From positions 1 through 64,000 of the forward strand of contig DASXVU010000005.1 in NCBI GenBank assembly GCA_036504055.1: a stretch of DNA of 64,000 nt. Direction: 5' to 3'. Source of the stretch: Methanomassiliicoccales archaeon (lineage in GTDB: Archaea > Thermoplasmatota > Thermoplasmata > Methanomassiliicoccales > UBA472). Position 1 is the first letter of the stretch; each line of letters opens with the position of its first letter. Below the pieces are notes generated by a model. That model was not told where the DNA came from and made no database searches. It worked only from the letters and a program-made list of their open reading frames with translations. Both the position numbers and the translations under genes were made by a program. Positions 1 through 64,000 of this stretch are shown here, in pieces.

Positions 1-195
1 TTCAGCCCGGAAAGGAAGCTGACCCAGGCAGGAAAGCGGATCAGCGTGTACAAGTCGAACGTCAAAAACGCACAGATCGTATTTGAAAGGAACAAGATCA
101 GGGCTAACATCGAAATGATCGACGGCACCACTCAGGATGCATCCTACGACATCGAGATCTCTACATATCTGGAGATGGCCAAGCAGCACGCTTGA
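1..195 (+). CDS. 3' end of an unrecognised protein (partial)
   Basis: An open frame enters from the left edge and ends with TGA at 193-195, giving the last 64 residues, beginning FSPERKLTQAGKR and ending LEMAKQHA. The tail is mixed and charged, with no cysteine motif or membrane segment. I do not recognise the family, and the N-terminal part lies outside the window. Codon use is GC-rich at third positions like the neighbouring genes, which supports real coding. A T-rich stretch (198-237) follows the stop and may terminate transcription between this gene and the convergent channel gene. Confidence 0.6.
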   Translation, partial: FSPERKLTQAGKRISVYKSNVKNAQIVFERNKIRANIEMIDGTTQDASYDIEISTYLEMAKQHA

Positions 196-258
196 ATCTT
201 TTCCTCTTCCATTTATTTTTCCTTTTCATTTTTATTAATGGCACGATTCCTTTCATGC

Positions 259-1137
259 TCACTGCACCAGAAGGGAGACGAAGAGCAGACAATACAGGGA
301 GAGGGATATGGTCGGGATGATCCGGACCGACCATTTGTTCACCAGCGAGATGCGTTCTTGATCCTTTGCCTCTGTGGACCTCAGGATGAGAAGGCCCGAT
401 ACAAGCACCATGACCAATGTGGCATAGGTGATGATCATGAACAGGTCGAGGAACGTCGCGTAGGCAACAACCGGTATGGCATCGGCGATACGCCAGTGGA
501 TAAGAACCGCGGCGAGGAACATGGATGCGTTAAGCCCAAGCCTGGATGAGATCTTTATCATCAAGGATGATAGGGCCACGACTATGATGAGCATGATCGG
601 CAGAAAGAACTTCAATATGGTCGAAGTGGCGTCCCTCTCTATTCCGAAGGTAAAGACCGCCCTTGAAAACGGAATCTCGCCTGGAATGTAGGTCTTGTTG
701 ACAATTGCTGAGCTGCCATTCTTTAATTCCCACCCGGGGAGGCCTGCATCAGAGTCTAATCCGGTATCTACCTGACCGACGATCAAGACCATTTGCTGCT
801 CGTTCTTGTATCTAGGCTCGATCTCGATCGGGATGATATGACGGTCAAAAGGGAAACGGCGGAGGTCAGGATCTGCTGTCAGGTCAGCGATGATGCGATA
901 TTCTTTCATGTTCGTCTGATTCAGAATCGTTTCCACCGAGGTGGCATGCCCATTTATTATATCGATATCGTCGATGGTGACATTCGTGTCCGACCGGAGA
1001 GTAAGATAGAAGCTGGCCTTGATGGTCCCATCGGTGACGCTGAACTCGTTGAAGTCCTGCACGTAGACACTGACTTGAACGATTTCCGGAGAGGTCGATC
1101 CAGACGATGCTGAGACGTTGGGGGGGATGATGCTCAA
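259..1137 (-). CDS. Pentameric ligand-gated ion channel (Cys-loop receptor superfamily) homologue
   Basis: The protein has an extracellular beta-sandwich domain (about residues 15-165) with the family hallmark FPFDRH near residue 95. A four-helix membrane part follows: TM1 from about ILKFFLPIMLIIVV, pore helix TM2 in the SRLGLNASMFLAAV region, the P-x-x-x-Y/D turn (ADAIPVVAYATFLD) leading to TM3, and a final TM4. This is the layout of prokaryotic pLGICs such as GLIC and ELIC; ligand and ion selectivity cannot be read. The only usable start in frame is TTG at 1137, but the reading frame stays open upstream to a stop at 1297-1299. It encodes a typical basic-hydrophobic signal peptide (RFRRSC followed by AVIILIALIALSL) at about 1138-1194 that the TTG start would omit. 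No ATG, GTG or TTG occurs in that upstream stretch, so the true start is either non-canonical or lost by mutation or sequence error. Confidence 0.85.
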   Translation of the reverse strand: MSIIPPNVSASSGSTSPEIVQVSVYVQDFNEFSVTDGTIKASFYLTLRSDTNVTIDDIDIINGHATSVETILNQTNMKEYRIIADLTADPDLRRFPFDRHIIPIEIEPRYKNEQQMVLIVGQVDTGLDSDAGLPGWELKNGSSAIVNKTYIPGEIPFSRAVFTFGIERDATSTILKFFLPIMLIIVVALSSLMIKISSRLGLNASMFLAAVLIHWRIADAIPVVAYATFLDLFMIITYATLVMVLVSGLLILRSTEAKDQERISLVNKWSVRIIPTISLSLYCLLFVSLLVQ

Positions 1138-1296
1138 TGAGAGAGCGATAAGCGCGATCAGGATGATGACAGCGCATGAGCGTCGAAATCGACCAGGCGT
1201 TCCCTTGTTAAGCGTGACTCGGGTCCGTCTTTTTGTCTTGAATGGATCGAGATGAACTGAAATAATCTCTCGCCTCTCGAAATGATTGGAAATTGC

Positions 1297-1825
1297 CTAA
1301 ATATGGTTATGCGAGTAAGTTTTCACATTGATAATCAGCGAGAGAAATGAGATATTGACTGTCTGGACATTCCCAGATCTTATCACTTTCTCCAATGTTG
1401 AATCGCCATTTCTGCTCAATGGTGAATTGGTTGGTATGGGCGATAAGGGCTTTAGGGGCTGACACATGTAGGTATAGTATGGTAACGATAGAATGTGCGG
1501 AATGTTGCTTCCGAAACGGATGGAAGTGTGTCATACCGGTACCACCATTGCCTCGTGAGATCCTGTATGGAAAAAGAGGACAGGTCCTAGGTTGCATAAA
1601 TGGGAAACCGAAGTCTGTTGTCCAAAAGGGCAGCGGTTCCGCCCAACAAGTTCATCATTAAGAAAGGGCATCGGACCGTTCAGGTCCTTTTAACCTCCAG
1701 TTGATCGATTCGGTGGCTCGTGACGATGATATCTTCTCCTGCCGGAATAATTTTTATTACTACGACGACATACTTATATCCGCCTATCCAACAGGCTGAA
1801 ATAGGCCTACTGGATTGAAGGAACC
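1297..1825. other. Intergenic region with no supportable gene
   Basis: Short overlapping frames exist on both strands (for example 1395-1661 plus), but none has a family motif, an amphipathic pattern or a ribosome site. The right end carries an archaeal-type TATA element (cttatat, near 1769-1775) upstream of the ABC ATPase start at 1826, so this is probably its promoter region. Confidence 0.5.
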
Positions 1826-2611
1826 ATGTCACCTGATCCAATAATCGAATTGCACCGAGTGACGATATCCAAGGGCGATGCGAAGATACTGAGGGATATC
1901 ACGCTCAAGATATGCCCCGGCGAACGATTGGTGATACTTGGGCCCAATGGTTCGGGAAAATCATCACTCATCAAGACATTCACGGGGGAGTATCGTCACG
2001 ACACCACCGATGAGCGTTCCTACGTCAAGATACTTGGATCTGAATACTGGGATATTCACGATGTACATAAGGCGTTCGGATTGGTTTCGAGCGATCTCCA
2101 GTTCGATTTCAGGAGGGATATGGATGGGCTCGAGGCAGTGCTATCGGGATTCTTCGGTTCAATCGGCACGAACAGGTCGCAGAGCATCACCAGGGAGATG
2201 AACGGAAGGGCCAGAAAGGCCCTTTTGTCGGTAGGCTCCAGCGGGTTGGGCCGCAAGCCGTTGTCAGTCATGTCGATGGGGGAGGCCAGAAGGGTCATCA
2301 TGGCCCGGGCTTTGGTGAACGAGCCGGAGGCATTGATACTCGACGAACCGATGAACGGCCTGGACCTGACCGGTAAACACCTGGTGAGGGATGCGATGCG
2401 CTCATTGGTCGGCCGAGGAAAAGCCTTGGTACTGGTGACTCAAGACCCCTCCGACATCATACCGGAGATAGACCGGATAATACTGGTCAAGAATGGAAAG
2501 ATCTTCCTTGACGATGGTATCGATGCATTGAACGAGAAGAACCTCTCCACGCTTTTCAAGGTACCATTGAACCTCTGCCGATATGATGGCAGGTGGTGGG
2601 CGTGGTCATGA
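1826..2611 (+). CDS. ABC transporter ATP-binding protein (YlmA/ModF-like)
   Basis: A single ABC nucleotide-binding domain fills the 261 residues. It has Walker A GPNGSGKSS at about residue 39, a degenerate signature LSVMSMGEARR at about 147, and Walker B LILDEPMNGLD at about 170. The histidine switch is replaced: the usual TH after the D-loop appears as VTQDPSD. The family includes cytosolic ABC ATPases of uncertain substrate often annotated as molybdenum-related (ModF) or YlmA. No permease gene adjoins it, so it either pairs with a distant membrane partner or acts as a soluble ATPase. It is a single-gene unit: the next gene rightward is convergent. Confidence 0.85.
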   Translation: MSPDPIIELHRVTISKGDAKILRDITLKICPGERLVILGPNGSGKSSLIKTFTGEYRHDTTDERSYVKILGSEYWDIHDVHKAFGLVSSDLQFDFRRDMDGLEAVLSGFFGSIGTNRSQSITREMNGRARKALLSVGSSGLGRKPLSVMSMGEARRVIMARALVNEPEALILDEPMNGLDLTGKHLVRDAMRSLVGRGKALVLVTQDPSDIIPEIDRIILVKNGKIFLDDGIDALNEKNLSTLFKVPLNLCRYDGRWWAWS

Positions 2612-2713
2612 CGATGGTTCTCGGAGTCTAAAGACCGATGAACAGACCATCGATCAGATGATGAGCAATATCAAAACACTTCAGCCTCGATAAAATGAGA
2701 TGAACGAAAAGGT

Positions 2714-2887
2714 TTAACCGGTCGTTTCTGCGGCATTGTTCTGGTTCAGGTTGGGGCGTATTGTCATAATGGTGAATCCCCGGCCATGGCACATGAAACA
2801 GATTTCCGTCCTTGTTCCACTTGCCGAGACCTGACTGACCTTTCCGGTGTTGTGGCAGAACTTGCAACCAATCTTAGTTTGGACCAT
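2714..2887 (-). CDS. 57-aa zinc-ribbon (DnaJ-type CxxCxGxG) small protein
   Basis: This short gene reads MVQTKIGCKFCHNTGKV and continues to a second knuckle ICFMCHGRGF. The cysteines at residues 8, 11, 30 and 33 form two CxxC pairs spaced for one zinc site. The CxxCxxxG and CxxCxGxG knuckles resemble half of a DnaJ/tryptophan RNA-binding attenuator inhibitor (anti-TRAP) zinc finger. ATG at 2885-2887 is preceded by GAGGT about eight bases upstream, a good ribosome site. The remaining tail is polar and asparagine-rich. The function is unknown; a role as a protein- or RNA-binding adaptor is only a guess. It lies convergent to the ABC ATPase gene. Confidence 0.65.
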   Translation of the reverse strand: MVQTKIGCKFCHNTGKVSQVSASGTRTEICFMCHGRGFTIMTIRPNLNQNNAAETTG

Positions 2888-3340
2888 GTGGATACCTCTT
2901 CAAACCCTAAGTTTTGGAGGTATTTCGTATATGATTAGACTTCCGACGTCATAATCAAAAGTGATTCTGACACCAAAAATCTGTCCTGCAAACATCATAT
3001 GAATGGAAGAATGAATTGTCTATTCGATGAGACCTGGTATTGTCATCTTCCTCCCTCCTGGTGTGCACATATCCTTAACCAAGATGAAGCATTTAATGAA
3101 TATCGACAAGTCGAATGTCTTTGAAAAGGCTCAAGATGAAGCCAAAAATCTGGGAGTGACGAATATCAAAAGGAGCCATCCTGGTGCTCAAACCTTCATG
3201 ACTGATCATCCTCGATGACGGCCATCTGATTTCGGGGCCGATAGCGCTTTGATTTCTGACCAACATGAATATCAGGAATTGAAAATTGAACAAGACATAT
3301 TTAAGTTCAATATTCCGGTGGATAAACATGAGAAGGGTAA
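2888..3340. promoter_or_regulatory. Intergenic region with promoter for the response regulator
   Basis: No convincing gene is seen; a 63-codon frame at 3027-3218 lacks a ribosome site and family features. A TATA-like element (catatttaag, about 3296-3305) sits 35-45 bases before ATG 3341, giving a short leader for the REC-PAS gene. The small zinc-ribbon gene starts at the left border and reads leftward. Confidence 0.45.
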
Positions 3341-4177
3341 ATGATCCAAGTTATCTACGTCGATGACGAGAAAAACCTCCTGGATATAGGGAAGGCTTTC
3401 CTGGAGAGAAACGGGGAGCTCAAGGTTGATGTTGCACTTTCAGCCGAGGAAGCGAACAGGTCGATGTCCCATGTCCATTACGATGCGATCGTCTCCGACT
3501 ACCAAATGCCGGGGACGGACGGACTTCAATTCCTTAAGTCTGTAAGGCAATTTGACAAGAACATCCCCTTCATCCTATTCACCGGCCGAGGGCGCGAAGA
3601 GGTCGTGATCGAGGCCTACAACTCCGGCGTCAGCTTCTACCTGCAAAAGGGGGGCGACCCCAACGCGCAATTCGTCGAGCTGGAGCATAAGATAGCCCAG
3701 GCGGTCGGCAAGCGTATGGCCGAAGAGAGTCTGTCCATAAAGAAGAACCAAGCGATCATGGCCATGGGCCTGGCCAGGGTGGCCAGCTGGGAATTTGACG
3801 AGACTAATAAACAATTCAGGTACGACGATATATTCTATGACCTGTATGGCACCGATGGTGTTCGGGAAGGAGGTTACTCAATGAGCGCGGATAAGTTCTT
3901 CCGAGATTTCGTTCATCCAGAAGACCTCGATCGAGTATTGGAATTTGTGAAGGATGGACATAAAAGAGTACCCCCAGGTGAGTTTGACCAGATCGAGCAC
4001 CGCATCATCAGGAGGGACGGAAAGATCAGAACAATCGTTGTCCGAGTCGGTTGGATCAGGGATGCAGAGGGCAAACCCCAGACGGCATACGGCGTCAATT
4101 GGGACATAACCGAGATGAATAGACCGGAGACAAACAAGAATCACGAAATGGATGTGGTTCCCATTCTCCAAAGATAA
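3341..4177 (+). CDS. Response regulator: REC receiver plus PAS sensor domain
   Basis: Residues 1-120 form a CheY-like receiver with the acidic pair DD at 8-9, the phospho-acceptor Asp in IVSDYQMPG at about residue 53, the switch Thr in LFTGRG and the invariant Lys in YLQKGG. Residues about 140-268 form a PAS/PAC module (WEFDETNKQF to GVNWDITEM). No histidine kinase or DNA-binding domain is present, so output is probably through protein interaction, as in many archaeal REC-PAS proteins. The upstream TATA element supports this start. The partner kinase is not in the window. Confidence 0.88.
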   Translation: MIQVIYVDDEKNLLDIGKAFLERNGELKVDVALSAEEANRSMSHVHYDAIVSDYQMPGTDGLQFLKSVRQFDKNIPFILFTGRGREEVVIEAYNSGVSFYLQKGGDPNAQFVELEHKIAQAVGKRMAEESLSIKKNQAIMAMGLARVASWEFDETNKQFRYDDIFYDLYGTDGVREGGYSMSADKFFRDFVHPEDLDRVLEFVKDGHKRVPPGEFDQIEHRIIRRDGKIRTIVVRVGWIRDAEGKPQTAYGVNWDITEMNRPETNKNHEMDVVPILQR

Positions 4178-4250
4178 TGGGTCTGAAGATGGTCATTTTC
4201 AAGCCATAATTATTATTTCAATAGACAATATGGGATTGGCGAGCTGAACC

Positions 4251-4631
4251 ATGTCTGATGAAGAACAGACCTGCGAAGGAAGAGTAGCCGATATCCAATC
4301 ACCGCTCATCTGGCAGATAATGGTGTCCGAACCACTGAACAAGGATGCCGACGTTCTATTGAGATGGTCGAGGACCTCGTTCTTCGGCGGTAGCCCCGTC
4401 TCACGGCCCACGGTCATCGAGGGAAGGGAGTATGCCCTGTTTCAGAAATGCAGTGAGGAATGGACTGTCAAATACATCCTCCCCAACGCGATATCCAACT
4501 ATCGCTTTGTGAAATTGTTCAGGCAAGGAAAGGAAACATCTCTGGAACCCTATCTTGATGATGAAATGCATCCGGCCGGCAAGCTCCTGGGGGATGCGGA
4601 CAAGATGGACAGAAGCGGCGGAATGTGTTGA
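4251..4631 (+). CDS. Hypothetical protein, 126 aa
   Basis: The frame starts MSDEEQTCEGRVAD and ends with a Cys (GGMC). The middle (EGREYALFQKCSEEWTVKYILP) has alternating hydrophobic residues suggesting beta strands. There are no membrane segments. I do not recognise a family. It follows the REC-PAS gene on the same strand by 73 bases and may be regulated separately, since a TATA-like AT-rich stretch (aattattatttc, about 4207-4218) lies about 35 bases before its ATG. Confidence 0.55.
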   Translation: MSDEEQTCEGRVADIQSPLIWQIMVSEPLNKDADVLLRWSRTSFFGGSPVSRPTVIEGREYALFQKCSEEWTVKYILPNAISNYRFVKLFRQGKETSLEPYLDDEMHPAGKLLGDADKMDRSGGMC

Positions 4632-4771
4632 CCGGATCTAGGATGCAACCTTATGACGCCGTTCGAAGATCGGCAACCGCGTGTTGAGGCTCACCGTACA
4701 CCTCGAGCGTTCCGTTCCCATAGATTTTGGAAGGCGAGAGGGCAACAAGACAACAAGCCAGATGGTGTGAG

Positions 4772-4868
4772 CGGGCCCGTCGGGATTCGAACCCGAGTTC
4801 GAGGCTTTCTCTGTCCTTGGATAAGGACATCGGAGGCCTCAGTGATATCCAAGCTACACTACGAGCCC
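4772..4868 (-). tRNA. tRNA-Arg (anticodon CCG) with a 23-nt intron
   Basis: The minus strand folds into a full cloverleaf. Acceptor arms are GGGCTCG and CGGGCCC with discriminator G. The D arm is GTG/CAC, the anticodon stem GAGGC/GCCTC, and the T arm TCGGG-TTCGAAT-CCCGA. Position 33 is T and positions 34-36 read CCG. A 23-nt insertion (4807-4829) interrupts the anticodon loop after position 37, the canonical archaeal intron site. It contains a self-complementary TGTCCTT/AAGGACA hairpin, as expected for a bulge-helix-bulge substrate of the splicing endonuclease. No CCA is encoded. Assignment to arginine follows from the anticodon; the exact splice sites are inferred. Confidence 0.9.
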
Positions 4869-4997
4869 GTTAGCCGACCGATGGCAGATGGGGTCAATAT
4901 AGTTTACCCCACTGGTCAATGGTAACGGATATCGGCATCATGAGATGGAAACGGGATATCGGAGAATAGTATAACCTAGAAGATATCGGGAGCGGTA

Positions 4998-5438
4998 ATG
5001 CCGACATATGTAGTTCGCGCGTCGATCGAGATATCTGCTGAACCGCAGAAGGTATGGGATGTCCTGAAGGACTTTGACCGTTATCCGGAATGGAATCCGT
5101 GCCTGTTGTCGGTAACTGGAGAGAAGCGCATCGGCTCAATGCTCACCGTTTCAGTCAATCCGGATCATTCCATGAACCGGAAGTTCAAGGCCAGGCTTCT
5201 GGAGTACTCAAAGGGAAAGGGGATAAGATGGTTTGGAAGCTTTTCGGCCCCACACGTTTTCTCCGGTGACCATTCATTCGAGATTTTGCCGACCGCCACC
5301 GGTGTAACATTCATCCAGCAGGAGGAATTCAAAGGAATCCTCGTGCCCCTCCTCAAGGGAACACTCGATAGAAAGACGAAAAAAAGATATGAAGAGATGA
5401 ACCGCGCCCTGAAGGCGCGGTCCGAAAGGGTTGATTGA
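4998..5438 (+). CDS. SRPBCC (START-like/polyketide cyclase) family protein
   Basis: The 146-residue protein fits the SRPBCC helix-grip fold. It opens with VVRASIEISAEPQKVWDVLKDFDRYPEWNP, the family's characteristic strand-helix start with the YPEWNP turn, and ends with a long C-terminal helix (KGTLDRKTKKRYEEMNRALKAR). Such proteins bind hydrophobic ligands or act as cyclases; the ligand is unknown. It is convergent with the S27ae gene, only three bases separating the stop codons. Confidence 0.82.
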   Translation: MPTYVVRASIEISAEPQKVWDVLKDFDRYPEWNPCLLSVTGEKRIGSMLTVSVNPDHSMNRKFKARLLEYSKGKGIRWFGSFSAPHVFSGDHSFEILPTATGVTFIQQEEFKGILVPLLKGTLDRKTKKRYEEMNRALKARSERVD

Positions 5439-5441
5439 GGT

Positions 5442-5648
5442 TTACTTCGACTTCTTGGCGAACTCGGTGTATCCGCACTTGCCGCAGGACACCCGGTCCT
5501 TGTGCTCGCCGAGGAACACGCCTGGGCCGCACTTCGGGCAGTGCTTCCTCTTCCGTTCGATCTTTCCATCCTTGGAGACCGAGTAGAGGTCCTTCTTGTT
5601 CTTTTCCTTGGGCTTGGCCTTTGCCTTTCCAGCTGCTTTCTCTGCCAT
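5442..5648 (-). CDS. rps27ae: Small ribosomal subunit protein eS31 (S27ae)
   Basis: This 68-aa protein has a lysine/alanine-rich N-terminus and a zinc ribbon CPKCGPGVF...CGKCGYTEF, the archaeal and eukaryotic S27ae signature. In eukaryotes the domain is fused to ubiquitin; archaeal forms are stand-alone as here. It is the last gene of the minus-strand operon rpoE1-rpoE2-dephospho-CoA kinase-S24e-S27ae, an order widely conserved in archaea, 12 bases after S24e. Confidence 0.95.
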
Positions 5649-5660
5649 GTCATGACCTCC

Positions 5661-5999
5661 TTACTTGATCTTCGGCGCTGCCTTGGCCTTTACCAGTTTG
5701 ACCTTCTTCGCCTTCTTTTCGGCCATTCCCTGGCGTGCGAGGATATAGTTCTTCTCGCTTGACTTGGCCAGTTCCGGGGTCTCATAGACCTTGGCGTACC
5801 CGTGCGACTTGCCCATGCCGAACTCGGTGTTCGTGTGGTCAATGACGACGCGGTCCTTGTTGACGCCCAACTTGTCGGCGATGCCGGCCCGTAGGTCGCT
5901 TCTCTTCGGTGTCGCTTCGCCGCCATGCTCAGCGGTGAACATCACTTCTGTCCTCTTGTGGAGAACGTTATCTTTCTTGCTGTCAATCTCGACCTTCAT
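5661..5999 (-). CDS. rps24e: Small ribosomal subunit protein eS24
   Basis: The 112-aa sequence matches archaeal S24e: an N-terminal beta strand (MKVEIDSKKDN), the loop motif TPKRSDLR, and FGMGKSHGYAKVYE. It has a basic C-terminal tail (KKAKKVKLVKAKAAPKIK). It overlaps the upstream dephospho-CoA kinase gene by four bases (ATGA), indicating translational coupling inside the RNA polymerase/ribosomal operon. Confidence 0.95.
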   Translation of the reverse strand: MKVEIDSKKDNVLHKRTEVMFTAEHGGEATPKRSDLRAGIADKLGVNKDRVVIDHTNTEFGMGKSHGYAKVYETPELAKSSEKNYILARQGMAEKKAKKVKLVKAKAAPKIK

Positions 6000-6553
6000 A
6001 TTGATTCCTCCATCTGGTAGATGATTTCCTTAGCCTTGCGGTTGATCTCTGGCGTGATTCTTACCAGCGCCATTCCCTTTTTCGGGAGACCATAGACGAG
6101 GCACGAACCTGCAGGGGCCAGCGCGGCGCAGACCAGCGCCGCCAGGTCCTCTTCTCCCTCCACCCTTATCTTGGTGGGTGAGGGATTGGTCACTGCCTTT
6201 TCTATCTCCCTTACCATCTGCGGGGTGATCATTCCCGCAGGGTTGCTCACCGTCACCTTGATCCCAGCGATCTTCTCGACCTTTGTGTCCAGGGTCGTCA
6301 TCATCGACCTCTCGGTTTGGCAGTCGTAGATGGTCACATGCGGAGCCAGGCCATTCTGTATCAAAGAAAGGGAAACCACATCGCCGACCGAGATGACATT
6401 GTCGCAGTTGCGCAGTTGGCTTATGACTGAGCTTTCCGACAACATCTCCCCGAGCGGCATTCCTAGGTCCTTTCTCATTCTATCTGGCAATTTCCAGCCT
6501 TTGATAGGGACCTTGAGTTTATCGCACCTTGAGGGCGAACTTTCCATTGACAT
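5996..6553 (-). CDS. GTP-dependent dephospho-CoA kinase (DUF359)
   Basis: The protein matches the archaeal DUF359 family, shown in Thermococcales to phosphorylate dephospho-CoA to CoA with GTP. Motifs visible are SVGDVVSLSLIQNGLAPHVTIYDCQTER (about 55-83) and VEGEEDLAALVC (about 130-141), followed by the strand-turn YGLPKKGMALVRI. The start overlaps the spt4 gene by about 30 bases; M1 and M3 are both possible. Its placement between RNA polymerase and ribosomal genes is common in archaea. It completes CoA synthesis in the cytoplasm. Confidence 0.9.
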   Translation of the reverse strand: MSMESSPSRCDKLKVPIKGWKLPDRMRKDLGMPLGEMLSESSVISQLRNCDNVISVGDVVSLSLIQNGLAPHVTIYDCQTERSMMTTLDTKVEKIAGIKVTVSNPAGMITPQMVREIEKAVTNPSPTKIRVEGEEDLAALVCAALAPAGSCLVYGLPKKGMALVRITPEINRKAKEIIYQMEESI

Positions 6554-6704
6554 TTATGCCCATCCTCTTTGCGATCTCGGACTTGGTGTGGTCTATGATG
6601 ATGACATAGCCCTGCCAGTCCTTCGACGTCGGGTTTCCGCAGAGGGGGCACACGTCCTCCTCCGTTATGAAGCTGCAATGTTTACACGCCTTCTGGATCT
6701 TCAT
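6519..6704 (-). CDS. rpoE2: DNA-directed RNA polymerase subunit E'' / Spt4
   Basis: The 61-aa zinc-binding protein has CKHC...CPLCG knuckles and the conserved SKDWQGYVIIIDHTKSEIAKRMG segment of archaeal Spt4. Spt4 pairs with Spt5 (elsewhere) as a processivity factor clamping RNA polymerase. It overlaps rpoE1 by four bases (ATGA). Confidence 0.95.
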   Translation of the reverse strand: MKIQKACKHCSFITEEDVCPLCGNPTSKDWQGYVIIIDHTKSEIAKRMGINVNGKFALKVR

Positions 6705-7267
6705 TGGGCGGCGCCTCCCTTCTTGGCCCGGTCCTCAGCTATCCATTCGAGCTTGCCGAGGCCCGGCTGCCTCATGGTGAGGCCGATCTTGCTCTCGCGC
6801 GGGTTGCGCTCGTTCAACGAGAGGGCGACTATCCTGGCGCGGACGATGTCCCCGACCTTGAGATCCCTCTTGGTGTCCTTTCCTAGGAGTCTTTGCCCCG
6901 AGTCATCGACATCGATCCTGTCATCCATGATCTGGCTGATATGGAGCAGGCCGTCCAGAGGCCCGAAGCGAACGAAGGCGCCGAACTTGAGGACCTCGAC
7001 GACCGTTCCCTCGATTACCTCTTGGAGCTGAGGGCGGAAGATGATGGCCTCATACTTAACGGTCTGGTAGACCGCCCCGTCACCATGGACGATACGGCCC
7101 TGGCCGATCGGCTCGATGTTCTTCACGAGCACGGTGAGGGCGTCATTGCCTTCTATCTGACCTTCGTACGCCTCCCTCGCGAGTGAATTGACGACACTGT
7201 TCAGATCGTCGCCCAACTTGTCTGGAGGGATGCGAACGACCTTTTCTCTCTGCGTCAACATGTACAT
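6701..7267 (-). CDS. rpoE1: DNA-directed RNA polymerase subunit E' (Rpo7)
   Basis: The subunit has the RNAP_Rpb7_N domain (MYMLTQREKVVRIPP to the KYEAIIFRP strand) and a C-terminal S1 domain (EGTVVEVLKFGAFVRFGPLDGLLHISQI). It forms the polymerase stalk with Rpo4. A longer frame begins with TTG at 7288, but ATG 7267 matches the universal N-terminus. A TATA box at 7304-7313 would place transcription start near 7280, after the TTG, so 7267 is preferred. It is the first gene of the operon. Confidence 0.95.
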   Translation of the reverse strand: MYMLTQREKVVRIPPDKLGDDLNSVVNSLAREAYEGQIEGNDALTVLVKNIEPIGQGRIVHGDGAVYQTVKYEAIIFRPQLQEVIEGTVVEVLKFGAFVRFGPLDGLLHISQIMDDRIDVDDSGQRLLGKDTKRDLKVGDIVRARIVALSLNERNPRESKIGLTMRQPGLGKLEWIAEDRAKKGGAAQ

Positions 7268-7303
7268 TGGTATACCCTTAACTAGCAAGGCATGAGGTAT
7301 CTC

Positions 7304-7313
7304 TTATATAAAT
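7304..7313 (-). promoter_or_regulatory. TATA box of the rpoE1 operon
   Basis: The minus strand reads TTTATATAAG here, an archaeal TATA consensus. It lies about 37 bases before the rpoE1 ATG, and no other promoter-like element lies between the ATG and the convergent pyrophosphatase end. Confidence 0.7.
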
Positions 7314-7393
7314 ATTGATAACCTGGAAGGACGAAATTGTCTAAGCTGGATATATCAAAAAAAGAGAAAGGATTGGAAAGGGGTTTTTCCTGT

Positions 7394-9574
7394 TTACGCG
7401 ACGACGATGACCGAAGCGAATACCAGGGTGATGGTCGAGAGCAGCTTGACCAGCACGTGCAGGGACGGTCCAGCGGTGTCCTTGAACGGGTCACCGACGG
7501 TGTCACCGACGACGGCGGCAGCGTGCTGCGGGGTCTTCTTCAGACCCTTCGATTCGACGTATTTCTTGGCGTTGTCCCAAGCTCCTCCGCCGTTGTTCAG
7601 GAAGAGGGCCATCAGGACACCGACAATGGTGCCGACCATCAACATAGCGCCGACCGCCTGGTATGGGATAGTATAGTCGCCAGTGTAGGCGAACCGCATC
7701 AGCAGACCGAAGGCGACAGGGACCACGACCGGCAAGAGACTTGGAAGGATCATTGCCTTCAAAGCCCCCTTGGTCGAGATATCGACGCAGCGGGCATAGT
7801 CTGGCTTATCGTCGCCAAGCAGGATGTTGGGGTTCTCCTTGAACTGCCTCCTGACCTCGTCGATCATCTTACCGGCAGCCTTTCCGACCGCACGGATGGC
7901 CAACGAGGCGAACAGGAAGACCATCATACCGCCGATGAGCGCACCGACGAATACTGGGGGCTTTGCCAAATCCACAACGAACACATCTGATATGGTCAGG
8001 GGCAATCCGGTTGGGCCCAGTTTTCCGGCCGCGGTCAGTATTTCGAGGACCCGGTCGAAGAATGCGCCGAACAGCAGATAGGCAGCCAGTGCGGCGGATC
8101 CCATGGCGTATCCCTTGGTGAGGGCCTTGGTGGTGTTGCCGACAGCGTCCAGCTTGTCGGTCCTGTCCCTGATCTCCTTCGGCTGGTCGGACATCTCGAC
8201 GATGCCGCCGGCGTTGTCGGTGATCGGGCCGAAGGTGTCTTCGGCGAGTACGAAGGCGCAGGTGGCCAGCATACCCATTGTTGCCACTGCCGTTCCATAT
8301 AGTCCGTATATGAACGTGCTTGCCCCAGATGGTGCAGCCAATCCGCCCAGGTAGAACGATGTCAGCAATGCAACGGCGATTGCGATGACCGGTGCAGCGG
8401 TGGTCTCCAGACCTACTGAGATACCAGTGATGATGTTCGTTGCCGGTCCGGTCTCAGATGCCTTGGCGATCTCTCTGACCGGACGGTATTCACCCGCAGT
8501 GTAATACTGGGTGATATAGACGATGGCAATGCTCAGGACGATTCCGACCACTCCGCAAGCGAAGTAGTATCCCCATCCGGTTCCCAGGAGGGCATAGGTC
8601 GAATAGGCGAACAGTGCCGCAGCGATGATGCACGCGATATAGTATCCGCGGTTGAGAGCCTTCATCGGTTCCTCGTTCTCGTTCCTCAGCTTGACGGTGA
8701 AGATACCGATAATTCCGGCAAACACACCGAACGCACGAACGATAAGCGGGAACAATATCCAGCCAGTGTCGCCGGTGAGAGCGTATATGGAGAAACCTAG
8801 GATCATAGCGCCGATGTTCTCGGCGGCGGTCGATTCGAACAGGTCAGCGCCACGACCAGCGCAGTCACCGACGTTGTCTCCGACGAGGTCCGCGATGACG
8901 GCCGGGTTCTTTGGCGAGTCTTCCGGGATACCGGCCTCGACCTTTCCGACGAGGTCAGCACCGACATCGGCCGCCTTTGTATAGATTCCTCCACCCAGTT
9001 GGGCGAAGAGAGCGGCAAAGGACGCGCCGAACGCATATCCTACGACCATGAAGAGTGCAGTACCGATACCCCTGTCATAGGTGATCCCGTTGACGGTCAC
9101 TATGTCACCGGGCACGAGGTATCCCTGGAACAGGAAGAACATGCCGGCCACACCCAACAGGGATAATGATACGACAGCCAATCCAGAGACTGCTCCTCCA
9201 CGGAAGGAGACTTGCAGGGCCTCTCCGAGCGTCCTTCTCGCGGCGCTCGCGGTCCTGATGTTCGAGTTCACAGACACATACATTCCGATGTATCCCGACA
9301 GGGCTGAGAAAAAGGCACCCATCAGGAAAGCCACACCAGTCTCCCAGTTGATGCCAATCATTATGATGACACCAAGAATGACGCTGATGATGGCTATCGT
9401 CTTGTATTGACGAGCAAGGTAGGCCATAGCGCCTTCGCGGATAGCGTCACCGATCGCCTTCATCTCAGGCGTTCCGGTGTCCTTCTTGAATATCTGCCAA
9501 GATAGGATGCCCGCGGTAAGCAGACCAACCAAGCCCGCAATTGGTATAACGTAAACCAATGAATTCATATCCAT
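7394..9574 (-). CDS. hppA: Membrane-bound proton-translocating pyrophosphatase (K+-independent type)
   Basis: The 726-aa polytopic protein has the PPi-binding loops DVGADLVGKVEAGIPEDSPKNP (about 205-227) and DLVGDNVGDCAGRGADLF just after, plus a C-terminal GDTVGDPFKDTAGPSLHVLVK loop. About 16 membrane helices are predicted from the hydrophobic blocks. The K+-dependence segment reads GNTTKALTKG: Lys and Thr at the positions that are Ala and Gly in K+-dependent enzymes. By the established rule this is the K+-independent, H+-pumping class. It conserves energy from biosynthetic PPi as an ion gradient. A TATA box at 9619-9626 precedes the start. The gene is monocistronic and convergent with rpoE1 in no sense: both read leftward, separated by the rpoE1 promoter. 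Confidence 0.96.
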   Translation of the reverse strand: MDMNSLVYVIPIAGLVGLLTAGILSWQIFKKDTGTPEMKAIGDAIREGAMAYLARQYKTIAIISVILGVIIMIGINWETGVAFLMGAFFSALSGYIGMYVSVNSNIRTASAARRTLGEALQVSFRGGAVSGLAVVSLSLLGVAGMFFLFQGYLVPGDIVTVNGITYDRGIGTALFMVVGYAFGASFAALFAQLGGGIYTKAADVGADLVGKVEAGIPEDSPKNPAVIADLVGDNVGDCAGRGADLFESTAAENIGAMILGFSIYALTGDTGWILFPLIVRAFGVFAGIIGIFTVKLRNENEEPMKALNRGYYIACIIAAALFAYSTYALLGTGWGYYFACGVVGIVLSIAIVYITQYYTAGEYRPVREIAKASETGPATNIITGISVGLETTAAPVIAIAVALLTSFYLGGLAAPSGASTFIYGLYGTAVATMGMLATCAFVLAEDTFGPITDNAGGIVEMSDQPKEIRDRTDKLDAVGNTTKALTKGYAMGSAALAAYLLFGAFFDRVLEILTAAGKLGPTGLPLTISDVFVVDLAKPPVFVGALIGGMMVFLFASLAIRAVGKAAGKMIDEVRRQFKENPNILLGDDKPDYARCVDISTKGALKAMILPSLLPVVVPVAFGLLMRFAYTGDYTIPYQAVGAMLMVGTIVGVLMALFLNNGGGAWDNAKKYVESKGLKKTPQHAAAVVGDTVGDPFKDTAGPSLHVLVKLLSTITLVFASVIVVA

Positions 9575-9877
9575 AGTTTAAACCCCCGTTTGCGAGTTTA
9601 CGGCATAATAAAGGTTCGTATATAAATCGCTTATCCTGATATCAGGAGCGAAAAGGTTAATCTGGATGACCTGCCAAACAATATTCGAAAAACGTATTTC
9701 CTATATTATTATCAGAATAGCAGCTTTTTGGATATGGCATGCAATCAGTTCATTTTTTGATTCCTAAAATACTCAAAACGAAAATGTGGTAGGAAAAAGG
9801 TGATTCTTTCCAGAAATCGTAAGCAGGTCAGAGAACCGGCCTTAGGAAAAAAGGAAGGATTATGGCGCAGGGTCCGT
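9575..9877. promoter_or_regulatory. Intergenic region with pyrophosphatase promoter
   Basis: The minus strand carries TTTATATA at 9619-9626, 45-52 bases before the pyrophosphatase ATG, and a purine-rich GGGGG leader close to the start. The rest (9630-9877) is AT-rich and has no supportable gene. It also receives the 3' end of the KaiC-family gene. Confidence 0.6.
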
Positions 9878-10582
9878 TCAGAACCTTGCCTTCAGAACGA
9901 CAATCCCCTCTCTGCGGGATATGTCAATGGACTGCTTGCCGGTCTGGTGGTTGGTACCCCTCATCTTCAGCACCTCCAGGTACTTCCTTCGGGCACCCAT
10001 CTCCTCCGAGAGCATGAGCAGGATTATGCCGTCTACCGCGTATGATACTTCCGTCGGATAGAGCTCGCCCGGGTTCACTTCGCCGGTCACCAGCGTGGTG
10101 GCGTTCCAGTTCTTCAGGCGATTGGATAGGTCGAAAAGGAACTGTCGGTAGTCTCCCTTCATCATGCCACCGATCACAGTGATCGGATCGATGACTATGC
10201 GCTGGGGCACGACCTCGGCGATCTTCTCTTCGATCATCGACATGAGCTCGCTTGGCTTGGTGTCCCTGATCATGGCCCCGAGGTCCATGTAGACGATCTC
10301 GTCGTTGAAGTAACCCTGATCCATGAAATCGAACTGGGACGCATACCGCAGCATCCACTGGGTCGGTTCGCTGAGAGTGGTGAAATAGAGCCCCTGCTCA
10401 CCCTTCTTGGCCCCTTCGCAGAGGTACTTCAGTGCGAAGGTGGTCTTCCCCGTCCCCGCTGGTCCCGAGAGAAGAATGACTGAAGGGAACGGGAACCCTC
10501 CCTCGATCATATCGTCGAGACCAGGTATACCGCTGGTCAATCGGATCAAGTCAGGCCGCTTCTTGCACTCATCTTTTTCCAT
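9878..10582 (-). CDS. KaiC-family (RecA/RadA-like) ATPase
   Basis: A single KaiC domain opens TSGIPGLDDMIEGGFPFPSVILLSG. Walker A is GPAGTGKT (residues 40-47), the catalytic Glu region is TTLSEPTQW, and Walker B is RIVIDPITVIGG near residue 130. This is one KaiC repeat (234 aa), unlike the two of cyanobacterial KaiC. It belongs to the archaeal signalling set often paired with degenerate partners. Its ATG overlaps the upstream gene's stop by one base (10582), so the two proteins are translationally coupled and probably form a complex. Confidence 0.85.
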   Translation of the reverse strand: MEKDECKKRPDLIRLTSGIPGLDDMIEGGFPFPSVILLSGPAGTGKTTFALKYLCEGAKKGEQGLYFTTLSEPTQWMLRYASQFDFMDQGYFNDEIVYMDLGAMIRDTKPSELMSMIEEKIAEVVPQRIVIDPITVIGGMMKGDYRQFLFDLSNRLKNWNATTLVTGEVNPGELYPTEVSYAVDGIILLMLSEEMGARRKYLEVLKMRGTNHQTGKQSIDISRREGIVVLKARF

Positions 10583-11262
10583 TATTGGCTCACCCCGTTG
10601 AAATTTAGATCGCTGATCCGCCTGGAGCGCCTCTCCATATCGGCATCCGGTTGCCCGGTGGACGTCTCGTTGATGTTTACCTCTTTCTTACAGAGGGATC
10701 TGGCCATTTCGAATAAGGCCTGGTTTCGCTCCTTGTCAACTACCAGGGGGATGGCTATCCGCCCGTTCATGCTGAGGACGTTCACGAAATCCTTAAGGAA
10801 CGACTCCACAGCAGAGAAGCTATTGTAGGTGAGCAGCGCGGCCAGATTATCGATCATGGCGAATGCGCATCCCTTAAGGTCGATCGAACTTCCATTGGTC
10901 CGTAGGGTCCATTCCTTGATCGCCCCAGGCAGGTCATCGATGTGGAACGGTCCGTCGACGAAGCTGACGTTGGCTTGGGCGACCTTGCAGTCGGCAGAGA
11001 ATTGGCTGATGGCGTCAACGAAAATTAGACCTTGGACATTTATCTGATGCATGGTCAGCAGGTGCACCATGTATTGGTGCGGCCTGTCCACGGATATGAA
11101 CATCCCGGTTCTGCCGTTCTCATTCGAGAGCGCTTTGAGGAGAAGCATGTTGACTCTGACGAACTGGGTCGATTTGACGTCGAGAAGGATAGGGCCTGTT
11201 AACGAGGGATCCCCTACGCTTTCTTTCAGACGCGCTGTCAACTTAATATCCTTCTCGTTCAT
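10582..11262 (-). CDS. Degenerate KaiC/DUF835-like partner protein lacking a P-loop
   Basis: The 226-aa protein follows the KaiC fold pattern: an ILLDVKSTQFVRVNMLLLKALS opening, FISVDRPHQYMVHLL, FVDAIS and a Walker-B-like CAFAMIDNLAALL strand. No Walker A GxxxxGKT is present, so it should not hydrolyse ATP. It is the first gene of a two-gene operon with the active KaiC ATPase. A TATA-like element (gtttaaatat on the minus strand near 11291-11300) precedes it. Such pairs are frequent in Thermoplasmatota; I infer a regulatory subunit. The charged C-terminal tail (about 195-226) may be a linker. Confidence 0.65.
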   Translation of the reverse strand: MNEKDIKLTARLKESVGDPSLTGPILLDVKSTQFVRVNMLLLKALSNENGRTGMFISVDRPHQYMVHLLTMHQINVQGLIFVDAISQFSADCKVAQANVSFVDGPFHIDDLPGAIKEWTLRTNGSSIDLKGCAFAMIDNLAALLTYNSFSAVESFLKDFVNVLSMNGRIAIPLVVDKERNQALFEMARSLCKKEVNINETSTGQPDADMERRSRRISDLNFNGVSQ

Positions 11263-11442
11263 GCCAGTCTTTCGTTAAATCGTGAAATGTAATATTTAAA
11301 CCCTTTTCGGTGCTTATCCATTAAGATACCCAGGCCCGCTCAGATCACTTGATCCCGTTCATACAAAGTGAAAAGAAGAGATGTATATCGAACTCCAATA
11401 TACTATTCTACTATCAAGGAGATTAGCCCTGGAGGCGATGTC

Positions 11443-12162
11443 TTGGACCATTCCGACCTGATCGGGCTTCTGTTGGTCTATCTGTATATAGGGTCGGTGG
11501 TCATGATAGCGATCCGTTCCAAGTTCCTTAACGAAAGAGGATGGAACCGGAAGTTCATCCACATAATGATCGGGAACATCGTTCTTATTTGGTGGATGTT
11601 CAACGACAAGTTCGTCATGGCCTTCCTGGCTGCGGCCCCTTTCATCCCAATACTCCTATATTCTTCGATCAAAGGGAATAGCATCGCACAGAAGGAGGGG
11701 GCCCGATCGGTACGATCTGCTCTGGCCGAGGCCTCTCTGAACGGACACAGGTTCGGCCTGGTCTATTACGCGATATCCTGGACGTTGCTTGCTTTCCTCA
11801 TGTTCGATCATCGATTGATCGCTTCGATCGCCATCGTGGCCATGGCCTACGGGGACGGAATGGGTGGGCTCATCGGCAAGCGGTTCGGCAAAAGAAAGCT
11901 GTTCGGACACAAGACCCTTGAAGGATCGTCAGCGGTCATGGTCTTCACCTCCATCTCCATCATGGCGATCATCGGCTTCTATGGCCTTTTGTCCTCCTCA
12001 GGATGGTTTCCGATCGACCATGTATCTATAACCGGTGCCTTGCTGATCGCTATTTCCATCGGCGCCTACGTATCCTTAGTCGAACTGATGACTCCCGGAG
12101 AGTTTGATAACCTGATCATCCCTTTGTCTGTGGCAACGATCTTGCTTGTGGCAGGTGTCTGA
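11443..12162 (+). CDS. Phytol/dolichol (polyprenol) kinase family membrane protein
   Basis: The integral membrane protein carries the DGK1/SEC59/VTE5 family hallmark: RKFIHI near the N-terminus and the catalytic block AMAYGDGMGGLIGKRFGKRK, followed by GHKTLEGSSAV. About seven hydrophobic helices surround it. Members phosphorylate prenols or lipids using CTP; here an archaeal isoprenoid alcohol is a likely substrate. The frame is open from GTG 11368, but TTG 11443 has a strong GGAGG eight bases upstream and a TATA-like element (caatatac, about 11395) ahead of it, so I chose 11443. It overlaps the next gene, indicating co-transcription. Confidence 0.8.
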   Translation: MDHSDLIGLLLVYLYIGSVVMIAIRSKFLNERGWNRKFIHIMIGNIVLIWWMFNDKFVMAFLAAAPFIPILLYSSIKGNSIAQKEGARSVRSALAEASLNGHRFGLVYYAISWTLLAFLMFDHRLIASIAIVAMAYGDGMGGLIGKRFGKRKLFGHKTLEGSSAVMVFTSISIMAIIGFYGLLSSSGWFPIDHVSITGALLIAISIGAYVSLVELMTPGEFDNLIIPLSVATILLVAGV

Positions 12163-12748
12163 TTTGAGATGGATTGTGATCGATGGGATCGATGGCTCGG
12201 GTAAATCCACCTATGCGGGCCTGATCGCTGAGTATTACCAGGACAGAGGCGAAAGGGTCATCGTCCATGTGCACCCTTCGACCGGAAGGCTCGGCCGGAT
12301 ATCCCGCAAGGCACTGGAGTCCAATGGCAAGGCGATGCACATCGTGGCCACCGTGTTCTTTGTCGCAGATGTCCTGAGATCGCTGAGCTTACTCAAGAAA
12401 GAGGGGAAGATCTATGACACGGTGATCTTCGTCCGTTATGTCCTGGCCACGGCATATCTTCCTGATCGGCTCGCACCCATAGGTTATGAGTTCATCAGCA
12501 AACTGCTTCCGATGCCGAAACGGTTGATGCTCATAGATATCGATCCTGCCATTGCCAACGAAAGAATATCGAGGCGGGCCGAGAAGAAGGAGATGTTCGA
12601 GGACCCGGCCAATCTGATAAGGGCACGTGAGAAGTTGCGATCGTTGGCGTCAAAGGAGTGGAGGATCATCGACAACTCACTCCCGATGGATATGGGCCGG
12701 GAATCGCTCTACCGAATTCTGGAAGATTGGGACAGGACCTACGACTGA
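12155..12748 (+). CDS. Thymidylate kinase-like nucleoside monophosphate kinase
   Basis: The P-loop GIDGSGKST near the N-terminus and the LID-like ERISRRAEKKEMFED segment (about 143-157) place it in the dTMP kinase family (about 197 aa). The central FVRYVLATAYLPD resembles the family DR(Y/F) motif but lacks the exact DRY triplet, so substrate assignment is uncertain. The gene overlaps the polyprenol kinase stop; GTG 12155 and TTG 12164 are both possible starts. Coupling to a lipid kinase gene raises the alternative that it acts in the same prenol phosphate pathway. Confidence 0.8.
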   Translation: MSDLRWIVIDGIDGSGKSTYAGLIAEYYQDRGERVIVHVHPSTGRLGRISRKALESNGKAMHIVATVFFVADVLRSLSLLKKEGKIYDTVIFVRYVLATAYLPDRLAPIGYEFISKLLPMPKRLMLIDIDPAIANERISRRAEKKEMFEDPANLIRAREKLRSLASKEWRIIDNSLPMDMGRESLYRILEDWDRTYD

Positions 12749-12755
12749 GCCTGGT

Positions 12756-13697
12756 CTAGCATGGCTTGTCCGGCGGGATCTGGATATCTACAAAATGTTC
12801 CTCATGAAGCAGGGGGCACTCGTCCGATTCGCACGGTTCGATGTGGATCAGCACGCTGGTGTTCCTCAGGCTGGATTCGATCTCCTTCTCGATGGTGTCG
12901 CACACAGCATGCGCCTCCTGAACGCTGATGTCCTTCTTGACCACGAGGTGCATATCGATGAACCTCTCCGATCCGGCCTTTCGGGTCCTGAGGGCATGAT
13001 AACCAATGAACATCTTGCAGTGCTTCGCCATGATGGTCTTGATGATCGCCTCCTCCTCAGGCGGCAATTGCTGGTCGATCAGGCCTTTGCTCGCCTCCTT
13101 GGTCAGGTCCCAGGCCGCCTTGACGATGAGGCAGGCGACCAGGATGGCGACAATGGGATCAAGAATGGCTATCTGGGTGATCTGGATAAGGATCAGTCCG
13201 ACGAATACCCCGAGCGAGGTCAGCACATCCGTCCTCAGGTGCAGCCCATCGGCTATCAGCGCCATGGAGTCCTCTTCCCGGCCGACCTTCAAAAGCATGT
13301 GGGAAACGTACAGGTTGACCATCACGGAGATGCCCATGATGACGATACCGGCAAGCAGGAACTCCGGTGCGGAGCGCTCGAAAAGTTTGCCCAATGCCTC
13401 GTATACGATCAGTCCGGCTGCGAACAATATGAGGATGGCCTCGATGACACCGGCGTAGTTCTCATATTTCCCATGCCCGTATGGATGCTCCTTGTCTGCC
13501 GGCTGACCGGATTTCTTCACCGAATAGTTGGCAATCACTGCGGCAACCAGATCGATCATCGAGTGTATCCCTTCCGAGATGACCGATATCGAACCGGTCG
13601 ATATCCCGGTTACCAGCTTCAGCCCCACGAGGCCAGAGTTGCTGTAGATCGAATACCTTGCCACCCGAACCTTTCTCTGCGTCAACCTTAACTCCAA
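12756..13697 (-). CDS. Cation diffusion facilitator (CDF) metal exporter
   Basis: The 313-aa protein has six membrane helices and a cytoplasmic C-terminal domain. Metal-site motifs are HxxxD in TM2 (EGIHSMID) and HxxxD in TM5 (DGLHLRTD), a combination associated with zinc/cadmium transporters. HPYGHGKYENYAG marks the TM2-TM3 loop. The C-terminal dimerisation domain contains ERFIDMHLVV, and a Cys/His-rich end (CESDECPLLHEEHF) could be an extra metal site. It exports divalent metal by proton antiport. It is convergent with the kinase gene. Confidence 0.93.
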   Translation of the reverse strand: MELRLTQRKVRVARYSIYSNSGLVGLKLVTGISTGSISVISEGIHSMIDLVAAVIANYSVKKSGQPADKEHPYGHGKYENYAGVIEAILILFAAGLIVYEALGKLFERSAPEFLLAGIVIMGISVMVNLYVSHMLLKVGREEDSMALIADGLHLRTDVLTSLGVFVGLILIQITQIAILDPIVAILVACLIVKAAWDLTKEASKGLIDQQLPPEEEAIIKTIMAKHCKMFIGYHALRTRKAGSERFIDMHLVVKKDISVQEAHAVCDTIEKEIESSLRNTSVLIHIEPCESDECPLLHEEHFVDIQIPPDKPC

Positions 13698-13999
13698 TTT
13701 CTTACTGGCTTATAGGGTTATGCCTTGATCGGTACGACGATCTTGATCTTCCGTTTGCCGCCCCCTTGATGTGCCGAAATGTCGGAATAGGAAAATGCTC
13801 TCGTGGACGGATGGAACGGAGCCTCGAGGGGGCCTGCCATGTGTTGCCTGGGCCTGATCCGGATCAGTAAGAATTGCACATCGCGACGCTCGAGCCGATT
13901 TCATGAGAATTATGAGGTATCGACCAAAAAGTGTTGATGTTCCGCCGTCAGGAACTTTTTTCTAGGAGCAACCCTTCAGATGTTCCTGGTAGTGAGACC
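13698..13999. promoter_or_regulatory. Divergent intergenic region between the CDF and deoxyhypusine synthase genes
   Basis: It holds the upstream regions of two divergent genes. No RNA gene or supportable ORF is seen; frames running through it are mirror frames of the neighbours. The deoxyhypusine synthase frame is open back to 13931 but its family match begins at ATG 14000. Confidence 0.4.
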
Positions 14000-14932
14000 A
14001 TGGAAGAGATCAAGGTCAAGGACATCAAGATCGAAGGCCCGATGACCGTCGACGAACTGATGCGCCAGATGAGCGAATCCGGGGGGTTCACCGGACGCAA
14101 GCTCGCCGACGCCACGGACATCATCGAGCAGATGGTAAAGGATGAGAAATGCGTCACCTTCCTGTCATTCCCGGCATGCATAATGGCCACCGGCACGAGA
14201 GGCGTCCTGGTGGAGCTGGTCAAGAGAAAGCTGGTCGATGTCATCATCACCACCTGCGGCACGCTCGACCATGACCTGGCACGCACCTGGAAGCATTACT
14301 ACAAGGGCGACTTCCTTATGGACGATGCGGAGCTGAGGCGCGAGGGCGTGAACCGTCTGGGCAACGTGCTCGTTCCGGACGAAAGCTACGGCCTCGTCCT
14401 GGAGGAGAAGCTCATCCCGATGTTCGAGGAGATCCTCGAGGGACGGGACTCGATCTCCACACATGAGCTGATCGACGAGGTCGGCAAACGCCTTGATAAT
14501 GAGGAATCGCTGCTCTATTGGGCGCATAAGAACAAGGTCCCGATCTTCGTCCCCGGCATAACCGACGGTTCTTTCGGGTCACAGGCATGGATGTACTGGC
14601 AGACGCACCGCAATTTCAAGATCGACCTGTTCGCCGATGAGCAGGAACTCTCCGATATCATATTCCATGCGGACGATACCGGAGCCATCATCGTCGGCGG
14701 GGGCATCTCCAAGCACCACGTCATCTGGTGGAACCAGTTCAAGGGGGGGCTGGACTACGCGGTCTACCTGACCACCGCAATGGAGTATGATGGCTCCCTC
14801 AGCGGTGCCCAGGTCCGTGAGGCGGTATCCTGGGGAAAGGTCAAGGAAGGGGCCGCCCAGATAACAGTGGAAGGCGACGCCACGATAGCGCTTCCGTTGA
14901 TCGTCGCTAGCATCATTGAGCGAATGCAATGA
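14000..14932 (+). CDS. dys: Deoxyhypusine synthase
   Basis: The enzyme transfers the aminobutyl group of spermidine to a lysine of aIF5A. Family features visible: TCGTLDHDLARTW, the FVPGITDGSFGSQ strand-loop, GGGISKHHVIWWNQFKGGLDYAVYLTTA and the C-terminal DGSLSGAQVREAVSWGK, with the active-site Lys of the WGK triplet at about residue 280. Its length (310 aa) is normal. The upstream in-frame extension to 13931 is not conserved in the family. Its stop overlaps the next ATG by four bases (ATGA), an operon with a dehydrogenase. Confidence 0.95.
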   Translation: MEEIKVKDIKIEGPMTVDELMRQMSESGGFTGRKLADATDIIEQMVKDEKCVTFLSFPACIMATGTRGVLVELVKRKLVDVIITTCGTLDHDLARTWKHYYKGDFLMDDAELRREGVNRLGNVLVPDESYGLVLEEKLIPMFEEILEGRDSISTHELIDEVGKRLDNEESLLYWAHKNKVPIFVPGITDGSFGSQAWMYWQTHRNFKIDLFADEQELSDIIFHADDTGAIIVGGGISKHHVIWWNQFKGGLDYAVYLTTAMEYDGSLSGAQVREAVSWGKVKEGAAQITVEGDATIALPLIVASIIERMQ

Positions 14933-15936
14933 ACAAGAGAGTCGTGGTGATCGGTGGGGACGGGATAGGCCCGGAGGTCACCGCGTCCGCCATCAAGGTG
15001 CTGGAGGCCGTGCATGCCCCGCTCGACCTGACCTTCGCCAGCATGGGACTGGAATGCTACAGGCGAACCGGGTCCTATCTCCCCGAAGAGACGGTCAACG
15101 CACTGGATGGCACCGATGCCTGCCTTTTCGGTGCGATCACATCCCCCGATGCGAGTGTCAAAGACTACCGTTCACCTATACTCTGGCTTCGGAAACATTT
15201 CGATCTGTACGCCAATGTGAGACCGGTGAAGAGGCTGGTCCCGGATCTGGGCATCGGCGACCTGAACGCGGTCATCGTTCGTGAGAACACCGAAGGCATG
15301 TACACCGGCATAGAGCATGCCGAGAACGGCGTCGTCACGCTGGAACGAAAGGTGTCCGAAAAGGCCTGCCGCCGTCTGGTGCGCTATGCGATAGAACATT
15401 GCCGCCGGGAAGGCATCGACAACATCACCTGTGTGCACAAGTCGAACGTGCTCAGGCTTTCCGATGGCATGTTCAAAAGGGTGTTCTACGAAGAGGTGTC
15501 CAGTTCCGGTCTGAAGGCGAATGACCTGTTGGTGGACGCTGCGGCGGCAGCCCTGATCATAAAACCGAAACAGTTCGGGTGCCTGGTCACCCTTAACCTT
15601 TACGGCGATATCCTATCGGACGAGGCGGCAGCGGTCGTTGGAGGCTTGGGATTCGCCCCTTCTGTCAACCACGGGGACCGATTCGACATCTACGAGCCGA
15701 CCCACGGTTCCGCCCCGGACATCGCCGGGAAGGGTATCGCCAACCCGACCGCGGCGATCCTTTCCTCGAGCATGATGCTCCGGGACATGGGATCGAGACG
15801 GGAGGCGACGCTCGTCGATGCCGCGGTCGTCTCCGCCTTAAGGAAGGGGGTCCGGACCCCGGACGCCGGAGGTTCGGCCACCACCGATGAGTTCACCGAG
15901 ACGGTGCTGGCCGCCCTGGAACAGGCTCAACGGTAG
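14929..15936 (+). CDS. Isocitrate/isopropylmalate dehydrogenase family protein (LeuB/AksF-type)
   Basis: The 335-aa protein carries GGDGIGPEV at the N-terminus, RENTEGMYTGIEH, the substrate Lys/Asn segment HKSNVLRLSDGMF, the metal-binding LYGDILSDEAAAVVGGLG and the NAD loop EPTHGSAPDIAGKGIANPTA. In methanogens such enzymes serve leucine (LeuB) or coenzyme B (AksF) synthesis, or act as isocitrate dehydrogenase; sequence alone does not decide. Overlap with dys suggests shared transcription rather than shared pathway. Its end overlaps the convergent AAA gene by ten bases. Confidence 0.9.
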   Translation: MNKRVVVIGGDGIGPEVTASAIKVLEAVHAPLDLTFASMGLECYRRTGSYLPEETVNALDGTDACLFGAITSPDASVKDYRSPILWLRKHFDLYANVRPVKRLVPDLGIGDLNAVIVRENTEGMYTGIEHAENGVVTLERKVSEKACRRLVRYAIEHCRREGIDNITCVHKSNVLRLSDGMFKRVFYEEVSSSGLKANDLLVDAAAAALIIKPKQFGCLVTLNLYGDILSDEAAAVVGGLGFAPSVNHGDRFDIYEPTHGSAPDIAGKGIANPTAAILSSSMMLRDMGSRREATLVDAAVVSALRKGVRTPDAGGSATTDEFTETVLAALEQAQR

Positions 15937-16844
15937 AGGGGGTCGTGGGACGTGGCCAGCCGGTGTTCGTTGCCCATGCCGGCAAGCTTCATTACCTGAT
16001 ACTTCTGGGCATCCCGGTAGCTGCCTTTCCGGTCGTGAATGACATTGGCCTCCCTCGGTGTGACCGTCGGGTCGGTCTTCTTCATGAACCGGTAGAGCAT
16101 GTCGCTACTGGGAAGATCGAACCTTATGCCGAACATCCGGTTCTCGATGGCGGGATCGATCTCCCGGTCGTTGGAGGCGGCTATCATGTAGCCCTCGAAC
16201 TCATCGATGAAGTTCAGGAACGCCACCACCGATTCTAGCAGAGAACCGAACGATTTCATATCGTTCCGGTTGTGCAGGATCAGGTCACAGTCGTCGATGA
16301 ACAGAACACTGTCCTTGCCCACCGCCCTCTTGACCGAGTTGATCACCCGAATGGTGTCCCCGATATACTCGCCGAGAAGCATCGAGGCTGGGATCGAATA
16401 GGTCTTCAATCCCCGCTGCTGAGCGTTGGCCAGCAGCTCATGGGCGAAAAGGGTCTTCCCCGTACCAGGCTCACCGCTGAGCAGTATCTTCTTCCACGGT
16501 TCCTTGCCGTTCCTGAACAGGCTGAGGTACGCCTTTGCCAGGTCCGATGAGATGAGCGCCTCGTCGATGTTCTCGTCAGGCCTCTTCACGAAACCGAATC
16601 TCTCCACGTCCATCCCGTCCTCCTGGACGGTGAGATCGAGACGTGTGTGCCGGTCAGTGTGGAGCGCCTCGGCAGGCTCGATCTTCTCTACCTTAACGTA
16701 GATCATTTCGCCGATCTTGAAATCCTGGATGTCCTCATCCTTGAAGTACTCGATGATGAAATGCTCGAGCGAGCGCCGGTTCATGGCGTCGCCGCGGAAC
16801 AAAGGGAATACCCTGACCTTGACATTCTTAGCCCTGGAGAACAT
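15927..16844 (-). CDS. AAA+ ATPase
   Basis: An N-terminal region of about 80 residues (not recognised) is followed by an AAA+ module: Walker A GEPGTGKT (about 121-128), Walker B VLFIDDCDLIL (about 172-182), sensor-1 MIAASNDREID, and an arginine-rich ENRMFGIRFDLP segment. The N-terminal part may bind the partner encoded just upstream, whose gene overlaps by 17 bases. The single AAA domain and small size suggest a substrate-specific remodelling or chaperone role, as in MoxR- or Rubisco-activase-type ATPases; this is inference. Confidence 0.82.
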   Translation of the reverse strand: MFSRAKNVKVRVFPLFRGDAMNRRSLEHFIIEYFKDEDIQDFKIGEMIYVKVEKIEPAEALHTDRHTRLDLTVQEDGMDVERFGFVKRPDENIDEALISSDLAKAYLSLFRNGKEPWKKILLSGEPGTGKTLFAHELLANAQQRGLKTYSIPASMLLGEYIGDTIRVINSVKRAVGKDSVLFIDDCDLILHNRNDMKSFGSLLESVVAFLNFIDEFEGYMIAASNDREIDPAIENRMFGIRFDLPSSDMLYRFMKKTDPTVTPREANVIHDRKGSYRDAQKYQVMKLAGMGNEHRLATSHDPLYR

Positions 16845-17730
16845 GCTGAATCACCTCCGGTGGAAGAACCGAATCGATCATGAACTTCGATTTGGGCTCC
16901 AAGTACTTCATCTTGATGAATGCTTTGATGTCGTCCACCTCGAAGATCGGGACATGGCCGTTATCGATGACCGTGCCGAAGGACGGAGAGACGATCATGC
17001 CGGTCAGATCTTCCAGCAGCGCATCCCCTATCCCGAAGGCCAGCCGCGAGTTGTCGTTATAGCCGTTTACCTGGTATTCGGTGTCTAGATAGTCTGTCTC
17101 CGAGAACATCATGTAACGGTCCCCCTTCAGTCCTGCCAGCTGTGACACTACCGGGGCATAGGCCCTGATCCGGTCGTTCAGGAGATCGGAATACTCGTCC
17201 AGAACAGAACTGGCCGCCGCCCACACCCAGACCTGCCGGGCGAAGGAGCTCTCCTCACCGTCGTTCCCTTCGATGGGCCTGAGCTCCATCCGTGCCAGCC
17301 TGTCGCCCAGATCGCTCATGCCCAATGCCTCGTCGCAATCGGGACAGGAACATCCATAACCTATCAGGTTGCCGGAGGTAATGGCCGGGTCATCGAATCG
17401 GAAGAGCGGCGGAATGATGTTGGAGAGGACGAATCCCTTGACCGAATCCGCATACGGCGATCCTTCGATTGCCAGAGTTATCATTTCCACCATCGGGCCC
17501 AGGTCTGCCTGGGGGCATGCGTAAGCCGCCCGGGTGCCGCTGGAATATAATGCCCTCATCCTCTGGGGGAGGTTCATGCCGATGTTCACTCCGACATGGA
17601 GCCCTCCGAAATTGTCCACCAGGTCATCGACCCTGTCCGCCGAGGCGTCATCGTCGATCATGCTAATGTCTACTAGTGGAGTCCCTTTGCCTTCTGAAAA
17701 GATCAGCCTATGGCCTTCTTCGAAATTCAT
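16828..17730 (-). CDS. Unknown 300-aa protein coupled to the AAA+ ATPase
   Basis: I do not recognise the family. It has no signal peptide or membrane helices. It contains a compact cysteine cluster GCSCPDCDEAL near residue 127, which could bind zinc, and alternating hydrophobic stretches (LHVGVNIGMNLPQRM; GFVLSNIIPPLFRFDD). The name-level resemblance of CSCPDCD to zinc sites of tRNA-guanine transglycosylases is weak. It is the first gene of a two-gene operon, overlapping the AAA ATPase by 17 bases, so it is probably the client or adaptor of that ATPase. Confidence 0.65.
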   Translation of the reverse strand: MNFEEGHRLIFSEGKGTPLVDISMIDDDASADRVDDLVDNFGGLHVGVNIGMNLPQRMRALYSSGTRAAYACPQADLGPMVEMITLAIEGSPYADSVKGFVLSNIIPPLFRFDDPAITSGNLIGYGCSCPDCDEALGMSDLGDRLARMELRPIEGNDGEESSFARQVWVWAAASSVLDEYSDLLNDRIRAYAPVVSQLAGLKGDRYMMFSETDYLDTEYQVNGYNDNSRLAFGIGDALLEDLTGMIVSPSFGTVIDNGHVPIFEVDDIKAFIKMKYLEPKSKFMIDSVLPPEVIQHVLQG

Positions 17731-17832
17731 TGATGCACCGTTGTCCGTTTTGCCTTTTGCAGAATCAGGTCGATGATATCAAGGAAGGAGTAATTAACCA
17801 TTCAGGGAAAAGGCCCGCATCCATCGCCCTAA

Positions 17833-18501
17833 CTATTGCTTTGTTCGACTGGCGATTTCCTTCCTGGCCAATTCCTTGGTCCTGACTATCGCGTCGCCTA
17901 TGGCCTTGACGGTGCCCTCCCTCCGTTCATGCTTCATGCACAGCATGCAGGCGAGCTCTTGGGATCTCACCTCGTTCGACGCCGTATCCCCCGCCCCGGT
18001 GTCGATGAAGAGGACGCGGGTGAAGCCCTCGAACATCATCTTGAGGAAGAACAGAGGTTCGTATCCCTGGTCCCTCATGCTGTCCAGCTTGAAGAGCTTG
18101 ATCAGCCCATCCGGTCCGTTCCGGGCCCATCCAGACGGATAGAACCAGGTTATGCCCCCAGATTTTTTCTCCCGGTGGTACTCATCGTCAGGCAACATGG
18201 CGGCAATGCAATCCTCATATTCCAGCATGACCAACGGAACATTGACCTTCTCTGGCATGCCCTTCAACGTCTGGCAGTGACCATAACCGAGGAAAACGGC
18301 GTCATATTGACCCTCCATGGTGGCAAGGCGTTCCTGGATCCGCTTGAGGAGCTCATCGGTATAGATATGGAGGCCGAAATCCAGGTATTCACGGTATACG
18401 ATGTCCGGATCGTCCTTGGTGACCTGTTCGATCTCGTCCCTGATCGCGTCGCAGCCGAGGATGGCGATCCGCATGCCCCCCACGATGCGTTGCGAAGACA
18501 T
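17833..18501 (-). CDS. DUF1638 domain protein
   Basis: The 222-aa protein begins (from the internal ATG 18474) MRIAILGCDAIRDEIEQV, typical of DUF1638. It continues with DAVFLGYGHC and VMLEYEDCIAAML, then the FFLKMMFEGFTRVLFIDTG block. DUF1638 proteins are common in methylotrophic methanogens and acetogens near methyltransferase/corrinoid genes, but their function is undefined. Conserved Cys residues (GYGHC, YEDC) hint at a metal or corrinoid-linked role. No methyltransferase gene is in the window. Starts at 18501 and 18474 are both possible. Confidence 0.8.
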   Translation of the reverse strand: MSSQRIVGGMRIAILGCDAIRDEIEQVTKDDPDIVYREYLDFGLHIYTDELLKRIQERLATMEGQYDAVFLGYGHCQTLKGMPEKVNVPLVMLEYEDCIAAMLPDDEYHREKKSGGITWFYPSGWARNGPDGLIKLFKLDSMRDQGYEPLFFLKMMFEGFTRVLFIDTGAGDTASNEVRSQELACMLCMKHERREGTVKAIGDAIVRTKELARKEIASRTKQ

Positions 18502-18527
18502 TAACCTAGTGCCCTTTCATGATCGAT

Positions 18528-19043
18528 TCACATCGGGACATCCATCATCAGATAGTGGGAGGGCGGCAATCCCAGGCGGCGATAGGCCTCGATGGCGTTG
18601 AGGTTGTCCTTGTCCACATAGAGCCTGATACCGAATACATCGCCCTGTCCCTTTGCCATGACCCTGATCTCTTCCAGCAGAGCGCGCAGAAACCCCTTCC
18701 GCCGATGATCGATATTGACATAGACGCTCTGCACCCACCAATATTCCCCGTTCCTCCAGTCGCTGAACTCGGATGTTATCATGCATTGGCCAACGACATG
18801 GCCCTCCTGCCTGACCAACAGATAGAAGCCCCTGCCCGGTTCGCCTAAGAACCGCTTCATGGCGCTGGTGACCGTCTCCCTATCCAAGGTTTTCCCTTCC
18901 GATTCCTTCGCCATTCTCAGGATGTTGTCGACGATCGCTTCGATATCGTCGGGGCCTGCTTTCGATGTAATGAAACCCATGAGATCGACCGCTCTTTCTA
19001 CCCGAAAGGCCAGGTAGGTCTTTATCTTTGACCCGCACGTCAT
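18528..19043 (-). CDS. GNAT family N-acetyltransferase
   Basis: Motif A is VQSVYVNIDHRRKGFLRALLEEI (acetyl-CoA pyrophosphate loop RRKGFL), and motif B is NLNAIEAYRRLGL near the C-terminus. The 171-aa length is normal; an internal ATG at residue 22 (MGFITSKAGPDDIE) matches usual GNAT starts better than the upstream one. The acceptor substrate cannot be inferred. It follows the heliorhodopsin gene on the same strand by 58 bases and could be co-transcribed. Confidence 0.88.
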   Translation of the reverse strand: MTCGSKIKTYLAFRVERAVDLMGFITSKAGPDDIEAIVDNILRMAKESEGKTLDRETVTSAMKRFLGEPGRGFYLLVRQEGHVVGQCMITSEFSDWRNGEYWWVQSVYVNIDHRRKGFLRALLEEIRVMAKGQGDVFGIRLYVDKDNLNAIEAYRRLGLPPSHYLMMDVPM

Positions 19044-19101
19044 CGAATGGACGTGTTATTCTTCTGCCTTTATCAGGCACATGATCCCCACCATCCCTAT
19101 G

Positions 19102-19884
19102 TCACACTGGCCGGAGCGTGCCCGCGAACACCTGCCATGCCAGAGCGGTCTTCGCCACCAGACTGAGCACTATGTAGATGTACTCCCCGTACAGGTAGTC
19201 CTTCCATCTTCCTACTTTGCGATACTGCAGGATCATATTGAATGCGAAGGAAAAGAAGAACACCGCCAGGGATATGAAGATGAAATAAACGAAGGTGGGG
19301 ACCGAGTTCGAACTTGTCGACCCTGATCCAACGAGGTAGATCGTGATGCCTATCCAGGGGACGATACCGGCCAAGGTTCCGAAAATGAAGGGCGTCCAGT
19401 TGACCTTTTCCCTCTTCTGGTTGTACATCTCCATGAGCATCCCGAACAGGTTCATGCAGGCATTCACAGCGAAGATGGCGATCAGGCTGACGATGTCATA
19501 GATCCCGACCAACATCGATATGACCACGATCATGACCGATGAACTGACGGCATACTCGACCCACCTGGCATAGTTGATGTGATTCTCCAGGTTGGCAACG
19601 TACCATTTGAAGGCCCGAGGGGTCGAGAGCAGGAGATGATCTGCAGCCGAGATGAACAGGAACAGTGCTATCATCGGGGCGATCGGCAGATTATAGACGA
19701 CCTGGACCACGGGATCGAGATGTTGGGTCAGCTGGTTGTACTTGAGGAATGAACTAGAGATCGGCAGGGCATAATTGCTGCTGATGGCTAGAATAATGGC
19801 AGCCTGGACAAAATGAAGAAAACCCATTGCGATGTTGAATCTTCTCAGTCCCTTGTAGGTTGGTGATTCCCTCGTCATGATCAT
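19102..19884 (-). CDS. Heliorhodopsin (retinal-binding photoreceptor)
   Basis: The seven-helix protein matches heliorhodopsin 48C12 along its length. The counter-ion motif RWVEYAVSSSVMIV carries the Glu (residue 112 of the 262-aa frame). The TM5 motif GIVPWIGITIYLVGSGST and FVYFIFISLAVFFFSFAF follow, and the retinal Schiff-base Lys lies in VLSLVAKTALAWQ (residue 247). Histidines corresponding to H23 and H80 of 48C12 are present (H26, H85). The characteristic ALPIS loop after helix A is also there. Heliorhodopsins insert with the N-terminus inside and have a long photocycle; no pumping is established. The frame begins at GTG 19890, but a TATA box near 19908-19916 favours ATG 19884 or 19878. 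No carotenoid cleavage or retinal-synthesis gene is in the window. Confidence 0.95.
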   Translation of the reverse strand: MIMTRESPTYKGLRRFNIAMGFLHFVQAAIILAISSNYALPISSSFLKYNQLTQHLDPVVQVVYNLPIAPMIALFLFISAADHLLLSTPRAFKWYVANLENHINYARWVEYAVSSSVMIVVISMLVGIYDIVSLIAIFAVNACMNLFGMLMEMYNQKREKVNWTPFIFGTLAGIVPWIGITIYLVGSGSTSSNSVPTFVYFIFISLAVFFFSFAFNMILQYRKVGRWKDYLYGEYIYIVLSLVAKTALAWQVFAGTLRPV

Positions 19885-19917
19885 ACCCACATCTCAGACG
19901 GTGCCATTCGTATATGT

Positions 19918-19932
19918 TATCGACTTTCGATA
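19918..19932. promoter_or_regulatory. Palindrome upstream of the heliorhodopsin promoter
   Basis: The sequence TATCGA-CTT-TCGATA is a perfect 6-bp inverted repeat. It abuts the minus-strand TATA-like element (acatatac, 19908-19916), on the BRE side, where an activator or repressor would act. It lies in the 250-bp divergent region between heliorhodopsin and the aldo/keto reductase. The role as operator is inference. Confidence 0.4.
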
Positions 19933-20142
19933 TACAAATTGTTCTCATCCAAAACGTTATGGATCGGATCACGATCGAATGCTTGGGTCGCCGCCTCTCT
20001 CAAGGAACTTACTTTCTTGGATCGGTCAGAAAACATGGAGATCCCTTACTGAAGACAGCGGAAACAGCACCCTATTCTGCGGATTCGGTGAGCCAATGTC
20101 AAATACGAGTGCCATGACTTTTGTTTTTCCGGAGATGTCAGG

Positions 20143-21189
20143 ATGAGGTACAAACTGTTCGGTAAGGGCGGGCTCAAAGTCTCCGAGCTCTGCCTGGGTA
20201 CCATGACCTTCGGAGAGGATTGGGGATGGGGTGCCTCGAAGGAGGAGAGCAAAAGGATCTTCGATGCCTATGTCAACGCCGGAGGCACCTTCGTCGATAC
20301 GGCCAATGGCTATACCAATGGAACCAGCGAAAAATACGTGGGAGAATTTATCGCCCAGGATCGGGAAAGGTTCGTTCTTGCCACGAAATTCACGTTCGGC
20401 GGCAAACCCGACAACCCAAACGGTGGAGGGAATCATAGGAAGAGCATGTTCCAGGCCCTCAACGCCAGCCTGAAGCGCCTCAACACCGATTACGTCGACA
20501 TCTATTGGGTGCATGCGTGGGACCAGATCACTCCCCTTGAGGAGCTAATGAGGGGGCTGGACGATATGGTCCGAGCCGGAAAGGTGCTGTATGTCGGTTT
20601 CTCGGACGCCCCTGCCTGGGTCGTTGCCAGGGCGAACGCGATGGCCGAGGAAAGAGGATGGACGATCTTCACTGGATTGCAGATACCGTATAGCCTGGTG
20701 GAACGGACACCGGAGAGGGAGCTACTTCCGATGGCGAAGCACCTTGACCTGACCGTCATGGCATGGTCCCCCTTGGGTGGCGGGATCCTCAGCGGCAAAT
20801 ATAACACGGGAAACGCTGAAAAGGATGCCAGGATGAAACAGAACTATGCCCGGAATCCGTTTGCCCTGAGTGAGAGGAACCTGAAGGTGGCCGAGCAGGT
20901 GGTCGAGATAGCCAAGGAGATGAACAGGACACCCTCCCAGATAGCATTGAATTGGCTGAAGCAGAAGAGGAACGCTCTGATAGTGCCCATCCTCGGGACC
21001 AGAAGGCTGGCACAGATGGAGGACAACCTCGCCTGTCTCGATTTCTCTTTGAACGAGGCAACGATGAAGAGGCTGGACGAGGTAAGCGACGTCGATCTGG
21101 GATTCCCGAACAGCTTCCTCGGAAGGGAGATCAACAAAAAGATGATACTGGGAGATTATTGGGACAGTTTAGACAACCATCGTGCTTGA
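20143..21189 (+). CDS. Aldo/keto reductase
   Basis: The 348-aa TIM-barrel oxidoreductase has the catalytic tetrad context: FVDTANGYTNG (Asp and Tyr), LATKFTF (Lys) and DIYWVHAWD (His). The NADP-binding C-terminal region reads VPILGTRRLAQMEDNL. It belongs to the Tas/YajO-like group of AKRs acting on small carbonyls; the physiological substrate is unknown. It is divergent from heliorhodopsin and separated by about 250 bases. Confidence 0.93.
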   Translation: MRYKLFGKGGLKVSELCLGTMTFGEDWGWGASKEESKRIFDAYVNAGGTFVDTANGYTNGTSEKYVGEFIAQDRERFVLATKFTFGGKPDNPNGGGNHRKSMFQALNASLKRLNTDYVDIYWVHAWDQITPLEELMRGLDDMVRAGKVLYVGFSDAPAWVVARANAMAEERGWTIFTGLQIPYSLVERTPERELLPMAKHLDLTVMAWSPLGGGILSGKYNTGNAEKDARMKQNYARNPFALSERNLKVAEQVVEIAKEMNRTPSQIALNWLKQKRNALIVPILGTRRLAQMEDNLACLDFSLNEATMKRLDEVSDVDLGFPNSFLGREINKKMILGDYWDSLDNHRA

Positions 21190-21619
21190 GCAATGGAGGA
21201 ACTGGCTCCGAATTACTTACGATCATCTTTCATCGGATGATCTTAGGCGTGGTGTTGGGACCGATGATAAGCAAAGGTCCTACTGACCAGAGGTTCGTTT
21301 CTTTCCGAGACATGGATGTTGACCTGACCCGGGAAGCGAACAGATCCTCTGGATTCTGGAGCATCAGTCATGAATTGAATGACGATGTACAGTCCTGTGC
21401 TCGGAGTAAGCATTCATCCTTTTTTTGCCAGATTGGTTGGACGAACACCTGGTCCATTTCTTATGATGATCATCAAGGATTCCGAAATGGACTGGCTTTC
21501 AATTTAGGCTAAATTCGGGTTCTGTAAATTACTGCCATATCATTAAGGCATAAGTTTCCAATCGTTTTGTACCACCACTTTGAGGTATATTGATAATTAA
21601 TTTCTGGTGAGGGATCAAA
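21190..21619. promoter_or_regulatory. Intergenic region ahead of the giant surface protein
   Basis: A frame open through 21239-21512 has no ribosome site and no recognisable motif, so I treat the region as non-coding. The last 80 bases are AT-rich (tatattgataattaattt, 21585-21603) and contain the likely TATA box for the surface-protein gene starting at 21620, with gtgaggg as ribosome site. Confidence 0.4.
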
Positions 21620-24600
21620 ATGGAAAATAGAGAAGGAACCCGTCTACGGTCCATTATGATAGTGACAATGATCCTGACTGGAGCGTTCTTTGTCGTTTCA
21701 CCAAGTCCATCAACTGCCGAGCAGGCAGGCGATTACACCTATTCGATCAACGACGGGTCCGCAGTGATATCAGCCTATACCGGAGCAGGAGGGGCTGTCA
21801 CCATCCCTTCCTCCCTGGGGGGATATACAGTGACGGGCATCGGCGCCTATGCGTTCAACAATGCTGCGGGCTTCTCGGTAAGGTCCTTGATCATCCCCGA
21901 TAGCGTGACAAGCATCGATATCTACGCCTTCGATGGATGCACTGCGCTCACCTCGTTGACGCTGGGCAGCAGCCTCCTCACCATAGGCAACGGTGCATTC
22001 GAGCGTTGTTCTGGTCTGATCTCCGTCACCATTCCCAACAGCGTCACCAGGATCGGAAGCTGGGCGTTCTATTCCTGCACTTCCCTCTCCACCCTGACCC
22101 TGGGAAGCGGCGTGGTCAACATTGGCGATTATGCCTTTGACGGGTGTTCCGCCCTGGTCTCGTTGACCATCCCCAACAATGTGGTCAGCGTCGGAACGAG
22201 CGCGTTCGAGGGTTGCTCCGCGTTAACCTCCGTGTCCATATCAAACCGGGTACAGACCATCGGCAGTTTTGCGTTCTATGACTGCAAGGCACTTATGACC
22301 GTGACGATGGGCAGCGGTGTGACAAGCGTAGGCAGCTCCATGTTCTATGGTTGCGATCTCTTGACCTCGATCACCTTCTTGGGGCTGGTCGCACCGACCT
22401 CGGTCGGTTCATACTGGTTGCCCCTCAACTCGTACATAATCAGAGGTCATGCCTATGCCACCTCGAATTTTCCCGCCCCAGGCAACACATACTACGGCCT
22501 GATGATGGAGTCTACCATCGATCCAGTGGTCCCAGAAGCTCCGAACGGACTTTCTGCGGCTCCCGCCGATGCTGGGATGGTCCTTACGTGGTCGGCGCCC
22601 TCCTCGAGCGGCGGTGGGTCTATCATCGACTACAAGATGTACCGAGGGACCGCATCCGCAGGGGAATCATATATCGGACACACGGGCAGCGGTTCTGCTC
22701 TGACCTATACGGACACTGGCCTGACCAACGGCGCTACATATTACTATCAGGTCACTGCCGTGAATGCCTATGGGGAAGGGCCGGGAAGCAATGAGATCTC
22801 TGGAAAGCCTTCGGTCGCATTGTCAGCTCCGCGGGACCTTCAAATAACAGCCGGCGACAGCCAGGCATCACTTACCTGGACAATGCCGAGCACAATAGGT
22901 GACTATCCGATCGATTACTATATCGTCTATCAGGACGGGGTCGACGTAAGACATCCGACCGGTACCACCTCGATCATCACGGGCCTTAACAATGGACAGC
23001 CCTACATCTTTGCAGTAGCCGCCCATAATTCCGTGGGCGTTGGACCCCAAACGGCCGCAACACCGACGACTCCGGTTACCTCAAAGACGGTTCCAGGAGC
23101 TCCGACCGGACTGGTTGCGACACCTGGTAATGCCCAGGTGGCACTTTCCTGGTCTGCACCAGTTAGCAATGGAGGTGCGACCATAGACTATTATCTTGTC
23201 CTTGTGGACGGAGTTGCCAAAACGGCCCACTATAGCACAACGACCGCGACCGTTTCCGGTCTGACCAATGGTCATCAATACAGTTTCACGGTCACCGCCC
23301 ACAACGTCATCGGCACCAGCCTCCAGTCAGCTGCGGTGAAATCGACACCAACGGCACCAGTGACGGTTCCAACCGCGCCCAGGGACCTGACCACCATGCC
23401 CGGTGATGGGCAGGTGTCACTGACATGGTCTGCTCCATCCAGTAACGGAGGGGCGGCCATCGACTATTATCTCGTCTATGTCGATGGGGTTGTAAGGACC
23501 GACCACTATCCTGCGAGTTCCGCGATCATAACTGGGCTGACCAATGCAAAATCCTACAGCTTCACTGTCGCCGCACACAATTCCGTTGGGGTCAGCTCCC
23601 AGTCCTCGGCCATCATCGCGAAGCCTGCTGCCACGATCACGGTTCCGGGAGTCCCTGTTGGTCCGAACTCCGTGCCTGGGGATGGGCAGATTGCATTAAC
23701 ATGGTCAGCACCCTCCAGTAACGGTGGGGCCAACATCGATTATTATCTGGTCTATACCGACGGAGTCGTCGGAACAGATCATTATACGACCACATCGGCC
23801 ACCATCACTGGACTGACCAATGGCCAAACCTACAGTTTCACCATTGTGGCCCATAATTCGGTCGGAACCGGAGCGCAGTCAGCGGCCGTGAAGGCCAAGC
23901 CATCCACCTCCACGACCGTTCCAGGAGTCCCGATCGGTCTGACCGCGATGCCGGGAGATGGCCAGGTCGAGCTTTCATGGTCAGCCCCCGGGAGCAACGG
24001 GGGAGCGGCCATCGATTATTATCTGGTCTACGTCGACGGGGTTGCGAGAACCGATCATTACCCGACCAGTTATGTGACGTTGACGGACCTTGCCAACGGC
24101 AGGTCCTATACCTTCGCCGTCTCAGCCCACAACATCATTGGGGACGGTATACGATCTTCAGCCGTGACCTCCACCCCTTCGGTGACCCTGACCGTTCCAG
24201 GCGTGCCTACCGGATTGGTCGCCGTTCCTGGAGATGGCCAGGTATCTTTATCTTGGACGATCCCGAGCGGCAATGGCGGCTCGGTGATCGACTATTATGT
24301 CATCTATCGAAATGGCAGTGATGTGTCCCATGTGACATCCACGTCTGAAACGGTCACCGACCTGATGAACGGTCAGATGTATGGGTTCACCGTGGCTGCC
24401 CACAATGCAATCGGAATGGGAGCGCAATCATCTTCCGTTACCGCTATGGCTTCCGCCACCACCGCCGTCCCTGGCGCCCCATTCGGCCTGACGGCCACCC
24501 CTGGTGATGGCCAGATCGTGCTATCATGGTCATCTCCTGGCAGCAATGGTGGGGCGACGATCGATTATTATGTGATCTACATCAACGGGACCCAGATGGC

Positions 24601-25702
24601 AGATCATTTTGTGGATAACGTCGAAGTTATTTCCGGATTGATCAACGGGCTGCAATACAACTTCACAGTGGCTGCCCATAACTCGGTCGGGATCGGTCCA
24701 CAATCATCCGTCCTGTCGGCGATGCCTTCGCCTACAATAACGGTTCCTGGGATCCCAGGTGGTCTCAACGTCACTTTGGTCAAGGACCTGGTTTCATTGT
24801 CGTGGGATCCTCCCAGCGTCAACGGAGGGGACGCGATCGATTATTATGTGATCTTCCAGGATGGCGTGGATGCCTATCATGAAACAGCCACCTCAAAGAT
24901 GATCGTAGGTCTGACCAACGGACGGCTCTATAACTTCACAGTGGCAGCCCACAACTCGGTCGGAGTGGGGCAGAGTTCCACAATGGTCAACGCCACCCTG
25001 CACTGGAGCCCGGCGCTGCCAGATGTACCTTCCAATGTGACAGTTGTGCCAGGCGATGGATTGGTTACGATTACCTGGAGCGATCCCGATAGCCCTGGCA
25101 GTTCTCCGATAGATTACTATGTCGTCTATCAGGACGGTGTCGAGGTAGCGCACCTCATTGGTAATGTGACCACCATCACCGGTTTGACAAACGGCCTAAC
25201 CTATGATTTTGTGGTTGCTGCCCATAATTCAGAGGGCATGGGGGAGAACTCGACCGCCATCACAGTCACGCTTACATCAAGAGCGGAACCACCAGGAACC
25301 ACCATGGGCCTGACGGTCACGCCCGGTAACTCGTCGCTGATGATCAGCTGGACCGCCCCCCAGTATTCAGGATCCTTCGAGATAGATTACTACGTCGTAT
25401 ATCAGGACGGTGTGGATGTTCTGCATGTTATCGATAACCAGACCACCATTGGCGGCCTCAACAACGGGCAGAACTACACCATCGAAGTGGGTGCCCATAA
25501 CGCGGCCGGCGTGAGCAACCGATCGATTGCGCTCACCGTATCCCCCATGGGACCTAATTCCACCAACACAGAGACGTCCTCCCCGACCAAACAGGACAAC
25601 AGCAGCAGCAACGTCATTCTCAACGTCGGTGCTGTCCTGCTGTTGATGGCGGCGATATTCGGGATCGTTTTGGCCGTTGAGAGGTTGAAGAAGAAGGCCT
25701 GA
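21620..25702 (+). CDS. Giant surface protein: BspA-type leucine-rich repeats plus eleven fibronectin III domains
   Basis: Residues 1-36 form a signal peptide (SIMIVTMILTGAFFVVSP, then STAEQ). Residues about 60-290 hold BspA/TpLRR-type repeats with recurring SVTSIDIYAFDGCTALTSL-like units of 22-23 residues. From about 302 to 1310 there are eleven fibronectin type III domains of about 92 residues, each with PxGL...W..P...G...IDYY.VY.DG...TGLTNG..Y.F.V.AHN. A Ser/Thr/Asn-rich linker and one C-terminal membrane helix (VGAVLLLMAAIFGIVLAV) end in VERLKKKA. It is therefore anchored outside the cell. BspA and FnIII proteins mediate adhesion to host or to other cells. Many NxS/T sites suggest N-glycosylation. 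Confidence 0.9.
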   Translation: MENREGTRLRSIMIVTMILTGAFFVVSPSPSTAEQAGDYTYSINDGSAVISAYTGAGGAVTIPSSLGGYTVTGIGAYAFNNAAGFSVRSLIIPDSVTSIDIYAFDGCTALTSLTLGSSLLTIGNGAFERCSGLISVTIPNSVTRIGSWAFYSCTSLSTLTLGSGVVNIGDYAFDGCSALVSLTIPNNVVSVGTSAFEGCSALTSVSISNRVQTIGSFAFYDCKALMTVTMGSGVTSVGSSMFYGCDLLTSITFLGLVAPTSVGSYWLPLNSYIIRGHAYATSNFPAPGNTYYGLMMESTIDPVVPEAPNGLSAAPADAGMVLTWSAPSSSGGGSIIDYKMYRGTASAGESYIGHTGSGSALTYTDTGLTNGATYYYQVTAVNAYGEGPGSNEISGKPSVALSAPRDLQITAGDSQASLTWTMPSTIGDYPIDYYIVYQDGVDVRHPTGTTSIITGLNNGQPYIFAVAAHNSVGVGPQTAATPTTPVTSKTVPGAPTGLVATPGNAQVALSWSAPVSNGGATIDYYLVLVDGVAKTAHYSTTTATVSGLTNGHQYSFTVTAHNVIGTSLQSAAVKSTPTAPVTVPTAPRDLTTMPGDGQVSLTWSAPSSNGGAAIDYYLVYVDGVVRTDHYPASSAIITGLTNAKSYSFTVAAHNSVGVSSQSSAIIAKPAATITVPGVPVGPNSVPGDGQIALTWSAPSSNGGANIDYYLVYTDGVVGTDHYTTTSATITGLTNGQTYSFTIVAHNSVGTGAQSAAVKAKPSTSTTVPGVPIGLTAMPGDGQVELSWSAPGSNGGAAIDYYLVYVDGVARTDHYPTSYVTLTDLANGRSYTFAVSAHNIIGDGIRSSAVTSTPSVTLTVPGVPTGLVAVPGDGQVSLSWTIPSGNGGSVIDYYVIYRNGSDVSHVTSTSETVTDLMNGQMYGFTVAAHNAIGMGAQSSSVTAMASATTAVPGAPFGLTATPGDGQIVLSWSSPGSNGGATIDYYVIYINGTQMADHFVDNVEVISGLINGLQYNFTVAAHNSVGIGPQSSVLSAMPSPTITVPGIPGGLNVTLVKDLVSLSWDPPSVNGGDAIDYYVIFQDGVDAYHETATSKMIVGLTNGRLYNFTVAAHNSVGVGQSSTMVNATLHWSPALPDVPSNVTVVPGDGLVTITWSDPDSPGSSPIDYYVVYQDGVEVAHLIGNVTTITGLTNGLTYDFVVAAHNSEGMGENSTAITVTLTSRAEPPGTTMGLTVTPGNSSLMISWTAPQYSGSFEIDYYVVYQDGVDVLHVIDNQTTIGGLNNGQNYTIEVGAHNAAGVSNRSIALTVSPMGPNSTNTETSSPTKQDNSSSNVILNVGAVLLLMAAIFGIVLAVERLKKKA
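22523..25560 (+). repeat. Eleven tandem ~276-bp fibronectin III coding repeats
   Basis: The DNA repeats with a period of about 276 bases, matching one FnIII domain each. Repeats 4, 5 and 6 are most alike (shared GDGQ, WSAP, SNGGA, IDYYLVY, TDHY blocks). The outer domains 1, 10 and 11 are more diverged, a gradient typical of growth by internal duplication. Such arrays can change number by recombination. Confidence 0.8.
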
Positions 25703-25883
25703 GCATACTTCGGACTAGAACCCGTATTTCCCTACATTGAGGGACGTCAATTACATGATGTTCGGTTCGGTTGAACGGAAAGAAGGCGTGAGAATCATTC
25801 CAGACCGCTTCATGCTCGTATCATCTTGCATGTCCGGTAACCCATTCGAAGCCCAGCCACCAAAGAAACATTGAAGAAGTGAG

Positions 25884-25967
25884 TGCGGGGATTGGGATTT
25901 GAACCCAAGGACCGCTAGGGACTAGACCCTCGATCTAGCGCCGTTGGCCATGCTTGGCTATCCCCGC
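25884..25967 (-). tRNA. tRNA-Leu (anticodon GAG)
   Basis: The minus strand folds with acceptor GCGGGGA/TCCCCGC and discriminator A. The D arm is GCC/GGC with a long loop containing GG, and the anticodon stem is CTAGA/TCTAG around loop TCGAGGG (anticodon GAG). A 13-nt extra arm (TCCCTAGCGGTCC) marks a class II tRNA, and the T arm is TTGGG-TTCAAAT-CCCAA. Discriminator A and the extra arm fit leucine. Position 33 is C rather than the near-universal T, which is unusual. No CCA is encoded. Confidence 0.92.
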
Positions 25968-26512
25968 TTAAACTGCCGAATGTTGGCTTCGGTTATTAAT
26001 GTTTGCCCATGGAAGCGGGCCACGCTGGGGAACGTCGCTAGACCGTCCAGGTCATCGACGCATGGAAGGAGAGGTCTGGATATGCGGGAGAAAGTAGATT
26101 TCGGACGTGCCACGGGACTAGACTGCGGAAATGTCGACATAAAGGAAATGGGGATCGACCGGGAGAAGTTCATCGTGTGGTTGTTGACCAATCATCAGCC
26201 GATGGGTACCTGTTCCGTTTTATTGCCGGTCAATCTTTCCACTTCTTCTCGGACCTTGCCTTCTATTTGTTTTCCTTTTCCTTTCACTTCATCATTGCTC
26301 ATAATTTGGGACAACGCGAGATATTGATGAAGGAATGGAGTCCCTTGGTATGCTAAGAATCGAAATGTTGTCCAAACGAGGCGAAAATATTGCCAGACCC
26401 GATATCTAATTAGGAGAATAATGAAACCCTCAAAGATTGTTCTTGACCCTATTCTCGATTAAGATTGCCAGACTTTTATATACTTCGTTCACCGAAGAAT
26501 ATTCAGGTAACA
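25968..26512. other. Intergenic region with a possible micro-ORF and the promoter of the next gene
   Basis: Apart from a 35-codon CsbD-like frame (26195-26302, minus), nothing supportable is seen. A TATA element TTTTATATAC at 26474-26483 lies 30-39 bases before ATG 26513 of the RibD-like gene, so transcription would start near 26507 with almost no leader. Confidence 0.5.
26195..26302 (-). CDS. Possible truncated CsbD-like micro-protein (35 aa)
   Basis: The frame reads MSNDEVKGKGKQIEGKVREE and then VERLTGNKTEQVPIG. It matches the first half of the CsbD stress-protein pattern (D.IKGK.KQ..GKV.E..G.LTG.K). CsbD proteins are normally 55-70 residues with a second similar repeat; here a stop follows the first. 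No clear ribosome site is visible. It could be a decayed gene or a genuine short form. Confidence 0.35.
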   Translation of the reverse strand: MSNDEVKGKGKQIEGKVREEVERLTGNKTEQVPIG

Positions 26513-27103
26513 ATGAGAAAAATATTCCTGTTCATGTCCCTGAGCCTAGATGGTTACTTCGAAGGACCCAATCATGATATTTCTTGGCATCGTGTCGACG
26601 ATGACTTCAATAGGTTCGCCATCGATCAGCTCCGAGAAACTGATCTCTTCATATTTGGAAGGAGAATATACCAATTGATGGAATCCGCTTGGCCGAAGAT
26701 AGCCGAGGACCCTTCCGCAACCGAGAACGATCTCGAGATCGCGCTCCTGATCAACCACACCGAAAAGATGGTGTTCTCCAGGACTCTGGATAAGGTAGAA
26801 GAAAAAGAAAATTGGCGTAATGTCTCGCTCAGACATGATTTTGATCCTGAGGAGATCAGGAAACTCAAGGACCAGCCAGGGAAGAGCATCTCGGTGGGCG
26901 GATCGGATATGGCTATTCCTTTCATTAGGGCAGGGCTGATAGACGAATTCCGTTTCACGATTGCGCCGGTCATGTTAAGGGCAGGCACTAGGATTTTCGA
27001 AGGATTAGAGAGCGATCTTGATCTGAAATTGATCAAAGCCCAACCATTCGCTTCAGGGAACGTTGTGCTTTGCTATCGACCCTCATCAACCGCTAAGATC
27101 TAG
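26513..27103 (+). CDS. RibD C-terminal / dihydrofolate-reductase-like family protein
   Basis: The protein starts MRKIFLFMSLSLDGYFEGP and shows the fold's signature FGRRIYQLMESAWP, followed by the SVGGSDMAIPFIRAGLIDEFRFTIAPVMLRAGTRIFEG C-terminal block (NADPH-binding GGS and product strands). It belongs to the YyaP/RibD-reductase-like group of small reductases; the substrate is unknown. A longer frame starts at 26465, but the TATA box at 26474-26483 lies inside that extension, so ATG 26513 is correct. Confidence 0.85.
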   Translation: MRKIFLFMSLSLDGYFEGPNHDISWHRVDDDFNRFAIDQLRETDLFIFGRRIYQLMESAWPKIAEDPSATENDLEIALLINHTEKMVFSRTLDKVEEKENWRNVSLRHDFDPEEIRKLKDQPGKSISVGGSDMAIPFIRAGLIDEFRFTIAPVMLRAGTRIFEGLESDLDLKLIKAQPFASGNVVLCYRPSSTAKI

Positions 27104-27144
27104 AATTGAACGTGTCCTATTGAAAATGGTTCACATCAGAGGTT

Positions 27145-27252
27145 AAAAATTCGGACCGACTTCGTTTCTATGACTACAAGGAGGAGGAGGAGAATCGCAA
27201 TCGACGAAGTCGGTCAAGGTATTGGTCTTGCCTTTTGATTGGACTTCCTAAA
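27145..27252 (-). ncRNA. Candidate structured small RNA, copy A (CU-rich loop)
   Basis: Transcribed leftward from a TATA box (TTTATAAG, minus strand, 27273-27280), it shares a core with copy B at 31700: AGGAAGTCCAATCAAA (27234-27249), then CAAG/CTTG hairpin arms, then CCGACTTCGTCGATTG. A 12-bp perfect stem pairs 27204-27215 with 27154-27165. It encloses a loop of CTCC repeats (27181-27194) complementary to Shine-Dalgarno sequences, and is followed directly by CGAATTTTT, a terminator-like tail (T run at 27145-27149). A competing three-way fold (CAAT/AUUG closing a CGAC-UUC-GUCG hairpin) uses the same 5' arm. No ORF with a start fits. It lies between the RibD-like gene and RNase P RNA. Confidence 0.6.
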
Positions 27253-27521
27253 CGACGAATCGACATTTTCTCCTTATAAACCTCGGGAAGCTATTATCAC
27301 TTTTGATTCTGATATTTTCTCAAAACTGGCTATCGTAACGTTCAGGTTAAGTTATCAATGACCGATAGATCCAACGATACGATATTTCGTACCACGTCAT
27401 TCGCGAACGAATATAACTACGACCGGTGTTCCAAATCCATTCCATCTCATCAAGAGATCAACATGTAAGAACTATCGGGTCTATGAAATACCCTGGCAAG
27501 GAATATGTGACGGTGAATTAT

Positions 27522-27528
27522 TTATATC
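27522..27528 (+). promoter_or_regulatory. TATA box of the RNase P RNA gene
   Basis: The sequence tttatat lies about 24 bases before the inferred 5' end (27549) of the RNase P RNA, the standard archaeal spacing. Confidence 0.65.
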
Positions 27529-27548
27529 GGCTTTACTTAGGAACGCCT

Positions 27549-27847
27549 GCCAGGAGAGGGAGGGCGGCCGACGGTAGGACTTCGGTCCAGCTGAGGAAGT
27601 TCCCCACTCCATGAGAAATGTGGACTGCAAAAGCGGTCGGGCGAGAGCCCGGGCAAGGGCGCAGAAACGACACAGTCCCGATCAATAGGATGATCCGTTA
27701 GGCGGTGACGTTCCCGGGAATTTGGTGAAACGGCGACACCTCACAGGAGCAAGCCCAAACAGCCGGAATGACAGCTCAGGACTGGCAGGTAGGGCGCTTA
27801 GTTGAATGCTGCCTGAAACAGAAAGGGGACTACTACCCTCACCTGGC
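27549..27847 (+). ncRNA. rnpB: RNase P RNA (archaeal type A)
   Basis: Terminal helix P1 is formed by GCCAGG-A-GAGGG (27549-27560) and CCCTC-A-CCTGGC (27836-27847). Conserved core regions are all present in order: GAGGAAGTTCCCC (CR-I) near 27593, the GGGCGCAGAAACG segment near 27656, GGTGAAACGGCGACACCTCACAGGAGCAAGCCC (CR-II/III) near 27723, and AGTTGAATGCTGCC...ACAGAAAGGGGACTACTA (CR-IV/V) near 27801-27835. The length (299 nt) fits archaeal type A. It is the catalytic RNA that trims tRNA 5' leaders. Confidence 0.93.
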
Positions 27848-28137
27848 ACTAATGATTCCTCCAACAAAACCGAACCATCGCCATATTTCGTGGAATCAGC
27901 GGAAATGACGTCGTCATCGATCCGATCCCAAATGGCCCAATATTGTTCTGACTGGTATGAAATTCTGATTAAAGGATTGGGTCCGGACCGGTATCAACGA
28001 AGGACCGTAATTCCGCCGCAAACCGCAATTTTTTCGTGTTTATTACGGAATATTACGAAATATCCGATAAGAACTCGGGCAATTGGTATCAAGACACTAA
28101 CGTAAGGCTGTATAGCAAGTGTGAGGAGTGGAAGTTT
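27848..28137. other. Spacer between RNase P RNA and the DUF835 gene
   Basis: No RNA or protein gene is supported. The sequence becomes AT-rich at 28027-28075 and may hold the promoter of the DUF835 gene. A GTG in frame at 28036 could extend that protein by 34 residues, but those residues do not match the family. Confidence 0.4.
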
Positions 28138-28611
28138 GTGAGGATCTCATCTGGAAAGCTATATCTGATCGAGGAGAGAGTGCCGTTGAGAACACATCAA
28201 CTGTTGAGGAAAGAATTGGCGCGAGGTCGGGCGGCGTTGTACATCTCAAAGCATTCGCCGAGCCAGCTTGGAACCCAATTCAGTCTGAATTCGGATCCGT
28301 TGCAGACCAAATGGCTAACGCCAAGACCGGAGAACAGCTGCATTCCCCCGATGAACCTGGCGAAATTTGAGGAGAACGTCAAGGAATTTTTGAGGCTGAA
28401 CCACGATGGGATCGTGGTGCTCAACGGGGTCGATGTGCTGGAGATGTGGAATGGAACCAGGCCGGTGCTCGAGGTCATAAAGAAGGTCCAGAAGGAGATG
28501 CAGGCCGGGGACGCCAATTTCATCATCAGCCTGGACCCAAAGAACCATTATCAGACCAGCCTCAACGCCTTGGAAAAGGCATCGGATGAGGTCGTATATC
28601 CAACGGTGTAG
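28138..28611 (+). CDS. DUF835 domain protein
   Basis: This soluble protein follows the DUF835 pattern. A GKLYLIEER opening strand leads to ALYISKHSPSQL, then a loop with W (TKWLTPRPENSCIPPMNLAKFEENVKEFL), the Walker-B-like strand GIVVLNGVDVLEMWN, and FIISLDPKNH. DUF835 proteins resemble RecA/KaiC cores that lost the P-loop and are typical of Thermoplasmatota and methanogens, often with signalling domains. GTG 28138 has GTGAGGAG upstream; GTG 28036 is an alternative. Its relatives in this window are at 38299 and 38847. Confidence 0.75.
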   Translation: MRISSGKLYLIEERVPLRTHQLLRKELARGRAALYISKHSPSQLGTQFSLNSDPLQTKWLTPRPENSCIPPMNLAKFEENVKEFLRLNHDGIVVLNGVDVLEMWNGTRPVLEVIKKVQKEMQAGDANFIISLDPKNHYQTSLNALEKASDEVVYPTV

Positions 28612-28690
28612 GGCTATCGGCCCTACCTCCCCATTATTTTCGTTTTAGCAACTAGTATCATTCATATTGCCGCAAGAGTTTCGAGTCCTC

Positions 28691-29506
28691 ATGCCGAACG
28701 ATCTAGAGGCGCTCGCTGAAAAGATAAAGAACGATTCGATCTCCGGGTCATCGGAGACGGCCATCTACGTTCTGAAGGCGCTTCACGAGATCCTCAGCGA
28801 TCATGACACCAGCGGCGAACAGATGCTGGGTTTCTCCAAATTGCTGAGACAGGCGAAGCCGGCGATGGCCCCCCTCAGCAACATTGCCAAGATCATGGAG
28901 GCAGCGTCCTACGACCCCGACCCGGACAAGACGGCACTGAGCTCGGTGGAAAGATTGATGAGCAACGAAAGGACGGCTACTGACAGGATCGTCGAGAAGA
29001 TCACCGAAAAGATTGAAGGGACGGTGCTCACCCTTTCCTATTCTGGAACTGTCGTGAACGTCCTGAAGGCCATCTCCAAGAATAAGGAGATCAAGGTCAT
29101 CGTGGCCGAGTCGTTCCCGTTGGGAGAAGGAAGGAGGACCGCGGAGATCCTATCTAACGATGGGATGGAGGTAACGCTTGTAACCGACTCAATGGTCTTT
29201 GCCGAGGCGAGGAGCTCCGACCTCTGTCTGGTCGGCGCGGACGCCATAACCCCACAGGCCCTGATCAACAAGGTGGGTACCTACGCCATCGCCCTGGCCT
29301 CGGTCCAGGCGGGCATTCCCGTCTACGTGGCGTCGAGCACCCTCAAGGTCACTTCGGAACTGAAGCCCGATTGGATCATCGAGGAGAGGAACAACGGCAG
29401 GATGTCGGAACGCACCCAGCTGTTCGAACCCACTCCCCTGGAACTGATCACAGAAGTGATCACCGAGAAAGGAGCGTCAAGGCCGGGACGTCTTTTCCGG
29501 GCCTAG
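28691..29506 (+). CDS. eIF-2B alpha / ribose-1,5-bisphosphate isomerase family protein
   Basis: An N-terminal helical domain (to about residue 100) precedes the Rossmann-like catalytic domain with LTLSYSGTVVNVL, VAESFPLGEGRRTAEILSNDG, and the signature GADAITPQALINKVGTYAIALA leading to PVYVASSTLK. Family members are R15P isomerases of the archaeal AMP/Rubisco pathway, methylthioribose-1-P isomerases or eIF2B-like proteins; at 271 aa it is slightly short and the function is open. TTG 28667 gives eight extra residues, but ATG 28691 fits relatives better. Confidence 0.85.
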   Translation: MPNDLEALAEKIKNDSISGSSETAIYVLKALHEILSDHDTSGEQMLGFSKLLRQAKPAMAPLSNIAKIMEAASYDPDPDKTALSSVERLMSNERTATDRIVEKITEKIEGTVLTLSYSGTVVNVLKAISKNKEIKVIVAESFPLGEGRRTAEILSNDGMEVTLVTDSMVFAEARSSDLCLVGADAITPQALINKVGTYAIALASVQAGIPVYVASSTLKVTSELKPDWIIEERNNGRMSERTQLFEPTPLELITEVITEKGASRPGRLFRA

Positions 29507-29739
29507 ACGCTGATCATCTGGATGAACATCTTCACTTGATTGTCCCATTCGGTGGTGGTGATGTCGACCTCACTTTGGTTCTCACCACATGCGGTGACGG
29601 TCACCGATCCGCCTCCGCCTTCCAGGCAGATGCTGTCCGTGTCCTCGCTGACCACGGTCATTCCCAGCTTCAGGAAATAGGCTTTGGCCTTGGCGATCAA
29701 TCTCTCAGGCGGAAGTTTGCTGCTTGCCCCATAGCGCAT
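29503..29739 (-). CDS. Hypothetical protein, 78 aa
   Basis: The small protein reads MRYGASSKLPPERLIAKAKAYFLKLG, a helix-rich start, then beta strands TVVSEDTDSICLEGGGGSVTVTACG and a final helix (TEWDNQVKMFIQMI). The alpha-beta-beta-beta-alpha layout suggests a compact cytosolic domain; I do not recognise a named family. It is convergent and overlaps the eIF2B-like gene by four bases at the stops. Confidence 0.65.
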   Translation of the reverse strand: MRYGASSKLPPERLIAKAKAYFLKLGMTVVSEDTDSICLEGGGGSVTVTACGENQSEVDITTTEWDNQVKMFIQMISV

Positions 29740-29845
29740 ACCAGATACCTGAAACCAGAGGGGTTCGGATAATACTTAATCCCTACCTGGAGTTTACCAG
29801 GTTTCTGCATATATTTATGCCATTTGAGCACACACTGAACCGTTG

Positions 29846-31594
29846 ATGTCGGACAAGTTCCCCAAGCTCAGTGAGAACGCCTTGACCGTGCTCCGGAAAA
29901 GGTACCTGCTGAAAGGCAGGTCAGGAGAGGTCATAGAGACCCCGGAGGACATGTTCAGGCGCATCGCCCGAAACCTCGCCTCGGTTGACTATTTCTATCA
30001 TGATCGGGACGCCGAGAAGGAGGAGGTTGAGTTCCATCGGATGATGCGCTCCCTGGAGTTCCTTCCCAATTCCCCCACCATAATGAACGCGGGGACTCAT
30101 ATGCAGCAGTTGGCGGCTTGCTTCGTGATCCCGGTGGGAGATTCCATTGAGCAGATCTTCGACGCGGTCAAGTTCGCCGCGATAATCCACCAGACCGGTG
30201 GAGGGACTGGTTTCTCTTTCTCCCGTCTTCGTCCGTCCGGCGATCTGGTAGCCTCGACCGGCGGAACGGCATCCGGACCGATATCGTTCATGAAGGTCTT
30301 CGATGTGGCCACGGACGCCGTAAAACAGGGCGGGCGCCGGCGCGGGGCCAACATGGGGATTTTGCGCGTCGATCATCCAGATATCAGAGAGTTCATAAGG
30401 CTAAAGGCTGACCTAAAGACACTGTCAAACTTCAACATCTCCGTCGGGGTCACCGATGAGTTCATGCACCGTGCCTCAGAAGGGCGCCAGCTGGAGCTCA
30501 TCAATCCCAGGAATTCGAATGTGACCGGCTCGGTGCATGCGGGCTCGTTGCTTGACGAGATCTGTTCCCGGGCCTGGGGAAGCGGAGACCCGGGCATGAT
30601 ATTCCTGGATGAGATCAACCGGAGAAACCCGACACCGGGGTTGGGGGACATCGAGGCGACCAACCCATGCGGGGAGGTGCCGTTGCTTTCCTTCGAGGCA
30701 TGCAATCTGGGATCGATCAACCTGGACCGGATGCTGGTGGAACGAAAGGGGGATCATGAGCTCGACTATGACAAACTGAAGGACACGGTCGATGCCGGGA
30801 TCAGGTTCCTGGACAACGTGATCGACGCGAGCAGATATCCATTGAGACAGATCGACCTCGTCGTCAAGGGCAACCGGAAGGTAGGGCTCGGGGTGATGGG
30901 CTTCGCGGATATCCTGGTAAAGCTCGGCCACCGTTACGGTTCCAAAGCCTCCGAGGTGCTGGCCGAGGAGGTCATCAGGACGATCAGGGACCAGGCGGAA
31001 AGGACGACCAGGAGGATCGGTGAGGAGCGGGGGGACTTCCCGAACATCGAGGCAAGCGAATTCGACTCGCCCAGACGGAACGCCACCGTCCTCAGCATTG
31101 CCCCCACCGGTACCATATCAATGATAGCGAACTGTTCGTCCGGGATCGAGCCTTTCTTCGCCCTCTACTATGATAAGCACGTGCTTGACGGAGAGACCCT
31201 CCATGAGATGAACCAATTCTTCTTGGACACTGCCGGTCGCAAGGGATTGGAGAGGGATCGCATCCTCGGGCTCCTTTCGAACCAGGATTCGATACAGAAC
31301 ATAGAATCCATACCGGAGGAGATGAGGAACATATTCGTGACCGCCCATGACATTGAACCTGAGAAACAGGTGCGGATGCAATCCATCTTCCAGAGATATG
31401 TGGACAATGCTGTGTCGAAGACCATCAATCTGCCGGAATCAAGCACCGTGGAGGACATCAGGAAGATCTATCACCTTGCGCACGAGCTCCATTGCAAGGG
31501 GATCACCGTATACCGGGAAGGGACCAAACCGGGCCAGGTCTACACGGCGGGCGGGAGGGGCGTCGAGTGCGCCACCTGCGGTCAGCTGGTGTGA
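29846..31594 (+). CDS. nrdJ: Adenosylcobalamin-dependent (class II) ribonucleotide reductase
   Basis: The 582-aa protein has the RNR N-terminal domain ([15 protein letters not shown]) and the 10-stranded barrel with [22 protein letters not shown] (first redox Cys near 92), [34 protein letters not shown] (active-site N-x-C-x-E) and [20 protein letters not shown]. It ends with the electron-transfer pair CATCGQLV. It makes deoxyribonucleotides using a B12 radical, independent of oxygen, fitting a corrinoid-using anaerobe. The frame's TTG at 29843 is passed over for the adjacent ATG 29846. A TATA-like tatttatgcc (about 29811-29820) lies upstream. Confidence 0.96.
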
Positions 31595-31699
31595 ATATGT
31601 GAGAGCGGGGATGGGACAGAATATTAATATTCATTACGTTCGATATCAAAGGTGATAGCCGACTGACCATCTTTATATGGGGAAAAAACCGATCGGCTT

Positions 31700-31816
31700 T
31701 TAGGCAGTCCAATCAAAGCCAAGACCTTTCTTGACTCGCCGACTTCGTCGATTGAGACTCCTCCCCCCAATATTCACACTTTCCCCCAAGGAAGTACGAA
31801 GCCGGCATCAGTTTTC
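31700..31816 (+). ncRNA. Candidate structured small RNA, copy B (CU-rich loop)
   Basis: This is a second copy of the element at 27145-27252, on the opposite strand. A TATA box (TTTATATG, 31672-31679) lies about 25 bases before the shared core AGGCAGTCCAATCAAA (31702-31717), followed by CAAGA/TCTTG hairpin arms and CCGACTTCGTCGATTG (31739-31754). The stem GCCGACTTCGT (31738-31748) pairs with ACGAAGCCGGC (31796-31806), one A-C mismatch. The enclosed loop has CTCCTCCCCCC (31758-31768) and a second CCCCC (31783-31787). ATCAGTTTT follows as a terminator-like end. No ORF. The 3' arm is preserved although the loop cannot be aligned with copy A, arguing for structure. Confidence 0.62.
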
Positions 31817-31896
31817 CAATCTCTAAGGATTCGATCGATCGCGTTTGCTGGGCCAGCTAAATTCTAAAAAAATGATTAAGAGGTTTTGCCGGTGCA

Positions 31897-34881
31897 TCAC
31901 TCGAAGCGTAGCACCTCGGCCGGTGCCACCTTGGATGCACCGCGTGCTGCCGGTATGACGCAAAGCACCGTTGCTAGGAACGCGGCCAGGCCAAGTCCCA
32001 AGATCGGTACCCAGGCAATGACGAAGTCCATCCCCATGCCGTTCAGGTACAGGCTCCAGATATCGTATCCGACCACGATCCCTAATGCAGATCCGATGGC
32101 GATCCCCAAGGCCGAGATGAACGCCGACTCGATGGCGAAGTTCATGACGACCATGCGTCGCGTGTAGCCCATGGCGCGCATCATGCCGATCTCCAGCCTC
32201 CTCTCGTGTATCGACCTTATGGTTATGATGCCCAGGCCGGAGACACCGATGACCAGGCCCATGCTGAGGAATGCCTGGAACAATGTCATGAAGCTGTCGA
32301 TGGTGCTCGTTATCTGCTTGGCAAGGGTCTTGATGGCTATGGTCTGGACCCCGAAGGCAACGAACTCCTGCTTGAACAGCGACGCTTGCTGGTCCGAGTC
32401 TAGGCCGGATGCGAACTTCACCAGGAACAGGCTTGAGCCGATCGGGTGATACGTCTCGTTGAAGGACGATTCCGATATGAACACCCCGTTCAGGTTGCTC
32501 TGTTTCATGAACCCGATCACGGTCACGTTCTTTGCGATGCCGTCGCTGGAGACCATGGCGAACTGCTGTCCCAGGTTGAGGGTGCTTGGCGTGTTCATAC
32601 CGAATCCGAAGCTGCTCGATGACGGATACTTCGAACCGTCCAAGATCACTAGCGAAGGGTCCTGCTGGACCGCCGCCCACACATCGTTCTCGGTGTGGTA
32701 CAGGGTGCTGTTCCAGGCGGTGAGCGGATAATTGCCGAGATGGTTGAAGCTGTCCTTCACGCCGGTCACCATATAAGTGAACGTTTTAGGTTCGACCGTT
32801 CCGTTGGGATAGACCTTCATGTATTGGACCATCACGTTCGTGGTGGGCAGCGCCTCCAGCATGGTGACGTTCTCCTTCGCCAGAGGACCCGCCGTTGCAT
32901 TGATATGCTCCCATGGGTCGGAGGTGACCGGGGACATGCTGAACCCGATGACGTCGAACCCTCCCGAGGTCTCATCCACCATCTTGGTGATGCCCACCCC
33001 CAGCATGCCTGTCATCATGGACAGCGCCGTTATGGTGAAGATGACGATGGCGAAGATGAATATGCTGATCCCGGTCCTGAAATGTGCCTTTAGCGGATAA
33101 GAGATCGAGGTCTTGATCACCGCGCGGTATCCGTTCTTGAAACGGAATATCGCCGTGAAGAAAGAAACGAACAACTTCGAGTTGAACATCACGATCAGCA
33201 GACTGGCCACTATCATGAACAGGCCCGACACTATCAGCATCTCGATCCCCGAGGGGTAGTCGAATATCTTGAAGTCGCCCTTGGGCAACCAGACAAACAA
33301 CACGATCGCCCCGGCGATGACCCAGGCCGGGCGGTCACCGATGAAGCGGCGGAGCAACAGACCCATGGATATGCCCATGATCGACAGTCCGCCGGCAGCC
33401 GGCGCCAGACTGGAGGTCTGCATGCCCAGGACCATCAGCAGGAGACCTGCGGCGAAGAGGACGATCCCGGTCCGGAACGCCTTCTTGTCCTCCTTGCGGA
33501 CCGCCGGTTCCGGGATGTTCCTGATGGCCCGGACGATGTTCAGGTTGGATATCCTCCTGGTCACGAAGTAGACGGTCACGATGGTGATCATGAACCCGGC
33601 AGCGAACGATATGGCCAGGGAGAAGAAAGAGAACGTGAAGTAGTTGCTCAGGTTCGTGTCCCCGAACATCGGCATGCCCGAGATACCGAGGATGATCAGG
33701 TCTGCCATCAGAACGCCGACCACCATGCCTACCGCCGCAGCCACGCAGGCGTAGACGAGACCTTCATAGACGAACAGCTTTCTCAGGTGGGTCTTCCGCA
33801 TGCCGATGGCACGGGACATCCCCATCTCGCTCTTCCTCTCCTCGCCCAGCATCGTGAAGATGTTGACGATCAACAGCATACCGGCCATGACCGAGAACGA
33901 TCCCAGAACGAAGAACATGGAGGTGAACTGGCTCAGGTTGCTCCTTCCGCTATCAAGCATCTCCTTCTTGTCCAGTTCGATCTTCATGCCTGTCCCGGGC
34001 ATGGTGTCGGCAATGCTGCCGGTGATGTCGTTCCTTACCTGTACGGAATATCCGAACGGATCATTGCCCTTCGGCTCGATGGAGACCAATATGGTATTGA
34101 CCGTGTCTGGATGTGCTGTGAACGCCTGAGCGTCTGCAAGGTTCATGAAGACGTTGGCGTTGGAGTTGAACCCCCCGAACTGCGATGCGGTCACCACCTT
34201 GCTGACCGTGACCATCGTGGGGATGCCCTGGTAGAACACCATGACCTGGTCCCCTTCCTGGGCGGCCAGGTCCAGTGCCGCCTTTTCATTGATTATTATC
34301 GTCCCTGTCGCGGGCGCCTCGCTGACCATCGTGCCGTTCCTGTTCACCAGGCCGCCGAAGTCGGTGATCAGTTTGTTGTCGACCCCCAACAGCGTCACCG
34401 ATGGCGAGAAGAGCTGAGTACGAGCATCGCGGATGGAGATCGAGGAAATGATCAGCGTATCCGCCGCACGAACGTGCTGTGTGGTGCTTATGTTGGAAAC
34501 CAGAGGAGCGATCTGGGTTGAATTGTAATATACCAAGGTGCCGACATTGCTGGACTGCAGCTCGAAATCGACCTGCCCCATTCCCTTGGTGACCTGGTCG
34601 GTGATCATGTTGTCCATGGTGTCACCGACCACGAACGAAGCGGAGATGATCGCCGTTCCGACCATTAGGCCACCGATCACCAGAGCTGTCGTCCCGGGAC
34701 GGCGGACGATGTTCCTCAGAGACATGCTGAACAATATCCGGTTGCGACTTGCGTCGACAAGGATCAGGATCGCAAGTATCGCCACGGCCGCTACCAACGC
34801 GTAGGCGATGGGCAGTATGAAGAATGGCAATATCAGCACTAGGACCGATATCACCGCGAACAGAACCGACCGAACCTTCAA
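31897..34881 (-). CDS. ABC transporter permease with two FtsX/MacB-type domains
   Basis: The 994-residue membrane protein has an N-terminal helix pair and a first MacB-like periplasmic/extracellular region (about 80-330). An FtsX domain with three to four helices follows (MFFVLGSFSVMAGMLLIVNIFTML, then GEERKSEMGMSRAIGMRK, the family's coupling helix). Central helices, a second extracellular domain (about 620-850) and a second FtsX domain with RRLEIGMMRAMGYTRRMVVMNF complete it. The frame is open to 35001 but that part overlaps the ATPase gene out of frame. TTG 34881 has GGGGTGAT just upstream, eight bases after the ATPase stop. It exports a lipid, peptide or lipoprotein by mechanotransmission. 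Confidence 0.88.
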   Translation of the reverse strand: MKVRSVLFAVISVLVLILPFFILPIAYALVAAVAILAILILVDASRNRILFSMSLRNIVRRPGTTALVIGGLMVGTAIISASFVVGDTMDNMITDQVTKGMGQVDFELQSSNVGTLVYYNSTQIAPLVSNISTTQHVRAADTLIISSISIRDARTQLFSPSVTLLGVDNKLITDFGGLVNRNGTMVSEAPATGTIIINEKAALDLAAQEGDQVMVFYQGIPTMVTVSKVVTASQFGGFNSNANVFMNLADAQAFTAHPDTVNTILVSIEPKGNDPFGYSVQVRNDITGSIADTMPGTGMKIELDKKEMLDSGRSNLSQFTSMFFVLGSFSVMAGMLLIVNIFTMLGEERKSEMGMSRAIGMRKTHLRKLFVYEGLVYACVAAAVGMVVGVLMADLIILGISGMPMFGDTNLSNYFTFSFFSLAISFAAGFMITIVTVYFVTRRISNLNIVRAIRNIPEPAVRKEDKKAFRTGIVLFAAGLLLMVLGMQTSSLAPAAGGLSIMGISMGLLLRRFIGDRPAWVIAGAIVLFVWLPKGDFKIFDYPSGIEMLIVSGLFMIVASLLIVMFNSKLFVSFFTAIFRFKNGYRAVIKTSISYPLKAHFRTGISIFIFAIVIFTITALSMMTGMLGVGITKMVDETSGGFDVIGFSMSPVTSDPWEHINATAGPLAKENVTMLEALPTTNVMVQYMKVYPNGTVEPKTFTYMVTGVKDSFNHLGNYPLTAWNSTLYHTENDVWAAVQQDPSLVILDGSKYPSSSSFGFGMNTPSTLNLGQQFAMVSSDGIAKNVTVIGFMKQSNLNGVFISESSFNETYHPIGSSLFLVKFASGLDSDQQASLFKQEFVAFGVQTIAIKTLAKQITSTIDSFMTLFQAFLSMGLVIGVSGLGIITIRSIHERRLEIGMMRAMGYTRRMVVMNFAIESAFISALGIAIGSALGIVVGYDIWSLYLNGMGMDFVIAWVPILGLGLAAFLATVLCVIPAARGASKVAPAEVLRFE

Positions 34882-34885
34882 GGGA

Positions 34886-35614
34886 TCACCCCATCTCTTT
34901 GATCTCTTTGGCGATGTTCTCGACGTGCCCGTTGGTGGACACGACCTGCCCATCACGCATATGGATGATACGATCGCACTTGGCTCCGACCTCCGGGTCA
35001 TGGGTGACGATGACGAACGTCTCCCCCACGTCCTTGTTCAAGCGCCTCATGAGGGCCACGATGTCGTCGGCCGTCTTCTTGTCCAGATCGCCGGTGGGCT
35101 CATCCGCCCAGACCAAGGCCGGCCGGTTCGCCAATGCCCGTGCGATGGTCACCCTCTGCCTTTCACCGCCCGACAACGATGCTGGCCTGAGGACTGCCCT
35201 CTCCTTGAGACCGACGATCTCCAGGAGTTCCATGGCCCTCTTCTTGGCCACAGATGGATCTTCGCCGCATATCAGTAATGGCAGCTCTACATTCTCGGAG
35301 GCGGTCAAGACCGGCAACAGGTTGTAGAATTGGAAGACGAAACCCATCTTCTTGGCCCGGAAGTTGGTCTTCTCATCGTCATTCATCGATGTGAGGTCGC
35401 TTCCGTCTATTATGATTTTGCCTTCGGTCACCTCATCTATGCCGGATAGACAATTGAGCAGGGTCGTCTTTCCGCAACCAGATGGTCCCATTATTGCGAC
35501 CATCTCGCCTTTTTCGATGTCGATGCTGAGCCCTTTCAGGGCCTGAACAGTGACGTTTCCGGTGACATACGTCTTTTTAACTTCTTCAGTATGGATGATT
35601 GGTATGATGACCAC
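34886..35614 (-). CDS. ABC transporter ATP-binding protein (MacB/LolD type)
   Basis: Walker A is GPSGCGKTT, the Q-loop [10 protein letters not shown], the signature LSGGERQRV, Walker [14 protein letters not shown] and the switch VTHDPE, all standard for the MacB/LolD subfamily. It pairs with the FtsX-type permease encoded eight bases downstream. The frame extends to 35719, but a TATA box (GTTATATAG on the minus strand near 35647-35655) lies within that extension, so translation probably starts at GTG 35614 ([16 protein letters not shown]). Confidence 0.92.
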
Positions 35615-35893
35615 CTTTTGGGCCTGAGCTTGGATTTGGCCTGAGCTATATAACATCTTTCTATTAACTTCCACATAATATCCACACCGGCCAATAAGAA
35701 CCGGGGGAGATGTTTTCAAACGTCAAAGTCAATGAATCCGGTTCTCCGAGGGACGCGGTCAACGTGTATGGCGATTGCCGAAGTCAAATGAATATTCCAC
35801 TCACTGTCATAATGGTCCGTTGTTTTATTGATGTACATATAGATACATCATTACTCAAAATTGTTATATATTCCCCTTTTCATTAGTGAGGTC

Positions 35894-37213
35894 ATGACTT
35901 TCAAGCCAGAAGACATTAGGATCAATCTGGGGATGGAAGAGCTTCCCACGAAGTGGTATAACATCGCTGCCGATTCGCCGGAGCCCATTCCGCCACCCGC
36001 AGACCCGAAGACCGGAAAGCCAGTGCCTGCGGCAGCGCTGGAGGCCATATTCCCGAAGAACATCATCGAGCAGGAGATCTCGACGGAAAGGTACATCACC
36101 ATTCCAGAAGAGGTCAGAACTGCATATGCCAGGTTGTGCAGGCCAAGCCCCTTGCAGAGGGCCATCAGGCTGGAGCAGGTACTGAAGACCCCGGCAAAGA
36201 TCTATTTCAAGCGTGAAGACCTCAGCCCCACCGGTAGCCACAAGCCGAACTCCGCCATACCGCAGGCATATTTCAACATGAAGGCGGGCACTGAGAACCT
36301 GACCACCGAGACCGGAGCGGGCCAATGGGGCTCCTCATTGGCACTTGCCTGCGCCCTGTTCGATCTGAAGTGCACCGTCTTCATGGTCCGGGCCAGCCAT
36401 GACCAGAAGCCCTACCGTCGGTATGTCATGGAGACCTACGGTTCGACCGTCCACGCATCTCCGAGCCCGGTGACCAATTATGGCAGGGAATGCCTGAAGG
36501 CGAATCCAAACAACACGGGTTCCTTGGGCATTGCCATCTCCGAGGCGATCGAGATGGCCGTGACGACCCCGAACAGCAAGTATTCGCTCGGGAGCGTCGC
36601 CAACCACGTCATGATGCACCAGACGGTCATCGGAGAGGAAGTTATGGCCCAGCTGAAGAAGATCGAAACGGTCCCAGACTACATGATCGGGTGCGTCGGC
36701 GGCGGCAGCAACTTCGCCGGGTTCGCGTTCCCCATGCTGGGTCAGAAGATCCATAAGAAGTGCGAGACCGAGTTCATTGCCTGCGAGCCCAAATCCGTCC
36801 CTTCCCTGACCAGCGGAGAATACCGTTACGACTTCGGCGACACCGCCGGAATGACACCGATGTTCAAGATGTACACCCTTGGACACGATTTCATGCCATC
36901 ACCGATCCACGCCGGCGGACTGCGCTACCACGGAATGGCCCCGACGGTCAGCCTGATGAGCAAGCTGGGCTATATCCAGGCCAGGTCCTACGACCAGCTG
37001 GAGACGTTCGAGGCAGGTGTGACCTTCGCCAGGGCAGAAGGCATAATCCCCGCCCCGGAGTCGAACCACGCCATCAAGTGCGCCATAGACCTTGCCCTCG
37101 AGGCGAAGAAGAAGAACGAGGAGAAGGTCATCGTGTTCAACCTGTCCGGTCACGGGCTTATGGACATGAACGGGTACGCTCAGTTCGCCGCCGGCAAGAT
37201 GACGAATGGCTGA
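35894..37213 (+). CDS. trpB: Tryptophan synthase beta chain, TrpB2 type
   Basis: The 439-aa PLP enzyme has the PLP-lysine in [10 protein letters not shown] (about residue 117), the [12 protein letters not shown] loop, the phosphate-cradle [15 protein letters not shown] and the C-terminal [12 protein letters not shown]. The N-terminal extension ([16 protein letters not shown]) and HAGGLRYHG loop are diagnostic of TrpB2, which uses indole (or O-phosphoserine in some archaea) without a partner TrpA gene beside it. None is present here. A TATA box at 35863-35870 precedes ATG 35894; the upstream TTG 35861 lies ahead of the promoter and is rejected. Confidence 0.95.
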
Positions 37214-37312
37214 GCGAGGCTAGGTCTCCGTCAAACTCCAACCAAACCCTTTTCTCACTTTTCTGACAAGAATGATATCGAGGTTATGTCTTCTCTGACC
37301 GGCGGAAGTATC

Positions 37313-38221
37313 ATGACTGCGATCATTGTCCACGGAGGGGCCTGGGACATACCTGAGAATGAACATGCGTCCCATCTTAGAGGGTGCGAGCAGGCGGTCA
37401 GGGCAGGACACGATATCCTGTCCCAGGGCGGGAGCTCCATGGATGCGGTCGAGAAGGCCGTCCGAATCCTGGAGGACGATCCCACCTTCGATGCGGGACG
37501 GGGTTCTTTCCTCAACGATGTAGGCGAGGTGGAGATGGACGCCATGATCATGAACGGCAAGGATCTCCAGTTCGGATCTGTGGCCGCGGTGCGCAACATC
37601 AGGCATCCGATCACATTGGCAAGGCGTGTGATGGATGATGGGAGACACTGCATGCTGACCGGCCAAGGGGCGACCGATTTCGCCCGGTATATAGGAATGG
37701 AGATGGTGCCGACCTCCGACCTGCTCACGGAGCGGGAGATCAAAAGATGGAACGCCTTACTCAACAACCGCGATTACGATCCTCGTTCGACCTTTGGTGC
37801 GACGGGGCCCAAAGGACCAATGGGAACGGTCGGGGCAGTTGCCATGGACTCGGAGGGTAACATTTCGGCCGCAACATCGACGGGCGGAACGCCGGACAAA
37901 ATGCACGGCAGGGTGGGGGACAGCCCCCTGGTAGGCTGCGGGACCTATGCGGACAACGCATCGGCCGGTGTATCCGTGACCGGCTATGGCGAATCGATCA
38001 TGAAGGTGGTGCTCGCCCGCCGAGTATGCAGCAACCTGGAAAGAGGATCAGACCTCGCTGGGTCGGCACGTGAGGCCATAACGTACCTGGAGAACAGAGT
38101 GAACGGACTAGGAGGGGTGATCGCGATCGATTCTCGGGGGAACTGTGTCCATTACAGCAACACGCCCCGTATGGCGTGCGCCTCCATAGACGCTTCCGGA
38201 AAGATCATTCTGGATATTTAG
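37313..38221 (+). CDS. Isoaspartyl peptidase / L-asparaginase (Ntn hydrolase)
   Basis: The protein starts TAIIVHGGAWDIP and contains DAGRGSFLNDVGEVEMDAMIM. The autocleavage site is MGTVGAVAMDSEGNISAATSTGG, in which the Thr (about residue 172) becomes the nucleophile after self-processing, followed by RVGDSPLVGCGTYAD. This is the plant-type asparaginase/isoaspartyl dipeptidase family, which removes damaged aspartyl peptides or degrades asparagine. The usual D before the Thr-Val pair is Gly here (GTVG rather than DTVG). ATG 37313 follows a GGCGG site; the open frame reaches 37286. Confidence 0.92.
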   Translation: MTAIIVHGGAWDIPENEHASHLRGCEQAVRAGHDILSQGGSSMDAVEKAVRILEDDPTFDAGRGSFLNDVGEVEMDAMIMNGKDLQFGSVAAVRNIRHPITLARRVMDDGRHCMLTGQGATDFARYIGMEMVPTSDLLTEREIKRWNALLNNRDYDPRSTFGATGPKGPMGTVGAVAMDSEGNISAATSTGGTPDKMHGRVGDSPLVGCGTYADNASAGVSVTGYGESIMKVVLARRVCSNLERGSDLAGSAREAITYLENRVNGLGGVIAIDSRGNCVHYSNTPRMACASIDASGKIILDI

Positions 38222-38298
38222 CCAATCGATGGCGAAGCTTTTATTATCCCCTTTCGGGTTATAGAATCGCTCGTAGTTCAGTTCGAAGGTGCTGTCTA

Positions 38299-38823
38299 GT
38301 GCAAACCTATCCGCCCGAATTCGCTATTCTGGCATTTCCTTCAGTCAGCATCCGCTCGGGCAAAACTGAACATACGATTGATTTTGGACGGATCTACCTT
38401 CTAAAGGATGAGCGGTTGGAGAAGACGCTCAGCATCACCAGGTCGGTCGCGGACACGGGAAAGGATGTCCTATGCATCTCCCGATATCATCCCACTATAA
38501 TGTATGCCAGACTGCCGCTGCGGAGCATGCAGTTCGTATGGCTGGGAGAGAGGGCAGGAGAGGACAGAATATCCCCGGACAACCTGACCAAGTTAAAACA
38601 CAGGATCGCTGTCTTCGCGAAGGAACATAAGAACGGCGTGGTGGTGATCGACGGCCTGGAATACCTAGCGCTCTTCAATGATTTCCACCGGCTGAACGTG
38701 TTCTATGAGGAATTGAACGATATAATTATGGAAACCCGTTCGGTCCTTTTCATTCCCATCGACGAGCGTCTCATAGAGCCTTCTGACATTGCTCGACTGA
38801 AGAGGTATGCCGAGATATTGTAG
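38299..38823 (+). CDS. DUF835 domain protein
   Basis: The predicted start GTG 38299 gives VQTYPPEFAILAF, then the DUF835 opening DFGRIYLLKDERLEKTLSI. It continues with DVLCISRYHPTIM, FVWLGERAGEDRISPDNLTKLKHRI, the Walker-B-like NGVVVIDGLEYLALFND and SVLFIPIDER. The family is a P-loop-less relative of KaiC. A TATA-like cttttattat (about 38237-38246) lies upstream, so the longer frame to 38176, which overlaps the asparaginase, is rejected. It is convergent with a second DUF835 gene 23 bases away. Confidence 0.8.
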   Translation: MQTYPPEFAILAFPSVSIRSGKTEHTIDFGRIYLLKDERLEKTLSITRSVADTGKDVLCISRYHPTIMYARLPLRSMQFVWLGERAGEDRISPDNLTKLKHRIAVFAKEHKNGVVVIDGLEYLALFNDFHRLNVFYEELNDIIMETRSVLFIPIDERLIEPSDIARLKRYAEIL

Positions 38824-38846
38824 GAAAATCTTTTTGATTGGTTCGA

Positions 38847-39401
38847 TCAGGCAATGGCCCCGGTCCCGGTCGTCGGCTCCTTGATCTTCAGACTGTTTCC
38901 GGCCTCTTCCTGTTCTGTTTCTGGGACCGGTACCATCTTCGGATACAATGTCCAGAGTTTCTTGAGGTCGTTCTGTTCCAGGGTAAGAGGGTCGAAGCAG
39001 ATGACCATGGTGCCGTTGGTGGCCGAGAGGATCGTGTTGATCTCCCCTAGGGCAGCTATGACCTTGTTCATCTCATTCCAAAGAAGCAGATACTCCAGGC
39101 CGTCAAGGAAGACTACCGGCTTTCCGGCCTTAGCATCCGCCTTGACCATCCTCACTATCTGGCTCAGTGATTTTGGTGAGATTATATCCTTTCCCTTGCA
39201 GCCGCTCAGCCAGTAACACTTCCGGCTCTTTACATTGTACTTCTCCGCTACATAGTCCGGATGAAGCCGAGTTATGCAGATGCTGTTCTCATTGACCTTG
39301 GATAAGGACGAAAAGACCTTGAACCCTGACCTAGGGTATCCTTCAACAAGCAGCATTATCCGTGAATTTTCGTTGTTAACTGCCAATTGTGCACTCTCCA
39401 T
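38847..39401 (-). CDS. DUF835 domain protein
   Basis: The 184-aa protein has IMLLVEGYPRSGFKVFSSL, SICITRLHPDYV, CYWLSGCKGKDIISPKSLSQIVRMVKA, the Walker-B-like PVVFLDGLEYLLLWNEM and MVICFDPLTLEQNDL. A polar C-terminal tail (about 158-184) is specific to this copy. The 5' end is divergent from the STAND-ATPase gene with about 130 bases between. TATA-like aatatgctc occurs near 39425 on the minus strand. The function is unknown; a signalling role is suggested by the family. Confidence 0.8.
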   Translation of the reverse strand: MESAQLAVNNENSRIMLLVEGYPRSGFKVFSSLSKVNENSICITRLHPDYVAEKYNVKSRKCYWLSGCKGKDIISPKSLSQIVRMVKADAKAGKPVVFLDGLEYLLLWNEMNKVIAALGEINTILSATNGTMVICFDPLTLEQNDLKKLWTLYPKMVPVPETEQEEAGNSLKIKEPTTGTGAIA

Positions 39402-39531
39402 TTTCTTAATAACAATTCCGCATTGAGCATATTTAAACCCGATTTGAGCATGCTCATTTTCAAAAAGTAGCTATTTTCCGTCACAACTAGCGGATTTTTC
39501 CCGGTAAAGTATTATTGTACCACTGCGATTG

Positions 39532-42234
39532 ATGATTGTGAATCGAGGTTCCCGGAAGTCCTTGCTTACTGTTAGGGAAAGGGTGATCCTACACCTCCTT
39601 GCTCAGCATAAGTACTGTCAGGACGCCGATGCCCCGAAGCCTGTCACTCAGGACGGGATCGCTTCCGCGATCGAGGTCGGACGGAATAATGTCGCCAAGA
39701 TAATGACGGTCATGTCCGATGAGGGCATCGTCGATATCCAAAGCAAACATGTCAAAGGTCTTCCTTCTATCCGGTTGGTCTATTTCCTTTCACCGAAAGG
39801 CTTTGAGGAAGGCAAGAAGCTGAAGGCGTCGATAGAGTTCACCACTGTCGACGTGATAGACCTTAAAGGGGAAATCCACGAGGATGAAGTAGGCAGGATC
39901 GGGATGTATCTCCCGAACCGCTATACGCTCCTTGAACTGGCCATGGGCGTTTCTCGAGGGAAATTCGATTGCGCATCCTTTCATGAGGGAAAGGTCAAGG
40001 AAGAGAGAAGATTCGTGGACTATTCGGACAAGAAACCGGCCATTCGCACATTCTTTGGCCGGGAAAAGGAACTGGAAAAGCTGTATGGTCTGATCGATTC
40101 CAATACCATCAAGGCCATGATGATATATGGAATTCCTGGGATCGGAAAGACCACCCTTCTGGCGAAATTCACACAGGATATTCGTGATCGGATCAACGTC
40201 TTCTGGTTCAAGGTCCATGAATGGGTGGACTTCAAAGGAGTGCTGAAGCCGCTTTCAGAATTCCTATCCCAAATGGGAAGGAAGAACCTCGAATACTATC
40301 TTACCCAGACCGATATTCCGGTCCTGGGTGAGGTCTGCCACATCGTGGAGACGGACATGAGGGGATCGAACTCCCTCATGATCTTCGATGATATCCACAA
40401 AGCGGATAAGGGCGTCAAGGACCTCCTCGGAGCGATACTCAATTCAATCGAGGGGATCCCTGGCGTCTGGATGATAGGATCTGCAAGGGAGATGCAGTCA
40501 TTCTATGAGCGAGGAGCGGTCTTCCGGGGATTGGTGGTCGAGATGCAGATCGACGGCCTGGACCGGGGCAGCAGCTTCAACATGATGCGCACCCGTTCCC
40601 TTCCGGAGACCGACCTGGAGTCCCTCTTCAGCATAACCAAGGGCCATCCATTATTCCTAGAACTCATCGAGGACCCGAAAATGGCCTTGGGCAAGAACAT
40701 ACGCATGTTCATCGAACAAGAGGTGTTCTCGAGATTGGAGGTCTCGGAAAAGAGGATAATGGGCATCGCGGCGATATTCCGCTACCCGGTGATGATCGAT
40801 GCCTTCTTCAGCATGGAGGAAGAGATCCAGAACGAAAGCCGAGGCATGAACGTAGAGCTGGAATCCATGGACTATGCGATCTCCTACGACACGGTGGACT
40901 CGCTTATCTCGAAATCGATCCTGCATGAATCGGTCGGACGTATGATCGGGATGCACGATCTCATGCGTGAGTTCGTGTATAGCAAGCTGACCCCGCGTCA
41001 ACGCAATATCTATCACAAGGCCGCTGCCCGGTTCTATTTGCAGGACATGTCGGCCCCATCGTCCGTGGAAGCATTGTACCATTGTCTGATGGCCAAGGAA
41101 TATGCGATCGCGATCGATATTGCCGCGGGCAACGGACGAAAAATCATCAACAAAGGATATGCGGTCCAATTCAGCCCGCTCTTGAAACTTCTTCTGTCCA
41201 GTGCTCCGAAGATCGAACAACGGGACAAGATGGAAATGTTGATCCTCCAAGGGGAGATCATGGAGATATCCGGAGATTGGGACGCCGCCATCGCCCGGTT
41301 CGGCCAGATCGTATCAATGGCCTCTCCCACCACCGATGTCCGCTTGATGGCTGAGATGAACTGGCGAATAGGCGCCATACACCTCAGAAGGTCCAGGCTG
41401 GATGATTCGCAGAGATATCTCAACCTGGCACTGGACATGGCAAAGAAGACCGATGAGAAACACACCCTGGCCGATGTGTATAACGACCTGGGAGCAGTAT
41501 GGATGAGGAGAGGCAGATGGGATGAGGCATCGGCCAATTACGCAAAATCAATGGAACTGTCGAAGATGATAGGAGACGACGCCAGTCTTGGCAGGTCGAT
41601 GTATGGACTATCCATGACGCTCGACGGTCAGCACCATTTCGAGGAGTCCATACCGATGAAGAAGGAAGTGCTCCGCATCCTTGAGCATTCTGGCGATATC
41701 AACATGTTATCCAAGGTCAGCACAAGCCTCGGAAACGACCTTAGACAGATCGAGAAATATGAAGAGGCGTATGAATATCAGGAGAAGGCCATAACGCTGG
41801 CCCGAATGGCTGGAGACCTCAACTCATTAGGATTTGCCTTGGCCAATTCCGCTGCCATTTGCATCGAAGAGGGCAACTTCCTCAAAGGGGAGGAAATGAT
41901 AGATTCCGCGACCTCGATATTCAAGAAGCTGAACGACCTGCTCATGCTTTCGACCCTTCATCTTTACAGAGGTTATCTTTACTCCAAGAAGAAGGAATGG
42001 GAATGGGCAAAGGTCGAGTTCAAAGAGAGCATCGATATCATCAGATCGATCGATATGCCCGTAAGACTAAGCGAATGGCTGTATCAGATCGCTAAAGCCT
42101 ACATCGAAAACGATGATGTAGAACAGGGCTTACAACTTCTTCAGGAATCATACTGCGTGGCCGAGAAGATCGGCCATGACAAATTGATGCGGGATGCCAA
42201 AACAAGCATCGAATTGATGTGTACAGTCCAATAA
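39532..42234 (+). CDS. STAND-type NTPase with N-terminal winged helix and C-terminal TPRs
   Basis: Residues 10-100 form a winged-helix domain (VTQDGIASAIEVGRNNVAKIMTVM). The linker ends in FFGREKELEKL, the start of a STAND ATPase. Walker A is GIPGIGKTT (about 201-209) and Walker B SLMIFDDIHKADK (about 285). A helical winged domain follows (GMHDLMREFVYSKLTPRQRNIYHKAAARFYL). From about 560 to 895 come TPR units such as AEMNWRIGAIHLRRSRLDDSQRYLNLAL. This is the MalT/AP-ATPase architecture: a ligand sensed by the TPRs opens the ATPase and the winged helix acts on DNA. Immunity-type STAND proteins share it. The TTG at 39529 is passed over for ATG 39532. Confidence 0.87.
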   Translation: MIVNRGSRKSLLTVRERVILHLLAQHKYCQDADAPKPVTQDGIASAIEVGRNNVAKIMTVMSDEGIVDIQSKHVKGLPSIRLVYFLSPKGFEEGKKLKASIEFTTVDVIDLKGEIHEDEVGRIGMYLPNRYTLLELAMGVSRGKFDCASFHEGKVKEERRFVDYSDKKPAIRTFFGREKELEKLYGLIDSNTIKAMMIYGIPGIGKTTLLAKFTQDIRDRINVFWFKVHEWVDFKGVLKPLSEFLSQMGRKNLEYYLTQTDIPVLGEVCHIVETDMRGSNSLMIFDDIHKADKGVKDLLGAILNSIEGIPGVWMIGSAREMQSFYERGAVFRGLVVEMQIDGLDRGSSFNMMRTRSLPETDLESLFSITKGHPLFLELIEDPKMALGKNIRMFIEQEVFSRLEVSEKRIMGIAAIFRYPVMIDAFFSMEEEIQNESRGMNVELESMDYAISYDTVDSLISKSILHESVGRMIGMHDLMREFVYSKLTPRQRNIYHKAAARFYLQDMSAPSSVEALYHCLMAKEYAIAIDIAAGNGRKIINKGYAVQFSPLLKLLLSSAPKIEQRDKMEMLILQGEIMEISGDWDAAIARFGQIVSMASPTTDVRLMAEMNWRIGAIHLRRSRLDDSQRYLNLALDMAKKTDEKHTLADVYNDLGAVWMRRGRWDEASANYAKSMELSKMIGDDASLGRSMYGLSMTLDGQHHFEESIPMKKEVLRILEHSGDINMLSKVSTSLGNDLRQIEKYEEAYEYQEKAITLARMAGDLNSLGFALANSAAICIEEGNFLKGEEMIDSATSIFKKLNDLLMLSTLHLYRGYLYSKKKEWEWAKVEFKESIDIIRSIDMPVRLSEWLYQIAKAYIENDDVEQGLQLLQESYCVAEKIGHDKLMRDAKTSIELMCTVQ

Positions 42235-42330
42235 TGCAAATTTTTCAGGACAGCATGAAGAAAATAATTGAGGTTAAGAGACCGAAGGAGAGCCTCGAGC
42301 ACCTCATCCTTCAGATCTCTGCCTTCGATC

Positions 42331-42606
42331 TTAAGCTGTTGCGAGTTCTCTGCACACCGGTCCAACGCCTGGGAGCGGCATAACTGGCCCTACACCAGGG
42401 AGTGGCATGACTGGTCCAACGCCTGGGAGCGGCATGACTGGCCCTACACCAGGGAGTGGCATGACTGGTCCAACGCCTGGGAGCGGCATAACTGGTCCAA
42501 CGCCAGGTAGTGGCGCCTTGACAGGGCCGACACCTGGGAGCGGCATGGCCTTGTTCTTTACGCGGTTCCTAGCATTGCAATAATTTACGATGGATTTTGC
42601 TCTCAT
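42331..42606 (-). CDS. Elastin-like repeat protein (PLPGVGPVM repeats)
   Basis: The frame from ATG 42606 reads MRAKSIVNYCNARNRVKNKA, then seven copies of a nine-residue unit PLPGVGPVM (one variant with KA in place of M), and ends CRELATA. LPGVG is close to the elastin pentapeptide VPGVG, so a flexible, hydrophobic repeat is expected. There is no clear signal peptide. A minus-strand TATA stretch (atatataatatt, about 42684-42695) could drive it. The plus strand of the same repeats has an open frame of GPTPGSGMT units but no start codon. Whether the gene is real is uncertain. Confidence 0.45.
   Translation of the reverse strand: MRAKSIVNYCNARNRVKNKAMPLPGVGPVKAPLPGVGPVMPLPGVGPVMPLPGVGPVMPLPGVGPVMPLPGVGPVMPLPGVGPVCRELATA
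42358..42545. repeat. 27-bp tandem repeat array, seven units in an alternating pattern
   Basis: Units alternate between two versions, ggtccaacgcctgggagcgg and ggccctacaccagggagtgg, each continuing catgact or cataact. The pair repeats as a 54-bp higher-order unit. Differences fall on codon third positions in both the plus GPTPGSGMT frame and the minus PLPGVGPVM frame. There are no spacers, so it is a minisatellite and not a CRISPR. Confidence 0.9.
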
Positions 42607-42696
42607 TCTTAACACCCAAGGACTCAATAATAACCATGTGGTTTTGTGGATATTAAAAGGGTCAGTGAGCATGCTACAGATAATATTATATATCAA

Positions 42697-42817
42697 AATA
42701 TGAAAAAATACTGGCCAGGCACAAAATAATGATTTTGATTTCAGTAATTATTCTTCAGAAACGATGAAGGACCCATAACAACCATCATATTGTGGATTAG
42801 TGTTCAAAAAGTGAGAT
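42697..42817. promoter_or_regulatory. AT-rich divergent promoter region
   Basis: It separates the repeat ORF from the HAD phosphatase gene. AT content is far above the surroundings (aaaaaatactgg, ataatgattttgatttc). No gene is seen within it. Confidence 0.35.
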
Positions 42818-43516
42818 ATGACTGCAACCGATTCCGGCAATTTTAGAATTAAGGGACTGGTCTTTGATCTTGATGGAACGTTAGTTCATAGCACCATCGA
42901 TTTCTCTCTGATGAGAAAGTCGGCACTCGAAAGAATGAGGGAAGCTGGAGTCCCCGCCAGTGTTCTTGATGAAAGGATGAGCATTGCGAGCAATCTGAAG
43001 GCATGCTACCATTACCTGTCAGAAACCAGATCGGGGGACGATGCCAGATCGCTTCTCACTGATGTAGGAAGAATAATGAATGAGATCGAGATGCGCAATG
43101 TCCGGAATACCCTGGCGGTGCCAAGGGCAAACCAAACACTCTGCCGGCTCATAGACGAAGGGTATGGGATGGCAGTCTTGACCAGAGGATCTAGACGTTA
43201 TACAGATGCGGCCCTTTCCGCATCTGGATTGACCAGATATTTCGATAAGACCATATGTAGGGATGATTACCCTGACGAAGAGGCGAAGCCGAATCCGATT
43301 TCATTGTCAAGAGCTGCGGGAAAGTTGGGCTTGACCAATGAAGAATGCCTCCTTGTGGGAGACCATGCGATGGACCTGGAATGTGCGCGGTCGGCTGGTT
43401 CAGGGTTCGTGGGCGTGCTTTCAGGGGCCACGGACATGCCCACCTGGACCAATTTAGGCGTGATCAGAATCATTCCCGACGTAACGTTTTTGCCCGGATT
43501 GTTGTCGAAGATCTGA
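42818..43516 (+). CDS. HAD-family phosphatase (phosphoglycolate-phosphatase-like)
   Basis: The HAD motifs are all present: motif I VFDLDGTLV with the nucleophile Asp, motif II VLTRGS, motif III Lys in EEAKPNPISL, and motif IV LLVGDHAMDLECARSAG. A helical cap lies between residues 25 and 90, placing it in subfamily I near Gph/pyrophosphatase PpaX. The substrate is unknown. It is followed by the RidA gene 52 bases downstream on the same strand; together they look like a metabolite-repair pair. Confidence 0.9.
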   Translation: MTATDSGNFRIKGLVFDLDGTLVHSTIDFSLMRKSALERMREAGVPASVLDERMSIASNLKACYHYLSETRSGDDARSLLTDVGRIMNEIEMRNVRNTLAVPRANQTLCRLIDEGYGMAVLTRGSRRYTDAALSASGLTRYFDKTICRDDYPDEEAKPNPISLSRAAGKLGLTNEECLLVGDHAMDLECARSAGSGFVGVLSGATDMPTWTNLGVIRIIPDVTFLPGLLSKI

Positions 43517-43568
43517 TCCGATCGAACCATAGGTAAATTGATTTGCCTTGGCGTCCCTTCGACGGTTC

Positions 43569-43943
43569 ATGAAAAGCGTTAGAACGGAGATGGCCCCAGT
43601 GCCTATTGGGCCCTATTCCCAGGCAATAATTTCCGACAAGATGATATTCTGTTCAGGGCAACTCGGCATAGATCCGATCACAAAGAAGTTGGTCACCTCA
43701 GGCACGGCTGATGAGGCGAGGCAAGGGATAGAGAACATCCGGGCGATACTTGAAGCGGCAGGTTCCTCCTTGGAAAAGGTGGTGAAAGTCACCATATTCA
43801 TGACCGACCTGGACCATTTCAAGGAGGTCAACGCGATTTACGCGGACAGCTTCAAGGAACCGTTCCCCGCCAGGACCACCGTTGGGGTGGCACGCCTGCC
43901 CCTGGGGGCGACCATCGAGATCGACGTCGTGGCGTCGATCTGA
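43569..43943 (+). CDS. ridA: RidA family enamine/imine deaminase
   Basis: The 124-aa protein has the family pattern: APVPIGPYSQAI, IFCSGQLGIDP, the GTADEARQGIENIRAILEAAGSSLEKVVKVTIFMTD block, and the catalytic Arg in PFPARTTVGVARLPLGATIEIDVVA. It hydrolyses reactive 2-aminoacrylate-type imines as a trimer in the cytoplasm. TTG 43548 would add seven residues; ATG 43569 fits relatives. It abuts the convergent Lrp-TRASH gene directly (stop at 43943, neighbour's stop at 43944). Confidence 0.93.
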   Translation: MKSVRTEMAPVPIGPYSQAIISDKMIFCSGQLGIDPITKKLVTSGTADEARQGIENIRAILEAAGSSLEKVVKVTIFMTDLDHFKEVNAIYADSFKEPFPARTTVGVARLPLGATIEIDVVASI

Positions 43944-44543
43944 TCAGGCCTTGGACTTCAGGTTGTCTATCTTCTGTTCGAGGCTCTTCTGGCAAACTGG
44001 ACAGCAGACGTAGTACTCCTTGTCCCCTTCCTTCACTTTGTAGGCGTCGTCCCTGATCTCCTTGCCGCAATAGGCGCAGGTCAGGACAACGTTGACCTCC
44101 GGGTTGATGACCGCCCTCTGTTCCTCCTTGACGACGGTGATGATGTTTGTGAGTTCGTACTCGACGATCTCTGGAATGTCCGACAGGTTCATCACGAACT
44201 CGTTGATGAGATGCTGCTGGGTGAAGGTGACCACGATAAGTATCCGGCTGTTGCTCAGGATATAGGCTTTACGGACATGCTCGTCCCCTGCGAACCGGTC
44301 TGATACCTTTCTGATGTCGGCAGGTCTGGTCTTGATATCCAAGACGACACTTATGCCGCCGAGCTTCTCTGAGTCGAGTTCCGCCTGATACCCCTTAATG
44401 ACCCCCATGCTCTCCATGCTGTTGATCTTGCTGCTGACCGTCGGCACGCTTACCTTGACCTTTTCGGCGATCTGCCTGAACGAGAGGCGACCGTTTGATT
44501 GTAGAACCTTAAGAATCTTGATATCAGTTGAATCTAAGTTCAT
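43944..44543 (-). CDS. Lrp/AsnC-type regulator with C-terminal TRASH metal-sensing domain
   Basis: Residues 1-60 are a winged helix-turn-helix (STDIKILKVLQSNGRLSFRQIAEKVKVSVPTVSSKI). Residues about 62-140 form the AsnC/RAM domain, and residues about 150-190 a TRASH domain with TCAYCGKEI and YYVCCPVCQ (C-x2-C ... C-C-x2-C). Archaeal proteins of this architecture (CopT/CopR type) sense copper and control copA. The gene is divergent from copA, with a palindrome at 44593-44609 between them. A TATA element (ttataaat, minus strand, about 44567-44574) makes its mRNA nearly leaderless. Confidence 0.93.
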   Translation of the reverse strand: MNLDSTDIKILKVLQSNGRLSFRQIAEKVKVSVPTVSSKINSMESMGVIKGYQAELDSEKLGGISVVLDIKTRPADIRKVSDRFAGDEHVRKAYILSNSRILIVVTFTQQHLINEFVMNLSDIPEIVEYELTNIITVVKEEQRAVINPEVNVVLTCAYCGKEIRDDAYKVKEGDKEYYVCCPVCQKSLEQKIDNLKSKA

Positions 44544-44592
44544 ACCGCCCGAATTGCGTCATTAAATTTATAAGATTTCCTGTGGGACAATC

Positions 44593-44609
44593 TTCCGTTC
44601 GAAACGGAA
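44593..44609. promoter_or_regulatory. Palindromic operator candidate between the TRASH regulator and copA
   Basis: TTCCGTT-CGA-AACGGAA is a perfect 7-bp inverted repeat. It lies about 20 bases upstream of the regulator's TATA box and about 110 bases before copA, a position suited to a regulator controlling both divergent genes. Binding by the TRASH-Lrp protein is inferred from context. Confidence 0.5.
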
Positions 44610-44719
44610 TGTCTGTAAAAGATAGTCGTGGGTTTGACGTTTGGTCGTGAACCAGATGAAGAAACATGCCAATCGTATATCGCTAGATACTTGAACGATG
44701 GGCTATATGGTGTTAACCG

Positions 44720-47242
44720 ATGAGTGAAAATGACAATGAGACCGCCGTCCCGGTCCCCAAGAAAGGAAAGCGGACCGCCTCTTTCGGGCTGACGGGGATG
44801 ACTTGTGCCAGTTGTGCCCAGACCATATCGGAGAGCCTTTCCGGCCTGGAGGGGATCGAGAACGCGAATGTGAACCTGGCCACGGAGAAGGCCACTGTCA
44901 CCTACGATCCGTCCAAGGTGAACATAGAGGCGATGAAGAAGGCGGTCATCGATGCTGGATATGACGTGATCATCAATGAGGTCACTCTTTCCATCGGAGG
45001 CATGAGCTGCGCCTCATGCGCTTCCACGGTCGAGGAAGCGGTCCAGGAGCTCGATGGTGTGCTGAGCGCGTCGGTGAACCTGGCCACGGAAAAGCTAACG
45101 GTGCGTTATGACCCGCAGCGGGTAAGGGTCCCGCAGATGAAGAAGGCCATCACCGATGCTGGCTACGAGGTGCTGGAATCGAAGGACTCGGACCAGGAGA
45201 AGGAGATAAGGGCAAGGGAGCTGAAACGCCAGAAGGTCTTGCTTACAGCCGCGCTCTCATTGGCGGTGCCTATAATGGTGTTCATGCTCCTGATGCAGTT
45301 CACCTCTCTGGGTCAGGTGCAGTTCCTCATGGACTGGGGGAACCTGATACTGTTCCTAGTGGCCACGCCGGTCCAGTTCGTCATCGGATATCAGTTCTAT
45401 TCCGGTACCTACAAGGCGCTAAGGAACAGGAGGGCGAACATGGACACGCTGATCGCCGTGGGAACATCTGCAGCTTACATCTACAGCGTGGCGGTCACAT
45501 TCTTTCCTTCTGAGTTCATCACCCCGAACGTCTACTACGACACTTCGACGATGATCATCGCGTTGATCCTGTTCGGCAAATACCTGGAGGCGAAGGCCAA
45601 AAGCAGGACCTCCGAGGCGATCCGGAGGCTTATAGACCTTCAGGCCAAGACCGCCGTGATCCTCAAGGACGGGGTCGAGGTGCAGATCCAGGCCGACGAA
45701 CTCGACGTCAGCGACGTCATGGTGGTCAGACCGGGTGAGAAGATCCCCACCGATGGAGTGGTCATCGAGGGTTCATCGTCGGTGGATGAGTCGCTGCTCA
45801 CGGGCGAGAGCATGCCGGTCTCCAAATCCGAGAGTTCCGAGGTGATCGGGGGGACGATCAACAAGAATGGCCTTCTTAAGGTCAGGGCCACCAAGGTAGG
45901 CAAGGACACCGCACTGGCGCAGATAGTGCGCCTGGTGGAGAACGCGCAGGCATCCAAGGCACCGATCCAGAGGCTGGCGGACAAGGTGGCGGGAGTGTTC
46001 GTTCCAGCGGTCATCTCCATCGCGGTGATCACATTCCTGTTCTGGTTCTTCATCGGATACGGACTGTTCGGAGTGACCCAGCCTCAGTTCATCTTCTCTC
46101 TGACAGTGTTCATTTCGGTGATGGTGATAGCCTGCCCGTGCGCACTCGGCCTGGCCACACCGACCGCCATCATGGTGGGGACGGGAAAGGGTGCGGAGAA
46201 CGGCATCCTGATCAAGAGCAGCGAGTCATTGGAGAACGCCGGCCGCACCACCGCGGTGGTGTTCGACAAGACCGGCACGCTGACCAAGGGAGAACCGCAG
46301 GTTACCGACATGGCCGCCTTCGGCCTGCCGGAGGAGGAAATGATCAGGCTTGCGGGAATAGCGGAGAAGGGGTCCGAACACCCACTGGCCGAAGCGGTCG
46401 TCCGCAGAGCGAAGGAGAAGGCTGGAGAGCTGCCGGACCCGGAGAGGTTCGAGAACGTACCGGGAATGGGCATACGCGCGGAGGTCGACGGAAAAGAGGT
46501 TCTCGTAGGTAGCCGCAAGCTCATGGCATCGCACAATGTCGATGTAACCGGGGTCGATGCCAAGGTGGTCGATTTCGAGGCCCGGGGAAGGACGGCGGTG
46601 ATCGTTGCTTATCGGGGAGAGGCAGTTGGAGTCATCGCCGTCGCCGATGTCGCCAAGGATTCGGCGAAGGAGGCGGTGGAAGCGCTCAAGGAAATGAAGA
46701 TCGAGGTCTTCATGATCACCGGCGACAACGCCCGGACGGCCAAGGCGATCGGTGAGCAACTGGGCATCAACAACATACTGGCAGAGGTTCTGCCCGAGGA
46801 CAAGGCGAAGGAAGTGGCCAAGCTCCAGGCGCAGGGCAAGGTGGTGATGATGGTTGGCGATGGCGTCAACGACGCACCGGCATTGGCCCAGGCGGATATC
46901 GGTGTGGCCATCGGCTCAGGAACGGATGTGGCCATGGAGACCGGGGATGTGGTCCTCATAAAGGATGATCTGAAGGACGTGGTAGCGACGATCCAGTTGA
47001 GCCGCCAGACCATGAAGAAGATCAGGCAGAACCTGTTCTGGGCGTTCGGCTACAACGTCGCCGGCATTCCCATAGCGGCCGGCGTGCTCTTCCCGGCCAC
47101 CGGCTGGCTGCTGAGCCCGATCATAGCGGCGGGGGCGATGGCCATGTCATCGGTGTCCGTCGTTTCCAATGCCGCCCTGTTAAAGAGGTATACACCTGAG
47201 ATAAAGAGGAAGAAACCAGAGGAAGTGAAGAAGAATGGCTGA
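44720..47242 (+). CDS. copA: Copper-exporting P-type ATPase (P1B-1)
   Basis: The 840-aa pump has two N-terminal heavy-metal domains (GMTCASC near residue 26 and GMSCASC near 95) and eight predicted helices. It has the TGES actuator loop (LLTGESMPV), the CPC metal site in VIACPCALGLATP (about residue 472), the phosphorylated Asp in FDKTGTLTKGE (about 516), the HP dipeptide (SEHPLAEA) and GDGVNDAPAL. CPC with two GMxCxxC domains indicates Cu(I) export from the cytoplasm. It overlaps the 48-aa YHS gene by eight bases and is divergent from the TRASH regulator. Confidence 0.97.
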   Translation: MSENDNETAVPVPKKGKRTASFGLTGMTCASCAQTISESLSGLEGIENANVNLATEKATVTYDPSKVNIEAMKKAVIDAGYDVIINEVTLSIGGMSCASCASTVEEAVQELDGVLSASVNLATEKLTVRYDPQRVRVPQMKKAITDAGYEVLESKDSDQEKEIRARELKRQKVLLTAALSLAVPIMVFMLLMQFTSLGQVQFLMDWGNLILFLVATPVQFVIGYQFYSGTYKALRNRRANMDTLIAVGTSAAYIYSVAVTFFPSEFITPNVYYDTSTMIIALILFGKYLEAKAKSRTSEAIRRLIDLQAKTAVILKDGVEVQIQADELDVSDVMVVRPGEKIPTDGVVIEGSSSVDESLLTGESMPVSKSESSEVIGGTINKNGLLKVRATKVGKDTALAQIVRLVENAQASKAPIQRLADKVAGVFVPAVISIAVITFLFWFFIGYGLFGVTQPQFIFSLTVFISVMVIACPCALGLATPTAIMVGTGKGAENGILIKSSESLENAGRTTAVVFDKTGTLTKGEPQVTDMAAFGLPEEEMIRLAGIAEKGSEHPLAEAVVRRAKEKAGELPDPERFENVPGMGIRAEVDGKEVLVGSRKLMASHNVDVTGVDAKVVDFEARGRTAVIVAYRGEAVGVIAVADVAKDSAKEAVEALKEMKIEVFMITGDNARTAKAIGEQLGINNILAEVLPEDKAKEVAKLQAQGKVVMMVGDGVNDAPALAQADIGVAIGSGTDVAMETGDVVLIKDDLKDVVATIQLSRQTMKKIRQNLFWAFGYNVAGIPIAAGVLFPATGWLLSPIIAAGAMAMSSVSVVSNAALLKRYTPEIKRKKPEEVKKNG

Positions 47243-47381
47243 AGACGTGATATGCAAGATGCAGGTCGACGAGAAGACCGCCAAGTGGAAGTCGGAATAC
47301 AAGGGCAAGACCTACTACTTCTGTGCTCCAGGATGCAAGAAGAAGTTCGATTCCAGCCCGGAAAAGTACGCCACGAAGTGA
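47235..47381 (+). CDS. 48-aa YHS-domain metal-binding protein
   Basis: Starting inside the last codons of copA (ATG 47235), the frame reads MAEDVICKMQVDEKTAKWKS, then EYKGKTYYFCAPGCKKKF, and ends PEKYATK. It is a minimal YHS domain: one Cys near the N-terminus (residue 7), then YYFCxxxCKKxF and the PxxY end. YHS/TRASH-related domains bind Cu or other soft metals. The eight-base overlap with copA suggests coupled translation, and I infer a chaperone or sensor feeding CopA. A T-rich stretch follows at 47390-47401. Confidence 0.88.
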   Translation: MAEDVICKMQVDEKTAKWKSEYKGKTYYFCAPGCKKKFDSSPEKYATK

Positions 47382-47512
47382 AAACCCCTTCCTTCTTTTT
47401 CTATCTGGGCTGAATACCGACCAGCCAGTATAGGTGTGTCGTTTAGCGGAGCAAGCTGGATCATGGAAATGATAAAAGGATGCGGGCTCGGCCCGCCAAT
47501 GATGTTAAGGGT

Positions 47513-49096
47513 TTAGTGTTTGGGGTGCTGGTGCTCTTTCTCCGCCCTCTCCTTGATCATGCGCTCGTTCGCGTAGGCAGCTGCCTTGTCGTCGAACTGA
47601 GTGTCGCGGGGCAGCATGACCTTGGCAACGGCCATCATGTCCATTCCCTTGTCGAACAGGATCGGCGGGATCTTGATGCCGTAGCGCAGGGTCGTTCCGG
47701 TCAGTTTGCCCGGGTTCATTATGTCCTCCGGGTCAAAGGTCTTCTTGATGGCGCGTACATATTTCGCCCCGTTCCCGCGTATCGCGTCCAAGTTGGAGGC
47801 GAAGAACGCACCGAATCCGAGCGGCCTGCCACCGTACTCCATTGCGATGTCCCCGCACTTCTTGCTGAAGGAGAGCGCGGTCAGCTGGACCAGGTCATCC
47901 GGGTTGAACAGGAAGTAGGGCATGAACATGACCGTGTTTCGGTCGGCCAGTATGCCGATGATGGCGCCAGTCATCTTCATGTCGTTCATGAGCGTGTACA
48001 GGCGGTTGGCGAAGACCGCGTAGTCCTTGAGCGGGACCACTACCTCGCCTGGGATGCATCCTAGCCCGACCTCGCGGCAACGGAACTCGTAGCAGTTCTC
48101 GGCCCATTCGTGAGCGGCGACGGCATCGTCAGCCTTCCTTCCACCGAACTTGGCCGCAATGGCATCGATGACCGCTTCCTCGTGCGCGACGGTCTCCTTA
48201 TCCCCCTCGAGGGTGATGTTCATTGCCGTGGCGACCTCGGCCACGTGCTTGCCCGTTTTCCTAAGCAGCTCGAAATGGTTACCGTCGGAAAAGCTGATGT
48301 GGAGCGGTTCGACGCGCTTGTGGGCGATCTCGAACAGCGGTGCGCCGATCGACGGCAGGTCGTTGAAGAAGTAGGTGAGCGGTCTGATGATCTCCGGTGC
48401 AGGGGTCAGCTTGAACGTTATGTTGGAGATGACCGCCAGGGTGCCCTCGGCGCCGCTGATGATGCGGGTCAGGTTATAGCCGGTCATGTTGTCGCAGACG
48501 CCTTTGAAGCCGGTGTCGACGATCGTACCATCTGGCATCACGACCTCCATGTTGCGGATGTTGTCGGCCGCGCCCCCATACTTGTAGGTGCCTACGCCGA
48601 TGCCACCAGTGGATGTCCATCCAGCGATGGTGGCGCTCGGATAGCTGCTTGGATATGACCCAAGCAACATTCCCTTCTCCAGGCAGGCCTCATAGACCTG
48701 CTTCCAGGTGCAGCCGGCCTGAGCCGTGACCTCCAGGTTGACCTCATCGATCTTGAGGATCTTGTTCATGCCGCCGGTGAAATCGATCAGGATCCCGGCA
48801 AAGACCGGTACTGAACCGGCAAGTCCCCAGGTGGATGATCCCCTGGGAGTGATCGGGATGCCCTCCTCGGCGGCGATCCTTACGATCTTCTGCAGGTCAT
48901 CGGTCGATGATGGGCGGACCACGATGTCCGGTACGCTCTTGAAACCGAGCTGCGCCATGTTCGGTAGCGGGGCAAGGTCATGGCTATAAAGCAACCGCTC
49001 CATCTTGCTGGTGTTCACGTTCGCCTTTCCTATGGCATCCTCCAACTTGGCTACGGCGGCCTGGAGGTTCTTGGGTATGTGCTCAGCGGCTTCCAT
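47513..49096 (-). CDS. FAD-binding oxidoreductase (GlcD / D-lactate dehydrogenase family)
   Basis: The 527-aa flavoprotein has an N-terminal PCMH-type FAD domain with VPDIVVRPSSTDDLQKIV and PRGSSTWGLAGSVP, then STGGIGVGTYKYGGAADNI and an RIISGAEGTLAVI strand. The C-terminal cap ends with FDPEDIMNPGKL, the GlcD/DLD family end motif, plus a non-family tail. Such enzymes oxidise 2-hydroxyacids and in methanogens may pass electrons to HdrD-like Fe-S partners; no iron-sulfur subunit gene adjoins it. The frame reaches 49150, but ATG 49096 (MEAAEHIPKNL) is the likely start. Confidence 0.9.
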   Translation of the reverse strand: MEAAEHIPKNLQAAVAKLEDAIGKANVNTSKMERLLYSHDLAPLPNMAQLGFKSVPDIVVRPSSTDDLQKIVRIAAEEGIPITPRGSSTWGLAGSVPVFAGILIDFTGGMNKILKIDEVNLEVTAQAGCTWKQVYEACLEKGMLLGSYPSSYPSATIAGWTSTGGIGVGTYKYGGAADNIRNMEVVMPDGTIVDTGFKGVCDNMTGYNLTRIISGAEGTLAVISNITFKLTPAPEIIRPLTYFFNDLPSIGAPLFEIAHKRVEPLHISFSDGNHFELLRKTGKHVAEVATAMNITLEGDKETVAHEEAVIDAIAAKFGGRKADDAVAAHEWAENCYEFRCREVGLGCIPGEVVVPLKDYAVFANRLYTLMNDMKMTGAIIGILADRNTVMFMPYFLFNPDDLVQLTALSFSKKCGDIAMEYGGRPLGFGAFFASNLDAIRGNGAKYVRAIKKTFDPEDIMNPGKLTGTTLRYGIKIPPILFDKGMDMMAVAKVMLPRDTQFDDKAAAYANERMIKERAEKEHQHPKH

Positions 49097-49342
49097 GATC
49101 GAAACCCTCGAAGATAATATAAACGAGATTATAACCCCGAAGCATATCAACGTATTAAAAATCTATCTGCAATGGCTAGTTAAAAGTATAGGTATGTTAA
49201 GGGATTATTCCGCCTCGGATTTCCGGCGGCATGGAAAATAATCGATGGCCCGGAGTTTACAGGGCCCTGGGTACTTCGTTCTCCGGTCAGGTCGGGTCAA
49301 ATCTGCAGATGAACCCGATCGAACCCTGAACGCTCTGTATCG

Positions 49343-49519
49343 TCAGGTAGGTTCTTTCTCTTTAGAGAGAGTCCTTTCCATTGCGAATCCATGCACCAAT
49401 CGTAGCCTGCAGGCTCCGACCATATGACACAGACCCGGCTCTCGCCGGAACAGGGACAGCTTCCTAGGACATCGTCCACAAACGATGCAGGGCACCTTCA
49501 CTGTTTTCCCCAGATGCAT
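49343..49519 (-). CDS. Possible small Cys-rich protein, 58 aa
   Basis: The frame reads MHLGKTVKVPCIVCGRCPRK, then LSLFRREPGLCHMVGACRLRL, and ends TLSKEKEPT. Cysteines at 11, 14 and 17 form CxxCxxC, with two more at 31 and 37. GGAGG lies four bases before the ATG. No relatives come to mind, so this could be a chance frame in a long gene-poor stretch; the ribosome site and Cys cluster justify recording it. Confidence 0.3.
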   Translation of the reverse strand: MHLGKTVKVPCIVCGRCPRKLSLFRREPGLCHMVGACRLRLVHGFAMERTLSKEKEPT

Positions 49520-50105
49520 TCTGCCTCCGGGCCTGTACGTTACTAGTCAGTACAGACTATTTCTATTCTTCGATTGACCGAATGCCGATTCAAACCAGAC
49601 CGTGAGAGTGCAATCCATCATGTTCAGGGACAAGAGAGATGTAAGATCTAGGAACCGATATAGAATTGATGCCCGGAGTTTTCGGTACGGACCGGATTCC
49701 GGCGACCTGTTGAGGTCATTCCACAAAATGACCCTCCCCTCAGGCGACCGTTCTCCATTTCTGTCCGTCGGATGTTCCGTTCAGCATGAAAGGAACGATC
49801 CTGCAGGAGCAGGTGCGCGTCTGGATACGGGTAATACCCGTCTCCTTCTCTATGACGGCCGTGGTCATAACCACGAAATTGATCAGGATCGAGCAGGAGG
49901 TTATCGAACCGCCCTGAACTCTTCCTGTCCGGTTCCGTTTCCCGCCTCCGGGCAATTACTACTTGGCTTTGTAAGTATATGAATATTAGGATTCTTCTGG
50001 ACGGTATAGTCCCCGGCTATCCAGCATAGAAGCGGAAAAGGAGAAAACTCGATGCATCGCCGATCCTAGGCGGCGTTCCAGATGCTGGGCCGGACCCGCC
50101 GTTCC
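49520..50105. other. Gene-poor stretch
   Basis: Several frames of 40-125 codons cross this stretch, but none shows a family motif, and frames on both strands compete. The codon pattern is not clearly coding. It may hold remnants of decayed genes and the 3' region of the convergent or neighbouring units. Confidence 0.35.
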
Positions 50106-50336
50106 TCATTTCTTGCTGCGGATATCGTGGAGCTCATCGTGACAGGCCTTGACCTTTTCGTTGATGCGCTCCATCTTCTCTTCGCATTTGGACTTGATCC
50201 GATCGTACTCCTCTTTCTGGATCTTGCGTTTCTTGAACGCGACCTCCGCCTCGTCGACCTCGGTCCGATATTCACCCCTGATGGCGTTCAGTTCCTTGAT
50301 CCGATGCTCGATCTTTTCCATCTTAGGGTCAGCCAC
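50106..50336 (-). CDS. Small coiled-coil protein, 76 aa
   Basis: The sequence is almost entirely charged helix with heptad-like spacing (MEKIEHRIKELNAIRGEYRT, then EVAFKKRKIQKEEYDRIKSK and CEEKMERINEKVKACHDEL). A coiled-coil dimer is expected. There is no recognised family, although similar short proteins occur in Methanomassiliicoccales-type genomes as far as I recall. No obvious partner adjoins. Confidence 0.65.
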   Translation of the reverse strand: MADPKMEKIEHRIKELNAIRGEYRTEVDEAEVAFKKRKIQKEEYDRIKSKCEEKMERINEKVKACHDELHDIRSKK

Positions 50337-50416
50337 GGTCGTTCACCATACCAGTATTGCGATTGATAGGAGTATCATGAATATTAATGATTTTCCAGAA
50401 GATGACCCATCGGGAA

Positions 50417-50836
50417 CTAGAAATGCCCGATCCTACCGATCAGGTCTGGGATGGACGCCTCATCTATGCGGAACAGGTGAGAGTGGCATGAGCAATCGGA
50501 ACAGCCGAACCCTCGGATCGGTTCTGAGTGCACCAGCTCGGACAGGATCCTGCCCAAGGAGCATTCCATTCCCTCACCTCCTTTGACCAGGAAGGCACCA
50601 ACGGGTTCTGCCTCCTGAAGCAGAAAATCGATATGCCAGCGTAGCTTCTTATCCCTGGAGAAGTGCCTGCCCACCCTCCCCCTATAGCCCGCCATGGCCG
50701 AGCCGCAATAGGCGTATGTCCCTGCTGAAAAATGTATTCGGCCTAGCTTGCCTATGGTGATCGTCCGGTCTCGGTCGAGGGTGATCAACAGGACATAGGT
50801 CCCACGGCCTTGGTCTGGTCTTCCGGAAATCGGCAA
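50417..50836 (-). CDS. DUF123 (GIY-YIG nuclease-like) protein
   Basis: The protein has GTYVLLITLDRDRTITIGKLGRIHFSAGTYAYCGSAMAG (the DUF123 version of the GIY-YIG fold, with its YVL and GxYxYxGSA strands). The RHFSRDKKLRWHIDFLL helix follows, and the C-terminal region is Cys-containing (GFGCSDCSCHSHLF). DUF123 domains occur alone or fused to endonuclease III in archaea. A role in DNA repair is the family-level expectation. It lies eight bases from the flavoprotein stop. Confidence 0.85.
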   Translation of the reverse strand: MPISGRPDQGRGTYVLLITLDRDRTITIGKLGRIHFSAGTYAYCGSAMAGYRGRVGRHFSRDKKLRWHIDFLLQEAEPVGAFLVKGGEGMECSLGRILSELVHSEPIRGFGCSDCSCHSHLFRIDEASIPDLIGRIGHF

Positions 50837-50843
50837 CTCCTCC

Positions 50844-51410
50844 TCACTTGGTGGCGGCCAGCCGGGACGTCAATGAGAACACCCGTTCACCCAGAGCCCT
50901 GGCCTCCTTCAGTCCTTTCTCATCGGACCGGGCTGCCCCCAGCTCGCGGGCGTATGAATGGGCGAAGGCCTTCGGCGGGAGCACCAATCCCTGCAGGGTC
51001 ATGTAGTCCATCAATGCCACGGTGGTGAACTCGTGGCCGGCACGTCCGCCAACGGCGATCACTCCGCCGACCTTGCCCTCCAACTTCTTGCCCAGCTTGG
51101 ACAAAAGGTAGGTCCGGTCGATGAAGGCCTTGGTCTGGGAGGACATCTGACCAAAATATATCGGGGTTCCTATGATCACGCCGTCCGCCGCCATCATCCT
51201 CGGGTAGATGTCCTGCATCTCGTCGTCAATGATGCATTTGCCGTTCCTTCCGCACTCGGTGCATGCCAGACAGCCTTGGATCTTCCTGCCGGACAAGGCC
51301 ACGAACTCGATCTGCGCACCCTTCTGTCTGGCCCCTTCCAACGCTTCCTTGACCAGGACCTCCGTGTTCCCGTCGACCCTGGGACTTCCCGAGATACCGA
51401 TGATCTTCAT
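50844..51410 (-). CDS. NADPH-dependent FMN reductase / iron-sulfur flavoprotein family
   Basis: The protein begins MKIIGISGSPRVDGNTEVLVKEAL, the flavodoxin-like FMN phosphate loop. It carries the Fe-S-flavoprotein cysteine motif GCLACTECGRNGKC (about 46-60), followed by GVIIGTPIYFGQMSSQTKAFIDR. Isf proteins of methanogens move electrons between ferredoxin and acceptors or detoxify oxidants. Its position directly downstream of mmp7 in the MCR assembly cluster makes an electron-supply role to that pathway conceivable. ATG 51410 matches the family start; the frame extends to 51437. Confidence 0.88.
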   Translation of the reverse strand: MKIIGISGSPRVDGNTEVLVKEALEGARQKGAQIEFVALSGRKIQGCLACTECGRNGKCIIDDEMQDIYPRMMAADGVIIGTPIYFGQMSSQTKAFIDRTYLLSKLGKKLEGKVGGVIAVGGRAGHEFTTVALMDYMTLQGLVLPPKAFAHSYARELGAARSDEKGLKEARALGERVFSLTSRLAATK

Positions 51411-51471
51411 TGCAACCCCGGAGGAGTATTCACTCATTGGACTATAAACGGTATTCGCCTTCGGAAAGCGC

Positions 51472-52398
51472 TCAATGTTTGATGGAGTCCCTTGCCTTGA
51501 CCTCGCACTCGGTCATGATCCGGATGAGGGTGCTCCCTTTCATCCTGGAACCGGTTATGCGGGCGATGTCGCCCAGCTTCCGCCCATATACCTCGAGCTC
51601 AGCTATCTGATTCCCATATTCCTCGAACGGCACCTTGACCCGCAGGCCATCGAGGTGCAGGACGATCGGAGCCGGACGCAGTGATTCGCTGACCGCCTGG
51701 ATCTGCTCCAGGCGCTCCTTGATCTCGGAGGGGTGTACAAAAAGGGGGTCCTCGTCGATCTCCTTGCGGCGCTTGCCGATGGTCATGTCGACCGCGGTGG
51801 ACACCTCTTCCAGCTTCTCGATCTCCTCCGCTCGCCTCATCCTTTCCACCTTGCGGCCCACCCCCGATACGAGCGCCTCGCAGTTAGGCAACCCGGGTAT
51901 GTCTGGACCGCACACCACGGTCACCGGTACCGAGATGTCCTGGAAAAGCCGCACCTTGTCGTTGATGATGCAGTCCTTGAAATTGCCCAGCACGAACACA
52001 GCCGCATCATACTCGTCAATGATCGCCCTCTCGTCGGCGGTTATCTGCGCGGTGGCCCGCCCTTTACCCCTGGCAAGACCCATCACCACGGTGATGGCGC
52101 CATAGCGGCGCAGCTGCTCGGCGATATCGCATATGGGGTGGGGCATATGATGCCGACCCAGGGTCGGACCGACGACCACGATCTCCGTTCCTGCCAGCGG
52201 AACATCGACCAGCTTCGCCCCGAGCTCGCGCGATTTCGCCTCGATGATCGGCTGGTCCTCTTCTGGGATGGCCATGGTCACCGTTATCATCACCTGGATA
52301 GTGGTCTTCTGGATCACGAATCCGCCGATGTCCTCGATCAGCTCATATAGCTCGTTGATACGGTAGACGCCACCGTCGAACAGCAGGACCTTGTACAT
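51472..52398 (-). CDS. mmp7: Methanogenesis marker protein 7
   Basis: From ATG 52398 the protein reads MYKVLLFDGGVYRINELYEL and continues through VVVGPTLGRHHMPHPICDIAEQLRRYGA, matching the methanogen-restricted Mmp7 family (about 308 aa). Mmp7 is a subunit of the ATP-driven MCR activation complex with McrC, Mmp3, Mmp17 and component A2. Many frames extend upstream to 52680, but the true start overlaps the mmp17 stop (TGATG). It is the last marker gene of the minus-strand operon. Confidence 0.94.
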   Translation of the reverse strand: MYKVLLFDGGVYRINELYELIEDIGGFVIQKTTIQVMITVTMAIPEEDQPIIEAKSRELGAKLVDVPLAGTEIVVVGPTLGRHHMPHPICDIAEQLRRYGAITVVMGLARGKGRATAQITADERAIIDEYDAAVFVLGNFKDCIINDKVRLFQDISVPVTVVCGPDIPGLPNCEALVSGVGRKVERMRRAEEIEKLEEVSTAVDMTIGKRRKEIDEDPLFVHPSEIKERLEQIQAVSESLRPAPIVLHLDGLRVKVPFEEYGNQIAELEVYGRKLGDIARITGSRMKGSTLIRIMTECEVKARDSIKH

Positions 52399-52955
52399 CA
52401 GAGCGCCTCCATTTCCTTCTGGGTCGATGCGCCCAGGGCTATCTGCTCCGGAGTGAGAGTCCTTTCGGTGGCGGTAATGGTCATGGCGATCTCCGACGCC
52501 TCCTCCTGCCTTACCTTGAATCCTTCCGGCAGAAGCCTCCACACGGCGTCCAACAGCTTCTTCTTGAGCTCCTCTTCCGGGTCCAAACGAAGCGATTCGA
52601 TGTCCCCGGCGGTCATCCCTTTGGCGAAGATCTCCAGCCGGGTGATCTGCTCGATCCTCTCCCTGCCGAACGTCCTCCACAGCAGCGAGAGCAGCCGCGG
52701 GGCATAGTTCTCGTCGATTATGGAGATGAACGTCCCCCCTTCCCTCTCCTCGATCGTGGATATCTCGGAGACCATTCTGGACCCCCCGGCCTTCCGCATA
52801 CGGATGGAAATGATGAAGAGGGGTTCGGCCGGTCTGATGATCATCTTTACTTTGTCGATGGATGTGGTGATGCCCATGTCGACCAGCGTCCGCTCCAACA
52901 GGAGCGAGTAGCTTTCGTTCGCGAAGCTTTCCGGCCCTTCCACAATGATCTCCAT
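52398..52955 (-). CDS. mmp17: Methanogenesis marker protein 17
   Basis: The 185-aa protein matches Mmp17: MEIIVEGPESFANESYSLLL, then VKMIIRPAEPLFIISIRMRK, the ISIIDENYAPRLLSLLWRTFGRERIEQ block and the RLEI strand. It is known as part of the MCR activation assembly and has no annotated enzymatic motif. It is separated from mmp15 by one base and overlaps mmp7 by one base. Confidence 0.93.
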   Translation of the reverse strand: MEIIVEGPESFANESYSLLLERTLVDMGITTSIDKVKMIIRPAEPLFIISIRMRKAGGSRMVSEISTIEEREGGTFISIIDENYAPRLLSLLWRTFGRERIEQITRLEIFAKGMTAGDIESLRLDPEEELKKKLLDAVWRLLPEGFKVRQEEASEIAMTITATERTLTPEQIALGASTQKEMEAL

Positions 52956-52956
52956 C

Positions 52957-54186
52957 TCAATGTCCCTCTAGGAACCCGGACGACAGCAAGGCCGCGCCGG
53001 CGGCGCCGATGTACTGGGAATGGGGCGGTACTATCGGTCTTTGCCCCAGCGTGTCCTCCATAGCCCGGACCATTCCGCTTATGAGGGAGGTCCCTCCGAC
53101 CTGGATGACCGGATATCGCACCTCGATCTCCTGCAGCTGCTGTTCGAATATCTGCTCTGCGACCGAGTGACAGGCGGCTGAGGCGACATCCTCCATGGTG
53201 TTGCCCGCCGCAAGAGAGGTGACCAGGTCCTGGATGCCGAACACCGAGCAGTAGGAGTTCATGGGCACTTTCTTGTAGTCTCCCTTGTCCGCCATCTGTC
53301 CCAGTTCGGTGATCTCCACATGCAGGCGCTTCGCCACCATTTCAAGGAACCTTCCTGACGCACCGGCGCAGATGCCTCCCATGGTGAAGTTGTCCGGGAT
53401 GCCGTCCCGTACGGTTATGGCCTTGTTGTCCATACCACCGATGTCAATGATGGTGGCCTCCCCTTTCTGACGGTCGGCCAGCCAAACGGCGCCCTTCGAG
53501 TTGGTGGTCAGCTCTTCCTGCACCAGTTTGGCATTGAACCTCTTTCCCAGGGTAAAACGCCCATATCCGGTAGTGCCTATGGCCTCGAGCTGCTCTCTCT
53601 TGACGCCCGCCTCGGCCAGCGCTTTCTCCAGGGCAGTGTCGGCCGAACTGAAAACATCCTGAGTGGGCAGCCAGAACTTACCTATGATCTCGTTGTCGCG
53701 CATGATCATGGCCTTGGTGGTCGACGAACCGGAATCTATGCCCGCGGTGAGTCCGACCTGGCGTTCTCTGGCAAGCAGTTCCTTGCGTTCCACTATGGTG
53801 ACCAGAGCCTCCATTCTGGTGAGCATCTGGGCCGACTTGGTCCTTTCCGTGAACGAGTAGGTGACGACCGGCAGCCGGGTGTGCTCCTGGATGTACTTTC
53901 TCAGTTCCGTCCTCACCAGCGCCGCCTCGGCGCAGCGGAAGCAGGAGGCAATGAACACCGCATCGGCGTCGTAGTGGCCCTCGGCCACGTTCACGGCCCG
54001 GGCGATCATCAGTTTCAGCTGGGGCGAGACCGGGTTGAACCCAAACTTCTCTATGGCCGATTTGATGTCTTCCAGGTCCACGTCCGGGTAGACCATCTTT
54101 CCGCCAACCGCCCCGGCAGCCCTTTCGATCTCGTCCTGTACTCCCGAATACTCGGTCCCGCAGGATAACTGTGCAATCTTGATCAT
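52957..54186 (-). CDS. mmp15: Methanogenesis marker protein 15 (BcrAD/BadF-type ATPase)
   Basis: The 409-aa protein has an N-terminal marker-specific region with [20 protein letters not shown]. From about 145 comes an ASKHA ATPase core: [14 protein letters not shown] (phosphate 1), [14 protein letters not shown] (phosphate 2) and [15 protein letters not shown] (the Cys-bearing BadF loop), ending [14 protein letters not shown]. This is the activase type that drives low-potential electron transfer to Fe-S clusters. By analogy it may power reductive activation of MCR nickel. Its ATG overlaps the mmp5 stop (ATGA). Confidence 0.95.
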
Positions 54187-54617
54187 TTGAGTCCCTCCAG
54201 GAACGCCTTGACCTTCTGGACCACGGCCTTGGCCTCTTCATCGTTCGCCGGATAATCCAGTTCCAATAGCGGTATCTTCCGTTTCCGGACCAACAGCTTG
54301 ACCATTTCGTTGGTGCGGGCGCAGCCGACACAGCCGAACATGTAGGGCGCGTCCTCCATGAATATGGCCGCTTCCGCCTCATCGATCAGCGGTCCATAGA
54401 TGGCCAGTCTTCCGCGTATGCCCGACGGGACCTCTATCCCGGCATATTTGAGTCCCTTCTTCACGTCGTCCACGGTGACGTTCAGCGGAGGGGATTCGAT
54501 CTCCTTGGAGGTCACTTTCTCCGATAGTGCCCCCATGATGCTGAGCGGCTTATGCCCGAAACGTTCCACGAGATCGAAGAGAATCAGGCTGTTCGGGGGG
54601 ACTATGAAAACCTTCAT
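54183..54617 (-). CDS. mmp5: Methanogenesis marker protein 5
   Basis: The protein matches Mmp5: [47 protein letters not shown] and [10 protein letters not shown]. The CVGC pair could bind a cluster. ATG 54617 overlaps the mmp6 stop by four bases, which decides it against GTG 54626. It is conserved in nearly all methanogens and clusters with the MCR-activation genes. Confidence 0.93.
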
Positions 54618-55042
54618 TGTTGACACACCTCATCGCAAATCTTCTTCAGCTCCGAGACCGGGAGCTTCTTCCGCTTGGGGACCTCGCAGACCTTGCCCTT
54701 GTTCTCGGCGCACTCCAGGCCGGCCTCGAACATCGGCAGGTCCTTCCATTCCTTCTCCAGCTGGGTGAACCCTGGCCTAGAGCCGTGCTCCGCGCGACAT
54801 CTCCGCGCGTCCCCGATGGGGAAGCCCCTCACCTTGGAGAACAGCCGGTTGGGGTCCAGCTTCCGGACCTCCGCCAGCACCTTGGCCACCACCTCGGGCT
54901 GACCCTGTATGATGACCCCGAAACAGGTCTCCTTGATCTGGATGTCCACGGCCATCGTGTGGATGAAGCGGGTGATCTGGTCTGGAGTGATGGAAGAGGT
55001 CGGCGCTATGACGATGTACCTGGTCTCACTGGTCTTCGGCAT
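54614..55042 (-). CDS. mmp6: Methanogenesis marker protein 6
   Basis: The 142-aa protein matches Mmp6: [73 protein letters not shown], and a Cys-rich C-terminus ([16 protein letters not shown]). It overlaps mmp3 by 17 bases and mmp5 by four. The exact role is unknown; it is a methanogen-wide marker. Confidence 0.93.
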
Positions 55043-56654
55043 CCTTTTTCACCTTTTTCTTCGCTGATGGCTTCTTCTTTTCCGACGTCGACGGCGACCT
55101 GGGCTTCTTCGCCTTGGGTGCCGGTGCAGACTTGGGTGCCTGGCGGATATAAACGATATCCCCGTCCTTCAGTCCTGCCATGAGGGCATTGAGGTCGGAG
55201 AGGACGATGCCGGACATGTTGGTCCCGTGCTCCTCCTCGCCTGTGGGGCCGAACTCGTTGCTCGGTTCCAGACGGATCCCGATCAGGCCGCGGTTGGGCC
55301 TGGACATGTTGGTGACGCCCATCTCTCCGCGCACCACCCCCTTCTCGACGGAGAACGCGTTCTCGGGGACCAGGCCTGATGCCACTGACGCGTTACCTTC
55401 GAAGGTCACCATGGGCATCCCTTCGAAGGTGAAGTGGACCTTCATGGTGCCGATCGGCTTATGGTCCAGTCCGGACATCTTGCGGATGTAGTGGGAGGTG
55501 ATCGGTGCCTCCTCGTCCGCCAGCGTGACGTCTCGGATCTGGTCCGACCTGATGCCGAAGGTTTCGACCTCGGGGGAACTGGCCGCGTCCATGGTGAACT
55601 CTGGCTCCTGTTCCACCACCATGCTGTCGTCCGCTCCATCGCCGGTCCTCTTCTGTTTCAGTCCCAAGGAATCCAGGAAATCCTTCGCCTGGACCTGGGT
55701 CATGCCGATGGTCATGATCCTGACCGGGTCGGTCACCATGGTGACCTCTGAATGGTCCGGGACCAAATGGATCAATTGCGCTCCGGAGACCACCAGCCCG
55801 ATGGTGTTGTGACTGGGATTCACCTGTCGGCGCAGTTTGTAGATATAGACCCTGCCAGTTCCCGCACCGGTATTCCTTACCGTGACCATGTCAGGGATCC
55901 TTATGTCGTTCGCCTCGGCGATCAGGGATACGTCCATGTTCGTTGAGCTGGCCGTATAGGCGGCGGTACGTTCCGTGAGCTTCAGCGTACCGGGGGTGAC
56001 CGTCACCAGGAAATGCTCGCAGCTGATCGGCGAGCGATGGTCCAGTTTTACCCGGACGTAACTTTCCACGCTCATCCCTTCCTCCAGCTTGGTCGCCAGA
56101 TCGGTTGTCGCGAAGGCGTCCTTGGAGCTGAGCTCAAGGACCACGGGGCTGACCTCGATGATCTTGTCCGACTCTCTTAGCGAGGAGAGCACATGCCTTC
56201 CCTTCGTGACGTGGCCGATCACCCCTCCGGCAAGACCGTACTCGCCTTCATGGTCCGACCTTGCGAACATCACGTAGGTGGTGTTGGCATCAAATCCACC
56301 CAGGGACAGGAAGGCCTCGTATCGGGAATACTTGGCCTTTCCCTTTACGGAGGTCAGATCGGTAGGGAAGGAACCGACCGCGATGACCTTGGAGGTAGCC
56401 CAACGTACCGACTTGCCGGCCGTTTGGATGTACGCTTCCTTCCAGGTCCTTGCCTCGGCAGAATCGTTCAGTTTGAGAACGAATGCTCCCTTTGTGGTGG
56501 TGAACTTGAACTCGTCCGTCCCTTTCCGGACCTTGTCCATCGGCCGAATGCAAGCCAGCATAGTGCCTGGCGTGTAGGGCTCTCCAGCAATCACATCGCC
56601 GACGGTCGCCCCTTCGTTTGCCTCGACCGACCTGCCATTAACAATTATTCTCAT
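55026..56654 (-). CDS. mmp3: Methanogenesis marker protein 3
   Basis: The 542-aa protein matches Mmp3: MRIIVNGRSVEANEGATVGDVI (a ThiS-like N-terminal strand-helix), paired beta domains with GGVIGHVTKGRHVLS and MGVTNMSRPNRGLIGIRLEPSNEFGPTGE, and DGDIVYIRQAP near the end. It resembles a peptidyl-prolyl-isomerase-like marker family and is a subunit of the MCR activation complex. The Lys/Pro/Ser-rich tail of about 30 residues (KKPRSPSTSEKKKPSAKKKVKK) looks specific to this lineage. ATG 56654 with GGGAGA upstream is preferred over TTG 56666. Confidence 0.94.
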   Translation of the reverse strand: MRIIVNGRSVEANEGATVGDVIAGEPYTPGTMLACIRPMDKVRKGTDEFKFTTTKGAFVLKLNDSAEARTWKEAYIQTAGKSVRWATSKVIAVGSFPTDLTSVKGKAKYSRYEAFLSLGGFDANTTYVMFARSDHEGEYGLAGGVIGHVTKGRHVLSSLRESDKIIEVSPVVLELSSKDAFATTDLATKLEEGMSVESYVRVKLDHRSPISCEHFLVTVTPGTLKLTERTAAYTASSTNMDVSLIAEANDIRIPDMVTVRNTGAGTGRVYIYKLRRQVNPSHNTIGLVVSGAQLIHLVPDHSEVTMVTDPVRIMTIGMTQVQAKDFLDSLGLKQKRTGDGADDSMVVEQEPEFTMDAASSPEVETFGIRSDQIRDVTLADEEAPITSHYIRKMSGLDHKPIGTMKVHFTFEGMPMVTFEGNASVASGLVPENAFSVEKGVVRGEMGVTNMSRPNRGLIGIRLEPSNEFGPTGEEEHGTNMSGIVLSDLNALMAGLKDGDIVYIRQAPKSAPAPKAKKPRSPSTSEKKKPSAKKKVKKDAEDQ

Positions 56655-56702
56655 CTGGTCTCCCAAGTGATGCTTCGGACTGTTAATAATGTTTGTTACC
56701 AG

Positions 56703-56728
56703 ACTACCAAAAACACCGTTCTGGTAGT
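56703..56728. promoter_or_regulatory. Inverted repeat upstream of the mmp3 operon
   Basis: ACTACCA (56703-56709) and TGGTAGT (56722-56728) form a 7-bp inverted repeat with a 12-base gap; a second, overlapping pair TACCAGA/TCTGGTA is also present. It lies just beyond a weak TATA-like element (acattattaac, minus strand) that would serve mmp3, so it could be an operator. Inference only. Confidence 0.35.
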
Positions 56729-56865
56729 TTCATCTCGGTGAGCGATCGACGATCATTGTTTCCGATCATGTCATGGTTCTAGGAATGACGAACAGCGGAA
56801 CTGAAAGAGAATGACAAAGACGATCCTGTAATTGTTTTATACCGTGCGAACCGCTCACCTTAGGC

Positions 56866-57438
56866 ATGGAGAAAGCGGCTATCCTGAAGCAGGTGGAGGA
56901 GAAGCTCCGCGCTATTCCCGGGGTCATGGACGTATGGTTCCTTGACGCTCAACAAAGGTCGAAGCTCGAGTCGATCGAAAGGGAAGCGGAGTCCCATGGG
57001 GCATGCGGCGGTCTCATGCCGTTCGTCAACCGGGGAGTATGGTCCACGATGAGCAGGGAGATCGTCGCGGTGATCGTGATCGGCTCGTCCATTCCGCTCA
57101 TCGGAGACCAGTTCAACATCGTCTATATCGAGGACCAGAACAAGCAGGTGATCGGCGAGTATCTAACGCCGGCCCGCCAAGAGGAGTTCAAGGATAGGAC
57201 GGATGTATGCAGGATCGGCCCGGACTTCATCATCTATGGTGATCGGTCCATGGTTGGCGAGCCGTATTTCGTTCTCCCTGAGCTGGAGTTCCATTTCCTT
57301 GACGACATCGGGGAAGTGATGGACATCACCTCGGGCAGCATATCAACGATGGCCGATGATTGGATCAGGGCAGAGCTGGGATTTGTGGAAACGAAGCACT
57401 GGACCCATATCATCGGTTTCAACCTCAAGGAACAGTGA
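56866..57438 (+). CDS. Unknown protein, paralogue of the gene at 61700
   Basis: The 190-aa protein starts MEKAAILKQVEEKLRAIPGV. A conserved core follows: FNIVYIEDQNKQVIGEYLTPARQEEF, the C-x-x-G-x-DFIIYGD strand, then WIRAEL and HIIGFNLKEQ at the end. The protein at 61700 shows the same order (VYMLDDEG...EVLPGE...DFVVFTDK...VGFN), so they are paralogues of an unrecognised family. It sits in opposite orientation between the mmp3 operon and mcrC, with its own TATA element (ttttatacc, about 56834-56842) about 25 bases before the ATG. A role linked to MCR maturation is suggested by location only. Confidence 0.7.
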   Translation: MEKAAILKQVEEKLRAIPGVMDVWFLDAQQRSKLESIEREAESHGACGGLMPFVNRGVWSTMSREIVAVIVIGSSIPLIGDQFNIVYIEDQNKQVIGEYLTPARQEEFKDRTDVCRIGPDFIIYGDRSMVGEPYFVLPELEFHFLDDIGEVMDITSGSISTMADDWIRAELGFVETKHWTHIIGFNLKEQ

Positions 57439-57440
57439 GA

Positions 57441-58043
57441 TCAAAGGTGCTTCTTGACCTTGGACACGATCTCGTCCAGTTTGGACTGTGAGATGGTCGA
57501 CCCGCGTATGACCCCGGTAATGATCTCCACGATCTCGCCCTTGGTCCCGATATTCTCCGGTTTGGGCATGACATATCTGGTCCTCACGCCGATGCGGGCG
57601 AAGTCCTCGAAATCGACCGGTGCCTGGCAGACCACGACGGCCGGCATGTCCACGTTCCTCAGGATGAGCCGCGCCTTGTAGATGATGTGGGCCTTCACGT
57701 TCCCCAGGTGGATCAATGCCAACTTGAACTGCTGTATCCTTTTGATCTCGATATCGTCCAGACCGAAGATGGAGCCGGTCGATACGTCGGGTGCGTCGGA
57801 AGGGACCCCCGATCCGGCATTGATCACGATGACACTGGTATCGATGCCTTCCTCCCTCAGCTCATAGGTGATCTCGCAGACCGGCTTGGTGATGTGACGC
57901 TTTCCCGGACCCATGGCCACCGCGACCACCTGCCTTCCGCTCTCCGAGATCGTGGCCTTTTGGGCCAGACTTCCGCCGACACCGAGACCTCGAGCCTCCC
58001 GGCATTCCACAAAACGGGTCTTACGACCGATGCTCTCTTTCAC
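57441..58043 (-). CDS. mcrC: Methyl-coenzyme M reductase operon protein C
   Basis: The 200-aa protein matches Mcr[57 protein letters not shown] and the [27 protein letters not shown] block. McrC is part of the A3a component that reduces Ni in F430 of MCR. Here it is outside the mcr operon, placed after atwA with a GTGA overlap (58040-58043), so both are co-translated. Start is GTG 58043. Confidence 0.95.
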
Positions 58044-59674
58044 TGGTTAACCTCACAGGTCTCTGGCCCGGGCTCTCCGATCAGGTCGGCCTCGGTAAGG
58101 TTCGCTACCACTTCCTTCGGGTCTCCGAGGGCGATGAGCTTGCCTCCTTTCATCAGCGCCACCCGGTCGCAGCAGTCGATCACGAAGTCCATATCGTGGC
58201 TGACGATCATGAAGGTCTCTCCCAGTTCCTTCCTCGCGTGCAGGATGGACTTGGCCACCGACACCTTAGTGATGGGGTCCATGGTACCGGTCGGTTCGTC
58301 CAGGATCACAAATCTAGGTTCCGCGATGAGCACCCTTGCCATAGCCACCCTTTGCTTCTCGCCTACGCTCAACGTTTCCGGGAATGCATAAAGGATCCGC
58401 TCGATGTCCTTCGGCAGGAATCCCACTCCGCTCAGAACTTGGATGGCCTTCATCTTGGCCAGCTCGGCTGGCATCTTCATGCCGATGCAAACGGTGAGGT
58501 TCTGCAGGATGGTGTTGAACGGATATAGACTGTACTCCTGGTGCAGCATACCTATGTACGGTGTGGCCCGGCCCCTGCCGAACTCACCCATCTCGGACAT
58601 GTTGATCCAATCGTCACCGATGCGGACCTCCACCATCCCACCGGTGGCCGGGGCCAGACCGGATATCATATTGGACATGGTGGTCTTACCGGCTCCGCTC
58701 AACCCGACCAATCCGAAGATCTCCTTTTCCTTTACATCGAATGTTACCCCGTCCACGGCCTTGACCACCCCGCGAACGATGGAATAGAAATATTTCTTGG
58801 CATCCGTGCACCTGATTATCGGCTGGCCAACTGGAACCGTCATATCAGGGATCTTGTCGAACCCTACCTCGAACTCCTTGACCACTTCTTCGGGAGCCCC
58901 TCTTTTCACCATCTCCCCAGACTCCAGCCATATGGCCTTGTCGGAAAGGAGATTGATGGCCTTAGGCCAGTGAGAGGTGACCACCATGGTCATGCCGGTG
59001 CACTTGACAGCCTCGGAGAGGGCCTTATGAACGATCTCCGCAGTTTGCGGGTCCAGGGTTCCGGTCGGCTCGTCCGCCAAGAACAATATCGGTTCTCGCG
59101 CAAGCTGTCGCGCCAGAACGCATCTCTGCTTCTCGCCTCCGGAAAGGTCCCGGGCGATATGAGTGGTACGGTGGGTCATGTTGACCATCTGGAGAAGCTC
59201 GATGGCCCGTGCGATCTTGCGCTTCTCGTCGAAATTGGCCGGGAACGCTTCGAAAATGTTCTCGATGACCGACATATCTCCGTATAGGGCGAAGGACCGC
59301 TGCAGCATGATGGCGATCCGCTCCTTGACCGCCATCCTCAGCGGGTCCCGCTCGTCCAGACCCCAGAAGTCCACCTCTTCTATATGGGTCGGCTCGCCGC
59401 ACCTGGTGCAAGGCTTTCCTGGAGCGGGAAGGTCGATGCGGTTACATTTCTCGCAATGATTTACACGGTAAATGATCTTCCCGGAGGTGGGCCTGTACTC
59501 CTCCGTCCCTCTCAATGCATGGATAAGAACGGACTTCCCGGAGCCACTTCTCCCAATCAGCCCCAAGACCTCCCCGACGCCTATGGTGGTACTGATGTCC
59601 CTCAGCACCTGGCTGCCGTTGAAGCTCTTGCTGATATTGTCCACGGTGACGAAAACCTCGTTGTTCTCGGACAT
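58040..59674 (-). CDS. atwA: MCR system component A2 (tandem ABC ATPase)
   Basis: The 544-aa soluble protein has two ABC domains: Walker [10 protein letters not shown] with signature LSGGEKQRC, and Walker [10 protein letters not shown] with signature LSVGEKQRV, each with a [16 protein letters not shown] Walker B. A zinc ribbon ([20 protein letters not shown], about 74-93) is inserted in the first domain, as in component A2 proteins. A2 supplies ATP for reductive activation of MCR nickel. A minus-strand TATA element (agtatatta, about 59701-59709) and GGGAGGG lie close to the ATG. Confidence 0.96.
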
Positions 59675-59895
59675 AATCCCTCCCGAATGATTAAACAGGC
59701 TTAATATACTTGCTCCAGATGGTCAATTATCGTTAAGTTTGTTAACTATCGGCAACCAAGATTGGAACCCGAAGAACGTATCTAGGAACGGTCTCATCTA
59801 TCTTCCGGGCCTAATACACTAGTGGGAGATATTTAAATCAACATCCATCGAAGATACGAATGTACCATCTGGTGCGCATTGAAAAATAAGTTTAA

Positions 59896-59920
59896 ATGGA
59901 TGGATTATATATCCATCCAT
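59896..59920. promoter_or_regulatory. Perfect 10-bp palindromic operator at the DUF4443-DUF2111 gene start
   Basis: ATGGATGGAT-TATAT-ATCCATCCAT is a perfect inverted repeat with a 5-base centre, ending one base before ATG 59922. A TATA-like tttaaat (59891-59897) at about -28 would start a leaderless mRNA at the ATG, so the palindrome covers the transcription start. This is the expected layout for autorepression by the encoded winged-helix protein. Confidence 0.7.
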
Positions 59921-59921
59921 A

Positions 59922-60887
59922 ATGTCATTGGCGTTCAGCTCGTATTTTGCCGGGGGCCCTACACCGAAATTCAGTCTTTTCCATATCTGGAAGGCCTATC
60001 AGGTCATCGATAGTCAAGGACCGATAGGACGAAAGGCATTGGCCGATGCGCTCCAGATAGGGGAAGGAAGCATCAGGACCATCTTGGATAAGATGGTGCG
60101 CGAAGGTTCGGTGGAGAACACCAGGATGGGGACGGTCATAACCGACCGGGGCCGCAAGAAACTGGAGACATCCGGGGTCGAAGTGGCCTCGGTGGACATG
60201 TCCGACCTAACGCTCGGCAAACACAATTGCGCAGTGCTGGTCAAGGGCATGGCCCATAGGATCAAGATGGGATGCGAGCAGCGTGACGAAGCGGTCAGGG
60301 CAGGGGCGGTCGGGGCGACCACCTTGATCGTCAAGGAAGGGAAGATCGTGTTCCCGGGGGATGAGGACTTCCCAGACCAGGAGGCGGTGGCACCGTTGCG
60401 CAGCAAGTTCAAGATCGAGGATGGAGACGTGGTGATAATCGGTTCCGCATTCTCCTATGAGGCGGCCGAGAAGGGCGCGGTCACTTCGGCGCTGGCCCTG
60501 GGAAATCAATCGCGCCGGTGCTGGAACGAAGGCACCAACCTTTTGTCCCAGGACACCGAAGCAGATGAGCTTAAATGCCTTACGTTGGCGATACATGAGC
60601 TCCTGGGCCGACTGCCGGTGACCATGAGGAGCAAGAACCATTATGGTGTCAGGTGCGACGAGGGTGAGGTGGTGGACACCAATTTCACCGGCCCGCTGCT
60701 GGAGGAATCCCTCAAACGGAACACCATCATCAGAAAGACCGCCACCACCGGACCGTTCCGCGGACTTCCGGTGGTCGTGGTACCGATCATGCGAAAGAAA
60801 GAGGCTATCGCGGTCATCGGAACATTGGACGTGGGCAAGGGTGCGGTCTTCGAGCTGCTGAACAAGACCAGGAAGAACAATTTCTGA
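59922..60887 (+). CDS. Winged-helix regulator with DUF4443 and DUF2111 domains
   Basis: Residues 1-80 form a winged helix (LFHIWKAYQVIDSQGPIGRKALADALQIGEGSIRTILDKMVREG). Residues about 85-200 match the DUF4443 effector-like region (HNCAVLVKGMAHRIKMGCEQRDEAVRAGAVGATTLIV). Residues about 205-320 match DUF2111, a methanogen-specific domain (GRLPVTMRSKNHYGVRCDEGEVVDTNF to GTLDVGKGAVFELL). DUF2111 also occurs alone in methanogens, so this is a fused regulator. The ligand is unknown. The operator at its start and its place beside the MCR cluster suggest control of methanogenesis genes. Confidence 0.83.
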   Translation: MSLAFSSYFAGGPTPKFSLFHIWKAYQVIDSQGPIGRKALADALQIGEGSIRTILDKMVREGSVENTRMGTVITDRGRKKLETSGVEVASVDMSDLTLGKHNCAVLVKGMAHRIKMGCEQRDEAVRAGAVGATTLIVKEGKIVFPGDEDFPDQEAVAPLRSKFKIEDGDVVIIGSAFSYEAAEKGAVTSALALGNQSRRCWNEGTNLLSQDTEADELKCLTLAIHELLGRLPVTMRSKNHYGVRCDEGEVVDTNFTGPLLEESLKRNTIIRKTATTGPFRGLPVVVVPIMRKKEAIAVIGTLDVGKGAVFELLNKTRKNNF

Positions 60888-60924
60888 GGCGCCGGAGCGC
60901 ATCCTTCCACCTTTCCAAGGAGGG

Positions 60925-61311
60925 ATGCCAAAGGCATTTCTATGCCCTCCAATAATCCCTGAGGGCATGGACGAAGTCCTTGCCAACGCAGGCCCGGTTG
61001 TGGCCATCATGCTCGACCCGGGTGTCTGTCAGTTCAAGAGCAGGATCAGCGTAGTGATGAATGACGACAAACAACTGGTTTACAAGATCGAAAGCCAGTG
61101 TCCGCACGTCAAGAAGATGGCGGCCGAGATGCCCCTCTTCGATATGTTCGACATCATGAAGATGCCATTCGGCATGAACCCGATCTATGATGTTGGAGGC
61201 AAATACCTGAAGCATAGCGCATGCCCGTTGCCGATGGCTATGATAAAGGCTGGTGAGGTGGTTACGGGCATGGGATTGAAAAGAACCGTGTCCGTTTCCT
61301 TCGAGGGCTGA
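60925..61311 (+). CDS. DUF6951-like conserved protein, 128 aa
   Basis: The protein carries NAGPVVAIMLDPGVCQFKSRISVV, YKIESQCPHVKKMAAEMP, and a C-terminal HSACPLPMAMIKAGEVVTGMGLKRTVSV. Conserved Cys residues at about 35, 59 and 100 resemble a recurring methanogen/anaerobe family with a presumed metal or Fe-S site. ATG 60925 sits immediately after an AAGGAGGG; ATG 60967 (MDEVLANAG) is an alternative with better spacing. It follows the regulator gene by 37 bases and could be its co-transcribed target. Confidence 0.7.
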   Translation: MPKAFLCPPIIPEGMDEVLANAGPVVAIMLDPGVCQFKSRISVVMNDDKQLVYKIESQCPHVKKMAAEMPLFDMFDIMKMPFGMNPIYDVGGKYLKHSACPLPMAMIKAGEVVTGMGLKRTVSVSFEG

Positions 61312-61315
61312 AAAA

Positions 61316-61606
61316 TCACTTGATTATCTCGTCGATCTTGTCCGTCCAGATGACGGTGCTGGGTCCGGCGAGATACATCGCCACCAGGAGGGACTCCCGG
61401 ATCTCGTCCTTGGTGGCCCCCGCCTCCTTCGCTTTGTTGGCATGCACCAGTAGGCATTCGTCGCACTTCAGGAGAGCGGTCACCGCCACCGCTATCAGTT
61501 CCTTCTCCTTGACGCTCAAGGCCCCATCCTTGAAGACAGTCCCTTTGAGCCGATAGAGTGCGGCTATAACATCTGGCTGCTGCTTCGAGATGAGGTCCAA
61601 ACTCAT
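61316..61606 (-). CDS. Carboxymuconolactone decarboxylase / AhpD-like protein
   Basis: The 96-aa helical protein has the AhpD-type active site CDECLLVHANKAKEAGAT (CxxC followed by His) and the family end helix EIRESLLVAMYLAGPSTVIW. Such proteins are thiol-disulfide reductases supporting peroxide or other redox enzymes. ATG 61606 matches relatives; a minus-strand TATA box (gaatatatat, about 61629-61638) gives a leaderless transcript there, so the frame's first start at 61633 is rejected. Confidence 0.9.
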   Translation of the reverse strand: MSLDLISKQQPDVIAALYRLKGTVFKDGALSVKEKELIAVAVTALLKCDECLLVHANKAKEAGATKDEIRESLLVAMYLAGPSTVIWTDKIDEIIK

Positions 61607-61699
61607 GGATTTCTGTAACGCAAATACCAGCATATATATTCAATGTTCGACCCCGTTGATGGAAAGGGTATATTATTCGAGAATACATTCCGGCGGTCA

Positions 61700-62254
61700 A
61701 TGGCAGCGATTGACGAGGCTCTTGATATCATCAGAGGAATGAAGGGCACCAGGATAACCATACCGTTGACAAAGAAAGACATAGAAGAGGTCCTCGTCAC
61801 CGAAAGGGGTGTAAAATCCCAGATGGGCACCAAGGTGTTCAATGTGGGTCTGGAAGAGGCGATGAAAAGGGACCATGTCATATGCATCATCAAGGACGTC
61901 ACGTTCAGGCCGCCACCCGAGCCAACGGTGTACATGCTCGATGATGAGGGAGTGATCTTGGGCACCGAGGTGCTGCCCGGCGAGCACAAGAAGTACAAGG
62001 AAAAGGAGAACGTGATGTTCCTCTGCCAGGATTTCGTAGTCTTCACGGATAAAAAACAAAAATCGAGAGAGCACTGGATGATGCCGCCGGTGTCGTTCCC
62101 GGAGCTGACCACGATAAAGGGGGTTACCGAAGTTGTATCCTGCAGCCCGTCGCCCCCCAGCGACATGGTCATCAAAGCCAACTACGGCCTCGAAGACGAC
62201 CCGAAGCTGGCATCGATCCTGGTCGGGTTCAACAGCGAAGACTCCCATAAGTAA
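61700..62254 (+). CDS. Unknown protein, paralogue of the gene at 56866
   Basis: The protein starts MAAIDEALDIIRGMKGTRIT and contains VICIIKDVTFRPPPEPTVYMLDDEG, DFVVFTDKKQKSREHW and a final ILVGFNSEDSHK. Its order of conserved strands mirrors the 190-aa protein at 56866. A TATA box (ggtatatta, about 61667-61675) lies about 25 bases before ATG 61700, so translation starts there from a leaderless mRNA; the earlier ATG 61643 lies upstream of that promoter. A hairpin and T7 run (62292-62328) follow the gene. Function unknown. Confidence 0.72.
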   Translation: MAAIDEALDIIRGMKGTRITIPLTKKDIEEVLVTERGVKSQMGTKVFNVGLEEAMKRDHVICIIKDVTFRPPPEPTVYMLDDEGVILGTEVLPGEHKKYKEKENVMFLCQDFVVFTDKKQKSREHWMMPPVSFPELTTIKGVTEVVSCSPSPPSDMVIKANYGLEDDPKLASILVGFNSEDSHK

Positions 62255-62291
62255 TCGTGGAGTCTCGATAAGCATTGATGATGACAACACC

Positions 62292-62328
62292 GGTCCATCC
62301 CTTAACGGACCAGAAAGTCTCTTTTTTT
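62292..62328 (+). terminator. Hairpin and T-run terminator
   Basis: GGTCC (62292-62296) pairs with GGACC (62307-62311) around a 10-base loop. A TTTTTTT run follows within 20 bases (62322-62328). It lies 38 bases after the stop of the gene at 61700. Confidence 0.55.
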
Positions 62329-62376
62329 CACTGTTCATCCATTTCCCCGCCGACTTGACGGAACAGGTTGATGTAC

Positions 62377-62400
62377 ACCGAGTTGAACGTTGAACTCGGT
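62377..62400. promoter_or_regulatory. 24-bp near-perfect palindrome ahead of the gene at 62409
   Basis: ACCGAGTTGAAC is followed by GTTGAACTCGGT, which is its reverse complement with one mismatch. It ends eight bases before ATG 62409. The GGTG that could act as ribosome site lies at its 3' arm (62398-62401), so an RNA hairpin here would hide it; as DNA it could be an operator. Either reading is inference. Confidence 0.5.
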
Positions 62401-62408
62401 GTGACAAT

Positions 62409-62660
62409 ATGCCCTGGGAAGAAACCAAGGAATACATCAGGAGCGGACACGAGAACACCGAAGACTACGATAAGGACTCCTTCCGCACCATCAACATCGA
62501 TGAGGAGAAAGGGATCAAGGCGATTGTGGCCTGCCGGAAGGGACATTACGATGTCAAGAGATGTGACGTCGGCACCCATGTGATCAGTTACCTTTTCGCT
62601 AAAGATAAGGGATGGACCAGCGAAAAAGCGATGGAGTGGTTCCAAAAGGCGAAAAAGTGA
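62409..62660 (+). CDS. Conserved hypothetical protein, 83 aa
   Basis: The protein has EEKGIKAIVACRKGHYDVKRCDVGTHVISYLFAKDKGWTSEKAMEWFQKAKK, a pattern seen in short archaeal and phage proteins (KGIKAVI...SYLF.K.KGW...A..WF). The opening EYIRSGHENTEDYDKDSFRTI is also typical. Its origin may be viral. The strong palindrome before the start indicates regulation. Confidence 0.65.
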   Translation: MPWEETKEYIRSGHENTEDYDKDSFRTINIDEEKGIKAIVACRKGHYDVKRCDVGTHVISYLFAKDKGWTSEKAMEWFQKAKK

Positions 62661-62709
62661 CGTGGCGTTTATATCGTCCAGCGACATTGAGAACGAGCGA
62701 TTCGCCATC

Positions 62710-63027
62710 ATGGTTGAAATATCGCTCTCGAAGATCGCGGTGATCTTGACCGTATTAGGTGCGGGACTGATGCTCGCCTACTGTGCAGTGGTTCTTGTGG
62801 GTTACTCCATTGGCTCCTACTTCTATCAGTGGGATGTCTCGCTAGGCGGTTGGTTGGCGCTAATCTGTGGCCTCATCGCGATCATGGGCGTGAGGAAGAT
62901 CGATACCATACCTTGGTCGATCGTCTTGATCATAGTGGGGATCATCGGAGGGCATGGCGGCGGATTCCTCGTCGTCATCGGCGGCGTGATAGGTTTGATG
63001 CTGAACACCTATCCTAAAGGCGATTGA
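62710..63027 (+). CDS. Small membrane protein (DUF4064-like), about 105 aa
   Basis: Three to four hydrophobic segments are present: LSKIAVILTVLGAGLMLAYC, GGWLALICGLIAIMGV, and WSIVLIIVGIIGGHGG with FLVVIGGVIGLML. There are no charged functional motifs. A GTG at 62662 would lengthen it by 16 residues, but the TATA-like gtttatatc (62666-62674) favours ATG 62710. The family assignment is tentative: it resembles small archaeal/bacterial integral membrane proteins of unknown function. Confidence 0.6.
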   Translation: MVEISLSKIAVILTVLGAGLMLAYCAVVLVGYSIGSYFYQWDVSLGGWLALICGLIAIMGVRKIDTIPWSIVLIIVGIIGGHGGGFLVVIGGVIGLMLNTYPKGD

Positions 63028-63143
63028 GCCGGGATCAAGAACTCGATCGGTGTTCTGGTAGAGATCGATGCTTTTAGAATAACTGGTCCAACAAAGACCG
63101 CAATGACAAAAATGGAAAGTTAAAGGGTTTGTTGGAAGGAAGT

Positions 63144-63419
63144 TCAACCGCCGCCGGAGGCGGTAATCGAACCATACCGCTCAACCTTGGCGATCTCTTC
63201 CTTCATGGCCTCGATGTCTTCCACCGTCAGCCCGCGTGTCCTTTCTTTGACGGAGAACGTCTTGTACTCCTCCGCCGAGCCCGGCTCGAGGGTCGTGGCG
63301 TCGTAGTAGAGGTTGAAGGTGTCGAGCAGAATCCACTCGACCCCGGCCTCTTGCTTGACCTCCAAGACCTTTCCGACGGTCCCGGTGTTCTTGTACCTGG
63401 CGTAGTCTCCGACGTTCAT
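63144..63419 (-). CDS. DUF2098 protein
   Basis: The 91-aa protein starts MNVGDYARYKNTGTVGKVLEV and has EWILLDTFNLYYDATTLEP, the pattern of DUF2098, found in methanogens close to mcr and other methanogenesis genes. The function is unknown. It follows mcrA on the minus strand by six bases and is very likely the last gene of the mcr transcript. Its Gly-rich end (ITASGGG) is unusual. Confidence 0.88.
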   Translation of the reverse strand: MNVGDYARYKNTGTVGKVLEVKQEAGVEWILLDTFNLYYDATTLEPGSAEEYKTFSVKERTRGLTVEDIEAMKEEIAKVERYGSITASGGG

Positions 63420-63425
63420 TCAGGA

Positions 63426-64000
63426 TCACATCGGGGGTATGATGGTCGACCTCTCGCCGGCTGGCATGAACTCGCGCAGAGCGCCGCGGCCGAGCTCCTT
63501 CGTTATGTTGGCGAAGTCGAACGGGAGGTTCTTGTCAGCGAACGCGATCTTGATCAGCGGGTTGCAGGCGAAAGCGTCTCCCCTCGCAGCGTGCGGGGCG
63601 GCGGCGATTCCGGCGTAACCTGGCAGGTGACCGACGTTCATGGCGTAGTTGGGGTAGTTCGGGCCACGGAGTTCGTGCGGGAGACCCTCGTCGGACCTGT
63701 ACGACAGCGAGTTGGACGCGCCGCACATATCCTGCAGGTCGTAACCGTAGAATCCGAGTCTTCCGAGCCTCTCCCTGTGCTGGAGCATGGACAGGTACCA
63801 TGCGTTGACACCGGCGTTGGCGTTGGCGGTTGCCATCGCTACACCGATACCAGTTGCGGCGGCTGCAACGGTCGCTCTCTGCGAGCCACCGAAGTGGGAT
63901 TCCATTGCTGCCGGGTACCTTTCGTACTGCTCCAGTGCGTAGGAGTTGATCTCGGTTCCGAGCTTGTTGACGAGGTCCATCGTCGGCTTGCTCTTGGTGA
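63426..64000 (-). CDS. mcrA: Methyl-coenzyme M reductase alpha subunit (3' end, partial)
   Basis: The frame enters from the right edge and ends TAG/TGA-type at 63426, giving about 191 C-terminal residues: [61 protein letters not shown] and [16 protein letters not shown]. These are the catalytic C-terminal blocks of McrA. The Gly (63744-63746) that is thioglycine in other MCRs and the methylated Cys position (63723-63725) are both conserved. The residue before that Cys is Met where most MCRs have Gln (DMCG instead of DQCG). MCR releases methane from methyl-CoM and CoB. The 5' part lies outside the window. Confidence 0.98.

Follow-up and report, generated by a model that had tools for sequence, protein, structure and literature searches.

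Heliorhodopsins are light-responsive membrane proteins that require retinal, the vitamin-A aldehyde, and their function in general is still largely open. Members of the family are known from strictly anaerobic Firmicutes (PMC8612252), Bathyarchaeota (PMC7110647), and the Asgard archaeon MK-D1 (PMC7997004), and light-dependent modulation of a partner has been measured for heliorhodopsin with glutamine synthetase (PMC9529153) and with an ABC transporter (PMC11109279). Occurrence of the family in strict anaerobes and archaea is thus already known, and the methanogen host described here adds moderately to its interest. Our literature search, whose range stopped short of supplementary tables and most subscription papers, found no paper on heliorhodopsins in Methanomassiliicoccales.

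The DNA analyzed (the window) is a stretch of 64,000 nucleotides from a Methanomassiliicoccales genome, and the gene under study lies within it as follows:

19102 to 19890, minus strand: heliorhodopsin gene, recognized from its open reading frame, PF18761, NF038020, a PDB match, and an AlphaFold2 model

The reading frame starts with GTG at 19890 and encodes 262 amino acids. An earlier note on this DNA had placed the gene, with no strand named, at 19102 to 19884; the first in-frame ATG does lie at 19884, but the frame itself reaches the GTG at 19890. Residues 15 to 259 of the product matched the entire PF18761 profile (positions 1 to 242 of 242; 5.5e-100, 334.1 bits against a cut-off of 26.7), and the NCBIfam model NF038020 was matched at 340.5 bits against a cut-off of 100. 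The best match in a PDB search was the heliorhodopsin TaHeR (6is6; 1.5e-80). PF01036, the profile of type-1 microbial rhodopsins, matched neither this protein nor any other in the whole host genome. The Schiff-base lysine, Lys247 (codon 19150 to 19152), lies within SLVAKTALAWQ and aligned with Lys241 of heliorhodopsin 48C12, and the TM3 counter-ion, Glu112 (codon 19555 to 19557), lies within RWVEYAVSSS. Both motifs were found exactly as the earlier note had quoted them, and its claim that the two histidines of 48C12 are kept was also borne out, with His26 (codon 19813 to 19815) and His85 (codon 19636 to 19638) aligning with His23 and His80. TM7 contains the SxxxK motif (S243-LVA-K247), a named criterion for heliorhodopsins (PMC8612252). 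Also present are Arg109, Gln29, Ser243, and Trp252, which are positions on a proposed internal signaling path of heliorhodopsins (PMC9385722).

An AlphaFold2 model built from 24 homologues (pLDDT 88, pTM 0.84) predicted seven transmembrane helices and the beta-hairpin in the A-B loop that is typical of heliorhodopsin. Foldseek superposed this model on 6is6 with a TM score of 0.91 to 0.95 at 2.0 Å, against about 0.54 to 0.64, normalized to the query, for type-1 rhodopsins. Positive charges were seen at the N terminus and in the B-C, D-E, and F-G loops, with few charges in the A-B, C-D, and E-F loops; this pattern fits an inverted topology with a cytoplasmic N terminus, as judged by eye from a hydropathy profile in which TM3 and TM4 were not separated. 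We conclude that the window protein is a bona fide full-length heliorhodopsin and a new member of an established family.

TaHeR, from Thermoplasmatales archaeon SG8-52-1 (PDB 6is6, 7u55, 7clj), aligned with the window protein over its full length at 50 to 51% identity and has a similar fold, and the counter-ion, the Schiff-base lysine, the histidines, and the color-tuning residues were all identical between the two. The differences were the host order, Thr248 following the lysine where TaHeR has Ser, and an E-F loop longer by about 5 residues in the window protein. 48C12 (PDB 6su3, 6uh3), at 47 to 48% identity, has functional residues and predicted fold in common with the window protein, but its Gln148 and Gln213 are both Met in the latter, which predicts a blue-shifted color. 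These two sites set red heliorhodopsins apart from blue ones, with Met at both in TaHeR and in the group that absorbs below 540 nm (PMC7807009). Because the window protein has Met at both sites, as in TaHeR, we predict that it absorbs in the green, near 530 to 545 nm.

The same comparison bears on whether the protein could be driven by light to transport protons, in the manner of viral V2HeR3, or could pump some other ion. One viral heliorhodopsin does transport protons (PMC9448325), but the window protein is nearest to TaHeR and the 48C12 group, ion pumping has been described as absent in bacterial heliorhodopsins (PMC11109279), and AbHeR pumped none of the ions tested (PMC9529153). We regard a pumping function as very improbable.

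The host genome (2.66 Mb in 49 contigs, 99.9% complete) carries methanogenesis genes on the same contig as heliorhodopsin:

51472 to 52680, minus strand: methanogenesis marker 7 (334.8 bits, just below the model cut-off of 349)
52957 to 54186, minus strand: methanogenesis marker 15 (family match)
55026 to 56666, minus strand: MCR-associated protein Mmp3 (family match)
57441 to 58043, minus strand: McrC (family match)
58040 to 59674, minus strand: MCR activation component A2, AtwA (family match)
63426 to 64000, minus strand: 3' part of mcrA (family match), the gene extending beyond the window end

The MCR and MCR-activation genes had previously been described as near heliorhodopsin; at 32 to 44 kb, "nearby" is generous but correct. 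Of 147 Methanomassiliicoccales genomes, 115 have mcrA; heliorhodopsin is carried by 39 of the 147, and mcrA was detected in 33 of these. Since methanogenesis genes share the contig and mcrA is common both in the order and among the carriers, the host is a methanogen, as the earlier note had proposed.

The earlier note had also raised the concern that the gene might be foreign DNA, joined to this contig through misassembly or binning. The gene shows a slight dip in G+C content (51.6% against 54.4% for the whole window), which is the one feature in line with such an origin. Against it, the third-position G+C content of 72.6% is typical of the neighboring genes (64 to 80%), with no break in composition, and the genes on its flanks, for deoxyhypusine synthase and MCR, are archaeal. 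Furthermore, the sequences nearest to the protein belong to this order and group with it in a supported clade, and 18 of the 22 genomes in the window's own family (f1) have a heliorhodopsin match, one being a fragment below cut-off. Short of read coverage, the comparative data already refute a chimeric origin, and what chance remains for foreign DNA is vanishingly small.

Heliorhodopsin is carried by the 39 genomes across 16 of the 30 genera of Methanomassiliicoccales. In our tree, the window protein falls inside a clade of 11 sequences restricted to this order (support 99/87), with an inner group at 97/96, and three more clades are likewise restricted to the order, making four in all. The outgroup consisted of the 80 closest of 297 matches together with genomes of the phylum, a sampling in which distant relatives are thinly represented. 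Heliorhodopsins of G127, PtaU1.Bin030, and Methanomassiliicoccus sp. QR_Bin.16 form one clade with the window protein at 62 to 66% identity, but their genes lie in neighborhoods unlike that of the window. At least six genomes of the order carry two copies, and in two of them (G137 and G145; L141, L145) the genes are adjoining tandem copies from different clades. We read these patterns as old residence in the order, with paralogues, losses, and exchange among its families, and as disfavoring recent import; the four order-only clades and the double copies speak against a one-off occurrence or a newly transferred gene. Thus, a light sensor in a methanogen is less unexpected than the earlier note had supposed: methanogens are not an obvious home for a retinal photoreceptor, but the gene is widespread and apparently old among them and is known in other anaerobes.

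We screened the host genome for retinal-pathway genes by protein family. Phytoene synthase was not detected there, so CrtY-type lycopene cyclases (PF05834) would have no substrate. Neither RPE65-type oxygenase nor CrtYcd-type lycopene cyclase was detected anywhere in the order (147 genomes), where likewise no carotene dioxygenase (PF15461) scored above cut-off. Ten genomes, including that of the host, gave PF15461 matches below threshold; we rejected these as Blh, as the four loci that we opened (G000, the host, and G127, G132, and G143) encode a conserved membrane protein beside a secretion-type ATPase, the host candidate being a membrane protein in a type II/IV-secretion or archaellum-like cluster. 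The earlier note's argument that the host would have to scavenge retinal or do without it held for these four enzyme families.

Some relatives carry carotenoid genes. Compact operons at the opened loci of six genomes (G019, G021, G140, G105, G133, and G104; loci L165, L166, L167, L168, L169, and L170) contain a CrtI-type phytoene desaturase, phytoene synthase, and a UbiA-type prenyltransferase, a set resembling that for C50 carotenoids. Across the order, 11 genomes have phytoene synthase (crtB), and ten of these also carry heliorhodopsin (p = 6e-6 by Fisher test, kinship not corrected for). We rejected this operon as a source of retinal, with no CrtYcd-type lycopene cyclase or Blh alongside and the operon absent from the host genome.

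Among the order's 40 heliorhodopsins, which share a mean pairwise identity of 55% and are invariant at only 46 of 254 columns, eight residues (H26, Q29, H85, R109, E112, S243, K247, and W252) never vary. Because such retention at this level of divergence would be expected only of a retinal site in use, and because genes for synthesis were not detected, we favor uptake. Heliorhodopsins have been described as serving organisms that do not synthesize retinal, with an opening in the apoprotein that lets external retinal bind quickly (PMC9296517). The earlier note had left two options, that retinal is scavenged or that the protein works without it, and scavenging from the surroundings is the best reading of the sequence data. 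The second option would make the protein a structural partner, or a sensor for a lipid or for an aldehyde other than retinal, in dark anaerobes where light plays no part. It draws on the same lack of detected retinal genes in the order, on the slight rise in glutamine synthetase activity that one heliorhodopsin causes even in the dark (PMC9529153), and on the dark habitats of several carriers (RumEn M2, for one, lives in the rumen), which also count against a light-sensing explanation. However, Lys247, Glu112, and both histidines are kept in 40 of 40 proteins, which would not be expected had the chromophore been lost, and we consider retinal-free function unlikely. An old, widespread, and conserved heliorhodopsin in an order lacking retinal synthesis opens two matters to testing: by what means strict anaerobes acquire retinal, and whether the physiology of methanogens changes with light. 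Since the named carriers include the rumen enrichment RumEn M2, native membranes could be examined.

A more specific route to retinal was suggested by relatives in family f6. In two f6 genera, heliorhodopsin lies near a short-chain dehydrogenase/reductase (SDR) gene resembling retinol dehydrogenase and protochlorophyllide reductase (subfamily PRK06197), with most loci also containing a SemiSWEET gene; one example of the SDR lies at L161:9658-10599 (G111). By this route, scavenged retinol (vitamin A) would be oxidized to retinal without oxygen, in part of the order only. We scored presence of the SDR at 50% identity or more across the 102 f6 genomes, using a query that was picked because it had been seen beside heliorhodopsin. 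The SDR was found in all ten f6 genomes with heliorhodopsin and in one 68%-complete genome, and the two genes occurred in exactly the same 4 of 14 f6 genera (p = 0.001 by genus, with kinship among genera uncorrected). They are linked in g27 and g30, but separate contigs hold them in g26, g19, and two f5 genomes, so linkage alone cannot explain their co-occurrence. SDRs are also among the ten commonest operon neighbors of heliorhodopsin genes in general (PMC11109279). Furthermore, SDRs from within the order fall into a single clade, and the nearest clade outside the order comes mostly from genomes with type-1 rhodopsin (22 of the 27 tested), but type-1 rhodopsin is also present in two outgroup genomes that lack the SDR. 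Other observations weigh against the route: the host genome of the window holds just a distant paralogue at 33% identity, many f1 genomes with heliorhodopsin lack the SDR, G139 carries it without heliorhodopsin, and the "retinol dehydrogenase-like" label is a subfamily resemblance. These sequence patterns suggest an oxygen-free conversion of retinol to retinal in part of the order, a lead about relatives that lies outside the window's own system; as the source of retinal, we rate it as doubtful. Slightly more doubtful still is the wider proposal that methanogens keep a working photoreceptor under anoxia through uptake of retinol or retinal, partly with a dedicated SDR gained and lost together with heliorhodopsin, and that their methane metabolism responds to light.

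For the window protein, we think it probable, with real room for doubt, that a long-resident heliorhodopsin uses environmental retinal and acts as a light-driven, non-pumping modulator of a partner on the cytoplasmic side. The apoprotein would take up all-trans-retinal from its surroundings, an external source being proposed because neither the host genome nor the order shows genes to make it. Green light, predicted near the wavelengths given above, would isomerize the bound retinal; the Schiff-base proton would then shift within the protein, and a change of shape may be relayed to the partner. A likely benefit would be adjustment of metabolism or stress defense when anaerobes meet light. The role as a light-dependent modulator is proposed by analogy with the measured cases.

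The genes adjoining heliorhodopsin were considered as possible partners:

15927 to 16844, minus strand: AAA ATPase, at the end of the minus-strand run and overlapping the gene for the 300-amino-acid protein
16828 to 17730, minus strand: 300-amino-acid protein without a Pfam match, in the same run
17833 to 18501, minus strand: DUF1638 protein, in the same run
18528 to 19043, minus strand: GNAT acetyltransferase, 58 bp downstream of heliorhodopsin and co-directional with it
19891 to 20142: divergent intergenic region between heliorhodopsin and aldo-keto reductase
20143 to 21189, plus strand: aldo-keto reductase, divergent from heliorhodopsin

The GNAT acetyltransferase is the sole operon candidate in the host genome and a weak candidate for a co-transcribed partner. 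None of these five genes lies beside another heliorhodopsin among the loci of the order; beyond it, a gene resembling aldo-keto reductase was present at one Saccharibacteria locus, and one Thermoplasmatota locus gave a weak AAA match. Because the neighborhood is common to no relative, no partner is backed by conservation. No histidine kinase gene adjoins the heliorhodopsin gene of the window. The aldo-keto reductase was also considered as a retinal reductase and rejected, its subfamily offering no evidence for retinoids. Just upstream of the heliorhodopsin start, the intergenic region contains an A+T-rich stretch resembling a TATA element and an imperfect inverted repeat with arms at 19906 to 19915 and 19930 to 19939, which may be an operator or could be due to chance.

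Photolyase is a known heliorhodopsin partner elsewhere. We rejected it as a partner here, as it was undetected in 145 of 147 genomes, including that of the host, and the two weak matches did not exceed the cut-off; one of these (L171, G134:C6:16122-16610) lies about 8 kb from the heliorhodopsin gene of its genome. In eight f1 genomes (L134, L138, L139, and L141 to L145), heliorhodopsin lies divergent to a gene for an ArsA/Get3-type ATPase, the latter mostly together with a gene for a small Cys-rich protein. Shared gene order in related genomes suffices to explain this association, and we did not retain it as a sign of function. Elsewhere in the window, a KaiC-like ATPase (9878 to 10582) scored under the curated cut-offs of all KaiC models. 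Beside the heliorhodopsin region, positions 21620 to 25702 encode a surface protein of 1360 amino acids that combines BspA-type leucine-rich repeats with about eleven fibronectin type III domains.
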